Both the position numbers and the translations under genes were made by a program. Source: an uncultured bacterium (GTDB taxonomy: Bacteria > Bacteroidota > Bacteroidia > Bacteroidales > CAIXTV01). From it: DNA of 43,399 bases. Under the pieces are notes generated by a model. That model had not been told where the DNA came from, searched no databases, and saw only the letters and a program-made list of their open reading frames with translations. The DNA lies in the NCBI GenBank assembly GCA_903922465.1, contig CAIXTV010000171.1, positions 1 through 43,399 of the forward strand. Reading direction: 5' to 3'. Below are positions 1 through 43,399 of the stretch, one piece after another; positions within the stretch are counted from its first letter, which is position 1; each line of letters begins with the position of its first letter.

Positions 1-1
1 A

Positions 2-133
2 AAATTATTATCTCATTTGGGCAAAGAAATTATTGCCGAACACCCTATGACCCTGGCTGATATTTATAATGAAGAAACGAATGAATTTGGGCTTGTAAAA
101 AAGAAAAACAAAATTGGGTTTGGAAAGAAATAA
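2..133 (+). CDS. C-terminal fragment of an unrecognised protein
   Basis: An open frame enters from the left edge and runs 43 codons to a TAA at 131-133. The visible tail is hydrophilic, with an acidic stretch (DIYNEETNEFG) followed by a basic end (KKKNKIGFGKK). This looks like the cytoplasmic C-terminus of a longer protein. I do not recognise the family. The stop codon is followed at once by ten G residues and then by the 9-bp CTAGAGTGT-type repeat. The fragment is called only because the frame is open from the edge and the repeat family seen after other genes begins exactly at its stop. Confidence 0.55.
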   Translation, partial: KLLSHLGKEIIAEHPMTLADIYNEETNEFGLVKKKNKIGFGKK

Positions 134-184
134 GGGGGGGGGGTACTTAGAGTGCCTAGAGTATTTAGAGAGCCTAGAGAATTA
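134..184 (+). repeat. G10 tract followed by 9-bp CTAGAGTGT-type repeat
   Basis: Ten consecutive G (134-143) follow the TAA directly. About four degenerate 9-10 bp units of the form CTTAGAGTGC / CTAGAGTAT / TTAGAGAGC / CTAGAGAAT come next. The same family recurs at 4359-4480, 5766-5781 and, on the minus strand, 9849-9880, each time just after a stop codon in the sense orientation. Confidence 0.7.
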
Positions 185-195
185 TGGGGCTCATA

Positions 196-333
196 GAATA
201 CAGGCAAAGCCTGAAAGTATATTCGATTGAGGTCGGAACCTCAGCTGAAAGGGGACTGATATTTAAAAACATATATTAAATAGGACTTTAAATGTTTAAC
301 GAACTACTCTGCAATAATCGCATGGGGTAGTTC
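196..333. other. Cluster of four small inverted repeats, possible structured RNA
   Basis: Four hairpins can be drawn in a row. GAATA/TATTC (196-200/220-224) encloses CAGGC-aaa-GCCTG (201-213). TGAGGT-cgga-ACCTCA lies at 228-243, and TATTTAA/TTAAATA at 260-282. GAACTAC/GTAGTTC lies at 301-307/327-333 and extends two pairs inward with one G-U. No open frame covers the stretch. It lies between the end of the truncated gene and the end of the convergent minus-strand gene. It could be an independent small RNA or a 3'-UTR structure, or be chance in AT-rich DNA. It matches no RNA family that I can name. Confidence 0.35.
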
Positions 334-359
334 ATTTATAAATAAAAAGGGGGTTGAAA

Positions 360-1049
360 TTAGGGACAATTATTATTACATGGACACTGAGTTGTCTGAC
401 CAGATGTTACCCAAGTTGAAAAGATGGACTCGTCACTACTACCAACACATCCATCTCCATCAATGTCTGCAGAATATGAATAACCACAATAATTTTGAGT
501 ATTATCCCAAATATTCCAATCTGATGAGTCAACCCATCCACTTTGATCTATATCTCCGCTATATAATGCATACACAGGATTATTATTAATGTCAACACCT
601 ACTTGAATTTGTGCATCTGAATAATAAGCCATATTATTAGGCTGTGAAAAATCACACATTGGATTATTACCTATAAAAACAGAATTCGAAGAAAAAACCC
701 ATAAATGATTTCTGTTTTTCACGAAAATAAAATAAGAAGTTTGATAATCTGGGACAGTAACATTACATGTCCCATCTGTAAAAAGTTTTTCGTAAGAAGA
801 AAAAATTACATTACAAGAATTATCTCTTAATTCAACTGTAATAATATCTGCATATTCAGGTCCCCAATTATTAATGGGATTCCCATTTACATAATCCTGA
901 GCAGGATTCATTAAACCTGTAGGATTCGATGAACTACTTGAATTTGGAATATATAAGCCTTCCAAATAAAGTTTTAAAGATAATGTCGTAACTTGTGCTT
1001 TAATAGCAATACTAGACATTATAATAACAATTAATAGTAATTTTTTCAT
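360..1049 (-). CDS. Small secreted protein with paired dockerin-like calcium loops
   Basis: The 229-residue protein starts with a clear signal peptide (about residues 1-19, ending IKAQ). Residues 20-164 form a beta-rich module. Two EF-hand-like loops follow: GDIDQSGWVDSSDWN (165-179) and ADIDGDGCVGSSDES (194-208). Both have the D-x-D-x-(S/D)-G pattern of type I dockerin repeats, though they are irregular (V/G at the hinge). The end is Cys-rich (CPCNNNCP). The whole mature protein is a paralogue of the last 195 residues of the giant protein at 32924-42826. Shared words are LYLEGLY versus LILEGLF, VKNRNHLWV versus VTNRNHLET, and DAQIQV versus DAQVQV. There is no T9SS sorting domain. Role unknown; a surface Ca-binding or docking module is an inference. 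Confidence 0.85.
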   Translation of the reverse strand: MKKLLLIVIIMSSIAIKAQVTTLSLKLYLEGLYIPNSSSSSNPTGLMNPAQDYVNGNPINNWGPEYADIITVELRDNSCNVIFSSYEKLFTDGTCNVTVPDYQTSYFIFVKNRNHLWVFSSNSVFIGNNPMCDFSQPNNMAYYSDAQIQVGVDINNNPVYALYSGDIDQSGWVDSSDWNIWDNTQNYCGYSYSADIDGDGCVGSSDESIFSTWVTSGQTTQCPCNNNCP

Positions 1050-1089
1050 GATAATTAAATTTAGTTTAGGAAATTAATATTTTAAAAAA

Positions 1090-1097
1090 CAAAAATA
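1090..1097 (-). promoter_or_regulatory. Candidate TAnnTTTG -7 box for the 360-1049 gene
   Basis: On the minus strand TATTTTTG lies about 40 nt upstream of the ATG, matching the Bacteroidota -7 consensus TAnnTTTG. No convincing TTG -33 box was found at the right distance. Confidence 0.3.
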
Positions 1098-1159
1098 AGC
1101 ATTTTTTCATTATCTCAGAAAAATATATTCCCAAAAATAAATCATTCAAAAATAATCAC

Positions 1160-1167
1160 TAATTTTG
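1160..1167 (+). promoter_or_regulatory. Candidate TAnnTTTG -7 box for the 1195-4338 gene
   Basis: TAATTTTG lies 27 nt before the ATG at 1195. It fits the -7 consensus, but no -33 TTG is seen. Confidence 0.35.
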
Positions 1168-1194
1168 TAAGTTCATCTATAATTAGTTTTAATA

Positions 1195-4100
1195 ATGAAA
1201 AAATGTATTTTACTTATTCTCTTACTTTACTTTTATGGTGTTTTAAAAGCAAACAGTTCTAATAAAGATTATATAAAAGAAATACGTGCAAAAGAATGGA
1301 TAAAAAATAAACCCCTTGAGTTTATAGAAAATAAAGGACAGTTTACCAATACTGATGGTAAACCTGCCCATGATGTACTGTTTAAAACATCTTTTGGTAA
1401 TTGTGATATTTATATAACTACAAAAGGATTAAGCTATGTATTTGTAAAGTTTGAAAAAGATAGTCTATTGGCTAAAAATGATGAGTTTAAATTTATCAAC
1501 AAGAATTCAAAAACCTCATATTACAGATTGGATATGAATCTGGAAGGAGCTAACATTAATAAAACAAACATCATAAAAGAAGAAGAAAGCAGAGAAGGGG
1601 ATAAAAATTATTATTATGCTCATTGTTCTAATGGAATTTATAATGTGAAAGGATATGGGAAAGTAACTATAAAAAATATTTATCCGGGGATTGATTGGGT
1701 GCTATACACCAATTTAAAATCAAAAGGACATCCTTTGAAATATGATTTCGTGATACATTCCGGCTCAGATTACAAAGCCATAAAAATAAAATTTTTGAAT
1801 GCTCAAATTATAAGTTTATTGGATGATAAAACTAAACTTAAGATTGAAACTATTGCAGGGAATATTGAAGAAGGGAAGCTTTTTTCATATCTTAATAATG
1901 AAAATGAACAACAAGAAATTAAAAGCAAATACCTATTAAACAATGATAGTTTGATAGCATTTGAAATAGAGGATTATGATAAAACCAAAACATTGATAAT
2001 TGACCCCTTGGTTTGGGCTACTTATTATGGGGGGAGTAGTATTGATTATTTTAATTCAATCTGCACTGATAGTCTTAATAATATTTATTTAACTGGCTGC
2101 ACTTATTCAGTAAATTTTCCTACTCAACAATTTTCAGGAGCTTATTGGCAAAACATTTTAGAAGGCAGTTATGATATTTTCATACTGAAATTCAATAGTC
2201 AAGGAGTGAGACAGTGGGCGACTTATTATGGAGGAACAGATATTGATGTAGGGAAATCAATCTGTATTGATAGTCAGGAGAATATTTATGTTACAGGATA
2301 TTCCGGTTCTTCAAATATACCCACTCAACAAATGACAGGAGCCTATTGGCAAGCAGTATGTGCCGGAAATGTAGATTTATTTATTTTAAAGTTTAATAAT
2401 CAAGGAATAAGGCAATGGGCTACCTTTTACGGTGGAAGTGCAGAAGAAGGAGGTAGCTTTATTTGTATAGACCATCTTGATAATATTTTTATAACCGGTT
2501 ATACTAAATCGATTGATTTTCCAACACTACAATTAACTGGAGCTTATTGGCAACCGAATAATGCAGGGAGTGTAAATGGGGTTGATATTTATATATTAAA
2601 ATTCAATAATCAAGGAGTGAGACAATGGGCTACCTATTATGGAGGAAATGCAAGGGATATTAATAATAATTCTTCTGAATGGGGCAATTTGATATGTGTA
2701 GATAGCCAGAATAATATTTATATAGCGGGGACAACTTCTTCAACGAATTTCCCCCTTCAACAATTAAATGGTGCCTATTGGCAAGGATCTTTCGCTGGTG
2801 GGAGTGACGCTTTTATATTAAAATTCAATAATCAAGGAGTGAGACAATGGGCTACATATTATGGAGGAGGTGGCATTGAAGATGCATGTGCTATTTGCGT
2901 TGATCATCAGGATAATATTTGTATAACCGGAAGCACTGTTTCTAATAATTTCCCTACTCAACAGCTTCCGGGTGCGTATTGGCAATCTTCTCTTAGTGAT
3001 AGTTTTTATTATGATATTTTTATAATAAAATTCAACGATCAAGGGGCAAGACAATGGGCAACATATTATGGAGGAACTATTGATGATCATGGGTATTCAA
3101 TTTTTGCTGACAACATAGATAATATCTATGTCATTGGTAATACGACATCCACAGATTTTCCAATTCAGCAATTAGGAGGAGAATACTTTCAAGCAGTTTG
3201 TTCAAATATAGGGGGCAATACTTCTGATGCTTTTATTTTGGAATTCAATAAACATGGAGTGAGACAATATGCTACATATTATGGATCAAATGGCTCAGAT
3301 ATGGGAAAAGGTATTGCAGTTGATAGCCAAAATTCAATTTATTTTATCGGGACATTGGGAGACAGTACTGCATTTACAGTAGATCCTGGAAATGGCGCTT
3401 ATTATGAAAATAGTTGGCATAGTGGCGATATTTGGTGGGATGGTTTTATTCTAAAAATAAAATGTAATATTACAAATCCAACCTCTATTAAGAGTGATAG
3501 AAACTATTTGTGTTCTTTGGATAATGGCACTATTACTTTAATGGCAATTGGTGGCTCAGGAGATTCTTTAAAATGGTATACTGGAGGTTGTGGGCAAACC
3601 TATATCGGAAGTGGAATAAACATAACAATACCCACACCTACACAGACTACTACTTATTATGCGTGTTGGGAAAGTGAATGTGGTACTTCTGCTTGTGTAA
3701 ACATTGTTATTTATGTTTATGATGTTTTTTATACTTACTTAAATCCTATTATTTGTCAGAATGAGTCATTTTCAGTTGGGATACATAATTATTCATTAAT
3801 AGGGATATATAATGATACTCTTCAAACTTTGGCTGGTTGTGATAGTATTATTACTACCAATTTATTTGTCAATCCCATTCCCCCACCTCCAATCATAAGC
3901 CAAACATACAATTTACTCAACTCAAATGCAAGCGCAGGCAATCAATGGTATAATCAAGATGGGATTATGGTTGGAGATACCAATCAGAACCTTAATTTAA
4001 TAGTAAATGGGGATTATTATGTGATAGTTATTCTGAACGGATGTGTTTCGGATACTTCTAATGTTTTGCATATTACCAATGTGGGTGTTAGTGAGAATGA

Positions 4101-4338
4101 AAGTAATTCGAACATCAACATATATCCTAATCCAGTTAGCATGGAATTGATAATAGAAGCAAAAGGGAATAAAGAGAAGATTGAGTTTGAGATATTGAAT
4201 GCAATAGGTCAAGTTGTTTATAAGGGGAGCTTATTGGGGGAAATTATTGTTCAGACAAAAGGTTTTGCCCAGGGAATGTATATGGTGAAGTTGGGGAATG
4301 GGAAGAGGTTTGAGTTTAGGAAGGTGTTGAAGAATTGA
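1195..4338 (+). CDS. SBBP-repeat T9SS-secreted surface protein
   Basis: The 1047-residue exported protein has an N-terminal signal peptide (about 1-19). Next comes a domain opening with FIENKGQF (43-50), the hallmark of the DUF7948-type region that precedes SBBP beta-propeller repeats. Seven SBBP-like repeats follow (about 272-745), each starting W/YATxYG and containing an NIY(L/I/V)(T/A)G-type strand and a TQQ..GAYWQ turn. A Cys-containing Ig-like segment follows (about 755-840, with LKWYTGGCG). The C-terminal domain (about 970-1047) begins IYPNPV and ends RKVLKN, a type A T9SS sorting signal. The protein should cross the outer membrane by T9SS and be anchored to the surface or released. Substrate unknown. 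A 9-bp repeat array begins 21 nt after the stop. Confidence 0.9.
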   Translation: MKKCILLILLLYFYGVLKANSSNKDYIKEIRAKEWIKNKPLEFIENKGQFTNTDGKPAHDVLFKTSFGNCDIYITTKGLSYVFVKFEKDSLLAKNDEFKFINKNSKTSYYRLDMNLEGANINKTNIIKEEESREGDKNYYYAHCSNGIYNVKGYGKVTIKNIYPGIDWVLYTNLKSKGHPLKYDFVIHSGSDYKAIKIKFLNAQIISLLDDKTKLKIETIAGNIEEGKLFSYLNNENEQQEIKSKYLLNNDSLIAFEIEDYDKTKTLIIDPLVWATYYGGSSIDYFNSICTDSLNNIYLTGCTYSVNFPTQQFSGAYWQNILEGSYDIFILKFNSQGVRQWATYYGGTDIDVGKSICIDSQENIYVTGYSGSSNIPTQQMTGAYWQAVCAGNVDLFILKFNNQGIRQWATFYGGSAEEGGSFICIDHLDNIFITGYTKSIDFPTLQLTGAYWQPNNAGSVNGVDIYILKFNNQGVRQWATYYGGNARDINNNSSEWGNLICVDSQNNIYIAGTTSSTNFPLQQLNGAYWQGSFAGGSDAFILKFNNQGVRQWATYYGGGGIEDACAICVDHQDNICITGSTVSNNFPTQQLPGAYWQSSLSDSFYYDIFIIKFNDQGARQWATYYGGTIDDHGYSIFADNIDNIYVIGNTTSTDFPIQQLGGEYFQAVCSNIGGNTSDAFILEFNKHGVRQYATYYGSNGSDMGKGIAVDSQNSIYFIGTLGDSTAFTVDPGNGAYYENSWHSGDIWWDGFILKIKCNITNPTSIKSDRNYLCSLDNGTITLMAIGGSGDSLKWYTGGCGQTYIGSGINITIPTPTQTTTYYACWESECGTSACVNIVIYVYDVFYTYLNPIICQNESFSVGIHNYSLIGIYNDTLQTLAGCDSIITTNLFVNPIPPPPIISQTYNLLNSNASAGNQWYNQDGIMVGDTNQNLNLIVNGDYYVIVILNGCVSDTSNVLHITNVGVSENESNSNINIYPNPVSMELIIEAKGNKEKIEFEILNAIGQVVYKGSLLGEIIVQTKGFAQGMYMVKLGNGKRFEFRKVLKN

Positions 4339-4353
4339 CAGTTGACAATGGAC
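4339..4353 (+). repeat. CAGTTGACAATGGA element directly after a stop codon
   Basis: CAGTTGACAATGGAC follows the TGA of the SBBP gene with no gap. A near copy (CAGTTGACAATTGGA) follows the TAA at 7679 in the same way. Confidence 0.6.
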
Positions 4354-4358
4354 GGCGC

Positions 4359-4480
4359 CTAGAGTGTCTAGAGTGTCTAGAGTGTCTAGAGTGCCTAGAG
4401 TGCCTAGAGTGAACTAGAGTGCCTAAAGTACTTGGAGTGTCTAGAGTATTTAGAGTGAATTAGAGTGATTGAAGTATTTA
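4359..4480 (+). repeat. 9-bp tandem repeat array (CTAGAGTGT)
   Basis: About 13 units run in tandem. The first three are identical (CTAGAGTGT). Later ones drift (CTAGAGTGC, CTAAAGTAC, TTGGAGTGT, TTAGAGTGA), and two have one base inserted. Because the period is 9 the frames stay partly open, but no credible protein results. Confidence 0.85.
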
Positions 4481-4780
4481 ATTTGGAAATGGATAGCTTA
4501 ATTGGCTCCGCCTTTTAGGACGGGACTTATGAATTGCTCACTTTTCAATTGAATATTTATTAATAGTCCCACTGGGAGTAGATGAAATTTTTTATTTTTA
4601 TTGGATGTCGATTTAATTGTAAATTTGTGGTGGGTTAAATAAAATCAAAAAAATGGAAAATTATCCGCTTTTCAGATTGGAATTGCAAATTATGCACAAG
4701 GCTAGCATCTGCGTCTCTGTTGTGAGGAGAATGTATTGTATTTCTGATTTTTAAAAAGTTTCTTTTTTAATATTTATAAG
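4481..4780. other. Gap with no recognisable gene
   Basis: After the 9-bp array the spacer is AT-rich and holds no long open frame. The only element I can point to is the candidate promoter at 4601-4627. No terminator hairpin with a T-run is visible for the upstream gene. Confidence 0.6.
4601..4627 (+). promoter_or_regulatory. Candidate TTG-N16-TAAATTTG promoter
   Basis: TTG (4601-4603) and TAAATTTG (4620-4627) are separated by 16 nt, slightly shorter than usual for Bacteroidota. It would give a leader of about 145 nt before the ATG at 4781. Confidence 0.3.
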
Positions 4781-5758
4781 ATGAAAACGTCAAAGTTATT
4801 TCTAATCTTCTTTTTCCTGATTCAGTTGGCTTTATCAGGAAAATCACAAAACATTGAAAATGCTGATTTCGACAGTTTGTGTGTTTGTGCCATCGACAGG
4901 GTGTACCATTGGGTAACGTCTGATGTTTATTCTCTCAATCAGGATACGGCATATCCATTTACGCCAAACAGCCTTTTTACAGATGCAACAATGGAACTGC
5001 ATATTGCCTTCAATTCTGTGCTGCTGAATTACGATAATAGCGATTCGGTCGGATTTGCACATTCTGTGAAAATACTCAGCAGACCCGGTCTTAACTATCC
5101 TTCAGGCGATATTTTCAGGGGATTTATTGTCAATGGCGATCATTTTGTTACCGATAATCAGGGATTTATTGATTTCAAAAGAGGTGGATCGGCTTTCGCT
5201 TTCAGACCTGATTCTATCTCTGGAAAATATAAATTTGAAGATTCATTATCATCCGTGGCTGAATATGGCAAAGCAATTGTATTGCTCAAAAAATACAATA
5301 GCATAAACCAATCCTCAGACACCATAGCTTATGCCGAAAGTGCTTTCGAACTGTCGCCAAGCGCTCAATGGAAGCAATTTAGTATTCCCATTCATTACAT
5401 CAGCAGTGCAACGCCCGACTCAATTGTGGTAGTTTTCTTCTCTTCATCCAACTCAGGAAGGCCCACTACCCTTTGGTTAGACGACCTTAAGTTCACTTAT
5501 CCTGCCACAGGAATCGATATTTCTGATGATAATTCCCGAGAAATTATTTTCCCCAATCCCACCAACAGGCTCATTTATGTTGCTTCCGAAACCCAAAAAC
5601 CCGGTCAATATGAGATATACGATATTGGGGGAGCACTGATACTTAAGGGAACATTTGAAAACTGCATCGACATTAGTACTTTAGCAAATGCTTGCTATAT
5701 TTTAAAAATACCTCAAAACGGCAGACCTACGCAAAATTTTAAGTTTATCAAAAATTGA
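4781..5758 (+). CDS. T9SS-secreted PCMD-like domain protein
   Basis: The 325-residue protein has a signal peptide (about 1-22, MKTSKLFLIFFFLIQLALSG). A beta-sandwich region (about 30-240) resembles the PCMD (putative carbohydrate metabolism domain) family of Bacteroidota. Clues are a GFIVNGDHF-type strand, the FAFRPDSISGKYKF strand, an AIVLLKKYN strand and the terminal WLDDLKFTY. Residues about 255-325 start IIFPNPTNRLIYV and end KFIKN, a type A T9SS sorting domain. The PCMD assignment is from memory of family signatures and is moderately firm; export and surface delivery are firmer. Function is probably carbohydrate binding, by inference. It stands alone, with a 442-nt gap before it and a 943-nt repeat-filled gap after it. 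Confidence 0.8.
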   Translation: MKTSKLFLIFFFLIQLALSGKSQNIENADFDSLCVCAIDRVYHWVTSDVYSLNQDTAYPFTPNSLFTDATMELHIAFNSVLLNYDNSDSVGFAHSVKILSRPGLNYPSGDIFRGFIVNGDHFVTDNQGFIDFKRGGSAFAFRPDSISGKYKFEDSLSSVAEYGKAIVLLKKYNSINQSSDTIAYAESAFELSPSAQWKQFSIPIHYISSATPDSIVVVFFSSSNSGRPTTLWLDDLKFTYPATGIDISDDNSREIIFPNPTNRLIYVASETQKPGQYEIYDIGGALILKGTFENCIDISTLANACYILKIPQNGRPTQNFKFIKN

Positions 5759-5832
5759 GGGGGGGAAGTGTCTAAAGTACTTTGCTCGCCTTAGATTAAG
5801 CGATACAGCTCGGCGAAGGTTTTCCTTCGTCG
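5759..5832 (+). terminator. G7 tract, repeat remnant and hairpin after the PCMD-like gene
   Basis: Seven G (5759-5765) follow the TGA, then one repeat remnant (AAGTGTCTAAAGTACTT). A hairpin follows with arms CGGCGAAGG (5811-5819) and CCTTCGTCG (5824-5832), one G-U pair and a TTTT loop. The T-run after it is weak, so termination is only possible, not clear. Confidence 0.35.
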
Positions 5833-6011
5833 TTCTGTTTTAGTAGCATTTTCTACTTAATCTGATCGTCAATTGTTTAACCTGATCAGAATTTGCAATT
5901 CTGTTTTAAGCATCAGATAAGTTTCAATTACATTTTTAGGCTAAAGCCATAGCGTTTTATCATTTCAGTCCGTTGGCTAAAGCCGAATAGTAATAAAACC
6001 CCTTTGTGAAA

Positions 6012-6157
6012 CCCTGCCTGTGAGGCAGGTACGTTCCTCACAATGACGTTTCAAAATAAGAGTTTCTCCTTGCAATACCGTTTCAAATAGGCGATTCTCC
6101 CCTTGGGGCTTGGAATTTGAAATATGGGTCTTGGGTCTTTTTCTTCCTAAAAGCCTA
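6012..6157. repeat. 146-bp direct repeat, copy 1
   Basis: This is nearly identical to 6208-6353; I count about four mismatches by eye. It opens with a perfect small hairpin, CCTGCCT-gtg-AGGCAGG (6013-6029), and ends with the TCTTTTTCTTCCTAAAAGCCTAA segment. Confidence 0.85.
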
Positions 6158-6207
6158 AGTTGCTAAATGCCTAAACAGCTTTTTGGCTTTGAGATTGCAT
6201 CGTACTT

Positions 6208-6353
6208 CCCTGCCTGTGAGGCAGGTACGTTCCTCACAATGACGTTTCAAAATAAGAGTTTCTCTTTGCAATACCGTTTCAAATAGGCGATTCTCCCCTT
6301 GAGGCTTGGAATTTGAAATTTGGGTCTTGGGTCTTTTTCTTCCTAAAGGCCTA
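6208..6353. repeat. 146-bp direct repeat, copy 2
   Basis: Second copy at an offset of 196 bp. The same 7-bp hairpin is at 6209-6225. The high identity suggests recent duplication or conversion. No target-site duplication or open frame is seen that would mark it as a transposon. Confidence 0.85.
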
Positions 6354-6595
6354 AATGTCTAAAAGGCTAAATGTCTATAAGCCTAATCAACCTCATCCGC
6401 ATTCTATTTTTCTTCATCCTCAGCCGTTGAGCTTAAAAACTCTCCCTTTAAAACGAAAATCACAAAAGGACCGTTCTCTGTATCCGATAATTTCTGATTT
6501 CCATTCGTTGGAACAAAAACAAATTAGATGTTCAGTAAAAAATAATCATAACTGTAAATAGGAATTTAGATGAAACACGAAAAAAATAAAATAAA

Positions 6596-6625
6596 TTGTC
6601 ATATTAAATAATATTATTATATTTG
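6596..6625 (+). promoter_or_regulatory. TTG-N19-TATATTTG promoter
   Basis: TTG (6596-6598), 19 nt, then TATATTTG (6618-6625) is an excellent match to the Bacteroidota sigma factor consensus. It predicts a leader of about 70 nt before the ATG at 6702. The same architecture precedes the other unrecognised cytoplasmic gene (32514-32543). Confidence 0.6.
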
Positions 6626-6701
6626 CAATGGCATATTTGTACTCATAACAACGGTAAAATTAGAAGTTAACTTAGCATATTAATTTTTAAATCAATATAT
6701 T

Positions 6702-7679
6702 ATGACAGACAATCAACGTATTTTTAGTCGCATGTTCCGTTCAGTTGAAAACGTAAGCGGGGCTAATCCAATTGTAATATCCTTAGTTCCAAAATATGGG
6801 GAGCGTTTAGATGTTGCAAAAGCAAAATTTCAAGTTTTTCTAACAGCAGATCAGAAAGTTATGGCGCTACAGGGTGGTGCAGCCTTAAATAAGGAAGCCG
6901 CCCGCGTTAAACTAGTTGGTGAGGTCGAATTGGGTTTCGATTGCCTCGAGTCGTGGGCAATTGACCAAAACGACGAGAAAAAAGAAAAACAATGGCATTA
7001 TCCACCATCAGTCATCAATAAAATGACTGGCGAAGAGCTGGTTGGCACAGCTAAAAATTTAAAAACTGATATTAACACTGTTACTGTGGCTGCATTAGCC
7101 GATTATGGTTACGAAGCTCAGGACTTGGCTGATTTGAGCGACAATTTAACTGCTTTTGAAGGTTTGCTAATTGCTCCTGAAGCTGACATCAAGCTACACA
7201 AAGCTGAAGTGGAAGATCGCGACAAGAAATTTTCAGATGTGGTGGATTATGTTAATGGCCCTTTAGACAAATCGGCTAAACCTTTCAAGAAAAAGAACAA
7301 TGGGTTTTTTACTTTGTATCACATTTGTCGCAAGTTGCATATGCAGGGTCACCGCAAACGCACTTCGACTGATAGCGATGCTGATGCAGGGGAATACCGT
7401 AAGATGATTCCTTTGATGACTATTGTTAAAATTGATTTTTCTTTTCTTGCCAGCAAAGTATATTTGATTAGCAATGTAGGAGATGCTGACTTGAAATTCT
7501 GGATGTCGGCAAGCGAAGAAATTCCTGCAGAAATTCCTTCGGGTGCAGCTGATTTAAATTCGGGCGACGAAATTATTAAAACTTCAGCTGAACTCGATTG
7601 TCCTCCAAAAATGTATATGTTCTTTGCCAATCAGAATAATGCCGAAGAAGGGGAAGTGGCGGTTAGTGAAGTGGCTTAA
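6702..7679 (+). CDS. Unrecognised cytoplasmic protein, 325 residues
   Basis: There is no signal peptide, membrane segment or motif that I recognise. The protein mixes acidic and basic stretches: EWAID-like acidic segments near 90-105, a basic loop GHRKRTSTDSDADAGEYRK at about 216-234, and an acidic tail NNAEEGEVAVSEVA. Between them lie a hydrophobic strand region (MTIVKIDFSFLASKVYLISN, about 239-258) and a DADLKFWMSAS segment. Codon use and the strong promoter suggest a real, possibly well expressed gene. It stands alone. I propose no function. It shares promoter type, isolation and lack of a signal with the 254-residue protein at 31715-32479, but I see no clear sequence similarity between them. 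Confidence 0.75.
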   Translation: MTDNQRIFSRMFRSVENVSGANPIVISLVPKYGERLDVAKAKFQVFLTADQKVMALQGGAALNKEAARVKLVGEVELGFDCLESWAIDQNDEKKEKQWHYPPSVINKMTGEELVGTAKNLKTDINTVTVAALADYGYEAQDLADLSDNLTAFEGLLIAPEADIKLHKAEVEDRDKKFSDVVDYVNGPLDKSAKPFKKKNNGFFTLYHICRKLHMQGHRKRTSTDSDADAGEYRKMIPLMTIVKIDFSFLASKVYLISNVGDADLKFWMSASEEIPAEIPSGAADLNSGDEIIKTSAELDCPPKMYMFFANQNNAEEGEVAVSEVA

Positions 7680-7694
7680 CAGTTGACAATTGGA
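7680..7694 (+). repeat. CAGTTGACAATTGGA element directly after a stop codon
   Basis: Starts at the first base after the TAA at 7677-7679 and is a near copy of 4339-4353. Confidence 0.6.
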
Positions 7695-7827
7695 AGTGAG
7701 TAAAGTGGCTTTGAGTACTTTTGTTGGGAAGGGTGTGTGGGGTGTGTTTAGTCGGATAGGTTTCATTATCCTTTTGGTGTGTTGACAGCTGCCAACACAG
7801 TAAGGGATGGTGTTTTTGTTTAAACCT

Positions 7828-7835
7828 TAAGTTTG
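7828..7835 (+). promoter_or_regulatory. Candidate TAAGTTTG -7 box for the 7899-8948 gene
   Basis: TAAGTTTG fits TAnnTTTG and lies about 64 nt before the ATG. No properly spaced -33 TTG is visible. Confidence 0.3.
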
Positions 7836-7898
7836 TCATCAAGGATTTAAGTTTTAAAGTAGTAATTAGAATAGTTCTTTTATTTAACCAATATATTT

Positions 7899-8948
7899 AT
7901 GAAAAAGTCCATCATTTACACAGCATTATTATTCGCTTTTCTGCATTTCAACAATGCATCGAAAGGGCAAAATCAACTACTGATTAAAAGTATTGTTTAC
8001 GATGTTCCCATCTACAGTGCAAGTTATTATCCAGAGAATGAAGGTGTAGAGGTCTGGGTTAACAATAATCTTGAACCTTCAAAGCGATGCTTCCTTCAGC
8101 AAAATATCATTAACAAAGTTGTGAATGGCAAATTAGAAGTTTATAACGAATTGGGTAAGAAGCTTTCGAAAACAGAGGTAGATAAAATTCTTGTTTCAAA
8201 GGACACTATCCTAAGGTCTCGGTGGGAACCACCTTATAGTACTTATGACACTGTTTTAGATGTTGTAATGCCATCATATAGAATTAATTATCTGCGTTTC
8301 CACGAATCGTGGTACTACGATATGAAATCGTTTAAAATAAAAAAAGTTATTTCAGAATATGCACCGCTTATTGTTAACTTGATTGAGAGTGGCTCATACA
8401 AAGTTGGCGATCGTATCCCACTGTTTTGGATAAAATGTGGAAATAAAATATTAAAAACAGACGAAATAGTTCTGCTTAGCGATTTAATTTCATCCACTAG
8501 TTCTTTTATTTCATCAGAAAAAAACTTGGAACCTGCTCGATATACCTGTATAAGTATTTCAAATGATACAATCAATCGCTTGAATTATCTTTCTTCTCTA
8601 TTAACATCGGCATCAAATGGTAGCGTTAAAGTAAAAGGTTGGATGGCAATTGAAAATTTTTATGATTTTACTTTCGATACAGTGATAGAAATGAAGCCAT
8701 CAGAAGTGGATGAGTTCCTAAATGCCCGTCATAATGTTGTTACAAATAAAATCGAGAGAATTAATGAAAATGACATGGAAGGAATAGTGTTCTTTGAGAA
8801 ATGGTATATTAATAAGCGCACTATGGAAATACAGAAGAAGATTGTTACTGTAAAGCCCTATCTGCCAAGCTTTGATGATACATGGAAATATAGGGGGAAT
8901 CGTTGTGTTTTTGAATTGCTTTTTATGAAACCATTTAGGTGTTTCTAA
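7899..8948 (+). CDS. Exported protein of unknown function, faintly GldN-like
   Basis: The 349-residue protein has a signal peptide (about 1-23, ending ASKGQ). There is no T9SS sorting domain and no membrane segment after the signal. Two segments resemble each other: LRFHESWYYDMKSFKIKK (about 132-149) and VFFEKWYINKRTMEIQKK (about 291-308). Each is followed by a hydrophobic x-APLIV / V-KPYLPSF stretch. These recall the E-E-W-x-F-D-K signature of the gliding/T9SS protein GldN (PorN), but the match is short and I would not assign the family. A periplasmic or outer-membrane-associated location is likely. The following 544-nt gap contains a 21-bp tandem array. Confidence 0.7.
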   Translation: MKKSIIYTALLFAFLHFNNASKGQNQLLIKSIVYDVPIYSASYYPENEGVEVWVNNNLEPSKRCFLQQNIINKVVNGKLEVYNELGKKLSKTEVDKILVSKDTILRSRWEPPYSTYDTVLDVVMPSYRINYLRFHESWYYDMKSFKIKKVISEYAPLIVNLIESGSYKVGDRIPLFWIKCGNKILKTDEIVLLSDLISSTSSFISSEKNLEPARYTCISISNDTINRLNYLSSLLTSASNGSVKVKGWMAIENFYDFTFDTVIEMKPSEVDEFLNARHNVVTNKIERINENDMEGIVFFEKWYINKRTMEIQKKIVTVKPYLPSFDDTWKYRGNRCVFELLFMKPFRCF

Positions 8949-9111
8949 AGTATTTTCATACAATATGTCGAGTTTGTTTCTTATGATAAGTAGTTTTTAA
9001 AATATCAGAATTAGAATAGGAGTAAACTATCCCTCAATTTAAAAGTATCATACCTAAATTAGGAACATCCGTTCAATTGTAAAGAACATTGCAGCAACTA
9101 TACTTTTTTAC

Positions 9112-9195
9112 TTCTGCAAGTAGCTTGTAAGGCTCTGCAAGATTGGTGAAAGGTTCTGCAAGTAAGTTGCAAGACTCTGCAAAAAAGCTTGTTCG
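9112..9195. repeat. 21-bp tandem repeat, four units
   Basis: Units start at 9112, 9133, 9154 and 9175, each opening (T/C)TCTGCAA. The shared head is conserved while the remaining bases vary. More decayed units may flank it (for example 9217-9237). Confidence 0.75.
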
Positions 9196-9428
9196 TTGGT
9201 TCAATAATGTAGCTCGTTGATTTGCAACTGCGTCTATTTTTGCAAATCGGCTTAAATCAAAGTATAATTTACTATTGTCCAATCAATAAAAAATGTTTTA
9301 CACTGTCAATAAGATTTCCTAGAAAACCTTTAGCACCAACAGTCTTAATTCTTCTGTGCCTGTATTTTCCCAGCCTCTTTCCAAATCGGCTTCTACTTCA
9401 TTTTTAGGCTGAAGGGAAAAGGCTTTTA

Positions 9429-9476
9429 GGCTGAAGGAAAGCAATGAAAGATTTCGTTTTTTGTTTTCCTTCAGCC
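9429..9476 (-). terminator. Inverted repeat downstream of the cupin gene
   Basis: GGCTGAAGGAAA (9429-9440) pairs perfectly with TTTCCTTCAGCC (9465-9476), with a 24-nt loop. It lies 17 nt after the cupin stop on the minus strand. No strong U-tract follows, so it may be a 3'-end structure rather than a classical terminator. Confidence 0.35.
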
Positions 9477-9492
9477 TTCAGTCTAATAATCT

Positions 9493-9822
9493 TCAGTCTT
9501 TAATCATACTCAGTAACATCTTAAACTGCTCCAAAGCGTTTACTGCGTGGGGTATATTAGCCGGCATAATGATGCTTTCGCCTGCCATTAATTCATAAGG
9601 GACTTTGTTGATGATGATTTCGGCTTTTCCTTCCAACACCTGTATCATGGCATCGAAAGGGGCAGTGTGTTCGCTCAGCGATTGTCCTTTATCGAAAGAA
9701 AACAAGGAGATGTTTCCGGTTTTCTTTTCCAACACTCTTTTACTTACTATTCCATTATCGGAATAACTAACTTCCTTAGCAAAGTTAAATACCTTTGCTG
9801 TTTCAAATGATTTATTTTCCAT
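9493..9822 (-). CDS. Small cupin-fold protein in the NO-stress block
   Basis: The 109-residue single-domain cupin has the second cupin motif G-x(5)-P-x-x-x-P-H-A around GESIIMPANIPHAV (about 86-99). The first motif is partial, around SLSEHTAPFDAMIQVLEG (48-65). Such proteins bind a metal or small ligand; the substrate here is unknown. The start chosen is the ATG at 9822 (MENKSFETAKVF), although the frame is open to 9876. The extra 18 codons would be translated from the 9-bp CTAGAG repeat and have no cupin character. It is the last gene of a probable hcp - YgbA-like - cupin unit, 46 nt after the YgbA-like stop. A role in nitrosative stress is inferred from position only. Confidence 0.85.
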   Translation of the reverse strand: MENKSFETAKVFNFAKEVSYSDNGIVSKRVLEKKTGNISLFSFDKGQSLSEHTAPFDAMIQVLEGKAEIIINKVPYELMAGESIIMPANIPHAVNALEQFKMLLSMIKD

Positions 9823-9848
9823 GTTTTTAAATTTTATAATTCTAATAA

Positions 9849-9880
9849 CTCTATGCACTCTAAGTACTCTAGGCACTTTT
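9849..9880 (-). repeat. 9-bp CTAGAGTGC-type repeat, minus strand
   Basis: Read on the minus strand this is AAAAGTGCCTAGAG-TACTTAGAGTGCATAGAGT. The TAG stop of the YgbA-like gene is itself the TAG of the first unit. The repeat thus lies at the 3' end of that gene in sense orientation, as at the other sites. Confidence 0.7.
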
Positions 9881-10177
9881 CTTACTTAATAAATGCCTTA
9901 TAGAAAGTATGGGGTGTCTGAAAATCATCCTTGGTCCCGAAAACCTCATAATCTCTTTTATTTTTGTTCTGTTTTCTTTGTTGTAGCAATGCGTTGTGCA
10001 AACTTTACAGGCAGGTTTGTTGTCGCCATATCTGCATTTATCTGTCCTCAGCAAAGCATATTCAATAAGCTTAACGCATTCGTCGCAGGTTTTATTTTGC
10101 CTGTGATTGGATTTGCAATAAATTTCTATCATTGCTTTGACGGTGGCTTTTTCGGTGACTATACGTTTGCTTTGCAT
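9869..10177 (-). CDS. YgbA-type nitrous oxide-stimulated promoter family protein
   Basis: The 102-residue Cys-rich protein matches the YgbA_NO family by pattern: a K-R-I-x-x-E-K-x-T-V-x-A-M-I start, CxxC (C31, C34), CRYGDNKPACKVCTTHC (C48, C57, C60, C64), then MRFSGPRMIFRHPIL and SIRHLL. An additional Cys is at 21. Family members are induced by nitric or nitrous oxide under NsrR-type control and the protein's activity is not settled; the cysteines suggest metal or Fe-S binding. It lies 58 nt downstream of hcp with a hairpin between. The last codons and the stop are contributed by the 9-bp repeat, so the C-terminus (KKSA) may have been altered by repeat insertion. Confidence 0.88.
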   Translation of the reverse strand: MQSKRIVTEKATVKAMIEIYCKSNHRQNKTCDECVKLIEYALLRTDKCRYGDNKPACKVCTTHCYNKENRTKIKEIMRFSGPRMIFRHPILSIRHLLSKKSA

Positions 10178-10191
10178 AAATGAGTAAGTGT

Positions 10192-10224
10192 AAACCTAAC
10201 AGGTTTTGGAAACCTGTCAGGTTT
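10192..10224. repeat. Hairpin between hcp and the YgbA-like gene
   Basis: AAACCTAACAGGT (10192-10204) pairs with ACCTGTCAGGTTT (10212-10224) apart from one A-C mismatch, and two more T-A pairs close toward the loop. No U-run follows on the minus strand. It looks like an interspersed palindromic element that could set differential expression of the two genes. Confidence 0.6.
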
Positions 10225-10235
10225 GAAATCAATTA

Positions 10236-11894
10236 TTAGTTTAAAAACATTTTCATGTCTTCGTCAACAGTTCCAATGCCGGCAATGCCAAAGGTATCTA
10301 CCAAAACCTTAGCAACATTGGGCGATAAGAATGCAGGAAGTGAAGGACCTAAATGGATGTTTTTAACGCCTAATGATAAGAGTGCCAGTAGGACGATAAC
10401 GGCTTTTTGTTCGTACCAGGCAATGTTGTAGGCTATGGGTAAATCGTTGATGTCGTTCAATTCGAAAACTTCTTTTAGTTTCAGTGCAATCACGGCTAAT
10501 GAATATGAATCGTTGCATTGTCCAGCATCCAACACACGTGGAATGCCACCAATATCGCCTAAAGGCAATTTGTTATAACGATATTTTGCACAACCTGCGG
10601 TGAGGATGATGGTATCTTTTGGGAGTTTTTCGGCAAATTCGGTATAGTAATTCCTGTCTTTCATTCTGCCATCGCAACCCGCCATGACAAAGAATTTTTT
10701 GATAGCACCTGATTTAACGGCTTCAACCACTTTGTCAGCCAAAGCAAATACTTGTGCATGTGCAAAACCTCCAACGATTTCGCCTGTTTCGATTTCGGTG
10801 GGAGCTTTGCAACTTTTTGCCATTTCAATTATAGGGCTAAAGTCTTTTGCTTCCCCATCTTTAGCATTTTCAATGTGTTTGAAGTCAGGAAAACCGGCAA
10901 CACCTGTTGTGAAAACCCTGTTGGTGTAAGTTGCTTTTGAAGAAGGTGGGACAATACAATTGGTGGTGAAAAGAACCGGACCATTGAAAGTTTCGAAATC
11001 TTCTTTCTGTTGCCACCATGCACCACCATAGTTTCCTATGAAATGAGCATATTTTTTAAAGGCAGGATAATAATGGGCAGGTAACATTTCGCTATGGGTG
11101 TATACATCCACGCCTGTGCCTTCAGTTTGTTTCAGCAATTCTTCCATGTCTTTCAAGTCGTGACCGCTGATAAGGATGCCGGGTTTGTTGCTTACGCCAA
11201 TATTTACTTTAGTGATTTCGGGATTGCCATAAGCCGTAGTGTTCGCTTCGTCCAACAAAGCCATAACGCTTACACCAAATTTCCCGGTTTCGAGAACCAA
11301 TGCGATGTTTTCGTCAACACTGAGGGCGTCGTTTGTAAGAGCTGCCATTGCACGGGTGGCAAAAGCATAGATTTCCTGATTCTCTTTTCCGAGAACCGCT
11401 GCATGATCGGCATAGGCTGCCATGCCTTTTAAGCCATAGAGAATTAATGCTCGCAAAGAACGGATGTCTTCGGTAGGGGCATCAATGGTTCCGTTGATTT
11501 CAGCTGCTTTTAAAATGATTTCGGTAATCGATTTTGCTTCCCAAACGGCACATTCTTTTGTGATATCAGAAAAACCTCCTTTTAAATCGAGGATACTTTT
11601 CTTCATTTCCGAACGAAGAACGAATATTTCTTTTATCCTATCAATAAAAAAACTTTCAGTAAAATTTACATTGGTAATGGTTGAAAACAATCCTTCCATC
11701 AGCAAACGGTCAAATTTACTGTTTCTTTGACCTAAGGAATTTAAATGTTCAGCAAATAGCGCATTTCCTTTTAATAAAAATACATACAAATCCTGTAGAT
11801 GGATAACCTCGCTGGTAACACCACATACACCGATTTTTGATACGCATCCTGTTCCTTTGGATGCTTCCTGACATTGATAACAAAACATACTCAT
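10236..11894 (-). CDS. hcp: Hybrid cluster protein (Hcp; annotated hydroxylamine reductase)
   Basis: The 552-residue cytoplasmic Fe-S protein is the length of class I Hcp. The N-terminal cysteines are C5, C8, C17 and C23 (C-x2-C-x8-C-x5-C), the spacing seen in Desulfovibrio-type Hcp, which carries a [4Fe-4S] proximal cluster. Hybrid-cluster ligands are all present at the expected spacing: H245, E269, C313, C407, C435, C460, E495 and K497. Hcp reduces hydroxylamine in vitro and is thought to act as an NO reductase or S-nitrosylase in cells. The start could also be the ATG two codons later (MFCYQC), which matches the usual family N-terminus. It is separated from norZ by a strong terminator, so it must have its own promoter in the short AT-rich gap. 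No good TAnnTTTG box is seen there. Confidence 0.97.
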
Positions 11895-11990
11895 TTTTTT
11901 AGTTTAATTTAGTTAGTAATTAGTTGTTTGATTTATATTAGATGTTTAAAATTGATTTTTCACAATGATGAATTTTGATTTGTTTAATTT

Positions 11991-12023
11991 AAAAAGCCTT
12001 AGAGATGCTATTCTCTAAGGCTT
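11991..12023 (-). terminator. Rho-independent terminator of the norZ operon
   Basis: A perfect stem AAGCCTTAGAG (11994-12004) / CTCTAAGGCTT (12013-12023) gains one further A-T pair toward the loop. On the minus strand it is followed by TTTTT. It lies just after the norZ stop and insulates hcp. Confidence 0.9.
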
Positions 12024-12035
12024 AATTAGTAATAT

Positions 12036-14279
12036 TTATTTTTTAAGTGACCAGCCTGTCTTTAATCCGATTACAAAGTATACCAACCCAACACTTCCAA
12101 GTGCGAAGATAGTATCCCCAAACACTCTCAACCAACGCAGGGTTTGCATAGTTGGGCTTTGCATAAATTCCATCGAACGTGCATACCAAATGCCATGATC
12201 AACAGATGCAATGGTCTGCAGAATTCCAACAGGTAATAAGCTAAAGATTAACATCAGAGTCATACCAATCTGGAAACTCCAAAACGAAAATTTCAAGACT
12301 TTATCGTTCCATTCTCTTGTAACCGTCATACCGCGTAGGGAAAATAACATCAGTCCAATTCCTAACATACCATAAACACCAAATAATGCGGCATGTCCAT
12401 GAAGAGGAGTGGTGTTTAGACCTTGCATATAATATAAAGCAATAGGGGGGTTAATAAGGAATCCGAAAACGCCTGCACCCACTAAGTTCCAGAAGGCAAC
12501 TGCAATAAAGCAGTAAATTGCCCATTTGTATTTCTTTATCCACTCAGTTGTTTTTGTTAGCTGGTAATTGTGCCAGGCTTCAAATCCCATTAAAACCAAT
12601 GGGACAACCTCTAAAGCGCTAAACGAAGCTCCTAATGCAATTATCGACATGGGCGCCCCTGAAAAATATAAATGATGGAAGGTGCCAATAATACCACCTA
12701 ATAAATATATAATGGTTGCAAACAATGAACCAACTGTGGCACGTTTGATATTCAATAAACCTAGTTTTACCAATACGAAAGCTATAACAGTGGTGGCAAA
12801 TACTTCAAAGAAACCTTCTACCCATAAATGTACAACCCACCATCTCCAATATTCAGCAACTGATAAATGTGCCTGACGACCGTACATTAAACCGGCTCCG
12901 TAAAAAGCAGCAATAGCTACAGAGGATATTGTAAATAGAATTAGTAATTGACGGCTGTCTGATTTTACTTTTAAAGCAGGTAATAATGCCCTAATCATTA
13001 AGAATAACCAAATGAGTAAGCCTCCAAATAAAAGGATCTGCCAGAATCTGCCCAAGTCAACATACTCGTACCCCTGATGTCCGAAATAGAAATTCTGAAT
13101 TAAACCTAATTTTTGCATTACACCTAACCATTCACCAGCCATTGATCCTAAAACGACAATTAGTAGAGCGCCAAATAGAATGTTTACACCCAGCTTTTGA
13201 TATTTGGGTTCTACGCCTGAAACAGCTGGAGCAATGAATAAACCTGTGGCTAACCAAGCGGTGGCAATCCAGAAAATAGCCAACTGTACGTGCCATGTTC
13301 TCGAAATACTATAAGGGATAATTGAATCTAATTTTAAGCCATAAAAACCATTTCCTTCAACACCATAATGAGCCGTAATTATCCCAGCAATGACTTGCAA
13401 AAGAATTAAACCAGATACTATCCAGAAATACTTGAGGGTTGCTTTCATAGAAGGGGTTGCCTTCAGGTTAATCAAAGGATCTTTTTCGGGATAAGGCTCA
13501 ACATCTGTTGATAAATCCTTACTTCTTGCATAGTAAAATCCAAGCAAACCTATCCCAAGTAAAAGCATGATAATGCTAAACATTGTCCAAAAAAGGTGCT
13601 TCCCTGTTGCATGATTACCAACTAAATCATCCCCTGGCCAATTGCTGGTGTAGGTGATGTCTTTCCCCGGTCTCTCAGTAACACATGCCCAAGCTGTCCA
13701 AAAGAAGAAAGCATTCATTTTTCGCATGCTCACATCATCTTTAATAGTATTTTCTGGGATAGCATAAGCAAGTCTAGTTTTTTCAAGGTCTTTACTATTA
13801 GTAAACAGACCTTTGTAATATTCCATGTTTGCTTTAATTGCAATTGCACGGAAATCGGAAACTTTTAATGTTTTTGTTGATTCATCATACGAATTGCTAC
13901 GTAAGTCTTTTTGGAGAAGAGATTTTAAAAAAGCTTGTCTTGCAGGACTTACTTTGTCATAAGTAGTCGAGTCGTTTTTAAGTGCAAGTTCATTTAAAAT
14001 AAAGACTGCTTCACGATGAAGCCAATCTGCAGACCAATCGGGAGCTACATATGAACCATGTCCCCAAACGGTTCCCATTTCCTGTCCACCAATAGATTGC
14101 CAAACACTTTGACCATCCATGATTTCCTCTTGAGTGAAAATTTGTTCACCACTTTCTGTTATAACTTTTTCAGGTATTGGAGGTTTTTGCAAATATATTT
14201 CATACCCAAAATAACCTAACACCGAAAAGCTTATTACCATAACAGCAATAAACCCAATCCATAGTTTTCTTGTATTCAT
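12036..14279 (-). CDS. norZ: Quinol-dependent nitric oxide reductase (qNOR)
   Basis: The 747-residue inner-membrane protein is a fused, single-subunit NO reductase of the haem-copper superfamily. It reduces 2 NO to N2O using quinol. An N-terminal membrane anchor (about 6-30) and a roughly 190-residue periplasmic domain (with GQSVWQSIGGQEMGTVWGHG, 56-75) precede a 12-13 helix NorB-like core. Ligands readable by motif are low-spin haem H330 and H627, haem b3 H629, and FeB H484, H535 and H536. E488 is in HLWVEGFFEVF, where the second Glu is E492. HGHAALFGVYG (627-637) is typical. It starts 27 nt after the ferredoxin-type gene in the Rrf2-regulated operon and ends at a strong terminator. norB is often used as an alternative symbol. 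Confidence 0.96.
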   Translation of the reverse strand: MNTRKLWIGFIAVMVISFSVLGYFGYEIYLQKPPIPEKVITESGEQIFTQEEIMDGQSVWQSIGGQEMGTVWGHGSYVAPDWSADWLHREAVFILNELALKNDSTTYDKVSPARQAFLKSLLQKDLRSNSYDESTKTLKVSDFRAIAIKANMEYYKGLFTNSKDLEKTRLAYAIPENTIKDDVSMRKMNAFFFWTAWACVTERPGKDITYTSNWPGDDLVGNHATGKHLFWTMFSIIMLLLGIGLLGFYYARSKDLSTDVEPYPEKDPLINLKATPSMKATLKYFWIVSGLILLQVIAGIITAHYGVEGNGFYGLKLDSIIPYSISRTWHVQLAIFWIATAWLATGLFIAPAVSGVEPKYQKLGVNILFGALLIVVLGSMAGEWLGVMQKLGLIQNFYFGHQGYEYVDLGRFWQILLFGGLLIWLFLMIRALLPALKVKSDSRQLLILFTISSVAIAAFYGAGLMYGRQAHLSVAEYWRWWVVHLWVEGFFEVFATTVIAFVLVKLGLLNIKRATVGSLFATIIYLLGGIIGTFHHLYFSGAPMSIIALGASFSALEVVPLVLMGFEAWHNYQLTKTTEWIKKYKWAIYCFIAVAFWNLVGAGVFGFLINPPIALYYMQGLNTTPLHGHAALFGVYGMLGIGLMLFSLRGMTVTREWNDKVLKFSFWSFQIGMTLMLIFSLLPVGILQTIASVDHGIWYARSMEFMQSPTMQTLRWLRVFGDTIFALGSVGLVYFVIGLKTGWSLKK

Positions 14280-14306
14280 TTTTTCTTGTTTTAATTTTAT
14301 TATTTA

Positions 14307-15167
14307 TTATACCCAATCTTCTTGAATGGTTTCGCCTTGAAGACTAATTACTGTTAACTTTAAAGGAATCTTTCTGCTTGCTTTCTGAGTGGCTTGTTTT
14401 GCAATTTGCAATAAACCACTACAGCAAGGGACTTCCATAATAACTACTTGAAGTGTGTTTATTTTAGCCTGATCAATCATAGCAGATAATTTTTCTACGT
14501 ATATTTCCATATTTGAGTCGAGCTTAGGACAAGCAATAGCAATGCTTTTGTCTTTCATAAACTTATTATGAAAATCTCCAACTGCAAAAGCAGCGCAATC
14601 AGCAGCAAGCAATACATCTGCATTTTGGAAATAAGATGCCATCGGATTCAATAAATGTAATTGAACTGGCCATTGTTGAAGTTGCGATGGAGCTGAAAAG
14701 TTTCCATCAGTTGTGGTTTCTTTTTTTGTTTCTCTGAAGTCTTGTGTTCCCGAACCTGGGCAACCGCAAAAACCTTCACTTGAATGTTCGTGTTTTTCTG
14801 TTGAGTTCATGTTGTTTAAATTAATATTGATATTGTGTTTATTAAGGTAATCTAATGCTTGTTCTACGTATTCGTCTTGATTATGATCTTTTAAATGGTT
14901 TAGATGTGCTTTAATGGTTGATTCGCCTTTCTCAACCATACGTTCAATAGTTTTAATTTCATCATAAGCTTCGGCTTCTCTTTCTTCCAGTTCAATTGCG
15001 CCAACAGGACAATCGCCAATACAGGCGCCCAAGCCATCGCAATACAATTCGCTAATCATTCTTGCTTTGCCATCTATTAATTGAAGCGCCCCTTCGTGAC
15101 AACCAATGATACAATCGCCACAACCTGTGCATTTATCTTCATCAATTTTAATTATTGTTCTTTTCAT
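14307..15167 (-). CDS. Ferredoxin-type 4Fe-4S protein with Cys-containing C-terminal domain
   Basis: The 286-residue cytoplasmic protein begins with a two-cluster ferredoxin domain: C13, C16, C19, C23 (CTGCGDCIIGC), then C43, C49, C53 (CDGLGACIGDCP). A helical linker of about 60-115 follows, then a GFCGCPGSG motif (131-139; C134, C136). The C-terminal domain (about 165-286) has C191 (AADCAAFAVGD), C213 and a CC pair (C248-C249, EVPCCSG). Proteins with this layout often sit beside Hcp or NO reductase genes; here it lies between the regulator and norZ. Its ATG overlaps the TGA of the regulator (ATGA), so translation is probably coupled. A role in electron delivery or Fe-S/NO chemistry is inferred; no reaction is known to me. 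Confidence 0.85.
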   Translation of the reverse strand: MKRTIIKIDEDKCTGCGDCIIGCHEGALQLIDGKARMISELYCDGLGACIGDCPVGAIELEEREAEAYDEIKTIERMVEKGESTIKAHLNHLKDHNQDEYVEQALDYLNKHNININLNNMNSTEKHEHSSEGFCGCPGSGTQDFRETKKETTTDGNFSAPSQLQQWPVQLHLLNPMASYFQNADVLLAADCAAFAVGDFHNKFMKDKSIAIACPKLDSNMEIYVEKLSAMIDQAKINTLQVVIMEVPCCSGLLQIAKQATQKASRKIPLKLTVISLQGETIQEDWV

Positions 15168-15571
15168 TTTTTAATTATTAAATCGTTTATAGTATTATTA
15201 TTAAGATAGTCACTGAATTCTAAAGCAAATTTTTTCTGAAATCCACCGAAAACACAATTAATACGACTACATCCTTTTTGATGTAAATCGCAATTGTAGG
15301 TAGAAATTGTTCCATCCGTCACCTGGTAAATATCCATTAATTTAATGTCTTCTGCTTTTTTTGCAAGCTCAAATCCTCCTGAAGGGCCTCTGAATGATTT
15401 AAGAAAATTATGTTTTACCAACAACTGCATGATTTTAGCAATGTGGTTTTTTGAGGCATGTGTTATTTCAGATATCTCTAGTATTGTAATTAACTTTTCA
15501 CGACTAGCTATTAAAACCAAGCTGTGAAGAGCGATTGAAAAGGGTTCCGATATATTTAATAATTTACTCAT
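15164..15571 (-). CDS. Rrf2-family Fe-S regulator, NsrR-like
   Basis: The 135-residue winged-helix regulator runs from FSIALHSLVLIAS (11-23) through the recognition helix SKNHIAKIMQLLVKHNFL (about 40-57) and the wing RGPSGGFELA (61-70). Three cysteines, C94, C101 and C106, sit in YNCDLHQKGCSRINCVFGGF, the position where NsrR/IscR hold an Fe-S cluster. The spacing C-x6-C-x4-C differs a little from classical NsrR. It probably loses repression when NO attacks the cluster. The start is the ATG at 15571 (MSKLLNISEP), not an in-frame ATG at 15616: the longer version would begin inside the promoter -7 box at 15604-15611 and adds non-family residues. It is first in the operon with the ferredoxin-type protein and norZ. 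Confidence 0.93.
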   Translation of the reverse strand: MSKLLNISEPFSIALHSLVLIASREKLITILEISEITHASKNHIAKIMQLLVKHNFLKSFRGPSGGFELAKKAEDIKLMDIYQVTDGTISTYNCDLHQKGCSRINCVFGGFQKKFALEFSDYLNNNTINDLIIKK

Positions 15572-15603
15572 TGCTAAAAAGGTTAAACAGGTATTCCAAT
15601 GCG

Positions 15604-15611
15604 CAAATGTA
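15604..15611 (-). promoter_or_regulatory. TACATTTG -7 box of the regulator - norZ operon
   Basis: TACATTTG on the minus strand lies about 33 nt before the regulator's ATG (15571). The divergent gene has TACCTTTG at a similar place. The -33 region is not clear, as may be expected of a regulated promoter. Confidence 0.45.
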
Positions 15612-15662
15612 TACATTAGTTTATTTCTTCCTAATAATATTTTTCGTTATTGATTTAATTGT

Positions 15663-15735
15663 CTGATTATCAGAGAGAATAATTTTGTGTAAGAATAATT
15701 TACTTACCTTAATTCTTTACTATAACAACAGTAAA
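15663..15735. promoter_or_regulatory. Candidate operator dyads between divergent promoters
   Basis: Two dyads lie between the -7 boxes: CTGAT-t-ATCAG (15663-15673) and TTTACT-n8-AGTAAA (15716-15735). Either could bind a dimeric regulator such as the Rrf2 protein encoded here. No family-specific consensus is known to me for this organism, so this rests on symmetry alone. Confidence 0.25.
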
Positions 15736-15759
15736 TCAATCGGAATTCAAGATAATCTA

Positions 15760-15767
15760 TACCTTTG
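15760..15767 (+). promoter_or_regulatory. TACCTTTG -7 box for the M1 peptidase operon
   Basis: TACCTTTG lies 17 nt before the ATG at 15785. A two-codon frame, ATG AAA TGA (15780-15788), overlaps the real start in another frame. Confidence 0.4.
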
Positions 15768-15784
15768 TTGAAATTTGAGATGAA

Positions 15785-18133
15785 ATGAAAGGCAATTTAA
15801 AGTATGTTGTTTTGGGTTTATTTTGGCTAATAAATCTAAACCTTGTTAAAAGTCAAAGTATTAGCGATTCAATTGATGTCAAAAAATATGATATTCATTT
15901 AGATATTTCTGATGTAAATTCAGGGAGTATAGTAGGGTTTACACAAGTAGTTATACAACCCAAAATGCTCAATTTGAATAGCTTTGGTCTTTATTTACTG
16001 AAAATGAACATTGATTCTGTGTTTTTAAATAATCAATTGAATACTAACTTTAGTTATGATGACACAATTATTAGATTTCATTTAGCTTTTACCCCAACTT
16101 TAAGTGATACTTTTTATTTGAAAGTTTATTATCATGGGAATCCACATGTAGACCCTTCAGGTTGGGGAGGATTTTATTTTCAGAGTAATACGGCTTTTAA
16201 CCTGGGTGTTGGTTTTCATGATGACCCTCATTGTTATGGAAGGGTATGGTTTCCATGTGTTGATGAATTTACAGAAAAGGCATATTTCGATACTTATATA
16301 ACCACATCATCTGATCAAATGGCGGTTTGTGGGGGAGATTTACTCGATGTGATTATTCTTCCAAATTCTAAGAAAACCTGGCATTGGAAACTACATCAGG
16401 AAATTCCAAGTTATTTGGCCTCAGTAGCGGTTTCCAATTATGTTGAAGTAGCCGATGTATTTAATGGTATAAACGGACCAATTCCTATTAAGATATATGT
16501 AAACTCAAACGACACTTCAAAAGTTGCGAATTCATTTGTGAATTTAAAGGCCATTTTGCAGATTTTCGAAAATCGTTTTGGGCCTTATAAATGGGATAGA
16601 GTTGGTTACGTTAGCGTTCCGTTTAATAGTGGAGCAATGGAACATGCCTGCAATATTTCTTATCCTGCTTTCGCTATAACTGGTGACCTTTCTTATGAGT
16701 CGCTATATGCCCATGAGTTGTCTCACCATTGGTTCGGAGATTTAATAACATGTGAAACGGCACAGGATATGTGGATTAATGAAGGTTGGGCTTCATACTG
16801 TGAAAGCGTTTTTATTGAAGGCTTATATGGGACTGCTGCTTATAAAGCAAATGTGAAAGATAATCATAAGTTGGTTTTGGAAAAAGCCCACATAGATGAT
16901 GTCGGTTATAGAGCAATATATGGAATTCCATCAGAGTACACATATGGAACAACTGTATATCATAAAGGAGCTGATGTTATTCATAATCTCAGAAGTTATA
17001 TGGGTGATAGTCTGTTCTTCTTTTCAGTTAAACATTTGTTAGATTCCTTTTCATTTAAAAATATAGGGACTCAGCAATTTCGAAATGTTATGGCAGCAAA
17101 TTCAGGTATGAATTTGAATGGCTTTTTTGATGCATGGGTTTATGCTCCTGGTTTTCCTCAATTTTCAGTTGATTCTTTTGCTAGTTATCCTAATGGCTCA
17201 AATAGTGATTATATTGTCTACATAAAGCAAAAAAAGATGCATACCCCTAATTTTGCTAATTCAAACAAAGTTGAGGTGACTTTTATGAATTCTCAGTGGC
17301 AGCAATACTCTGGGATTATTGACTTCTCAGGAGAATATGCTTCAAAAGTATTTCAGCTGCCTTTCATCCCTTCAATTGTGATGATGGATTATCACGATAA
17401 ACTTAATGATGCTATAACTGATTATGATTTAAAAATCAATACTCTGGGCACTTATACTTTCACGAATACTTATTTTAGTATGATTGTTAGTAATATAGTA
17501 GATTCAGCCTTTCTTAGAGTTGAGCATAATTGGGTTGCCCCTGATCCATTAAAACAGCCAAATGCAAACATTAAAAGAATTCATGATAGACGATATTGGA
17601 AAGTGGATGGGATTATACCTCAGGGTTTTGTTGCAAAGGGTCGATTTAATTTTAATAAAAGTAGCGATGTGCAGGAATTGGGATTATTAACAACTTCTAC
17701 GTCAATTGACTCATTATTGATGTTATATAGAAGAAATTCAGCAGATGATTGGCACCAAATAGCATTCAGCAAAGTCGGAAGTTCTATTGGATTAATTATG
17801 GTAGACTCAATAAAAACTGGTGAATATACGTTTGGAATAGGAATGCCAGAACATGCATCTATAAATGAGCTAAAAAGAGCGGATCAAGACAATTTGCAAA
17901 TTTCACCTAATCCAAGTAATTCAAAATTCAAAATTCAATACAATTCATTGTCTAAGGGTAAAATGCAAATTATTGACAATTCAGGTCGTATTATAAAAGC
18001 GTTTGAAATTCAAAAAGGAGATAATCTTTTTATTTGGCAGCCTACAAGCGATACTAACACAACCTATAATGTCATTGTAAAAGATGACAGGTTTAATATT
18101 ATTTCCACTAAAAAAGCATTATTTCTAAAGTAA
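15785..18133 (+). CDS. T9SS-secreted M1-family zinc metallopeptidase
   Basis: The 782-residue aminopeptidase-N-like protein has a signal peptide (about 1-24). The beta-rich N-terminal M1 domain includes YGRVWFPCVDEFTEKAYFD (151-169). The substrate-binding motif is GAMEH (283-287), in place of GxMEN; His at this place also occurs in other Bacteroidota members. The zinc site is H310-E311-x2-H314 with E333 (HELSHHW...NEGWASY), the expected 18-residue spacing. A C-terminal type A T9SS sorting domain runs from ISPNPSNSK (about 703) to KALFLK. It probably trims peptides at the cell surface. It heads a four-gene plus-strand unit; the next gene starts 21 nt later. The divergent NO-stress operon shares the intergenic region, but nothing links the functions. 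Confidence 0.93.
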   Translation: MKGNLKYVVLGLFWLINLNLVKSQSISDSIDVKKYDIHLDISDVNSGSIVGFTQVVIQPKMLNLNSFGLYLLKMNIDSVFLNNQLNTNFSYDDTIIRFHLAFTPTLSDTFYLKVYYHGNPHVDPSGWGGFYFQSNTAFNLGVGFHDDPHCYGRVWFPCVDEFTEKAYFDTYITTSSDQMAVCGGDLLDVIILPNSKKTWHWKLHQEIPSYLASVAVSNYVEVADVFNGINGPIPIKIYVNSNDTSKVANSFVNLKAILQIFENRFGPYKWDRVGYVSVPFNSGAMEHACNISYPAFAITGDLSYESLYAHELSHHWFGDLITCETAQDMWINEGWASYCESVFIEGLYGTAAYKANVKDNHKLVLEKAHIDDVGYRAIYGIPSEYTYGTTVYHKGADVIHNLRSYMGDSLFFFSVKHLLDSFSFKNIGTQQFRNVMAANSGMNLNGFFDAWVYAPGFPQFSVDSFASYPNGSNSDYIVYIKQKKMHTPNFANSNKVEVTFMNSQWQQYSGIIDFSGEYASKVFQLPFIPSIVMMDYHDKLNDAITDYDLKINTLGTYTFTNTYFSMIVSNIVDSAFLRVEHNWVAPDPLKQPNANIKRIHDRRYWKVDGIIPQGFVAKGRFNFNKSSDVQELGLLTTSTSIDSLLMLYRRNSADDWHQIAFSKVGSSIGLIMVDSIKTGEYTFGIGMPEHASINELKRADQDNLQISPNPSNSKFKIQYNSLSKGKMQIIDNSGRIIKAFEIQKGDNLFIWQPTSDTNTTYNVIVKDDRFNIISTKKALFLK

Positions 18134-18154
18134 TTCTTTCCCAATATATTTATC

Positions 18155-19423
18155 ATGAAACTATTTTATTCTGTGTTGATATTGATGATGATATCCTTTA
18201 GGCTGAATGCTCAAAAGAATATAATCATTAAACCCGAAAATGCTGATTGTGAAAATGCAATTTTGCTCAATGATAGCATCAATGGGCCATCTACTCCTCC
18301 TTTAGGTTTCGGAAGCATAATGGAAATTACAGGAAAACGAATGGATAATCATTTCCTGGAAAAAGAACATAATTCAGTTTGGTATACTTTTACCATTCGG
18401 AAATCAGGAAATCTGAAGTTTGACATTATTCCTGTTGATGCAGATGATGATTACGACTTTCTTTTATTTAAATATACAGATAAGAACTTTTGTAAAGACG
18501 TAAGAGAGAAGAAGATAAATCCAATAAGAAATAATATTTCAAGAAGAGACAGCACTCAAAGAGGAATTACTGGCATCTCCCCTAAAGGGAAGTCTGATTT
18601 TGTCCATTCAGGGCCTGGTGATGTTTACAGCAGGCATTTATTTGTTCATAAAGATGAAGTGTATTATTTGTTGGTTGATAATGTGTATCCAAAAGGCAAA
18701 GGGCATTATGTCAATATCAATTTACTGAATAAGTCAGATAAAATTCCAGTGAAGATTGAAAAGAAGGATAAAATCATAAATAAAATAGAGCCTATTGGAG
18801 TGGTTAATAATAAGGGTTTTACAATTAATGTGAATGTTACTGACCGAGAGACCTCAGAATTGTTAAATGCGAAAATTAAAATTCTCGAAAACTCAAAGTT
18901 GATTAAAGAGTTTGTCAATACTTCGAGCTGCTTTTATGCCATCAAAGCAGGGAAGAAATACTCAGTAGAAGTTACTTTAAACGGATACATGTCTTCAACT
19001 ACTGAAATTGCTGAAACTGAAAAGAACAAACAGAAAATATTAAATATTTCTCTCGATAAAATCAAAAAAGGTAGAAATATAGTAATCGAAAACATCTATT
19101 TCATCTCAAATTCTGCTGAAATCACAAAAGAATCAATTCCTGCTTTGGACAATCTCTATAAAAGCCTTACTGATAACCCCGGTTTGAAAATAGAAATTCA
19201 GGGACATGTGAATGGGCCTGGATTAGGTGTGAATGAGTATATGGGTTTATCTATTAACCGAGCAAAAGCCGTAATGGATTACCTTGTAATTAAAGGAGTT
19301 TCAAAAACAAGGCTTTCGTTTAAAGGCTTTTCAAATTTGAAAATGATTTACCCTAAACCTGAAAACGATCAACAATCGGCCAAAAACAGGAGAGTTGAAA
19401 TATTGATTGTTTCAGAAAAGTAA
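18155..19423 (+). CDS. OmpA-family protein with N-terminal beta domain
   Basis: The 422-residue exported protein has a signal peptide (about 1-19, FRLNAQ). Residues about 27-190 form a beta-sandwich seen in Bacteroidota surface and gliding-related proteins (NSVWYTFTIRKSGNLKFDI, then DADDDYDFLLFKYT). A carboxypeptidase-regulatory-like or PEGA-like segment follows (about 225-300, INVNVTDRETSELLNAKI...). An OmpA C-terminal peptidoglycan-binding domain (about 305-420) has the pattern IEIQGHVNG...LSINRAKAVMDYL..KGV and SAKNRRVEI. The domain should hold the protein to the cell wall from the periplasmic face. It sits between the M1 peptidase (21 nt) and the RlpA-like gene (12 nt), in one operon. Confidence 0.88.
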   Translation: MKLFYSVLILMMISFRLNAQKNIIIKPENADCENAILLNDSINGPSTPPLGFGSIMEITGKRMDNHFLEKEHNSVWYTFTIRKSGNLKFDIIPVDADDDYDFLLFKYTDKNFCKDVREKKINPIRNNISRRDSTQRGITGISPKGKSDFVHSGPGDVYSRHLFVHKDEVYYLLVDNVYPKGKGHYVNINLLNKSDKIPVKIEKKDKIINKIEPIGVVNNKGFTINVNVTDRETSELLNAKIKILENSKLIKEFVNTSSCFYAIKAGKKYSVEVTLNGYMSSTTEIAETEKNKQKILNISLDKIKKGRNIVIENIYFISNSAEITKESIPALDNLYKSLTDNPGLKIEIQGHVNGPGLGVNEYMGLSINRAKAVMDYLVIKGVSKTRLSFKGFSNLKMIYPKPENDQQSAKNRRVEILIVSEK

Positions 19424-19435
19424 TAAATTGATACG

Positions 19436-19897
19436 ATGAGAAATAGAATGTATAACTATAAGAATACAATGAGATTTTTAGTCGCGTTAATATTGATAGT
19501 TATAACATATTGTGAGGCATTTTCTCAGGATAGCATTAAGACTTCTGATAGTTTAATATTTGGGAAAGCCACTTATTATGGGCGAAAGTTCAATGGAAGA
19601 AAAACTGCTTCGGGTGAAAGATATTCTAATAAAGCCTATACTGCTGCTCATGCTTCTTTCCCGTTTAAAACCAAAATACGGGTCACCAATACTTTGAACA
19701 ACAAACAAGTGGATGTTGTTATCAACGATCGTTGTAGGCGTAAAAACAAGAATGTAGTCGACCTTTCGTACATTGCCGCCAAAGATATTGAAATGTTAGG
19801 GCATGGTGTAATCCCAATCAGCTATTATGTCTTATACCCAAGTGATAGTATTAACAGGCAGGATAGCATTTCTAAAATAATGCAAAGTGAGAAGTAG
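19436..19897 (+). CDS. RlpA-like double-psi beta-barrel protein
   Basis: The 153-residue exported protein is a single RlpA-like domain (about 45-135). It shows GKATYYGRKFNGRKTASGE (about 48-66), AAHASFPFKTKIRVTN and VVINDRCRRK...VVDLSYIAA. RlpA proteins are septal lytic transglycosylases or cell-wall binders. Here the usual N-D-R-G-P is N-D-R-C-R, and there is no SPOR domain, so catalytic activity is uncertain. The frame opens at 19436, but a second in-frame ATG at 19469 (MRFLVALILIV) starts right at the hydrophobic signal and is an equally good start. Its stop overlaps the next gene by 11 nt. Confidence 0.87.
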   Translation: MRNRMYNYKNTMRFLVALILIVITYCEAFSQDSIKTSDSLIFGKATYYGRKFNGRKTASGERYSNKAYTAAHASFPFKTKIRVTNTLNNKQVDVVINDRCRRKNKNVVDLSYIAAKDIEMLGHGVIPISYYVLYPSDSINRQDSISKIMQSEK

Positions 19898-22709
19898 AAT
19901 AGTTTTCATCTTATTGCTTATTTTCCTATTGCCAAGTTTTCTGTTGGCACAATACTTTACAACAGGCCAAGATGCTGCATCCATAAAATGGCTTCAGATT
20001 AAAACAGATGAGTTTCGTATTGTTTTCCCAAAAGAAAACCTGAAAGATGCCCGCTTAATTGCAAACTTATTAGGGAAAAGCAAAAAAAGCATTGCAAAAG
20101 CCTATAATGTTAGTCCGCGAAGGATAGATCTTTTGCTGCATACTCAGACATCTTATCCCAATGCAATGGTAGCATGGGCACCTAAGCGCATGGAGTTCTA
20201 CTCATTTAGCTCACCCGTGAGTTATCCTCAGCCGTGGATGAAGCAATTGGTGGTACACGAATTCAGGCATGTTGCACAAATAGAGAAAATCAATGCTGGC
20301 TTTACACATTTTGCAAGTTTAATTTTTGGGCAGCACATTATTTCCTTGGTGCAAGGTCTTTATATTCCTCCCTGGCTTGCGGAAGGGGATGCAGTTGTAA
20401 CTGAAACAGCTTTAAGCAATTCAGGAAGGGGAAGAGACCCTTATTTTATTGCTAAACTGAAGGCTCAGGTTGAAGATAAGGGTGCATATTCTTATGCTAA
20501 AGCTGCTTTCGGGTCCTATCGCGATTATACCCCTGATAGCTATGCTCTTGGATACCATTTGGTAGGGTGGGGAAGGCAAAACTATGGTGATGAGCTATGG
20601 GAAAAAGCTTTCAAATCCGTTGCTTTCTACCCATATTCAGTCTTTCCTCTTACTTCTAAAGTGCATAAGCTAACTGGAATGTGGAAAAACAAATTCTATA
20701 AAACTGCTTTACGCGATTTGAAGACCAAATGGAAGAAACAAGATGATGAAAAGCATTCAACTTCATCCTATATTTATCTAAGTCCTGTGAAAATCAGAAA
20801 TTACGCTTCCTATATTGGGGGAGGTTATATTGATGATTCATTGTTTGTAACAAATATGAAATGTTTAGACGACATTGATTGCATTGTAACCATCAGCCCC
20901 AAAGGGAAAGTAAAGAAACTACTAACGCAGGGATACACTTATTTCGAAAGCATCTCGGTTCAAAACAATAAGATTTGCTGGTCCGAAAGAGCCTTCTCTT
21001 CACGTTGGGAGAACAGAAGCTGGTCGGTGCTTAAGGTTTATGATGTTAAAACAAATCGCCTACGAAAATTGTCCAAAAAAACCTATTATCATTCCCCCAG
21101 TCTTTCATCCGATGCAAGCAAAGTGGCTTGCATCGAAGCACTTCCTTCGGGTGACCATAATATTTGCATTTTAAATACAGCGAATGCAAACCTGATTAAT
21201 AAAATATGCCTTGGAGATACACTTGAGCTTTTTACACCTTCTTGGTCGGCGAATGGCGAAACTATTGCATTCGTGGTGCTGACCAACAATGGAAAATCTA
21301 TTTATAATTGGAATATTGCCAATAATTCAATTCAAAGACTTTCGGAACTTGACTTTTATGATAAAGCAAATCCTGTTTTTTATGATAAGTATATCCTCTT
21401 CGCTTCCAATATGGATGCCTCAGGAAACATCTTTGCCATTGATACACTAAGTAAAAAAGAGTATAAAGTCACCCATTCGAAATACTGTGCCATGAATCCA
21501 GTTATCGACACTAAACGAAATAAACTTTTGTTTTCAGATTATAGCGCCAATGGACTTCGCCTTGCCCAAACCGATTTAATCCCTGCCAATTGGGAATTAA
21601 TTGAGCCCCAACAAAAGAAACCAATAGAAGTCTACCATGCATTTGGTAAGGAAGAACTGTTTAATATTGATACCCTCACTACAAATGATTCGGTTTATGC
21701 TTTTAAGAAATACAGCAAAGCAGGACATCTCTTTAACTTTCATTCTTGGGCACCCGGACTTTCAATCGATGTGAGCAATCAAAGTTTTAAGCCGGGAGCA
21801 ACTCTGTTTTCTCAAAACTTATTGAGTACTTCTTTCTTAAGTTTAAACTATTCCTTGCCTACCATAGAAAACAAAGGGATTTATTCTTTGCAATATTCCT
21901 ATAAAGGCTGGTTCCCAGAACTTGATGTGCAGGTCGACTTTTCCCAACCTCTGGCAAACAACCTTAATGATAACCTCCCCCAAATCACTTGGGACGATAT
22001 AAGCCTTAGACTCGGAACCCATCTTAATCTTCAATTTACGAAAGGAGCCTATGCTTTTGGCATTTATCCTAAAATTCAAACCACTTATCGTAGCATTAGC
22101 AATCTGAAGAACAGCCCTTCTGGTTTTCCTTCTGGAAGTGTGCAATCAATGGAGTACCGACTATTTTTATATAATCAACGCAAAATGGGCTATAGAGATA
22201 TTGTACCCCGTTTCGCACAGCAAATCGATTTTAATTATAAGCACACCCCTTTTAAAGGCATTCAGGCAGGCGACTTATTTTCTGTTGAAACAAATCTATA
22301 TTTCCCTTCTGTTTTTCGCCATCACAGCCTAAACATCTATGCCGCATATCAGCAACGGAATTATTCTGAAATGTATTTTGCCTCCATAATTCCCTATCCT
22401 CGAGGAAGCTTCAATCAACTCTATGGACAGCATGCCATACTCATTTCAGGCAACTATATCATGCCTCTTTTCTATCCCGATTGGAACATCAGCACTTGGT
22501 TTTATATGAAAAGAGTTCAGGCTAAAATATATGGCGATTATGTCGAAAACAATTATAACAGCCTTTACAAAACGGCAGGAGTGGAGCTTAGCACCGAAGT
22601 CAGAATAGTAATTCCTCTCAATTTAGGCATACGCTACGGATGGGATTTTACCCATGCATCCCCTTATTATCAGTTTTTATATGCAATTCAGTTTAATTCC
22701 TTTTATTGA
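19887..22709 (+). CDS. HExxH metallopeptidase-like, beta-propeller, outer-membrane barrel protein
   Basis: The 940-residue protein starts at a GTG (19887) that overlaps the preceding gene; the signal peptide (1-21, ending LLAQ) begins directly there, which supports this start. Residues about 35-260 contain HEFRH (124-128) and WLAEGDAVVTE (E166), a layout like gluzincin zinc peptidases. Residues about 290-560 read as TolB/WD40-like propeller blades (SPSLSSDASKVACIEALPSG, TPSWSANGETIAFVV). The remainder (about 600-940) is rich in alternating strands with aromatic girdles and ends QFNSFY, as expected for an outer-membrane barrel with a terminal aromatic. Last gene of the envelope operon. Activity unproven; the combination of domains is notable. 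Confidence 0.85.
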   Translation: MRSRIVFILLLIFLLPSFLLAQYFTTGQDAASIKWLQIKTDEFRIVFPKENLKDARLIANLLGKSKKSIAKAYNVSPRRIDLLLHTQTSYPNAMVAWAPKRMEFYSFSSPVSYPQPWMKQLVVHEFRHVAQIEKINAGFTHFASLIFGQHIISLVQGLYIPPWLAEGDAVVTETALSNSGRGRDPYFIAKLKAQVEDKGAYSYAKAAFGSYRDYTPDSYALGYHLVGWGRQNYGDELWEKAFKSVAFYPYSVFPLTSKVHKLTGMWKNKFYKTALRDLKTKWKKQDDEKHSTSSYIYLSPVKIRNYASYIGGGYIDDSLFVTNMKCLDDIDCIVTISPKGKVKKLLTQGYTYFESISVQNNKICWSERAFSSRWENRSWSVLKVYDVKTNRLRKLSKKTYYHSPSLSSDASKVACIEALPSGDHNICILNTANANLINKICLGDTLELFTPSWSANGETIAFVVLTNNGKSIYNWNIANNSIQRLSELDFYDKANPVFYDKYILFASNMDASGNIFAIDTLSKKEYKVTHSKYCAMNPVIDTKRNKLLFSDYSANGLRLAQTDLIPANWELIEPQQKKPIEVYHAFGKEELFNIDTLTTNDSVYAFKKYSKAGHLFNFHSWAPGLSIDVSNQSFKPGATLFSQNLLSTSFLSLNYSLPTIENKGIYSLQYSYKGWFPELDVQVDFSQPLANNLNDNLPQITWDDISLRLGTHLNLQFTKGAYAFGIYPKIQTTYRSISNLKNSPSGFPSGSVQSMEYRLFLYNQRKMGYRDIVPRFAQQIDFNYKHTPFKGIQAGDLFSVETNLYFPSVFRHHSLNIYAAYQQRNYSEMYFASIIPYPRGSFNQLYGQHAILISGNYIMPLFYPDWNISTWFYMKRVQAKIYGDYVENNYNSLYKTAGVELSTEVRIVIPLNLGIRYGWDFTHASPYYQFLYAIQFNSFY

Positions 22710-22876
22710 TGGAGAGTTTGATTTCAGTCAACCTATTTCAGGGACGGACATTTTGTAATTTTCTCACAGTTCAGACAAATGCAACAATCGTTAAATTACA
22801 GATGAACTGTTATTGCCCCGTCATTTATCGTCGGGATTGGGGTTAATTGCTTTTCTCTAAAGTCAAACCCACCTCC
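22710..22876. other. Spacer before the 21-bp array
   Basis: No gene and no terminator hairpin with a U-run are visible after the envelope operon. The array begins at 22877. Confidence 0.5.
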
Positions 22877-23149
22877 CTTCTTGGCATTCGTATTTCGCCT
22901 GTTGGTGTCCGTATTATGCCTGTTGGCATTCGTATTATGCCTCTTGGCATTCGTATTTCGCCTCTTGGCATTCGTATTTCGCCTGTTGGTGTCCGTATTA
23001 TGCCTGTTGGTATTCGTATTATGCCTGTTGGTATTCGTATTATGCCTGTTGGTGTTCGTATTATGCCTGTTGGTATTCGTATTATGCCTGTTGGTGTTCG
23101 TGTTTTGCCTGTTGGTGTCCGTATTATGCCTGTTGGTGTTCGTATTATT
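22877..23149. repeat. 21-bp tandem array, 13 units
   Basis: The consensus unit is CCTGTTGGTGTTCGTATTATG, 21 bp, repeated 13 times without interruption (the first unit lacks the CCT head). Variants are GTT/CTT, GTG/GCATT/GTATT and ATTATG/ATTTCG. Because 21 is a multiple of three, two plus-strand frames stay open across the array (PVGVRIM repeats in one). I do not regard either as a protein-coding gene: neither has a signal, a domain or promoter support. Confidence 0.95.
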
Positions 23150-23591
23150 GTTTCTGAGATGTTAACGTTAGGATATTATTGCGTTAATATAATTGATGAA
23201 ATGAAGTTTTAAGAAGCAACATTCCTTATTTCATAAGGATTTAGTCCATGTTTTAGCACCAATTCCGTTAAGAATAAAATTACATTCACCATTCACCCAA
23301 AACCCCTTTCTCAAATCCTATAATTTTCAAATTCCCCAAACACTCCAACCCTCCCAAATCAAAAAAAACACATCTCAATTTACAATCATAGTCCCCATAT
23401 CAGAAAAATATTTAATTTTGAACAATAATTTGTGTTTGTAAGAATCTATAATTTTTTTATTGAACTAAGCATACGGAAGCTTGTTTTTTGGGTTTAATCT
23501 AAAATCAAAAATCCTTAATCCTTGTTCTTAAATCACCTTAAGGAAATTCACTTATAGCCACCATTAAAAGTTTTATTACCAATAAGAAACC
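23150..23591. other. AT-rich spacer upstream of dnaX
   Basis: No gene. A small CCTTAT-ttc-ATAAGG hairpin (23224-23238) and a C-rich low-complexity stretch (about 23290-23370) are visible. A TAATTTTG near 23411 is a weak -7 candidate, too far upstream to assign with confidence. Confidence 0.5.
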
Positions 23592-25313
23592 ATGAACAAC
23601 TTTATAGTCTCCGCCCGTAAATACCGCCCACAAACCTTCGACACCGTAGTGGGTCAGGGGTCCATCACTTCTACTCTTAAAAATGCCATTAAGAACGGCA
23701 CTTTGGCGCAATCCTTTCTCTTTTGCGGACCACGTGGTGTGGGTAAAACGACCTGTGCGCGTATTCTTGCCAAGACCATCAATTGTCAGAACATCACTCC
23801 TAATATAGAGGCTTGCGACGAATGCCCTTCCTGTAAATCTTTCAACGAAAATGCTTCTTTCAACATACACGAACTCGATGCAGCTTCAAACAATTCGGTG
23901 GATGATATTCGCAACTTGGTCGATCAGGTGCGCATACCCCCACAAGTTGGCGATTTTAAGATATATATCATCGATGAAGTCCACATGCTCTCCACTCAGG
24001 CTTTCAATGCCTTTTTGAAAACCCTAGAAGAGCCACCTGCTTATGCTAAATTTATATTAGCCACCACCGAAAAACACAAAATCATTCCGACCATCTTATC
24101 GAGATGTCAGATTTATGACTTCAAGAGAATTTCTAACGACGACATAGTGAAACATCTCGAGTTTGTTGCCCAAAGCGAACATGTGAATTTCGAGGCCGAA
24201 GCCCTGCATGTTATATCACAGAAGTCGGATGGTGCCTTGCGCGATGCCCTATCGATGTTCGATCAGATAGTGAGCTTCTCGGGAGGCGATATCAGCTACA
24301 AAGCTGTAATTGAAAACTTGAATGTGTTGGATTATGAATTCTATTTCAAATCGGTTAATTTTATTCTGAAAAAGAATGTCCCCGAATTGTTGTTAATCTT
24401 CAACGAGATTATTGAACGAGGCTTCGATGGGCAGCATTTCATCAATGGTTTAGCTGCACATTTCCGCAATTTGTTGGTTTGCCGCAACGTTTCGACGGCC
24501 AAACTTTTCGAGTCGAGCGATTCCACTCGCAACCGCTATATCGACCAAACCAACGAATGTTCCGACGCCTTTCTGATGAAAGCATTAGAAATCACCAATC
24601 AATGCGATCTTAACTATAAGAACAGCAACAATAAACGACTGATGGTCGAACTGAGTTTATTGCAACTCCTGTCTTTGCTTCAAGCGCCAACGACCACTGT
24701 ATCTAACCCGCCTATTATTGAAAAAGTTGTTGAAACCCCTGTTGCTAAACCTATTCCTGTGGCACCCAAGCAAGAAACTAAGGAAATTGTTGCCGTTGAA
24801 AAGACAGAAACAGTGAGCAGCGATCCCTTGCATGGCAAGATGCCTTCTTTGAAAGCCCGTTCGTTTTCCATTAAAATGCCTTCTTCGCAAAACTCACCTC
24901 AATCAGCAGCAATGTTGGCTGAAGACGCAATAAACTACCCTGCCAATGCTGATCCGTATAGCGAAGAATCCTTTGCTAAAGTTTGGGATGCCTATGTTCA
25001 GGAATGTATTAATGAACCCACTCTTTATTCATGTTTGATTAGTCGTAAGCCTATACTTCTGGATAATAACGAAGTTGAACTCATCTTAGATAACAACATT
25101 CAGTTGGATTTTATTAATGAAAAACGCATGCAACTTGTCGATTATCTTCGTCAATCGTTGAAGAACGATGGAGTTAATTTGAAGTTTACGGTAGAAGAAA
25201 AAACAATAGAAACCAAAGCCTACACTTCACAAGATAAGTTTAACAAATTAGCACAAATCAATCCCAGTCTCATTCAGTTTAAGAATGATCTCAACCTTGA
25301 TTTGTCGATTTAA
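23592..25313 (+). CDS. dnaX: DNA polymerase III subunit gamma/tau
   Basis: The 573-residue clamp-loader ATPase opens with VSARKYRPQTFDTVVGQ, the family start. Walker A is GPRGVGKTT (46-54). The zinc site is C65, C75, C78, C81 (ACDECPSCKSF). Walker B with DExH is IIDEVHML (126-133), followed by the TTEKHKIIPTILSRC sensor/arginine-finger segment (about 158-172). Domain III runs to about 365, then a Pro/Lys-rich linker (about 370-450) and a C-terminal tau-like domain. It loads the sliding clamp at the replication fork. I did not look in detail for a frameshift that would make a separate gamma. The gene stands alone, after the long repeat-bearing spacer. Confidence 0.97.
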   Translation: MNNFIVSARKYRPQTFDTVVGQGSITSTLKNAIKNGTLAQSFLFCGPRGVGKTTCARILAKTINCQNITPNIEACDECPSCKSFNENASFNIHELDAASNNSVDDIRNLVDQVRIPPQVGDFKIYIIDEVHMLSTQAFNAFLKTLEEPPAYAKFILATTEKHKIIPTILSRCQIYDFKRISNDDIVKHLEFVAQSEHVNFEAEALHVISQKSDGALRDALSMFDQIVSFSGGDISYKAVIENLNVLDYEFYFKSVNFILKKNVPELLLIFNEIIERGFDGQHFINGLAAHFRNLLVCRNVSTAKLFESSDSTRNRYIDQTNECSDAFLMKALEITNQCDLNYKNSNNKRLMVELSLLQLLSLLQAPTTTVSNPPIIEKVVETPVAKPIPVAPKQETKEIVAVEKTETVSSDPLHGKMPSLKARSFSIKMPSSQNSPQSAAMLAEDAINYPANADPYSEESFAKVWDAYVQECINEPTLYSCLISRKPILLDNNEVELILDNNIQLDFINEKRMQLVDYLRQSLKNDGVNLKFTVEEKTIETKAYTSQDKFNKLAQINPSLIQFKNDLNLDLSI

Positions 25314-25404
25314 TTTTTATCACTTTTTTCTGCCTAAATTTCCCTTTTGTCGATAAAAACTGCTATTTGGTCGATTTGTTTTCGTTTTAAGTTTAAAATA
25401 TGAC

Positions 25405-25412
25405 TATTTTTG
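25405..25412 (+). promoter_or_regulatory. Candidate TATTTTTG -7 box for the M16 peptidase gene
   Basis: TATTTTTG lies about 60 nt before the ATG at 25473. The nearest TTG upstream is at an imperfect distance. Confidence 0.35.
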
Positions 25413-25472
25413 CCCTTGATTTTCAGATTAAAATCAAGTCAACTTAAATCTATATAAATTTAATTTCAAACA

Positions 25473-28301
25473 ATGAAAAACATCAAAAAACTGTTCCTCA
25501 TTCTGTTCATTTCCACGCTGACGCTTAGCGTTTTTGCTCAGAAGAGCATCGACCTTAAAGCGCCATTCCCTGTGGATCCCAACGTTAAGGTGGGCAAACT
25601 CGAAAATGGATTAATCTATTACATTCGTAAGAACGCCAAACCCGAAAAGAGGGTAGAACTTCGTTTGGCCATCAATGCAGGTTCTATTTTAGAATCAGAT
25701 GCTCAACAAGGTCTTGCTCACTTCACTGAGCACATGTGTTTTAACGGAACTAAGAACTTCCCAAAAAACGAACTTATCAACTTCTTGCAAAAAACAGGCG
25801 TGAAGTTTGGTGCTGATATCAATGCTTATACCAGTTTCGACGAAACGGTGTATATGTTACAAATTCCTGACGACAAAGAAGGTTTACTCGAAAAAGGTAT
25901 GCAAGTTATCGAAGATTGGGCTCACAATGTGACCTTCGAGGGTAAAGAAATTGACAAAGAACGTGGCGTTATCACCGAAGAATGGCGTTTAGGCCTTGGT
26001 GCTGAAGACAGAATGCAGAAGAAATATTTCCCTGTTATTTTCAAAGATTCTCGTTATGCTTTAAGAAGCCCCATTGGTAAGATTGACGTTATTCAGAACT
26101 TCAAACACGACACCATTAGAAGCTTTTATAAAGATTGGTATCGTCCTAATTTACAAGCAGTGGTAGTGGTTGGCGACATCAATGTTGATGAAATCGAAAA
26201 GATGATCATCAAACATTTCTCAGGAATCACCAATCCCGATAGCCCAAAAGCCCGTCCCGATTTTGACTTACCTGCCAACAAAGCCCCTCTCGTTAGCATC
26301 GTTTCTGATAAAGAAGCTATGAATTCATCAATTATGGTTTTCTACAAGCAAGCTGCCAAAAAACTTGTTCTTATTGAAGATTACAAAACAAAAGTAATGA
26401 ACGAACTCTACAACGGCATGCTAAATGCACGTTTAGAAGAAATTTCAAAGAAATCAGATGCCGCTTATAGCGCAGCCTTCAGCGAATATAGCAGTTTCCT
26501 TGCACGTTCATCCGATGCTTATATGTTATATGCTTCTCCTAAAGAAAATCAAATTCTTCAGTCCTTACAAAGCATACTCACCGAAAGCGAAAGAGTGAAA
26601 CGTTTTGGTTTTACCGAAAGCGAACTCGAACGTCAGAAAGACGAGATGTTTTCGAACTACGAAAAGAATGCAAAGGAATTCGACAAAACAGAGTCGGATC
26701 GTTTTGCAGGTGAATATGTAAGCAATTTCCTTAATCAAGACCCTATTCCAGGGATTAAGAATGAATTCAAATATGTGAAGAAATTCTTACCTGAAATCAC
26801 CATTGAAGACATTAATAAACTCTCTGCAAAGTGGATTACCGACGAAAACAGAGTGCTTGTCATTACTTCACCTGAGAAAGCAAACATCATCATCCCAACC
26901 GAAGCGCAAGCCCTCAATGTGTTTGATGCAGTGAGCAAGTTGCAGTTAACTCCTTATGTTGATTCATATAAACCAGCTCCTCTTGTAGAAGATGAAATGA
27001 AATCGTCGCCTTTGCTTTTGAAGAAAGAGATCAGCGAAGCTAGTGCTACCGAAATCACGCTTAAAAACGGAATTAAAGTAGTGGTGAAAACTACTGATTT
27101 TAAAAACGATGAAATATTATTTTCAGGATACAGCCTCGGAGGGAACTCTCTTTATGATGACAACGACTTCATGTCGGCTACTTTTGCAACACAAATCATC
27201 GACCAATCGGGTTTAGGCAATTTCAATCAAACCAATTTAGAGAAGAAGTTGAAAGGCAAGAAAATCGAACTGAGTCCTTACATCGATGTGTTGAAAGAAG
27301 GCCTTAGTGGTAGCACCAATCCTAAAGATTTCGAAACCTTGCTTCAGTTGAATTATCTCTATTTCAAAGGAGCACGCAAAGACACAGCCGCTTATAATGG
27401 TTTTCTTTCGAACACCAAAAATCAGTTGAAATTCATCACAGGCAACCCAATGTATGCATTCTTCGATACATTGTTCAAAGTGGCAGCATCGAACAGCCCT
27501 CGTATTATGGTGATTCCTTCTGAAAAAGACTTAGACAAAGTAAACCTCGACCGTGCTTATAACATTTATCAAGACAGATTTGCTGATGCTTCTGATTTCA
27601 CCTTCTTCGTTGTGGGGAATGTTGCTTTAGACACCCTTCAGCCTATGCTTGAGAAATATTTAGGAAGCCTTCCAGCCACCAATCGTAAAGAAAGCTGGAA
27701 AGATGTTGAACCTAAATTCCCTACTGGGGTTACTGATTTTAAATTTGTTAAAGGTACAGAACAAAAATCAATGGTTGGAATCTTGTTTAACGAGAATTTC
27801 GAATGGAACGATAAAAATAAACTCATGTTGAAAATGCTTGATGAGGTGATTTCTATTAAACTTATCGAAGTGATTAGAGAAGAGATGAGCGGAGTGTATT
27901 CGCCACAAATTCAGATGGATTATAAACAATTTCCTAAAAGCGAATACAATATGTTCATTATGTTTGGATGTTCACCTAAGAACACCGAGAAACTTTCAAA
28001 AGCCGTTATGAAGATTATCGAAACCCTTCAGAAAAAAGGTCCAAGCGAAGTTGATTTAGGAAAAGTGAAAGAATTGCTTACTCGTGAACGTGAAACTGGC
28101 TTGAAAACCAACAAATATTGGTTATCGAAGATTGAGTCTATCTATTTTAACAATGAGAATTTCAGCTCTATCACCAATTTTACTAAGAATTTGGCCAATA
28201 TCACTAAAGAAGATTTGAAAGCAGCCGCTCAGTTGTATTTCAAAAAAGATCATTATGTGAGAGGAGTTTTGATTCCTGAAAAAGCTGCAGCAAAGAAATA
28301 A
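25473..28301 (+). CDS. Exported M16-family zinc metallopeptidase (pitrilysin/PqqL-like)
   Basis: The 942-residue periplasmic or outer-membrane-associated protease has a signal peptide (1-22, LSVFAQ). The M16 inverted zinc motif HFTEH is at 83-87, and the third ligand is probably E169/E170 in KERGVITEEW. Two tandem M16 halves can be traced. The active N-terminal one has NGLIYYIRKNAKPEKRVEL. The inactive C-terminal one starts about 515 with TLKNGIKVVVKTTDFKNDEIL and lacks HxxEH. Such full-length bacterial M16 proteins degrade peptides inside a closed chamber. There is no T9SS sorting domain. It is followed by a strong terminator, so it is a monocistron. Confidence 0.93.
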   Translation: MKNIKKLFLILFISTLTLSVFAQKSIDLKAPFPVDPNVKVGKLENGLIYYIRKNAKPEKRVELRLAINAGSILESDAQQGLAHFTEHMCFNGTKNFPKNELINFLQKTGVKFGADINAYTSFDETVYMLQIPDDKEGLLEKGMQVIEDWAHNVTFEGKEIDKERGVITEEWRLGLGAEDRMQKKYFPVIFKDSRYALRSPIGKIDVIQNFKHDTIRSFYKDWYRPNLQAVVVVGDINVDEIEKMIIKHFSGITNPDSPKARPDFDLPANKAPLVSIVSDKEAMNSSIMVFYKQAAKKLVLIEDYKTKVMNELYNGMLNARLEEISKKSDAAYSAAFSEYSSFLARSSDAYMLYASPKENQILQSLQSILTESERVKRFGFTESELERQKDEMFSNYEKNAKEFDKTESDRFAGEYVSNFLNQDPIPGIKNEFKYVKKFLPEITIEDINKLSAKWITDENRVLVITSPEKANIIIPTEAQALNVFDAVSKLQLTPYVDSYKPAPLVEDEMKSSPLLLKKEISEASATEITLKNGIKVVVKTTDFKNDEILFSGYSLGGNSLYDDNDFMSATFATQIIDQSGLGNFNQTNLEKKLKGKKIELSPYIDVLKEGLSGSTNPKDFETLLQLNYLYFKGARKDTAAYNGFLSNTKNQLKFITGNPMYAFFDTLFKVAASNSPRIMVIPSEKDLDKVNLDRAYNIYQDRFADASDFTFFVVGNVALDTLQPMLEKYLGSLPATNRKESWKDVEPKFPTGVTDFKFVKGTEQKSMVGILFNENFEWNDKNKLMLKMLDEVISIKLIEVIREEMSGVYSPQIQMDYKQFPKSEYNMFIMFGCSPKNTEKLSKAVMKIIETLQKKGPSEVDLGKVKELLTRERETGLKTNKYWLSKIESIYFNNENFSSITNFTKNLANITKEDLKAAAQLYFKKDHYVRGVLIPEKAAAKK

Positions 28302-28354
28302 AGGCTTGTAAAATTGCCCTTATTACTACATACCGCCTTCGTTTGAAGGCAAAC

Positions 28355-28382
28355 AATAAGCCGGAGAAATCCGGCTTATTTT
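28355..28382 (+). terminator. Rho-independent terminator of the M16 gene
   Basis: A perfect 11-bp stem AATAAGCCGGA (28355-28365) / TCCGGCTTATT (28370-28380) with a GAAA tetraloop is followed by TT. A small CCTTC-gttt-GAAGG hairpin precedes it. Confidence 0.85.
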
Positions 28383-28580
28383 ATGTTATATGCTTTACTA
28401 TGTGGTGTTTTAAGTAGCTTTTATAATAGGATTTCGAATTTCATATTGGCAATAGAAGGGGTTTTTGCTTTACTCTGAAAAGGAGTTTTATAAACAATAA
28501 TGCTTAGCGCATTTGCTTTCAGATAGTTTGATTATTGAATTGAAGTATTATTGAAATATATTTCTTGCAAATAAATTTTA

Positions 28581-28608
28581 TTGATTAGGAAAAAAAACAT
28601 TACTTTTG
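28581..28608 (+). promoter_or_regulatory. TTG-N17-TACTTTTG promoter
   Basis: TTG (28581-28583) and TACTTTTG (28601-28608) match the Bacteroidota consensus. The promoter lies inside an in-frame N-terminal extension that starts at 28581, so the true start must be downstream, at 28665. Confidence 0.5.
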
Positions 28609-28664
28609 ACATTGTTTTATTGAGCATCACATATGTTAAATTAAAAACTAAAAAAACCATAATA

Positions 28665-31058
28665 ATGAAGAGAACAAACTTACACATGAAAAGCTTGATG
28701 TTGTTTGCACTGATTATGTTGACCGTATTACAGTCAAAAGCACAAGAAAACTATTATAATCTTTATATCGCCAACGATGTTCAAACGGCGGCCAACGTCT
28801 TGGAGTTCGATGTGTATCTGAAAGACATGGATCCCTCTCAGATTTTCGAGCTCTCCTCAATGCAGTTAGGGATATATGTAGATTCGGCTATTAGGAATGG
28901 TGGGGTTTATGTCCCTACTATGGTGCCCGGAACATCTGAATTTAATGCTATTCAGACGCCAATAAGTGGAAATTTCTCTTATTTGGCTTCATTGGGGGTG
29001 AAAGTTACTCCAAGGACGACCTCACCTGGCAATGGAACAATTATCTCGAAAATCAATAATGGTAGTCGCATGTGCCGTATAAGATTGACCAATACGGTGC
29101 CCTTTGCAACGGGCTCGCATGCCAATTTGGCTTTTAGTTTTATCAACCCTCCTACATCTTGGCCTACCAAAGTAAATCTATATATTAATGGAAGTAGTGT
29201 ATTCGCTCCTGGTAGTTCCTCTAATTGTACAAACATTTCATCCAACACCGTTTTAAATCCAATTCCAGCGGCACCCACTGGTAGTGCATCTCAGAGCTTT
29301 TGTGTTAACATCAGTCCCACCATTGCTCAATTAACAGCAACAGGAAGCAATATCAAATGGTATGATGCCGCTGTTAACGGAAACCTACTTGCACCAACTC
29401 AGGCATTGGTGAATGGAGCTCAGTATTATGCCACACAATCGAATTTCGTGAACGAAAGTTCGGCCAGGCTGCAGGTGACGGTAACCATCAACAACACTGG
29501 CACTTGGATTGGCGCCACTAGCAATAATTGGAACGAACCTTCGAACTGGTGTGGTGGAATGCCCGTTCCCACAACCAATATTGTGGTTCCTGCCGGCGAT
29601 GTTCACATTACATCTACCCTCGAAAACCCTGCTGTTTGCAACAATTTGACCATAGAGCCGGGTGCTGTTCTCACCGTTGAAGGTGGAAAAGCCATCACCA
29701 TAACCGGTACTCTTACCAATAATTCAGGAAATGCAGGCATCGTCATCGAATCGAACAGCACCGAAACAGGCTCCCTCATCGAAAGCACCCCCGGAATTAT
29801 TGCAAGCGTTCAACGCTATATGGTTCAGGGCAATTTGGTTCGCTATCATTATATTTCTTCCCCTGTAGTTTCGGCTCCAGCCTCGGTGTTTTTGCATTAT
29901 TATATGTATCGTTTCGATGAACCAACTGCTGCATGGATTAATATTGCGGCCACCGACAACCTCGAAGTGATGAAAGGCTATTCGGTTTACAGGCCCTATG
30001 CATCGGCCATGACCAAATTATTTCAAGGCGAATTGAATTGTGGGCCCATGGGCACTCAAGGAAATGTGAGCCGCACCGACATCAACAAAGGTTGGAATTT
30101 GTTGGGCAATCCTTATGCCTCGGCCATCAATTTGGATGCGTCAGAGGGTTGGACTAAGACCAATGTTTCGGCCGCAGTTTATTTGTGGAATCAGGCCTCT
30201 AAGTCTTACGTTTCATACGTCCCCGGTTACCCACAGGGCACACCCGGTTTGGGCACGCCCACTGGCACCACTGGAATTATCCCTGCCATGCAAGGCTTTA
30301 TGGTACGTGCCGCAGCTGTGGGCAGCGGAACGCTTCTGATGAACGATGCCGTGAGGGTTCACAGCGGACAGCCCTATTGGAAAAGCAGTCCTGTTGATGT
30401 GCTTAGAATCAGCGCAACTTCAGGCGAATTTAAAGATGAAGCTGTAGTTCGCTTCGATGAACGCTCGTCTGCCCAATTCGACGATCACTTCGATGCTTTT
30501 AAAATATTATCAGAAGAAGCTATGGCTCAGCTATATACTCTTGTTTCCGACGAAAACCTTTCCATCAACACCCTGCCTAAAATCGAACAGGATTTGACGG
30601 TTCCTCTCAATATGAAAATCAACACAGGAGGCGATTATAAAATCACTGCCGATGGCACTAGCAATTTCGATTCCGACATCTTTATTTATCTTGAAGATGT
30701 GTTTGCTCATTCCATCATCGATCTAAAACAAAGTCCTGAATATAGCTTTAGCAGCACTCCCAACGACGAATCGGCGCGTTTTAAAATACATTTCAGCCGC
30801 AGCCCGCTCACAAGCAATGTCGACAATGCAACCTCTACAAGAATTTTCAGCTACGACAACACCTTGCATATCAACACTCCACTCCAGGCCAATGGCAGTG
30901 TGGAACTCTATAATGCCATTGGGCAACAGATTTTCAGCTCGAAATTACAGCCTTCAACATCAAACAGCTTTGCTCTGAATGCTATAGTGGCAGGATGTTA
31001 TATCGCCAAAGTGATTAACGAGGGCGTGGTGACAAGCACAAAAGTGCTGATTAAATAA
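28665..31058 (+). CDS. T9SS-secreted multi-module surface protein
   Basis: The 797-residue protein, counted from the ATG at 28665, has a signal peptide (about 1-27, LQSKAQ). An upstream in-frame start at 28581 is rejected because it overlaps the promoter and would bury the signal peptide. Residues about 29-188 form a beta-rich module (LEFDVYLKDMD, FELSSMQLGIY, NGTIISK, RMCRIRLTNTVPFA) that recurs twice in the giant protein at 32924-42826. An Ig_7-like domain follows (about 193-255, IKWYDAAVNGNLL..GAQYYATQ). A TWIGATSNNWNEPSNW repeat/beta-helix part (about 259-390) and a long region with GWNLLGNPYASAINL come next. The type A T9SS sorting domain is at about 725-797. Function unknown; adhesin-like. 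Confidence 0.88.
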   Translation: MKRTNLHMKSLMLFALIMLTVLQSKAQENYYNLYIANDVQTAANVLEFDVYLKDMDPSQIFELSSMQLGIYVDSAIRNGGVYVPTMVPGTSEFNAIQTPISGNFSYLASLGVKVTPRTTSPGNGTIISKINNGSRMCRIRLTNTVPFATGSHANLAFSFINPPTSWPTKVNLYINGSSVFAPGSSSNCTNISSNTVLNPIPAAPTGSASQSFCVNISPTIAQLTATGSNIKWYDAAVNGNLLAPTQALVNGAQYYATQSNFVNESSARLQVTVTINNTGTWIGATSNNWNEPSNWCGGMPVPTTNIVVPAGDVHITSTLENPAVCNNLTIEPGAVLTVEGGKAITITGTLTNNSGNAGIVIESNSTETGSLIESTPGIIASVQRYMVQGNLVRYHYISSPVVSAPASVFLHYYMYRFDEPTAAWINIAATDNLEVMKGYSVYRPYASAMTKLFQGELNCGPMGTQGNVSRTDINKGWNLLGNPYASAINLDASEGWTKTNVSAAVYLWNQASKSYVSYVPGYPQGTPGLGTPTGTTGIIPAMQGFMVRAAAVGSGTLLMNDAVRVHSGQPYWKSSPVDVLRISATSGEFKDEAVVRFDERSSAQFDDHFDAFKILSEEAMAQLYTLVSDENLSINTLPKIEQDLTVPLNMKINTGGDYKITADGTSNFDSDIFIYLEDVFAHSIIDLKQSPEYSFSSTPNDESARFKIHFSRSPLTSNVDNATSTRIFSYDNTLHINTPLQANGSVELYNAIGQQIFSSKLQPSTSNSFALNAIVAGCYIAKVINEGVVTSTKVLIK

Positions 31059-31080
31059 TAAAGCTTAATCCACAAGATTG

Positions 31081-31112
31081 AAAGATGACTCTTAGGGGTC
31101 ATCTTTTTTTTT
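31081..31112 (+). terminator. Rho-independent terminator of the T9SS protein gene
   Basis: Stem AAAGATGAC (31081-31089) / GTCATCTTT (31098-31106), then a run of nine T through 31112, 22 nt after the stop. Confidence 0.85.
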
Positions 31113-31325
31113 GCCATACCTGGCAGAGGCAACTTAGGTTTAGGGGCTATGATAAGCCTGCTTATCAGTAAGCTTTTATTCTCAACTTAAACACTTCTTC
31201 AGATGAGGAGGGGAAGAGTGCTTCTTCTCAAAATGATTTTGTATGTTATTGAAAATGATGTATATGTAGTTATGATAAAGGCTTTATTTATAACAAAAAC
31301 CATTAGGGAAACCACATTATGCATA
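31113..31325. other. Spacer with two mutually exclusive small hairpins
   Basis: No gene. GATAAGC-ct-GCTTATC (31151-31166) overlaps GCTTA-tcag-TAAGC (31160-31173); only one can form at a time. The GATAAGG/CTTATC words are like those in the array that follows. Confidence 0.45.
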
Positions 31326-31577
31326 AACCTTATAAGGTAAATAGATAACCTTATAAGGAAAGTGTATAACCTGATAAGGTATATATAAACCCTGATAAGG
31401 AAAGTGTATAACCTTATAAGGTATGCATAAACCCTGATAAGGAAAGTGTATAACCTTATAAGGTATGTATAAACCCTGATAAGGAAAGTGTATAACCTGA
31501 TAAGGTATGCATAAAACCTGATAAGGAAAATGTAAAACCTGGTGAGGATGATGCAAAACCTGCTAATATTAATAAAA
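31326..31577. repeat. 21-bp tandem array, 12 units, with CCTTATAAGG palindromes
   Basis: Twelve consecutive 21-bp units start AACCT or ACCCT. The core alternates CCTTATAAGG (a perfect palindrome) with CCTGATAAGG, and the tails alternate AAAGTGTAT with TATGNATAA, giving a 42-bp higher-order repeat. The last units decay. The array lies between convergent genes. Its reverse strand gives a 79-codon open frame of HFPYQGLxIPYKV repeats that I reject as a gene. Confidence 0.95.
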
Positions 31578-31714
31578 CAACCTCCGATTGAAGCAATTTT
31601 TCTTTCAATCAGAGGTTGTTTTGAAAATGCAATTAAGTTAATATCAATTGCATAAGATATAATAATGCTAAGGGTGAAACGAAAATCTAGCCATTAGCAA
31701 AATTAATAATAGGA

Positions 31715-32479
31715 CTAAGGAACTATTGAATAGCGCCAATCGCCATACTGATAAGGATTGTCGACATTAACATCGAAAACAGGATGATTGGCCTTGCTTT
31801 TAGTAACTAAAGAAGCAGTTTTGCCTTTTGCCGATTTAGGAGTTGCTGATGTTGATGAACTGGGTATATGAGAAACAGGAACAATACTTGCATGACGATA
31901 TGCAAACACAGTGCCACTTGGGATATTGTTGAAAATACAATCACATTCAAGCGTGAAAACCTTCTTGGTGATGGTTGGAGGCGTTCCTTTAGCAAGCGTA
32001 GTTCCATGTTCCCACAAATGGCCTTCTAATCCCTTAAGAGTCTTAGCTTCGTAAGCATGAAGCCAACCTGTTCCTGAATTAATAAAACCAATGTTCCTTT
32101 TACCACCACCTTTGTTGGTGTATAGAAATCCCAAACGGGTTACAACATTGTACCCATTATTGATGTCGCCAGTCTCTTTAACTACTTTGTTTGCAATAAT
32201 TTCAGTATAACTTGCATTGTCGTCTAAGGCATCTGAAAGGGTGTTAAACTGTGAATGTTCTTGATTAGTAAGTGCTGTTGACTTGCTAATCTGCCGAAGA
32301 GAGTGAGTGTCCTGCAAATCGCCTGCAAATCCTTCTATTTCAGCATCGTCGTGAATTGGGTCGGTTGCATCTGCATCTCCCGTGAATTTAGTGCCTAAGG
32401 CAAATGTGATTATTTCGGGGGTACTTAATTCTTTGAAAGCCCTCGAAACGTTGATTTTTGGAATTTTCTTTACTGTCAT
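31715..32479 (-). CDS. Unrecognised cytoplasmic protein, 254 residues
   Basis: There is no signal peptide or membrane segment. The N-terminus (MTVKKIPKINVSRAFKELSTPEII) is basic, followed by acidic stretches (GDADATDPIHDDAEIEGF, about 33-50) and a helical region (about 66-110). A Gly-rich turn (TNKGGGKRNIGF, about 121-132), GTGWLHAYEAKTLKGLEGHLWEHG and a Ser/Lys-rich linker (SSSTSATPKSAKGKT) come before a short C-terminal strand region. I do not recognise a family. A textbook promoter (32514-32543) supports expression. Convergent with the T9SS gene and its array on one side; the giant gene ends upstream of it and has its own terminator. No function proposed. Confidence 0.75.
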   Translation of the reverse strand: MTVKKIPKINVSRAFKELSTPEIITFALGTKFTGDADATDPIHDDAEIEGFAGDLQDTHSLRQISKSTALTNQEHSQFNTLSDALDDNASYTEIIANKVVKETGDINNGYNVVTRLGFLYTNKGGGKRNIGFINSGTGWLHAYEAKTLKGLEGHLWEHGTTLAKGTPPTITKKVFTLECDCIFNNIPSGTVFAYRHASIVPVSHIPSSSTSATPKSAKGKTASLVTKSKANHPVFDVNVDNPYQYGDWRYSIVP

Positions 32480-32513
32480 AGTTGAATAATTTAAATGATT
32501 ACTATTAGTTCCG

Positions 32514-32543
32514 CAAAGATATATATTGTTACTAATAAAACAA
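32514..32543 (-). promoter_or_regulatory. TTG-N19-TATCTTTG promoter
   Basis: On the minus strand TTG (32543-32541), 19 nt, then TATCTTTG (32521-32514). Near-ideal; the leader is about 30 nt. Confidence 0.6.
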
Positions 32544-32746
32544 CAAAAAAAGCTCGAAAACTACAAAAATAAATATAATATACTACGATGAAAAGTGTTA
32601 TACGATGGATGATAATTAAAATATCAATGGCGAATTGATGTGTTTATAGGCTATAAAACATTAATTGTCATGTGAGTAAAGATTTTGACAATGATGTGAT
32701 TCATACAGTGAAAAGAATAATAATACTGAAAAACATAAATTATAAA

Positions 32747-32808
32747 AATCCATTTATATTTCATGATAAAAATGGATTCAAGCCTTATTATACCATAAAA
32801 TAATAAGG
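32747..32808. other. Two inverted repeats beside the giant-gene terminator
   Basis: AATCCATTT (32747-32755) pairs with AAATGGATT (32770-32778), and CCTTATTA (32783-32790) with TAATAAGG (32801-32808). Together with the terminator at 32812-32852 this makes three hairpins in a row. The rest of the gap (32480-32923) shows only the promoter above. Confidence 0.5.
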
Positions 32809-32811
32809 GAT

Positions 32812-32852
32812 AAAAAAAACTGGGCTAGGATGTGAAATCCTAGCCCAGTTTT
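32812..32852 (-). terminator. Strong rho-independent terminator of the giant gene
   Basis: A 15-bp perfect stem AAAACTGGGCTAGGA (32816-32830) / TCCTAGCCCAGTTTT (32838-32852) with a 7-nt loop. On the minus strand it is followed by a run of eight T. It lies 71 nt after the stop at 32924. Confidence 0.93.
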
Positions 32853-32923
32853 AGAGATATCATTAGCAAGGCTCAGCGCTTGCCATTTATGAGCAATATT
32901 TTGTTGCTAATGTTTTAGAGGTT

Positions 32924-35900
32924 TTAAGGATGTTGAGTCGCCATACCATAGGTTAAACGAGGTTCGAACAAGTTAAAGTCGTCAGAATCTACCCAACCAT
33001 TGCCGTCAAAGTCTGAGATTAAAAATCCTGTCAACCCGAAAGTCAGTCCGGGTTCGAATAAATTGAAATCTTCAGCATCTATCCAACCATTGGCATCTAA
33101 ATCGCCCAAATAGAAGCCGAACATTCCCGGAGCAACCTGCACCTGAGCATCCATGCCATAAGCCTGCATCACGTCAGAAGTGAAGTAATAGTTCACTGTT
33201 GGAGTATTGAAAGGCACAGCCAATGCCGACCAAGTTTCGAGGTGATTTCTATTGGTAACTCTTATATAGTAGTTGCCACTATGGATAGACGAGATATAAA
33301 AACTTGCCAAACCACTGGTATCCAAATCAACCCCACTCACGCTAACTCCAATAGAACCATAGGGCGAATTTTCCTCGAAAAGATCAACATTAACCTTGTC
33401 GGCTATCCCATAACCATATTGAGGCACATTGGCATTTCCTTCCATGGCTTCCGTCATTCGATGGGTGCTATGATTAAACAAACCTTCTAAAATCAGATGA
33501 AGATTCACCATCTTATATAAGTTGATGGTCACGCTAACGCCCAGCCTGCTTTGGCTTTCGCATCCAGCAATGCTTTGACTGGCGTAATATGTATGTCCAT
33601 CGATGAGGGCTGTGGTAGGTGACAACAAATTGCCTCCACTTGGGGCATCATACCATTTGATGTTGCTTCCTGTGGCCACTAAATCGGCAACAGTGGCGGC
33701 ATTATTAAACGACATGCTAGTGCTTCCGGTAGGAGCAGGGACGATGTTTAAACTCACAACGGCCGATCCATTCATGTTCACAGTGCCGCTTACACAAGTG
33801 TAGGTGCCTGGCAGAGTGAGGTTCCACGATAAAGGTGCACCCGTTCCGGCAACAGCCGAACCGTAATTCACACCGTCTTTCTTCAATTGATAGCTATAAG
33901 TCAACTGCGAACCGCTCAAACCAACAACTATTGGTGAACCTCCTGTGCAATAAGCTCCTCCACCAGTCATATTATACGCTATGGCAACATTGAGGGTGGG
34001 GTTGTTCAGGCCAGTCGTAATGAAAGTGCCATTGGTATTTATATCCTTACTAACAGCCGTAATGTAAGCATTCACAATGGTTTGCCACGAAGGCCCTACG
34101 GTGGTGAATGAAAAACTCATATTGGGTTTCAGTTGTGCAAAAGCTAAGGTGTTGGTGAGTCTGATGCGCATCACTCTGGTGCCAGTTGTGGTAGAGATGA
34201 TGGTTCCGCTGCCTGCACTGGTGGTCTTAGCCGTAACCTTGATGGTTTTGTTTCCTGTGGTCGGACCAACTAAATACATATTGGTATTGCTTTGCTGCTG
34301 TGGCGCATTGATTTCGGAAGAACCCGCAACTATCGTTGCCGTTGCCGTTCCTCCATTGAGGATGGCGCTGTTGAAATAGATGCCCATTTGTATACTCGAA
34401 AGTTCAAACTGAGGGGGAGTCACAAAATTGCCTGTATGTTTAAGATACACATCAAACTCGTAAATTCTATCGGATATCTGCGCATCGTTCTTGAGTTCAA
34501 GATTAAAGAAAGGCCAAATACCTGTTTTGAATGGAAGTATGGCGCCATACACAGTATCAGTGAAGTTGATGGCATAAGCCCTCATCCAATAATTAGAATT
34601 AGAATTTAAGGACGCCACCACCGAACTGTAGAGGCCCAAACCTGAACCGGAATTCACAGTAGTGCTTAATGGGTCTCCAATAATAGGATTGGCATGTGCT
34701 GCATACACAAAACCGCGCACTACCGTTGGATTAAGGCAGGAAGAGTTGAGTTCACCATTAAATGTTGCTCCGTTTAGGCTGATGACGGTAATAGGTTTTG
34801 TAACTACCGTAACAGGCACAGGATAAATGCTCACCGTAACCCCAAACCTGCTGTTGCTCTCGCAACCACTTATGGTTTGACTGGCATAATAAGTGCTGCC
34901 ATTTACTAATGTTTGAGTCGATAAAAGAAGATTCCCTGCAATAGCAGCATCATACCATTTAACTGCCGTCCCCGAAATAACTAAGTCGGCAAGGCTTGCG
35001 GCATAACAAAACGATTGAGCTGCACTTCCGCTAGGTGCGCCTGTATTGACGAGGTTGACCTGAGCACTGCCGTTCATGCTGGCAATATTGTTTACGCAAG
35101 TGTAAATGCCCGATTCGGTAATATTCCAGCTCAATGCATTTCCGGTTCCAGGCACAACAGCACCATAGTTCAAACCGTCTTTTTTCAATTGATAGTCAAA
35201 GCCTTGCTGTGAGCCGTCAAGTCCTACTGTGACCGGAACGTTGCCATTGCAATTGGTGCCGCCTCCAGTCATATTATATATAGTGACTACATTGAGGGTT
35301 GGATTGTTCAACCCACTGTTTATGAAGGTGCCGTTAACTGTGATGTCTTTGCTAATAGTTGCAATATAGGCATTAACCATAGTTTGCCACGAAGGCCCTG
35401 TTGCCGTAAACGAGTAACTCATATTGGGTTTCAATTGAGCAAAGGCTAAGGTGTTGGTAAGCCTGATGCGCATTACCCTGGTGCCTGTGGTGGTTGAAAT
35501 GATGGTTCCACTACCTGCACTGGTGGTCTTGGCTGTTACTTTAATAGTTTTCATGCCTGTGGTCGGACCAACAATATACATATTGGTATTGTTTTGTTGC
35601 TGATTTGCATTGATATCAGAATATCCAGGAACAACAGTAGCTGTTGGTGTTCCTCCGTTCAGGATGGCGCCGTTGAAATAAATACCCATTTGTATGCTCG
35701 ACAATTCAAATTGAACGGGGGTCATATAATTCCCTGTATGCTTAATGTAAACGTCAAATTCATACGCTCTGTCCGAAACCTGAACATCGTTTTTGATTTC
35801 GAGATTAAAGAAGGGCCAGATGCCGGTTTTAAAAGGAAGAATGGCTCCGTAAATAGTGTCGGTAACATTTATAGCAAAGGCCCTAACCCAATAATCAGCA

Positions 35901-38900
35901 TTGGAGGTTAAGGTGCTTACTATAGAAGTGAAGGAGCCCAATCCGTTGCCTGAGCTAAACATTATGGTGGTCGGGTCTGAAAGTTGAGGGTTAGCATGGG
36001 TTGCACAAACAAATCCGCGAACAATAGTAGGGTTTAAGCATGAAGAAGAAAGTTCTCCGCTAAAAGTAGCCCCGCTTAGAGTGATATTTGTAATAGGATT
36101 GGTGGTAATTGAAATCGGCACCACCGTAATACTTGCTGAAACCCCTAATCGGTTTGTGCTTTCGCAACCATTAATGGTTTGACTCGCGTAACAGATTTCC
36201 CCATTCGTTAAAACATGAGTAGATAAAAGTAAATTGCCTCCCGTTGCTGCATCATACCATTTAAGTGCAACTCCTGAAACAACTAAATTAGCAATTGTTG
36301 GTGAATAACAAAAGTATTGAACAATGTCGCCTGTTGGGGCAGAGGGTGTTGTGTAAACTAATGCAGTTACATCAAGCCTTGAAGTGCTTTCACATACCCC
36401 CACGGTTTGACTTGCCCAATAATGAACTCCATTAATCAGAGCCGTTGAACTCGAAAGGGGACTGCCTCCTGTTGAGGCGGCATACCATTGAATCGTAGTG
36501 CCTGTTGCACTTAAATTAGCAACTGTTGGGAAAGTAATTGAGCAGAAAGCTTGATTAGAATTTCCTGTTGGAGCATTAGGTGTTGTAGGTTGAATGTTTA
36601 TGACAGCATTTTGCGATAGTGTTGAAGTACAACCCCATATATTGCTTACCGTATAAGAATAAACCCCATGAGCAAGACCACTTATTAAAGCATTGGTTCC
36701 GTTGCCTGTAATTCCTATAGGGTTTATGGTCCAACTTGAGGTAGTTGGTAATCCGCCTAACATCACACTCCCTGTTGCAAGGCTACAGCTAGGATGAATA
36801 ATAGATTCGATTATTGGAGCAGAAGGTTTAGGATTAACCACTATGGGTAAATTAAATGCAATTCCATCACCGCAAGGATTATGACCTCTTACGGTAATAA
36901 ATCCTGATTGTGCTGTTAGACCATAATTAACTGTAATTGAGTTTGTGTTGCTAGAACCAGTCACCCCGCTGGGTAAAGTCCAAACGTAGCTTGCTGAATT
37001 AGGGATCAGAGGAACGGTATAGGTGAGTAGGCCTTGTCCTTGACAAACAATGGTGTCGCCAATAATTCTTTCAGCGGCATTGGCAAGCGTATTTATCACT
37101 GTGACAGCTAATGATGAACTTGGACCATCTCCACAACTATTGATTCCATTCACCAGTATTTCTCCCGAAATAGATGATGTCCCATAGTTTACATGTATGG
37201 TATTAGTTGAACTGTTTCCATTGGCTCCTATTGGTAAAGTCCACATATAGCTTGTTGCGTTTGCGATAGCTGGTAAATAATAAACAGCGTCAAATTGCCC
37301 CTGACACACAACAGTATCGGAAGAAATAATAGCTCCCACGGTAGCAGGCAATGAATTATCGGTCATTATCAAAGTGGAAATTGGCCCATCACCGCAGGCA
37401 TTATGACCGCTAACAGTAATGTTTCCTGTTGTTGCAATAGTGCCAAAATCAACATTTATAGCATTGGTAGTACTGCTTCCTGTAACACCTAAAGGTAAAG
37501 TCCAGTTGTAAGAGCTTGCATTGCTTATGGTTTGCACTGAATAAGGCACATTGTTCTGTCCTGGGCAAACAAGAGTGTTCCCCGAAATGTTTCCTGCTGC
37601 ATTGGGAAGAGGGTTAACAGTGATTGGTATAACTGAAACTGGGCTTTCACCACAGCTGTTTACGGCTTTTACTGTTATATTTCCTGAGATGGCGGAAGTC
37701 CCAAAGTTTACACTAATGGTGTTTGATGAAATAATTCCACTTGCACCTGTAGGAAGAGTCCAAACATAACTGGTGGCGTTGGTCATAGGAGGTGCGGTGT
37801 AAACAACATTGGTTTGCCCCTGACAAACAGTAGCTAAACCTGTTATAGGATTGATGTATCCCACAACGTCTGCCCAGTTTGATGCAATTCTTATTCCATC
37901 AATATACACTGTTGGCGAAGAGCCAGATGTTCCTTGTCGAAAGGCAAATCCTGTGTAGGTGGAATCATAGTCATTTCCAACATCCACTGCTTCAAGATTT
38001 GGCAAGCCTTCGGTTCCTGTGATAGAGGGATTGATGAATAAGCTCACTACATCGTCAAAGGAAGTTGCTGAATTAACGGTGTACTTTAATATCATCAAAT
38101 GCGTCACCCCTGTGTCGAGGGAAGTGCTTGAATATACTGTATTCAAACTTGCCGAATTGGTAGCTTTTCCAACCCCAAATAGCACTTTGGCTGTATTAAG
38201 TGGGTCTTTCTTTACGAATACACGACCAAAGAAAGATGTGGTAGTCCCTGCTTTGATGAAATGTGCAAAGTAATCGCCTGATCCCGCGGCGCTAACTTTT
38301 ACAAGGAAAGCAGCATACATGTTAGAAGATGTTTTAGGCCCGAATACTTTATGAACATCTTGACCTGTGCTGAGTATCTTAATCATCTGCCCGCTTGGGG
38401 TGGGATATCCTGCATAGGTTAAATTGCCACTCTGTATGCTAACATTATTTGTCCCAGTGCCACTATGCCCAATCCATCCCTGATTAGTAAGTAAGGTGCC
38501 GACTGTATAATTGAAGGCTTCGTTAAGTAAAATCTGAGGTTTAGGCATTGAATTGATGTTAATTGCCAAAGATGAGGAAGCTCCATCATAACAAGGGTTA
38601 TGGCCACGCACTGTAATGAAACCTGAAGCTGCTGTGGTGTCGAAACTAACTGTAATTGAGTTTGAAGTACTGCTGCCTGTTGCCCCTAAAGGTAAGGTCC
38701 AGATATAGGAAGTTGCACCGCTAATGAAGGGGACAGTATAGGTTACCGAAGTTTGACCCGGGCAAACACTTGTGCTCCCCGAAATGGCAGCTGCTGCTGC
38801 AGGTAATGTGTTAACAGTTATTGGATAATTTGCTGAGATAGTTCCATTCCCGCAGGCATTAGATGCATAAACGCTGAGATATCCTGAAGTGGCATTGGTG

Positions 38901-41900
38901 TCAAAGTTTATGGTGATATTATTTAAATTAGGAGTAATGCTAACACCCGATCCAGTATAGGCCCAAGTGTAAGTTAAGGCGTTAGTAATTGCCGGAACTG
39001 AATAGGAAACAAGAGTTGCGCTTGGGCATACTGAAGCTGTCCCTGTTATTATACCAGCAGGATTAGGCACAATACATCCGCTAGTAATGGATATATTATC
39101 GATGCCCCAGTAATAGCCCCATATTCCAACATAATTCCATTTGAACTTCACCTGCGATTGACCAGCAACCCCAGGGATTATCTGACTGAAAAAAGTAGGA
39201 TTGGTTGTGGATGTGGCAGTTAGGGTAGTGATGATGGTCCAGCTAAGGCCATTGTCGATACTATACGAAAGGGTGCCTGTTTCGGCAGAGTACACTCTGA
39301 AGTAATAATTAAACGCTAAATTAACAGTTGCATTGCTTGATAAATCAAGAGTAGGGGTGATTAGGTCAGCATTTTGTGTGCCACCTGAGCCATAGCCATC
39401 GCTATTCAAATAGGCGTAATTACCGGAGAGGGCAGGAAGGATAGAACCGACAGTTATTGTGCCAAATTGCCATATTTGTCCGCTTCCTATGTTGTCATTT
39501 TGAGTCCAACAAGCTGGGGCATAGGTATTGTTAAAGTTCTCGGTGAAAGGCAAGGTGAAGACGGTGCATAGGGTTGAGAATAATATGTCTGGCCCATAGA
39601 AAGTGCCGTTTGCGTTGGTGGCATAGGCTCTAACATGATAGGTGGTGCTTGCAGTTAAACCGGCAAGAGTGCTGACGAAAGTTCCAATTCCTGTGCCATT
39701 GCTGCTATGACTTGATAAGATAGTTGGGTTGGCTGTGGTTGCCCAGCAAACTCCACGAGCAGTCACTGCTGCACCTCCATCAGACAATATATTCCCGCCT
39801 GATGTGGCTGTGGTATAAGAAATAGCCGTAACTGCGGTTGTGCTTGATACAAAGGCTGCCCCTGAAGAGATAAAACTAACATCACTGCCATAAACTGTGC
39901 CTAATGAATTGGTTGCGTATGCTCTTACATGATAGGTGGTTATGGGCGTAAGGCCAGTTATGGAGCTGCTAAATACTCCCGTTCCTGTGCCATCAGTAGT
40001 ATGATTTCCACTTACTAAGGGATTTGCTGTGGTGCTCCAGCATACTCCACGCGCTGTAACAGTGGCAGTTCCTCCTGAGGTGACATTTCCTCCTGATATA
40101 GCTGTTGTCTGTGTGATAGATGTAACTGATGCTGTAGTAACTAAAGGCGGACCTACGGCAACCCCTGTAATTGAAATATCATCTATAGCCCAATGATAAG
40201 CAAAGGCACCGATATAATTCCATTTGAACTTTACTTGCGCTTGCCCAGCAATGCCTGCAATGGCCTGACTAAAGGTGGTTGGATTTGTTGGGGAAGTTGT
40301 TGTATAAGTTGAGATGATAGTCCAGCTTAATCCATTATTGATACTATAGGAAAGTGTGCCTGATGAGCCTGAATATTGTTTAAAATAGTGATTAAAGGCC
40401 AAGTTGACTGATGTATAACCCGTTAAATCAAGTGTTGGTGATACGAGGTCTGCGTTTTGCGAATTACCTGTTCCATAGCCATCACTGTTGAGGTAGGCAT
40501 AGTTTCCTGTAAGTATAGGGAAAGTAAGGCCTGTGGTTATGGTTCCGAATTGCCAAATCTGTCCATTGCCTATATAGTCAACTTGTGTCCAGCAGTTGGG
40601 TATGGTGATATTGGTAAAGCCTTCGGTGAAGGGTAAGGTAAATATACTACATAAGGTTGTAAACTGAATGTCGCTGCCATAATAAGTCCCTGTGGAGTTA
40701 GTGGCATAGGCCCTGACATGATAGGTGGTATTGGAGGTTAATCCTGTGATAGCACTTGTGAAAATGCCCGCACCTGTGCCATCAGTAGTGTGGCTATTTA
40801 CGATGGTTGGGTTGTAAGTTGTTGCCCAACATACCCCTCTTGCGGTAATGGCAAGGCCTCCGTCGGAAGTTATATTACCCCCCGAACTTGCTGTGGTTAA
40901 GCTTATGGTTGAAGGTGTTGTAGTAGTTAAAGTAACTCCACCTGAGATAAACGCCATATCTCCCCCATAGGAATTGCCATCACTATTCACTCCGACCAAT
41001 CGGAAATGATAGACGGTGCCTCCCAGTAATCCCGTAAGGTTAGCCGTTACAGGAAAGGTAGAATTTGCAGAACCGGCTGATGTAACTGCGGTGGAATCCC
41101 CATATGCAGTGGTGGTTCCCCATTGGAAGTAATAGGTGGTTGCCAGCCCGTTTGGATTAATGGTGCCATTTATGGTGGCAGTAGTTGCTGTTATGGATGA
41201 GGCTGAAAGCGTTGTAACTGAAGGGTTGTTGCCAAATTTGAAGGATGCGATGCGGGTGTTGCGGGTTCCACCACTCCCGATATATTGAGTGGTGAACCAA
41301 AAGGTTTGGTCATCGCTGGGGTCTACAGACATGGCCGAATAGTCGCCCCATCGTTCTGCTGCCGTTTGAGAAGTTGTGCCTGCTAGTATGGAAGCTTCAG
41401 GGATATCGAGTAGGCCTGTGGCTGCGTTATAAGCTGCTGATGACTGGCCTGCATATCGTATGCTTGGATAAACCGTAGAGCTTGATACAGAATATCCTAA
41501 TCCTATTTTCCCACTGCCATTAAGCGAAATGCTGCCCATCCATCTTGAATTGGCATCGGGGGCATAGGTACCTTGTTGCCTGATGGCCCAGTTGCCCGAA
41601 GCTTGGGTGCCTCTTCGCAGTTCGTACCATCGCACACCAGCATGGTCGGTATTGTCAACGTCTACTGTGTGACAACACACTATGGTTTGATAGGTGCCAA
41701 AGTTTCGGTATTGAGGAACGTTCATAACCACCTGGGGGATAGCGTCTAATTGCTGAGTGGTGCCTGGTTGGGCAATATTGGTCCAGTCGGCACCAAAGTT
41801 GCTATCGAATGCCGACACGGCTAATTGCTGCACACGGCTGAAGGTCGACGAAGTAGGAGTGGTCCAGTTTACGGCTAATTCATATATCCAAAGTTGATCG

Positions 41901-42826
41901 GTGCCACCACCGATGGCATCGTCGTTGAAAGCAATGAATATGCCTGGGGCGCCACTAGGAGCAAAGCTTCCATCATTGTCAACAGGAGGCACACACATAA
42001 AGCCATCAATTGAAGTTGGGCGGTTGGGGTTGGCAAAAGCCACCATGCCTGGGCTGGCACCTCCTGCAAGCATTACCGAGCGCTGAAATACATAAATATC
42101 ATTTGCCCCGCTATTATTATCCCCCATATAGTAACCATCCTGCCATATCCCAAATTTCTCATAATCGGGCATGTCGGCAACATCAAATGAATAGGAATAC
42201 CATGTGCCTGTAGGGTCGCTAGTTGTTGATACGGCTATCAGCATATAGTCGTTGGCTCCGCATATCGAAAACTCCACGGCTAACCAACGGCTGGCCTGTT
42301 CGTCATAAAGTATAAGAGGGTCGCCGTCGTTACAACCAGAGCCTGTTACGCCTCCGAAAAGATTATTCATGTTGGTTGGACCTGCAAGCAATGCCCCTGT
42401 TTTGTTGTAAATGGCATAGGTAGAGTTGATGGTTTGCATATAATGATTTGGCCCTGCCGCTCCGTTGCAATCGGGTGGATAGTAGGGTGATGACTGCCCC
42501 TCGAAGTTGGCAATAGGCGCTTTTACGGCACTCCTGTTTCCCATGGTTTTTTGCCAAACGGCATCGGGACCCTTGGGTAAGGCAGTCTTACTGTTAGGAT
42601 AAAACCTTTCTCGGAGTTTCTTATTCAATAACTTCTTTTCAGCTTTGTCCTTCATCATTTGATATTCCATAGCAGAAACAGGGGCTATGTCCTTCAATGG
42701 AAGGGTTTCGCCTTTGAACACTCCTGTCCCTATTAAGGTTGGTTTGGCTGGTCGATCTTGTGCGTTTAGCTTAATTGCCGAAACACAAATGAGCATCATC
42801 AATAAAGTAAATAGTTTTTTCATCAT
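32924..42826 (-). CDS. Giant mosaic surface protein, 3300 residues
   Basis: Signal peptide at 1-23. Modules in order: propeller-like N-domain (about 105-533, with AERWGDYSAMSVDP); two Fn3-like (537-724); MAM/cleaved-adhesin-like (725-890); two Fn3-like (893-1086); second adhesin-like (1087-1249); two PKD-like (1253-1426); LamG-like (1428-1657); four PKD-like (1659-1997); SprB-like (2000-2085); Ig_7-like (2086-2158, 2162-2233). A 434-residue block of Fn3-like, beta-rich module, spacer and Ig_7-like is then present twice (to about 3102). Residues 3106-3240 form the module shared with the 360-1049 gene, and 3241-3295 hold two dockerin-like loops (GDLDANGWIDAEDFNLFEP, SDFDGNGWVDSDDFNLFEP). There is no T9SS sorting domain: the protein ends MATQHP. 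Probably an adhesin; its route across the outer membrane is unclear. Confidence 0.9.
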   Translation of the reverse strand: MMKKLFTLLMMLICVSAIKLNAQDRPAKPTLIGTGVFKGETLPLKDIAPVSAMEYQMMKDKAEKKLLNKKLRERFYPNSKTALPKGPDAVWQKTMGNRSAVKAPIANFEGQSSPYYPPDCNGAAGPNHYMQTINSTYAIYNKTGALLAGPTNMNNLFGGVTGSGCNDGDPLILYDEQASRWLAVEFSICGANDYMLIAVSTTSDPTGTWYSYSFDVADMPDYEKFGIWQDGYYMGDNNSGANDIYVFQRSVMLAGGASPGMVAFANPNRPTSIDGFMCVPPVDNDGSFAPSGAPGIFIAFNDDAIGGGTDQLWIYELAVNWTTPTSSTFSRVQQLAVSAFDSNFGADWTNIAQPGTTQQLDAIPQVVMNVPQYRNFGTYQTIVCCHTVDVDNTDHAGVRWYELRRGTQASGNWAIRQQGTYAPDANSRWMGSISLNGSGKIGLGYSVSSSTVYPSIRYAGQSSAAYNAATGLLDIPEASILAGTTSQTAAERWGDYSAMSVDPSDDQTFWFTTQYIGSGGTRNTRIASFKFGNNPSVTTLSASSITATTATINGTINPNGLATTYYFQWGTTTAYGDSTAVTSAGSANSTFPVTANLTGLLGGTVYHFRLVGVNSDGNSYGGDMAFISGGVTLTTTTPSTISLTTASSGGNITSDGGLAITARGVCWATTYNPTIVNSHTTDGTGAGIFTSAITGLTSNTTYHVRAYATNSTGTYYGSDIQFTTLCSIFTLPFTEGFTNITIPNCWTQVDYIGNGQIWQFGTITTGLTFPILTGNYAYLNSDGYGTGNSQNADLVSPTLDLTGYTSVNLAFNHYFKQYSGSSGTLSYSINNGLSWTIISTYTTTSPTNPTTFSQAIAGIAGQAQVKFKWNYIGAFAYHWAIDDISITGVAVGPPLVTTASVTSITQTTAISGGNVTSGGTATVTARGVCWSTTANPLVSGNHTTDGTGTGVFSSSITGLTPITTYHVRAYATNSLGTVYGSDVSFISSGAAFVSSTTAVTAISYTTATSGGNILSDGGAAVTARGVCWATTANPTILSSHSSNGTGIGTFVSTLAGLTASTTYHVRAYATNANGTFYGPDILFSTLCTVFTLPFTENFNNTYAPACWTQNDNIGSGQIWQFGTITVGSILPALSGNYAYLNSDGYGSGGTQNADLITPTLDLSSNATVNLAFNYYFRVYSAETGTLSYSIDNGLSWTIITTLTATSTTNPTFFSQIIPGVAGQSQVKFKWNYVGIWGYYWGIDNISITSGCIVPNPAGIITGTASVCPSATLVSYSVPAITNALTYTWAYTGSGVSITPNLNNITINFDTNATSGYLSVYASNACGNGTISANYPITVNTLPAAAAAISGSTSVCPGQTSVTYTVPFISGATSYIWTLPLGATGSSTSNSITVSFDTTAASGFITVRGHNPCYDGASSSLAININSMPKPQILLNEAFNYTVGTLLTNQGWIGHSGTGTNNVSIQSGNLTYAGYPTPSGQMIKILSTGQDVHKVFGPKTSSNMYAAFLVKVSAAGSGDYFAHFIKAGTTTSFFGRVFVKKDPLNTAKVLFGVGKATNSASLNTVYSSTSLDTGVTHLMILKYTVNSATSFDDVVSLFINPSITGTEGLPNLEAVDVGNDYDSTYTGFAFRQGTSGSSPTVYIDGIRIASNWADVVGYINPITGLATVCQGQTNVVYTAPPMTNATSYVWTLPTGASGIISSNTISVNFGTSAISGNITVKAVNSCGESPVSVIPITVNPLPNAAGNISGNTLVCPGQNNVPYSVQTISNASSYNWTLPLGVTGSSTTNAINVDFGTIATTGNITVSGHNACGDGPISTLIMTDNSLPATVGAIISSDTVVCQGQFDAVYYLPAIANATSYMWTLPIGANGNSSTNTIHVNYGTSSISGEILVNGINSCGDGPSSSLAVTVINTLANAAERIIGDTIVCQGQGLLTYTVPLIPNSASYVWTLPSGVTGSSNTNSITVNYGLTAQSGFITVRGHNPCGDGIAFNLPIVVNPKPSAPIIESIIHPSCSLATGSVMLGGLPTTSSWTINPIGITGNGTNALISGLAHGVYSYTVSNIWGCTSTLSQNAVINIQPTTPNAPTGNSNQAFCSITFPTVANLSATGTTIQWYAASTGGSPLSSSTALINGVHYWASQTVGVCESTSRLDVTALVYTTPSAPTGDIVQYFCYSPTIANLVVSGVALKWYDAATGGNLLLSTHVLTNGEICYASQTINGCESTNRLGVSASITVVPISITTNPITNITLSGATFSGELSSSCLNPTIVRGFVCATHANPQLSDPTTIMFSSGNGLGSFTSIVSTLTSNADYWVRAFAINVTDTIYGAILPFKTGIWPFFNLEIKNDVQVSDRAYEFDVYIKHTGNYMTPVQFELSSIQMGIYFNGAILNGGTPTATVVPGYSDINANQQQNNTNMYIVGPTTGMKTIKVTAKTTSAGSGTIISTTTGTRVMRIRLTNTLAFAQLKPNMSYSFTATGPSWQTMVNAYIATISKDITVNGTFINSGLNNPTLNVVTIYNMTGGGTNCNGNVPVTVGLDGSQQGFDYQLKKDGLNYGAVVPGTGNALSWNITESGIYTCVNNIASMNGSAQVNLVNTGAPSGSAAQSFCYAASLADLVISGTAVKWYDAAIAGNLLLSTQTLVNGSTYYASQTISGCESNSRFGVTVSIYPVPVTVVTKPITVISLNGATFNGELNSSCLNPTVVRGFVYAAHANPIIGDPLSTTVNSGSGLGLYSSVVASLNSNSNYWMRAYAINFTDTVYGAILPFKTGIWPFFNLELKNDAQISDRIYEFDVYLKHTGNFVTPPQFELSSIQMGIYFNSAILNGGTATATIVAGSSEINAPQQQSNTNMYLVGPTTGNKTIKVTAKTTSAGSGTIISTTTGTRVMRIRLTNTLAFAQLKPNMSFSFTTVGPSWQTIVNAYITAVSKDINTNGTFITTGLNNPTLNVAIAYNMTGGGAYCTGGSPIVVGLSGSQLTYSYQLKKDGVNYGSAVAGTGAPLSWNLTLPGTYTCVSGTVNMNGSAVVSLNIVPAPTGSTSMSFNNAATVADLVATGSNIKWYDAPSGGNLLSPTTALIDGHTYYASQSIAGCESQSRLGVSVTINLYKMVNLHLILEGLFNHSTHRMTEAMEGNANVPQYGYGIADKVNVDLFEENSPYGSIGVSVSGVDLDTSGLASFYISSIHSGNYYIRVTNRNHLETWSALAVPFNTPTVNYYFTSDVMQAYGMDAQVQVAPGMFGFYLGDLDANGWIDAEDFNLFEPGLTFGLTGFLISDFDGNGWVDSDDFNLFEPRLTYGMATQHP
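33740..36343 (-). repeat. Tandem 1302-bp internal duplication in the giant gene
   Basis: Residues about 2162-2595 and 2596-3029 repeat with an offset of exactly 434 residues (blocks 35042-36343 and 33740-35041). Long words are shared (PFKTGIWPFFNLE, FELSSIQMGIYFN, TRVMRIRLTNTLAFAQLKPNMS), while the DNA differs at many third positions. The duplication is therefore old and kept at protein level. Confidence 0.85.
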
Positions 42827-43216
42827 ATTATATTTGTTTTTGTATCAATTCCTAATTGTAAAATGCCTGTTTTTTAATGGAATAGTTAAGTATATTAGGT
42901 TACAGAAGCATGATGTTGTTGTTGGGAAAAGAGGTAATTCACAACAGGTTTTGAATCCACAAAAATATCAATTCTTTTTAATATAGAAAGTAATTAATTG
43001 GAATAAATTATCAATGGAGTAGCATTATATACGACAGGCTTCGTAATTTGTGAAATTGTGATACTATTAGTTAGATTTGCTAATAGGCAGCAATTTGTAT
43101 AAAGATTGCTTTAAGGGGGATGAGTCTTGCGGTGGATTGGCCCTATAATTCATTAAGCTCATCTGTTGTAATATTTATATTTACAAATAGATATCTGACT
43201 GTGCTTAGTACATTAG
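42827..43216. other. Upstream region of the giant gene
   Basis: No gene. A leader of about 126 nt is implied by the -7 candidate at 42960-42967. Beyond it the DNA is AT-rich without recognisable features until the 43-bp array. Confidence 0.5.
42960..42967 (-). promoter_or_regulatory. Candidate TATTTTTG -7 box of the giant gene
   Basis: TATTTTTG on the minus strand fits TAnnTTTG. The -33 region lacks a clear TTG. Confidence 0.3.
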
Positions 43217-43399
43217 CAGAAGTTTGCTATATATGTCCTTAGCCTAGGGGGTATATATACAGAAGTTTGCTATATATGTCCTTAGCCTAGGGGGTATATA
43301 TACAGAAGTTTGCTATATATGTCCTTAGCCTAGGGGGTATATATACAGAAGTTTGCTATATATGTCCTTAGCCTAGGGGATATATATACAGAAGTTTGC
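43217..43399. repeat. 43-bp tandem array, truncated by the window edge
   Basis: Units start at 43217, 43260, 43303, 43346 and 43389 (the last is partial). The first three are identical as far as I can read; the fourth has one G to A change. Each carries TATATATG, then CCTTAGCCTAGGGG, then TATATATA. No spacers separate the units, so this is not a CRISPR. The array continues beyond the window. Confidence 0.95.

Follow-up and report, generated by a model that had tools for sequence, protein, structure and literature searches.

Assembly through cohesins and dockerins is known chiefly from Gram-positive cellulosomes, and non-cellulosomal cohesins and dockerins are already known. In CipA of Clostridium thermocellum (3kcp, 4fl4, 2b59) and ScaA of Acetivibrio cellulolyticus (4wi0), the protein ends in a type II X-dockerin dyad, a C-terminal beta-sandwich followed by a two-repeat dockerin, and the module described here is built alike. 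Cohesin recognition is determined by positions 10 and 11 of the dockerin repeats (PMC8063739). For the Cloacimonadota (Ca. Stygibacter), a cellulosome-like system has been proposed in which dockerin-bearing enzymes are combined with a cohesin scaffoldin that carries a C-terminal sorting domain (CTD) of the type IX secretion system, T9SS (PMC8542988). Such sorting domains are divided into types A, B and C (PMC10202324).

We analysed a stretch of 43,399 nt (the window), contig CAIXTV010000171.1 of assembly GCA_903922465.1, from an uncultured Bacteroidales bacterium (CAIXTV01). It encodes a small protein, P0002, and a giant, P0001, that share a C-terminal module. We propose, with a probability of roughly 0.6, that P0002 is a free copy of an X-dockerin-type module through which about 40 proteins dock on T9SS-displayed cohesins, in a non-cellulosomal surface network. 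The two proteins and their parts are as follows.

360-1049, minus strand: P0002, free-standing X-dockerin-like protein of 229 aa (open reading frame, translation, homology to the giant and to the genome's other copies)
993-1049, minus strand: Sec-type signal peptide of P0002, MKKLLLIVIIMSSIAIKAQ, residues 1-19, cleavage site inferred (sequence)
561-992, minus strand: beta-rich, X-module-like part of P0002, residues 20-163 (alignment, predicted strands)
519-554, minus strand: calcium-type loop 1 of P0002, DIDQSGWVDSSD, residues 166-177, 12-residue EF-type
432-467, minus strand: calcium-type loop 2 of P0002, DIDGDGCVGSSD, residues 195-206, 12-residue EF-type
363-386, minus strand: Cys-rich C-terminal tail of P0002, CPCNNNCP (alignment)
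32924-42826, minus strand: P0001, secreted protein of 3300 aa with PKD_6, Ig_7 and Reelin/adhesin-type domains, two NLEIKND domains and the C-terminal module
35291-35806, minus strand: NLEIKND domain of P0001, copy 1
33989-34504, minus strand: NLEIKND domain of P0001, copy 2, with a suspected cohesin-like fold
33521-33730, minus strand: Ig_7 domain of P0001 immediately preceding the module, an arrangement common to many other module proteins
32927-33514, minus strand: X-dockerin-like module of P0001, residues 3105-3300 (homology, alignment, predicted fold)
33068-33103, minus strand: loop 1 of P0001, DLDANGWIDAED
32978-33013, minus strand: loop 2 of P0001, DFDGNGWVDSDD

P0002 consists of a signal peptide followed immediately by a single module, and nothing else is encoded. 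Its BLASTP alignment with residues 3107-3300 of the giant (32% identity, 49% positives, E=1e-16) puts their homology far from chance. Loops 166-177 and 195-206 correspond to giant residues 3242-3253 and 3272-3283. The first-pass annotation, which took P0002 for a stand-alone paralogue of the giant's C-terminal end, is thus borne out. Among the full-length copies of its type, P0002 has also diverged furthest: it scores 203.8 bits, and 36 others reach about 270-342. These scores are partly circular for the window's copies because these went into the profile (the tblastn values below are not circular). Lower scores are confined to an outlier subtype at C109, one fragment at a contig edge and two remote relatives. 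This divergence, a long branch in the module tree, the replacement of Asp by Gly at position 9 of loop 2, and the odd Cys-rich tail, which is not in the other copies of a 34-copy alignment, would suit a remnant, in the course of decay, of a protein that was once larger and ended in the module. We consider such decay very improbable, as the frame is intact, the protein's own signal peptide directly precedes the module, and D1, D3 and D12 are kept in both loops with SS/SS as the 10/11 pair. P0002 is the only copy without any cargo; two others, of 268 and 273 aa, bear one small extra domain.

Elsewhere in the window, the minus-strand region 9493-15616 resembles a nitric-oxide stress cluster, as read from its translations (an Hcp-like hybrid-cluster protein, a qNOR-like oxidase, a ferredoxin-type protein, an Rrf2-like regulator and a cupin). 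Intergenic tandem-repeat arrays lie at 22881-23148, 31325-31566, 43217-43399 and 4357-4467, with units of 21, 42, 43 and 9/46 bases. The 21-base array is open to translation throughout, as an ORF of RIMPVG-type repeats, and is closely followed by a dnaX-like gene (23592-25313); the 43-base array is at the contig end.

In the host genome, which comprises 5.0 Mb in 312 contigs, tblastn with P0002 locates the module in 39 places (best non-self match 1.2e-26), and a profile search finds 41 copies. The earlier suggestion of two proteins with the same terminal module therefore holds for the sharing and fails on the number, which is about 40. The module almost always forms the C-terminal end of its protein, with 0-4 residues beyond the match; the exceptions are the contig-edge fragment, the distant C109 copy, which has a tail of 11-13 residues, and the two remote relatives on C233. 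By a simple rule, 30 of the 32 module ORFs that are complete at the 5' end begin with a signal-peptide-like sequence. A census of the module and its fusions, which the first-pass annotation had asked for, finds cargo that is mainly Ig_7 and PKD_6, with fn3, LRR, Laminin_G, Sortilin-like and plastocyanin-like domains as further cargo. Two peptidase-like proteins (M6 and C39/C70-like) occur among the module proteins scanned, and no glycoside hydrolase or CBM family was seen among them (25 of 38 families being among the matches listed). At C233:5730-9569 (L129), two adjoining proteins combine cohesins with a remote module relative whose loops carry insertions of the KYSGGGSDR type, a subtype found in other genomes too.

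An alignment of 34 copies resolves the module into a beta-rich part of about 140 aa and two EF-type loops, DLDQGGWVDxxD and DFNGGGWVDxxD, each followed by a FNLFEP-type stretch. RNH is invariant in the beta part, and W, F and Q residues are near-invariant. The beta part has no convincing Pfam or NCBIfam family in scans of 34 members and merits a family of its own in these collections. D1 and D12 are present in both loops of all 37 modules compared, and position 3 is D, N or E; position 5 is mostly Gly, Ser or Asn and hence non-acidic, which leaves the calcium affinity of these presumptive calcium sites uncertain. The loop spacing, the D1/D3/D12 ligands and the internal symmetry recall type I dockerins (PF00404, Dockerin_1), whose model has hits in 19 of the 34 members at E<=1, down to 5.6e-8, and a family profile run against the PDB has dockerin and EF-hand chains as best matches, via the loop region. 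In contrast to type I dockerins, position 5 is usually not Asp and most members fall below the Dockerin_1 cut-off of 22.9 bits, including P0002 (11.0) and the C148 protein (16.8); a 397-aa protein of C58 reaches 31.8. The earlier label of dockerin-like is upheld by these matches and by the giant's predicted fold (below), but a type I dockerin would account for only part of the module, which has the beta domain in addition.

Calcium-type loops of this kind can be structural only, and FG-GAP and EF-hand models also match module members weakly. The module could then lack a binding partner and shield long Ig-repeat proteins as a C-terminal cap stabilised by calcium, and the related modules in genomes without cohesins would suit such a cap. 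We give this reading little credence. The free copy has no cargo to cap, the cohesin-rich gene pair described below ends in the module, and the residues at positions 10 and 11 vary between proteins while staying symmetric within each.

This symmetry is pronounced. Positions 10 and 11 are identical between the two repeats in 25 of 37 modules, where 5.9 are expected and the maximum in 10,000 shuffles is 14; since the shuffles ignore relatedness and repeat duplication, the symmetry counts as support and not as proof. The comparably variable positions 15 and 22 have little repeat symmetry. In other genomes, 8 of 21 modules have identical pairs against 0.47 expected (pairs read by eye). The module differs here from the CipA and ScaA X-dockerins, as its repeats are symmetric at 10/11 in the manner of type I dockerins. 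The pairs that recur are SD/SD, AD/AD, SE/SE, AI/AI, AV/AV and AL/AL, which suggests that the modules fall into two classes of specificity, one with an acidic and one with a hydrophobic residue at position 11.

Structure prediction of both C-termini and comparison with dockerins, another check named beforehand, succeeded clearly for the giant and weakly for P0002. Modelled by AlphaFold with own-genome paralogues only, P0002 gave a weak to moderate model (pLDDT 70), and its Foldseek matches were unspecific apart from 2b59_B, an X-dockerin of CipA, which ranked 12th and had a low TM. The last 526 residues of the giant were modelled with 62 sequences, other genomes included. In this model, the pLDDT over the module lies between about 91 and 98, for the most part at 96-98, and each of the two loops leads into a helix. 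The four best PDB matches of the model are cohesin-X-dockerin fragments of C. thermocellum CipA (3kcp/4fl4 type, E 3.9e-7 to 2.4e-6); the rmsd of these matches is large because the domain arrangement differs, and the predicted model thus shows parts in common with CipA and not a common overall shape. Against the A. cellulolyticus X-dockerin 4wi0_B, the probability is 1.00, with a TM of 0.61 to the target and an rmsd of 5.5 over 203 columns. In the giant's copy, the predicted fold is that of an X-dockerin, a beta-sandwich packed beside a dockerin. The module is without close sequence relation to the CipA and ScaA dyads, and its beta part measures about 140 aa. Neither a fold unrelated to dockerins nor an absence of further copies, the outcomes named beforehand as speaking against the first-pass annotation, was encountered.

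As possible sockets for the module, the genome has 17 cohesin (PF00963) matches; a profile of 16 of these finds solved cohesins at 2.6e-11. They are possible common partners of the module proteins, and the latter probably assemble outside the cell because the genome encodes both modules and matching cohesins. Some cohesins are on proteins with a T9SS type A CTD (e.g. C106 ORF1 and C64). Others are on multi-cohesin proteins that themselves end in the module, namely C106 ORF2, with three cohesins, and the C148 protein, in which Pfam recognises three and a fourth was made out by eye; this ending of a multi-cohesin protein is a further likeness to CipA. C106 ORF2 and the C148 and C64 proteins are non-catalytic and have three cohesins each, and non-catalytic multi-cohesin proteins are a feature shared with cellulosomes.

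In C106, an 1843-aa protein with a beta-helix, a cohesin and a CTD is directly followed by the 881-aa protein with three cohesins and the module. By analogy, the pair resembles an anchoring scaffoldin and an adaptor scaffoldin. A scan of named genomes gave one relative only; this closest named relative, a Bacteroidales MAG (JANXXZ010000124) with 14 modules and 6 cohesin matches, has the same gene pair (L034:10112-18316 and L167:3530-11720 in the two genomes). Between the genomes, the first protein is 60% identical, the cohesin part of the second 51% and its module 36%. In a tree, the module of the second protein groups with the modules of its own genome in each of the two genomes, as would be expected if modules change in concert with the cohesin set that they share.

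Across the phylum the association is looser. In a sample of 296 genomes (35 with modules, 261 without), cohesins occur in 22/35 module genomes and 76/261 others (odds ratio 4.1, Fisher p 1.2e-4, uncorrected for phylogeny). No cohesin was detectable in 13 of the 35, some of which have several modules. We therefore reject an obligate pairing of module and cohesin across the phylum; the association is real and not strict. Among relatives in other genomes, some loops are altered or carry insertions. For these two reasons, docking on classical cohesins is not to be taken for granted across the superfamily; the support for it is strongest in this genome and in the second Bacteroidales genome.

The position of the module raises a different explanation. 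Type A CTD matches number at least 150 in the genome, which also has SprA. The module could above all be a new T9SS C-terminal signal or anchor that takes the place of the type A CTD, with recognition at the outer membrane and with loops that serve folding or anchoring and not cohesin binding. Like a sorting domain, it is always at the extreme C-terminus, in other genomes too, and Lys is the last residue of 22/39 copies. A small SVGE-type domain is followed by the module in two proteins (C167:40605-41402, C266:5663-6463) and by a type A CTD in two others (C69:4866-5339, C273:11584-12027). SprA is present in 35/35 module genomes and the module in 0/67 SprA-less genomes of the 296 sampled (hypergeometric 6.6e-5), a count that is phylogenetically weak because the SprA-less genomes come from few families. 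Against this, the module has no detectable sequence relation to T9SS sorting domains, has EF-type loops and exceeds a type A CTD more than twofold in length. On 34 module members, no NCBIfam sorting model reached its cut-off (TIGR04183 in one, E=0.083), and we rejected the module as a divergent type A CTD, hhalign giving 0.3%. An exclusive sorting role would also leave the X-dockerin fold, the symmetric specificity positions and the cohesin gene pair unexplained, and we consider it unlikely. The docking and export-signal readings are mutually compatible. Given that module proteins have no recognised T9SS signal, and given the SVGE swap and the co-occurrence with SprA, the module may be or include an export signal. 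This raises a testable question, that of how proteins with a dockerin in place of the CTD cross the outer membrane.

The NLEIKND domain (NLEIKND...YEFDVYL...RIRLTN) has about 172 aa and 18 copies in the genome, and it is frequent in module-ended proteins. A further copy lies in the window at 28758-29195 on the plus strand, and in the second Bacteroidales genome (L083) the domain also immediately precedes the module. Sequence profile searches gave no Pfam or PDB match. We rejected it as a cohesin by sequence (hhalign probability to cohesins 0.1%); a cohesin-like fold is suspected from a hint in a fold search only. One could envision a dual-purpose module, which routes proteins through the T9SS in the CTD's place and is also a cohesin plug, with NLEIKND as a second, divergent cohesin that chains giants head to tail and P0002 limiting chain growth. 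Such a scheme is speculative and quite improbable as a whole.

Returning to the docking reading, we envision the following arrangement. Some 40 secreted proteins of a T9SS-bearing Bacteroidota bacterium, mainly of Ig/PKD-repeat type, end in the module, in which a dockerin with two calcium-type loops and internal twofold symmetry comes after a beta-sandwich. This module probably docks, in a calcium-dependent manner, onto cohesins of T9SS-anchored cell-surface proteins, and probably also onto multi-cohesin adaptor proteins that are themselves module-ended, which would yield a non-cellulosomal surface network. The free P0002 would occupy cohesin sites without cargo and may thus be a cap or competitor.

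The arrangement is close to that of Stygibacter, where cohesins are likewise on a T9SS-type anchored protein and C-terminal dockerins on signal-peptide proteins, both systems being predicted from MAGs. The Stygibacter dockerins, however, are on hydrolases. The present ones, about 40 in number, are accompanied by an X-like beta domain and mostly carried by proteins of Ig/PKD-repeat type. Dockerins on plant-wall-degrading enzymes and a scaffoldin CBM, which mark the cellulosome, were not seen among the module proteins scanned. Unlike the CipA and ScaA dyads, the module occurs in a Gram-negative bacterium, on about 40 surface proteins that are not enzymatic. Our search of the open-access literature turned up no report of some 40 Bacteroidota surface proteins that each terminate in an X-dockerin-like module. 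If the proposal is true, the plug-and-socket logic of cellulosomes also builds non-enzymatic cell surfaces.
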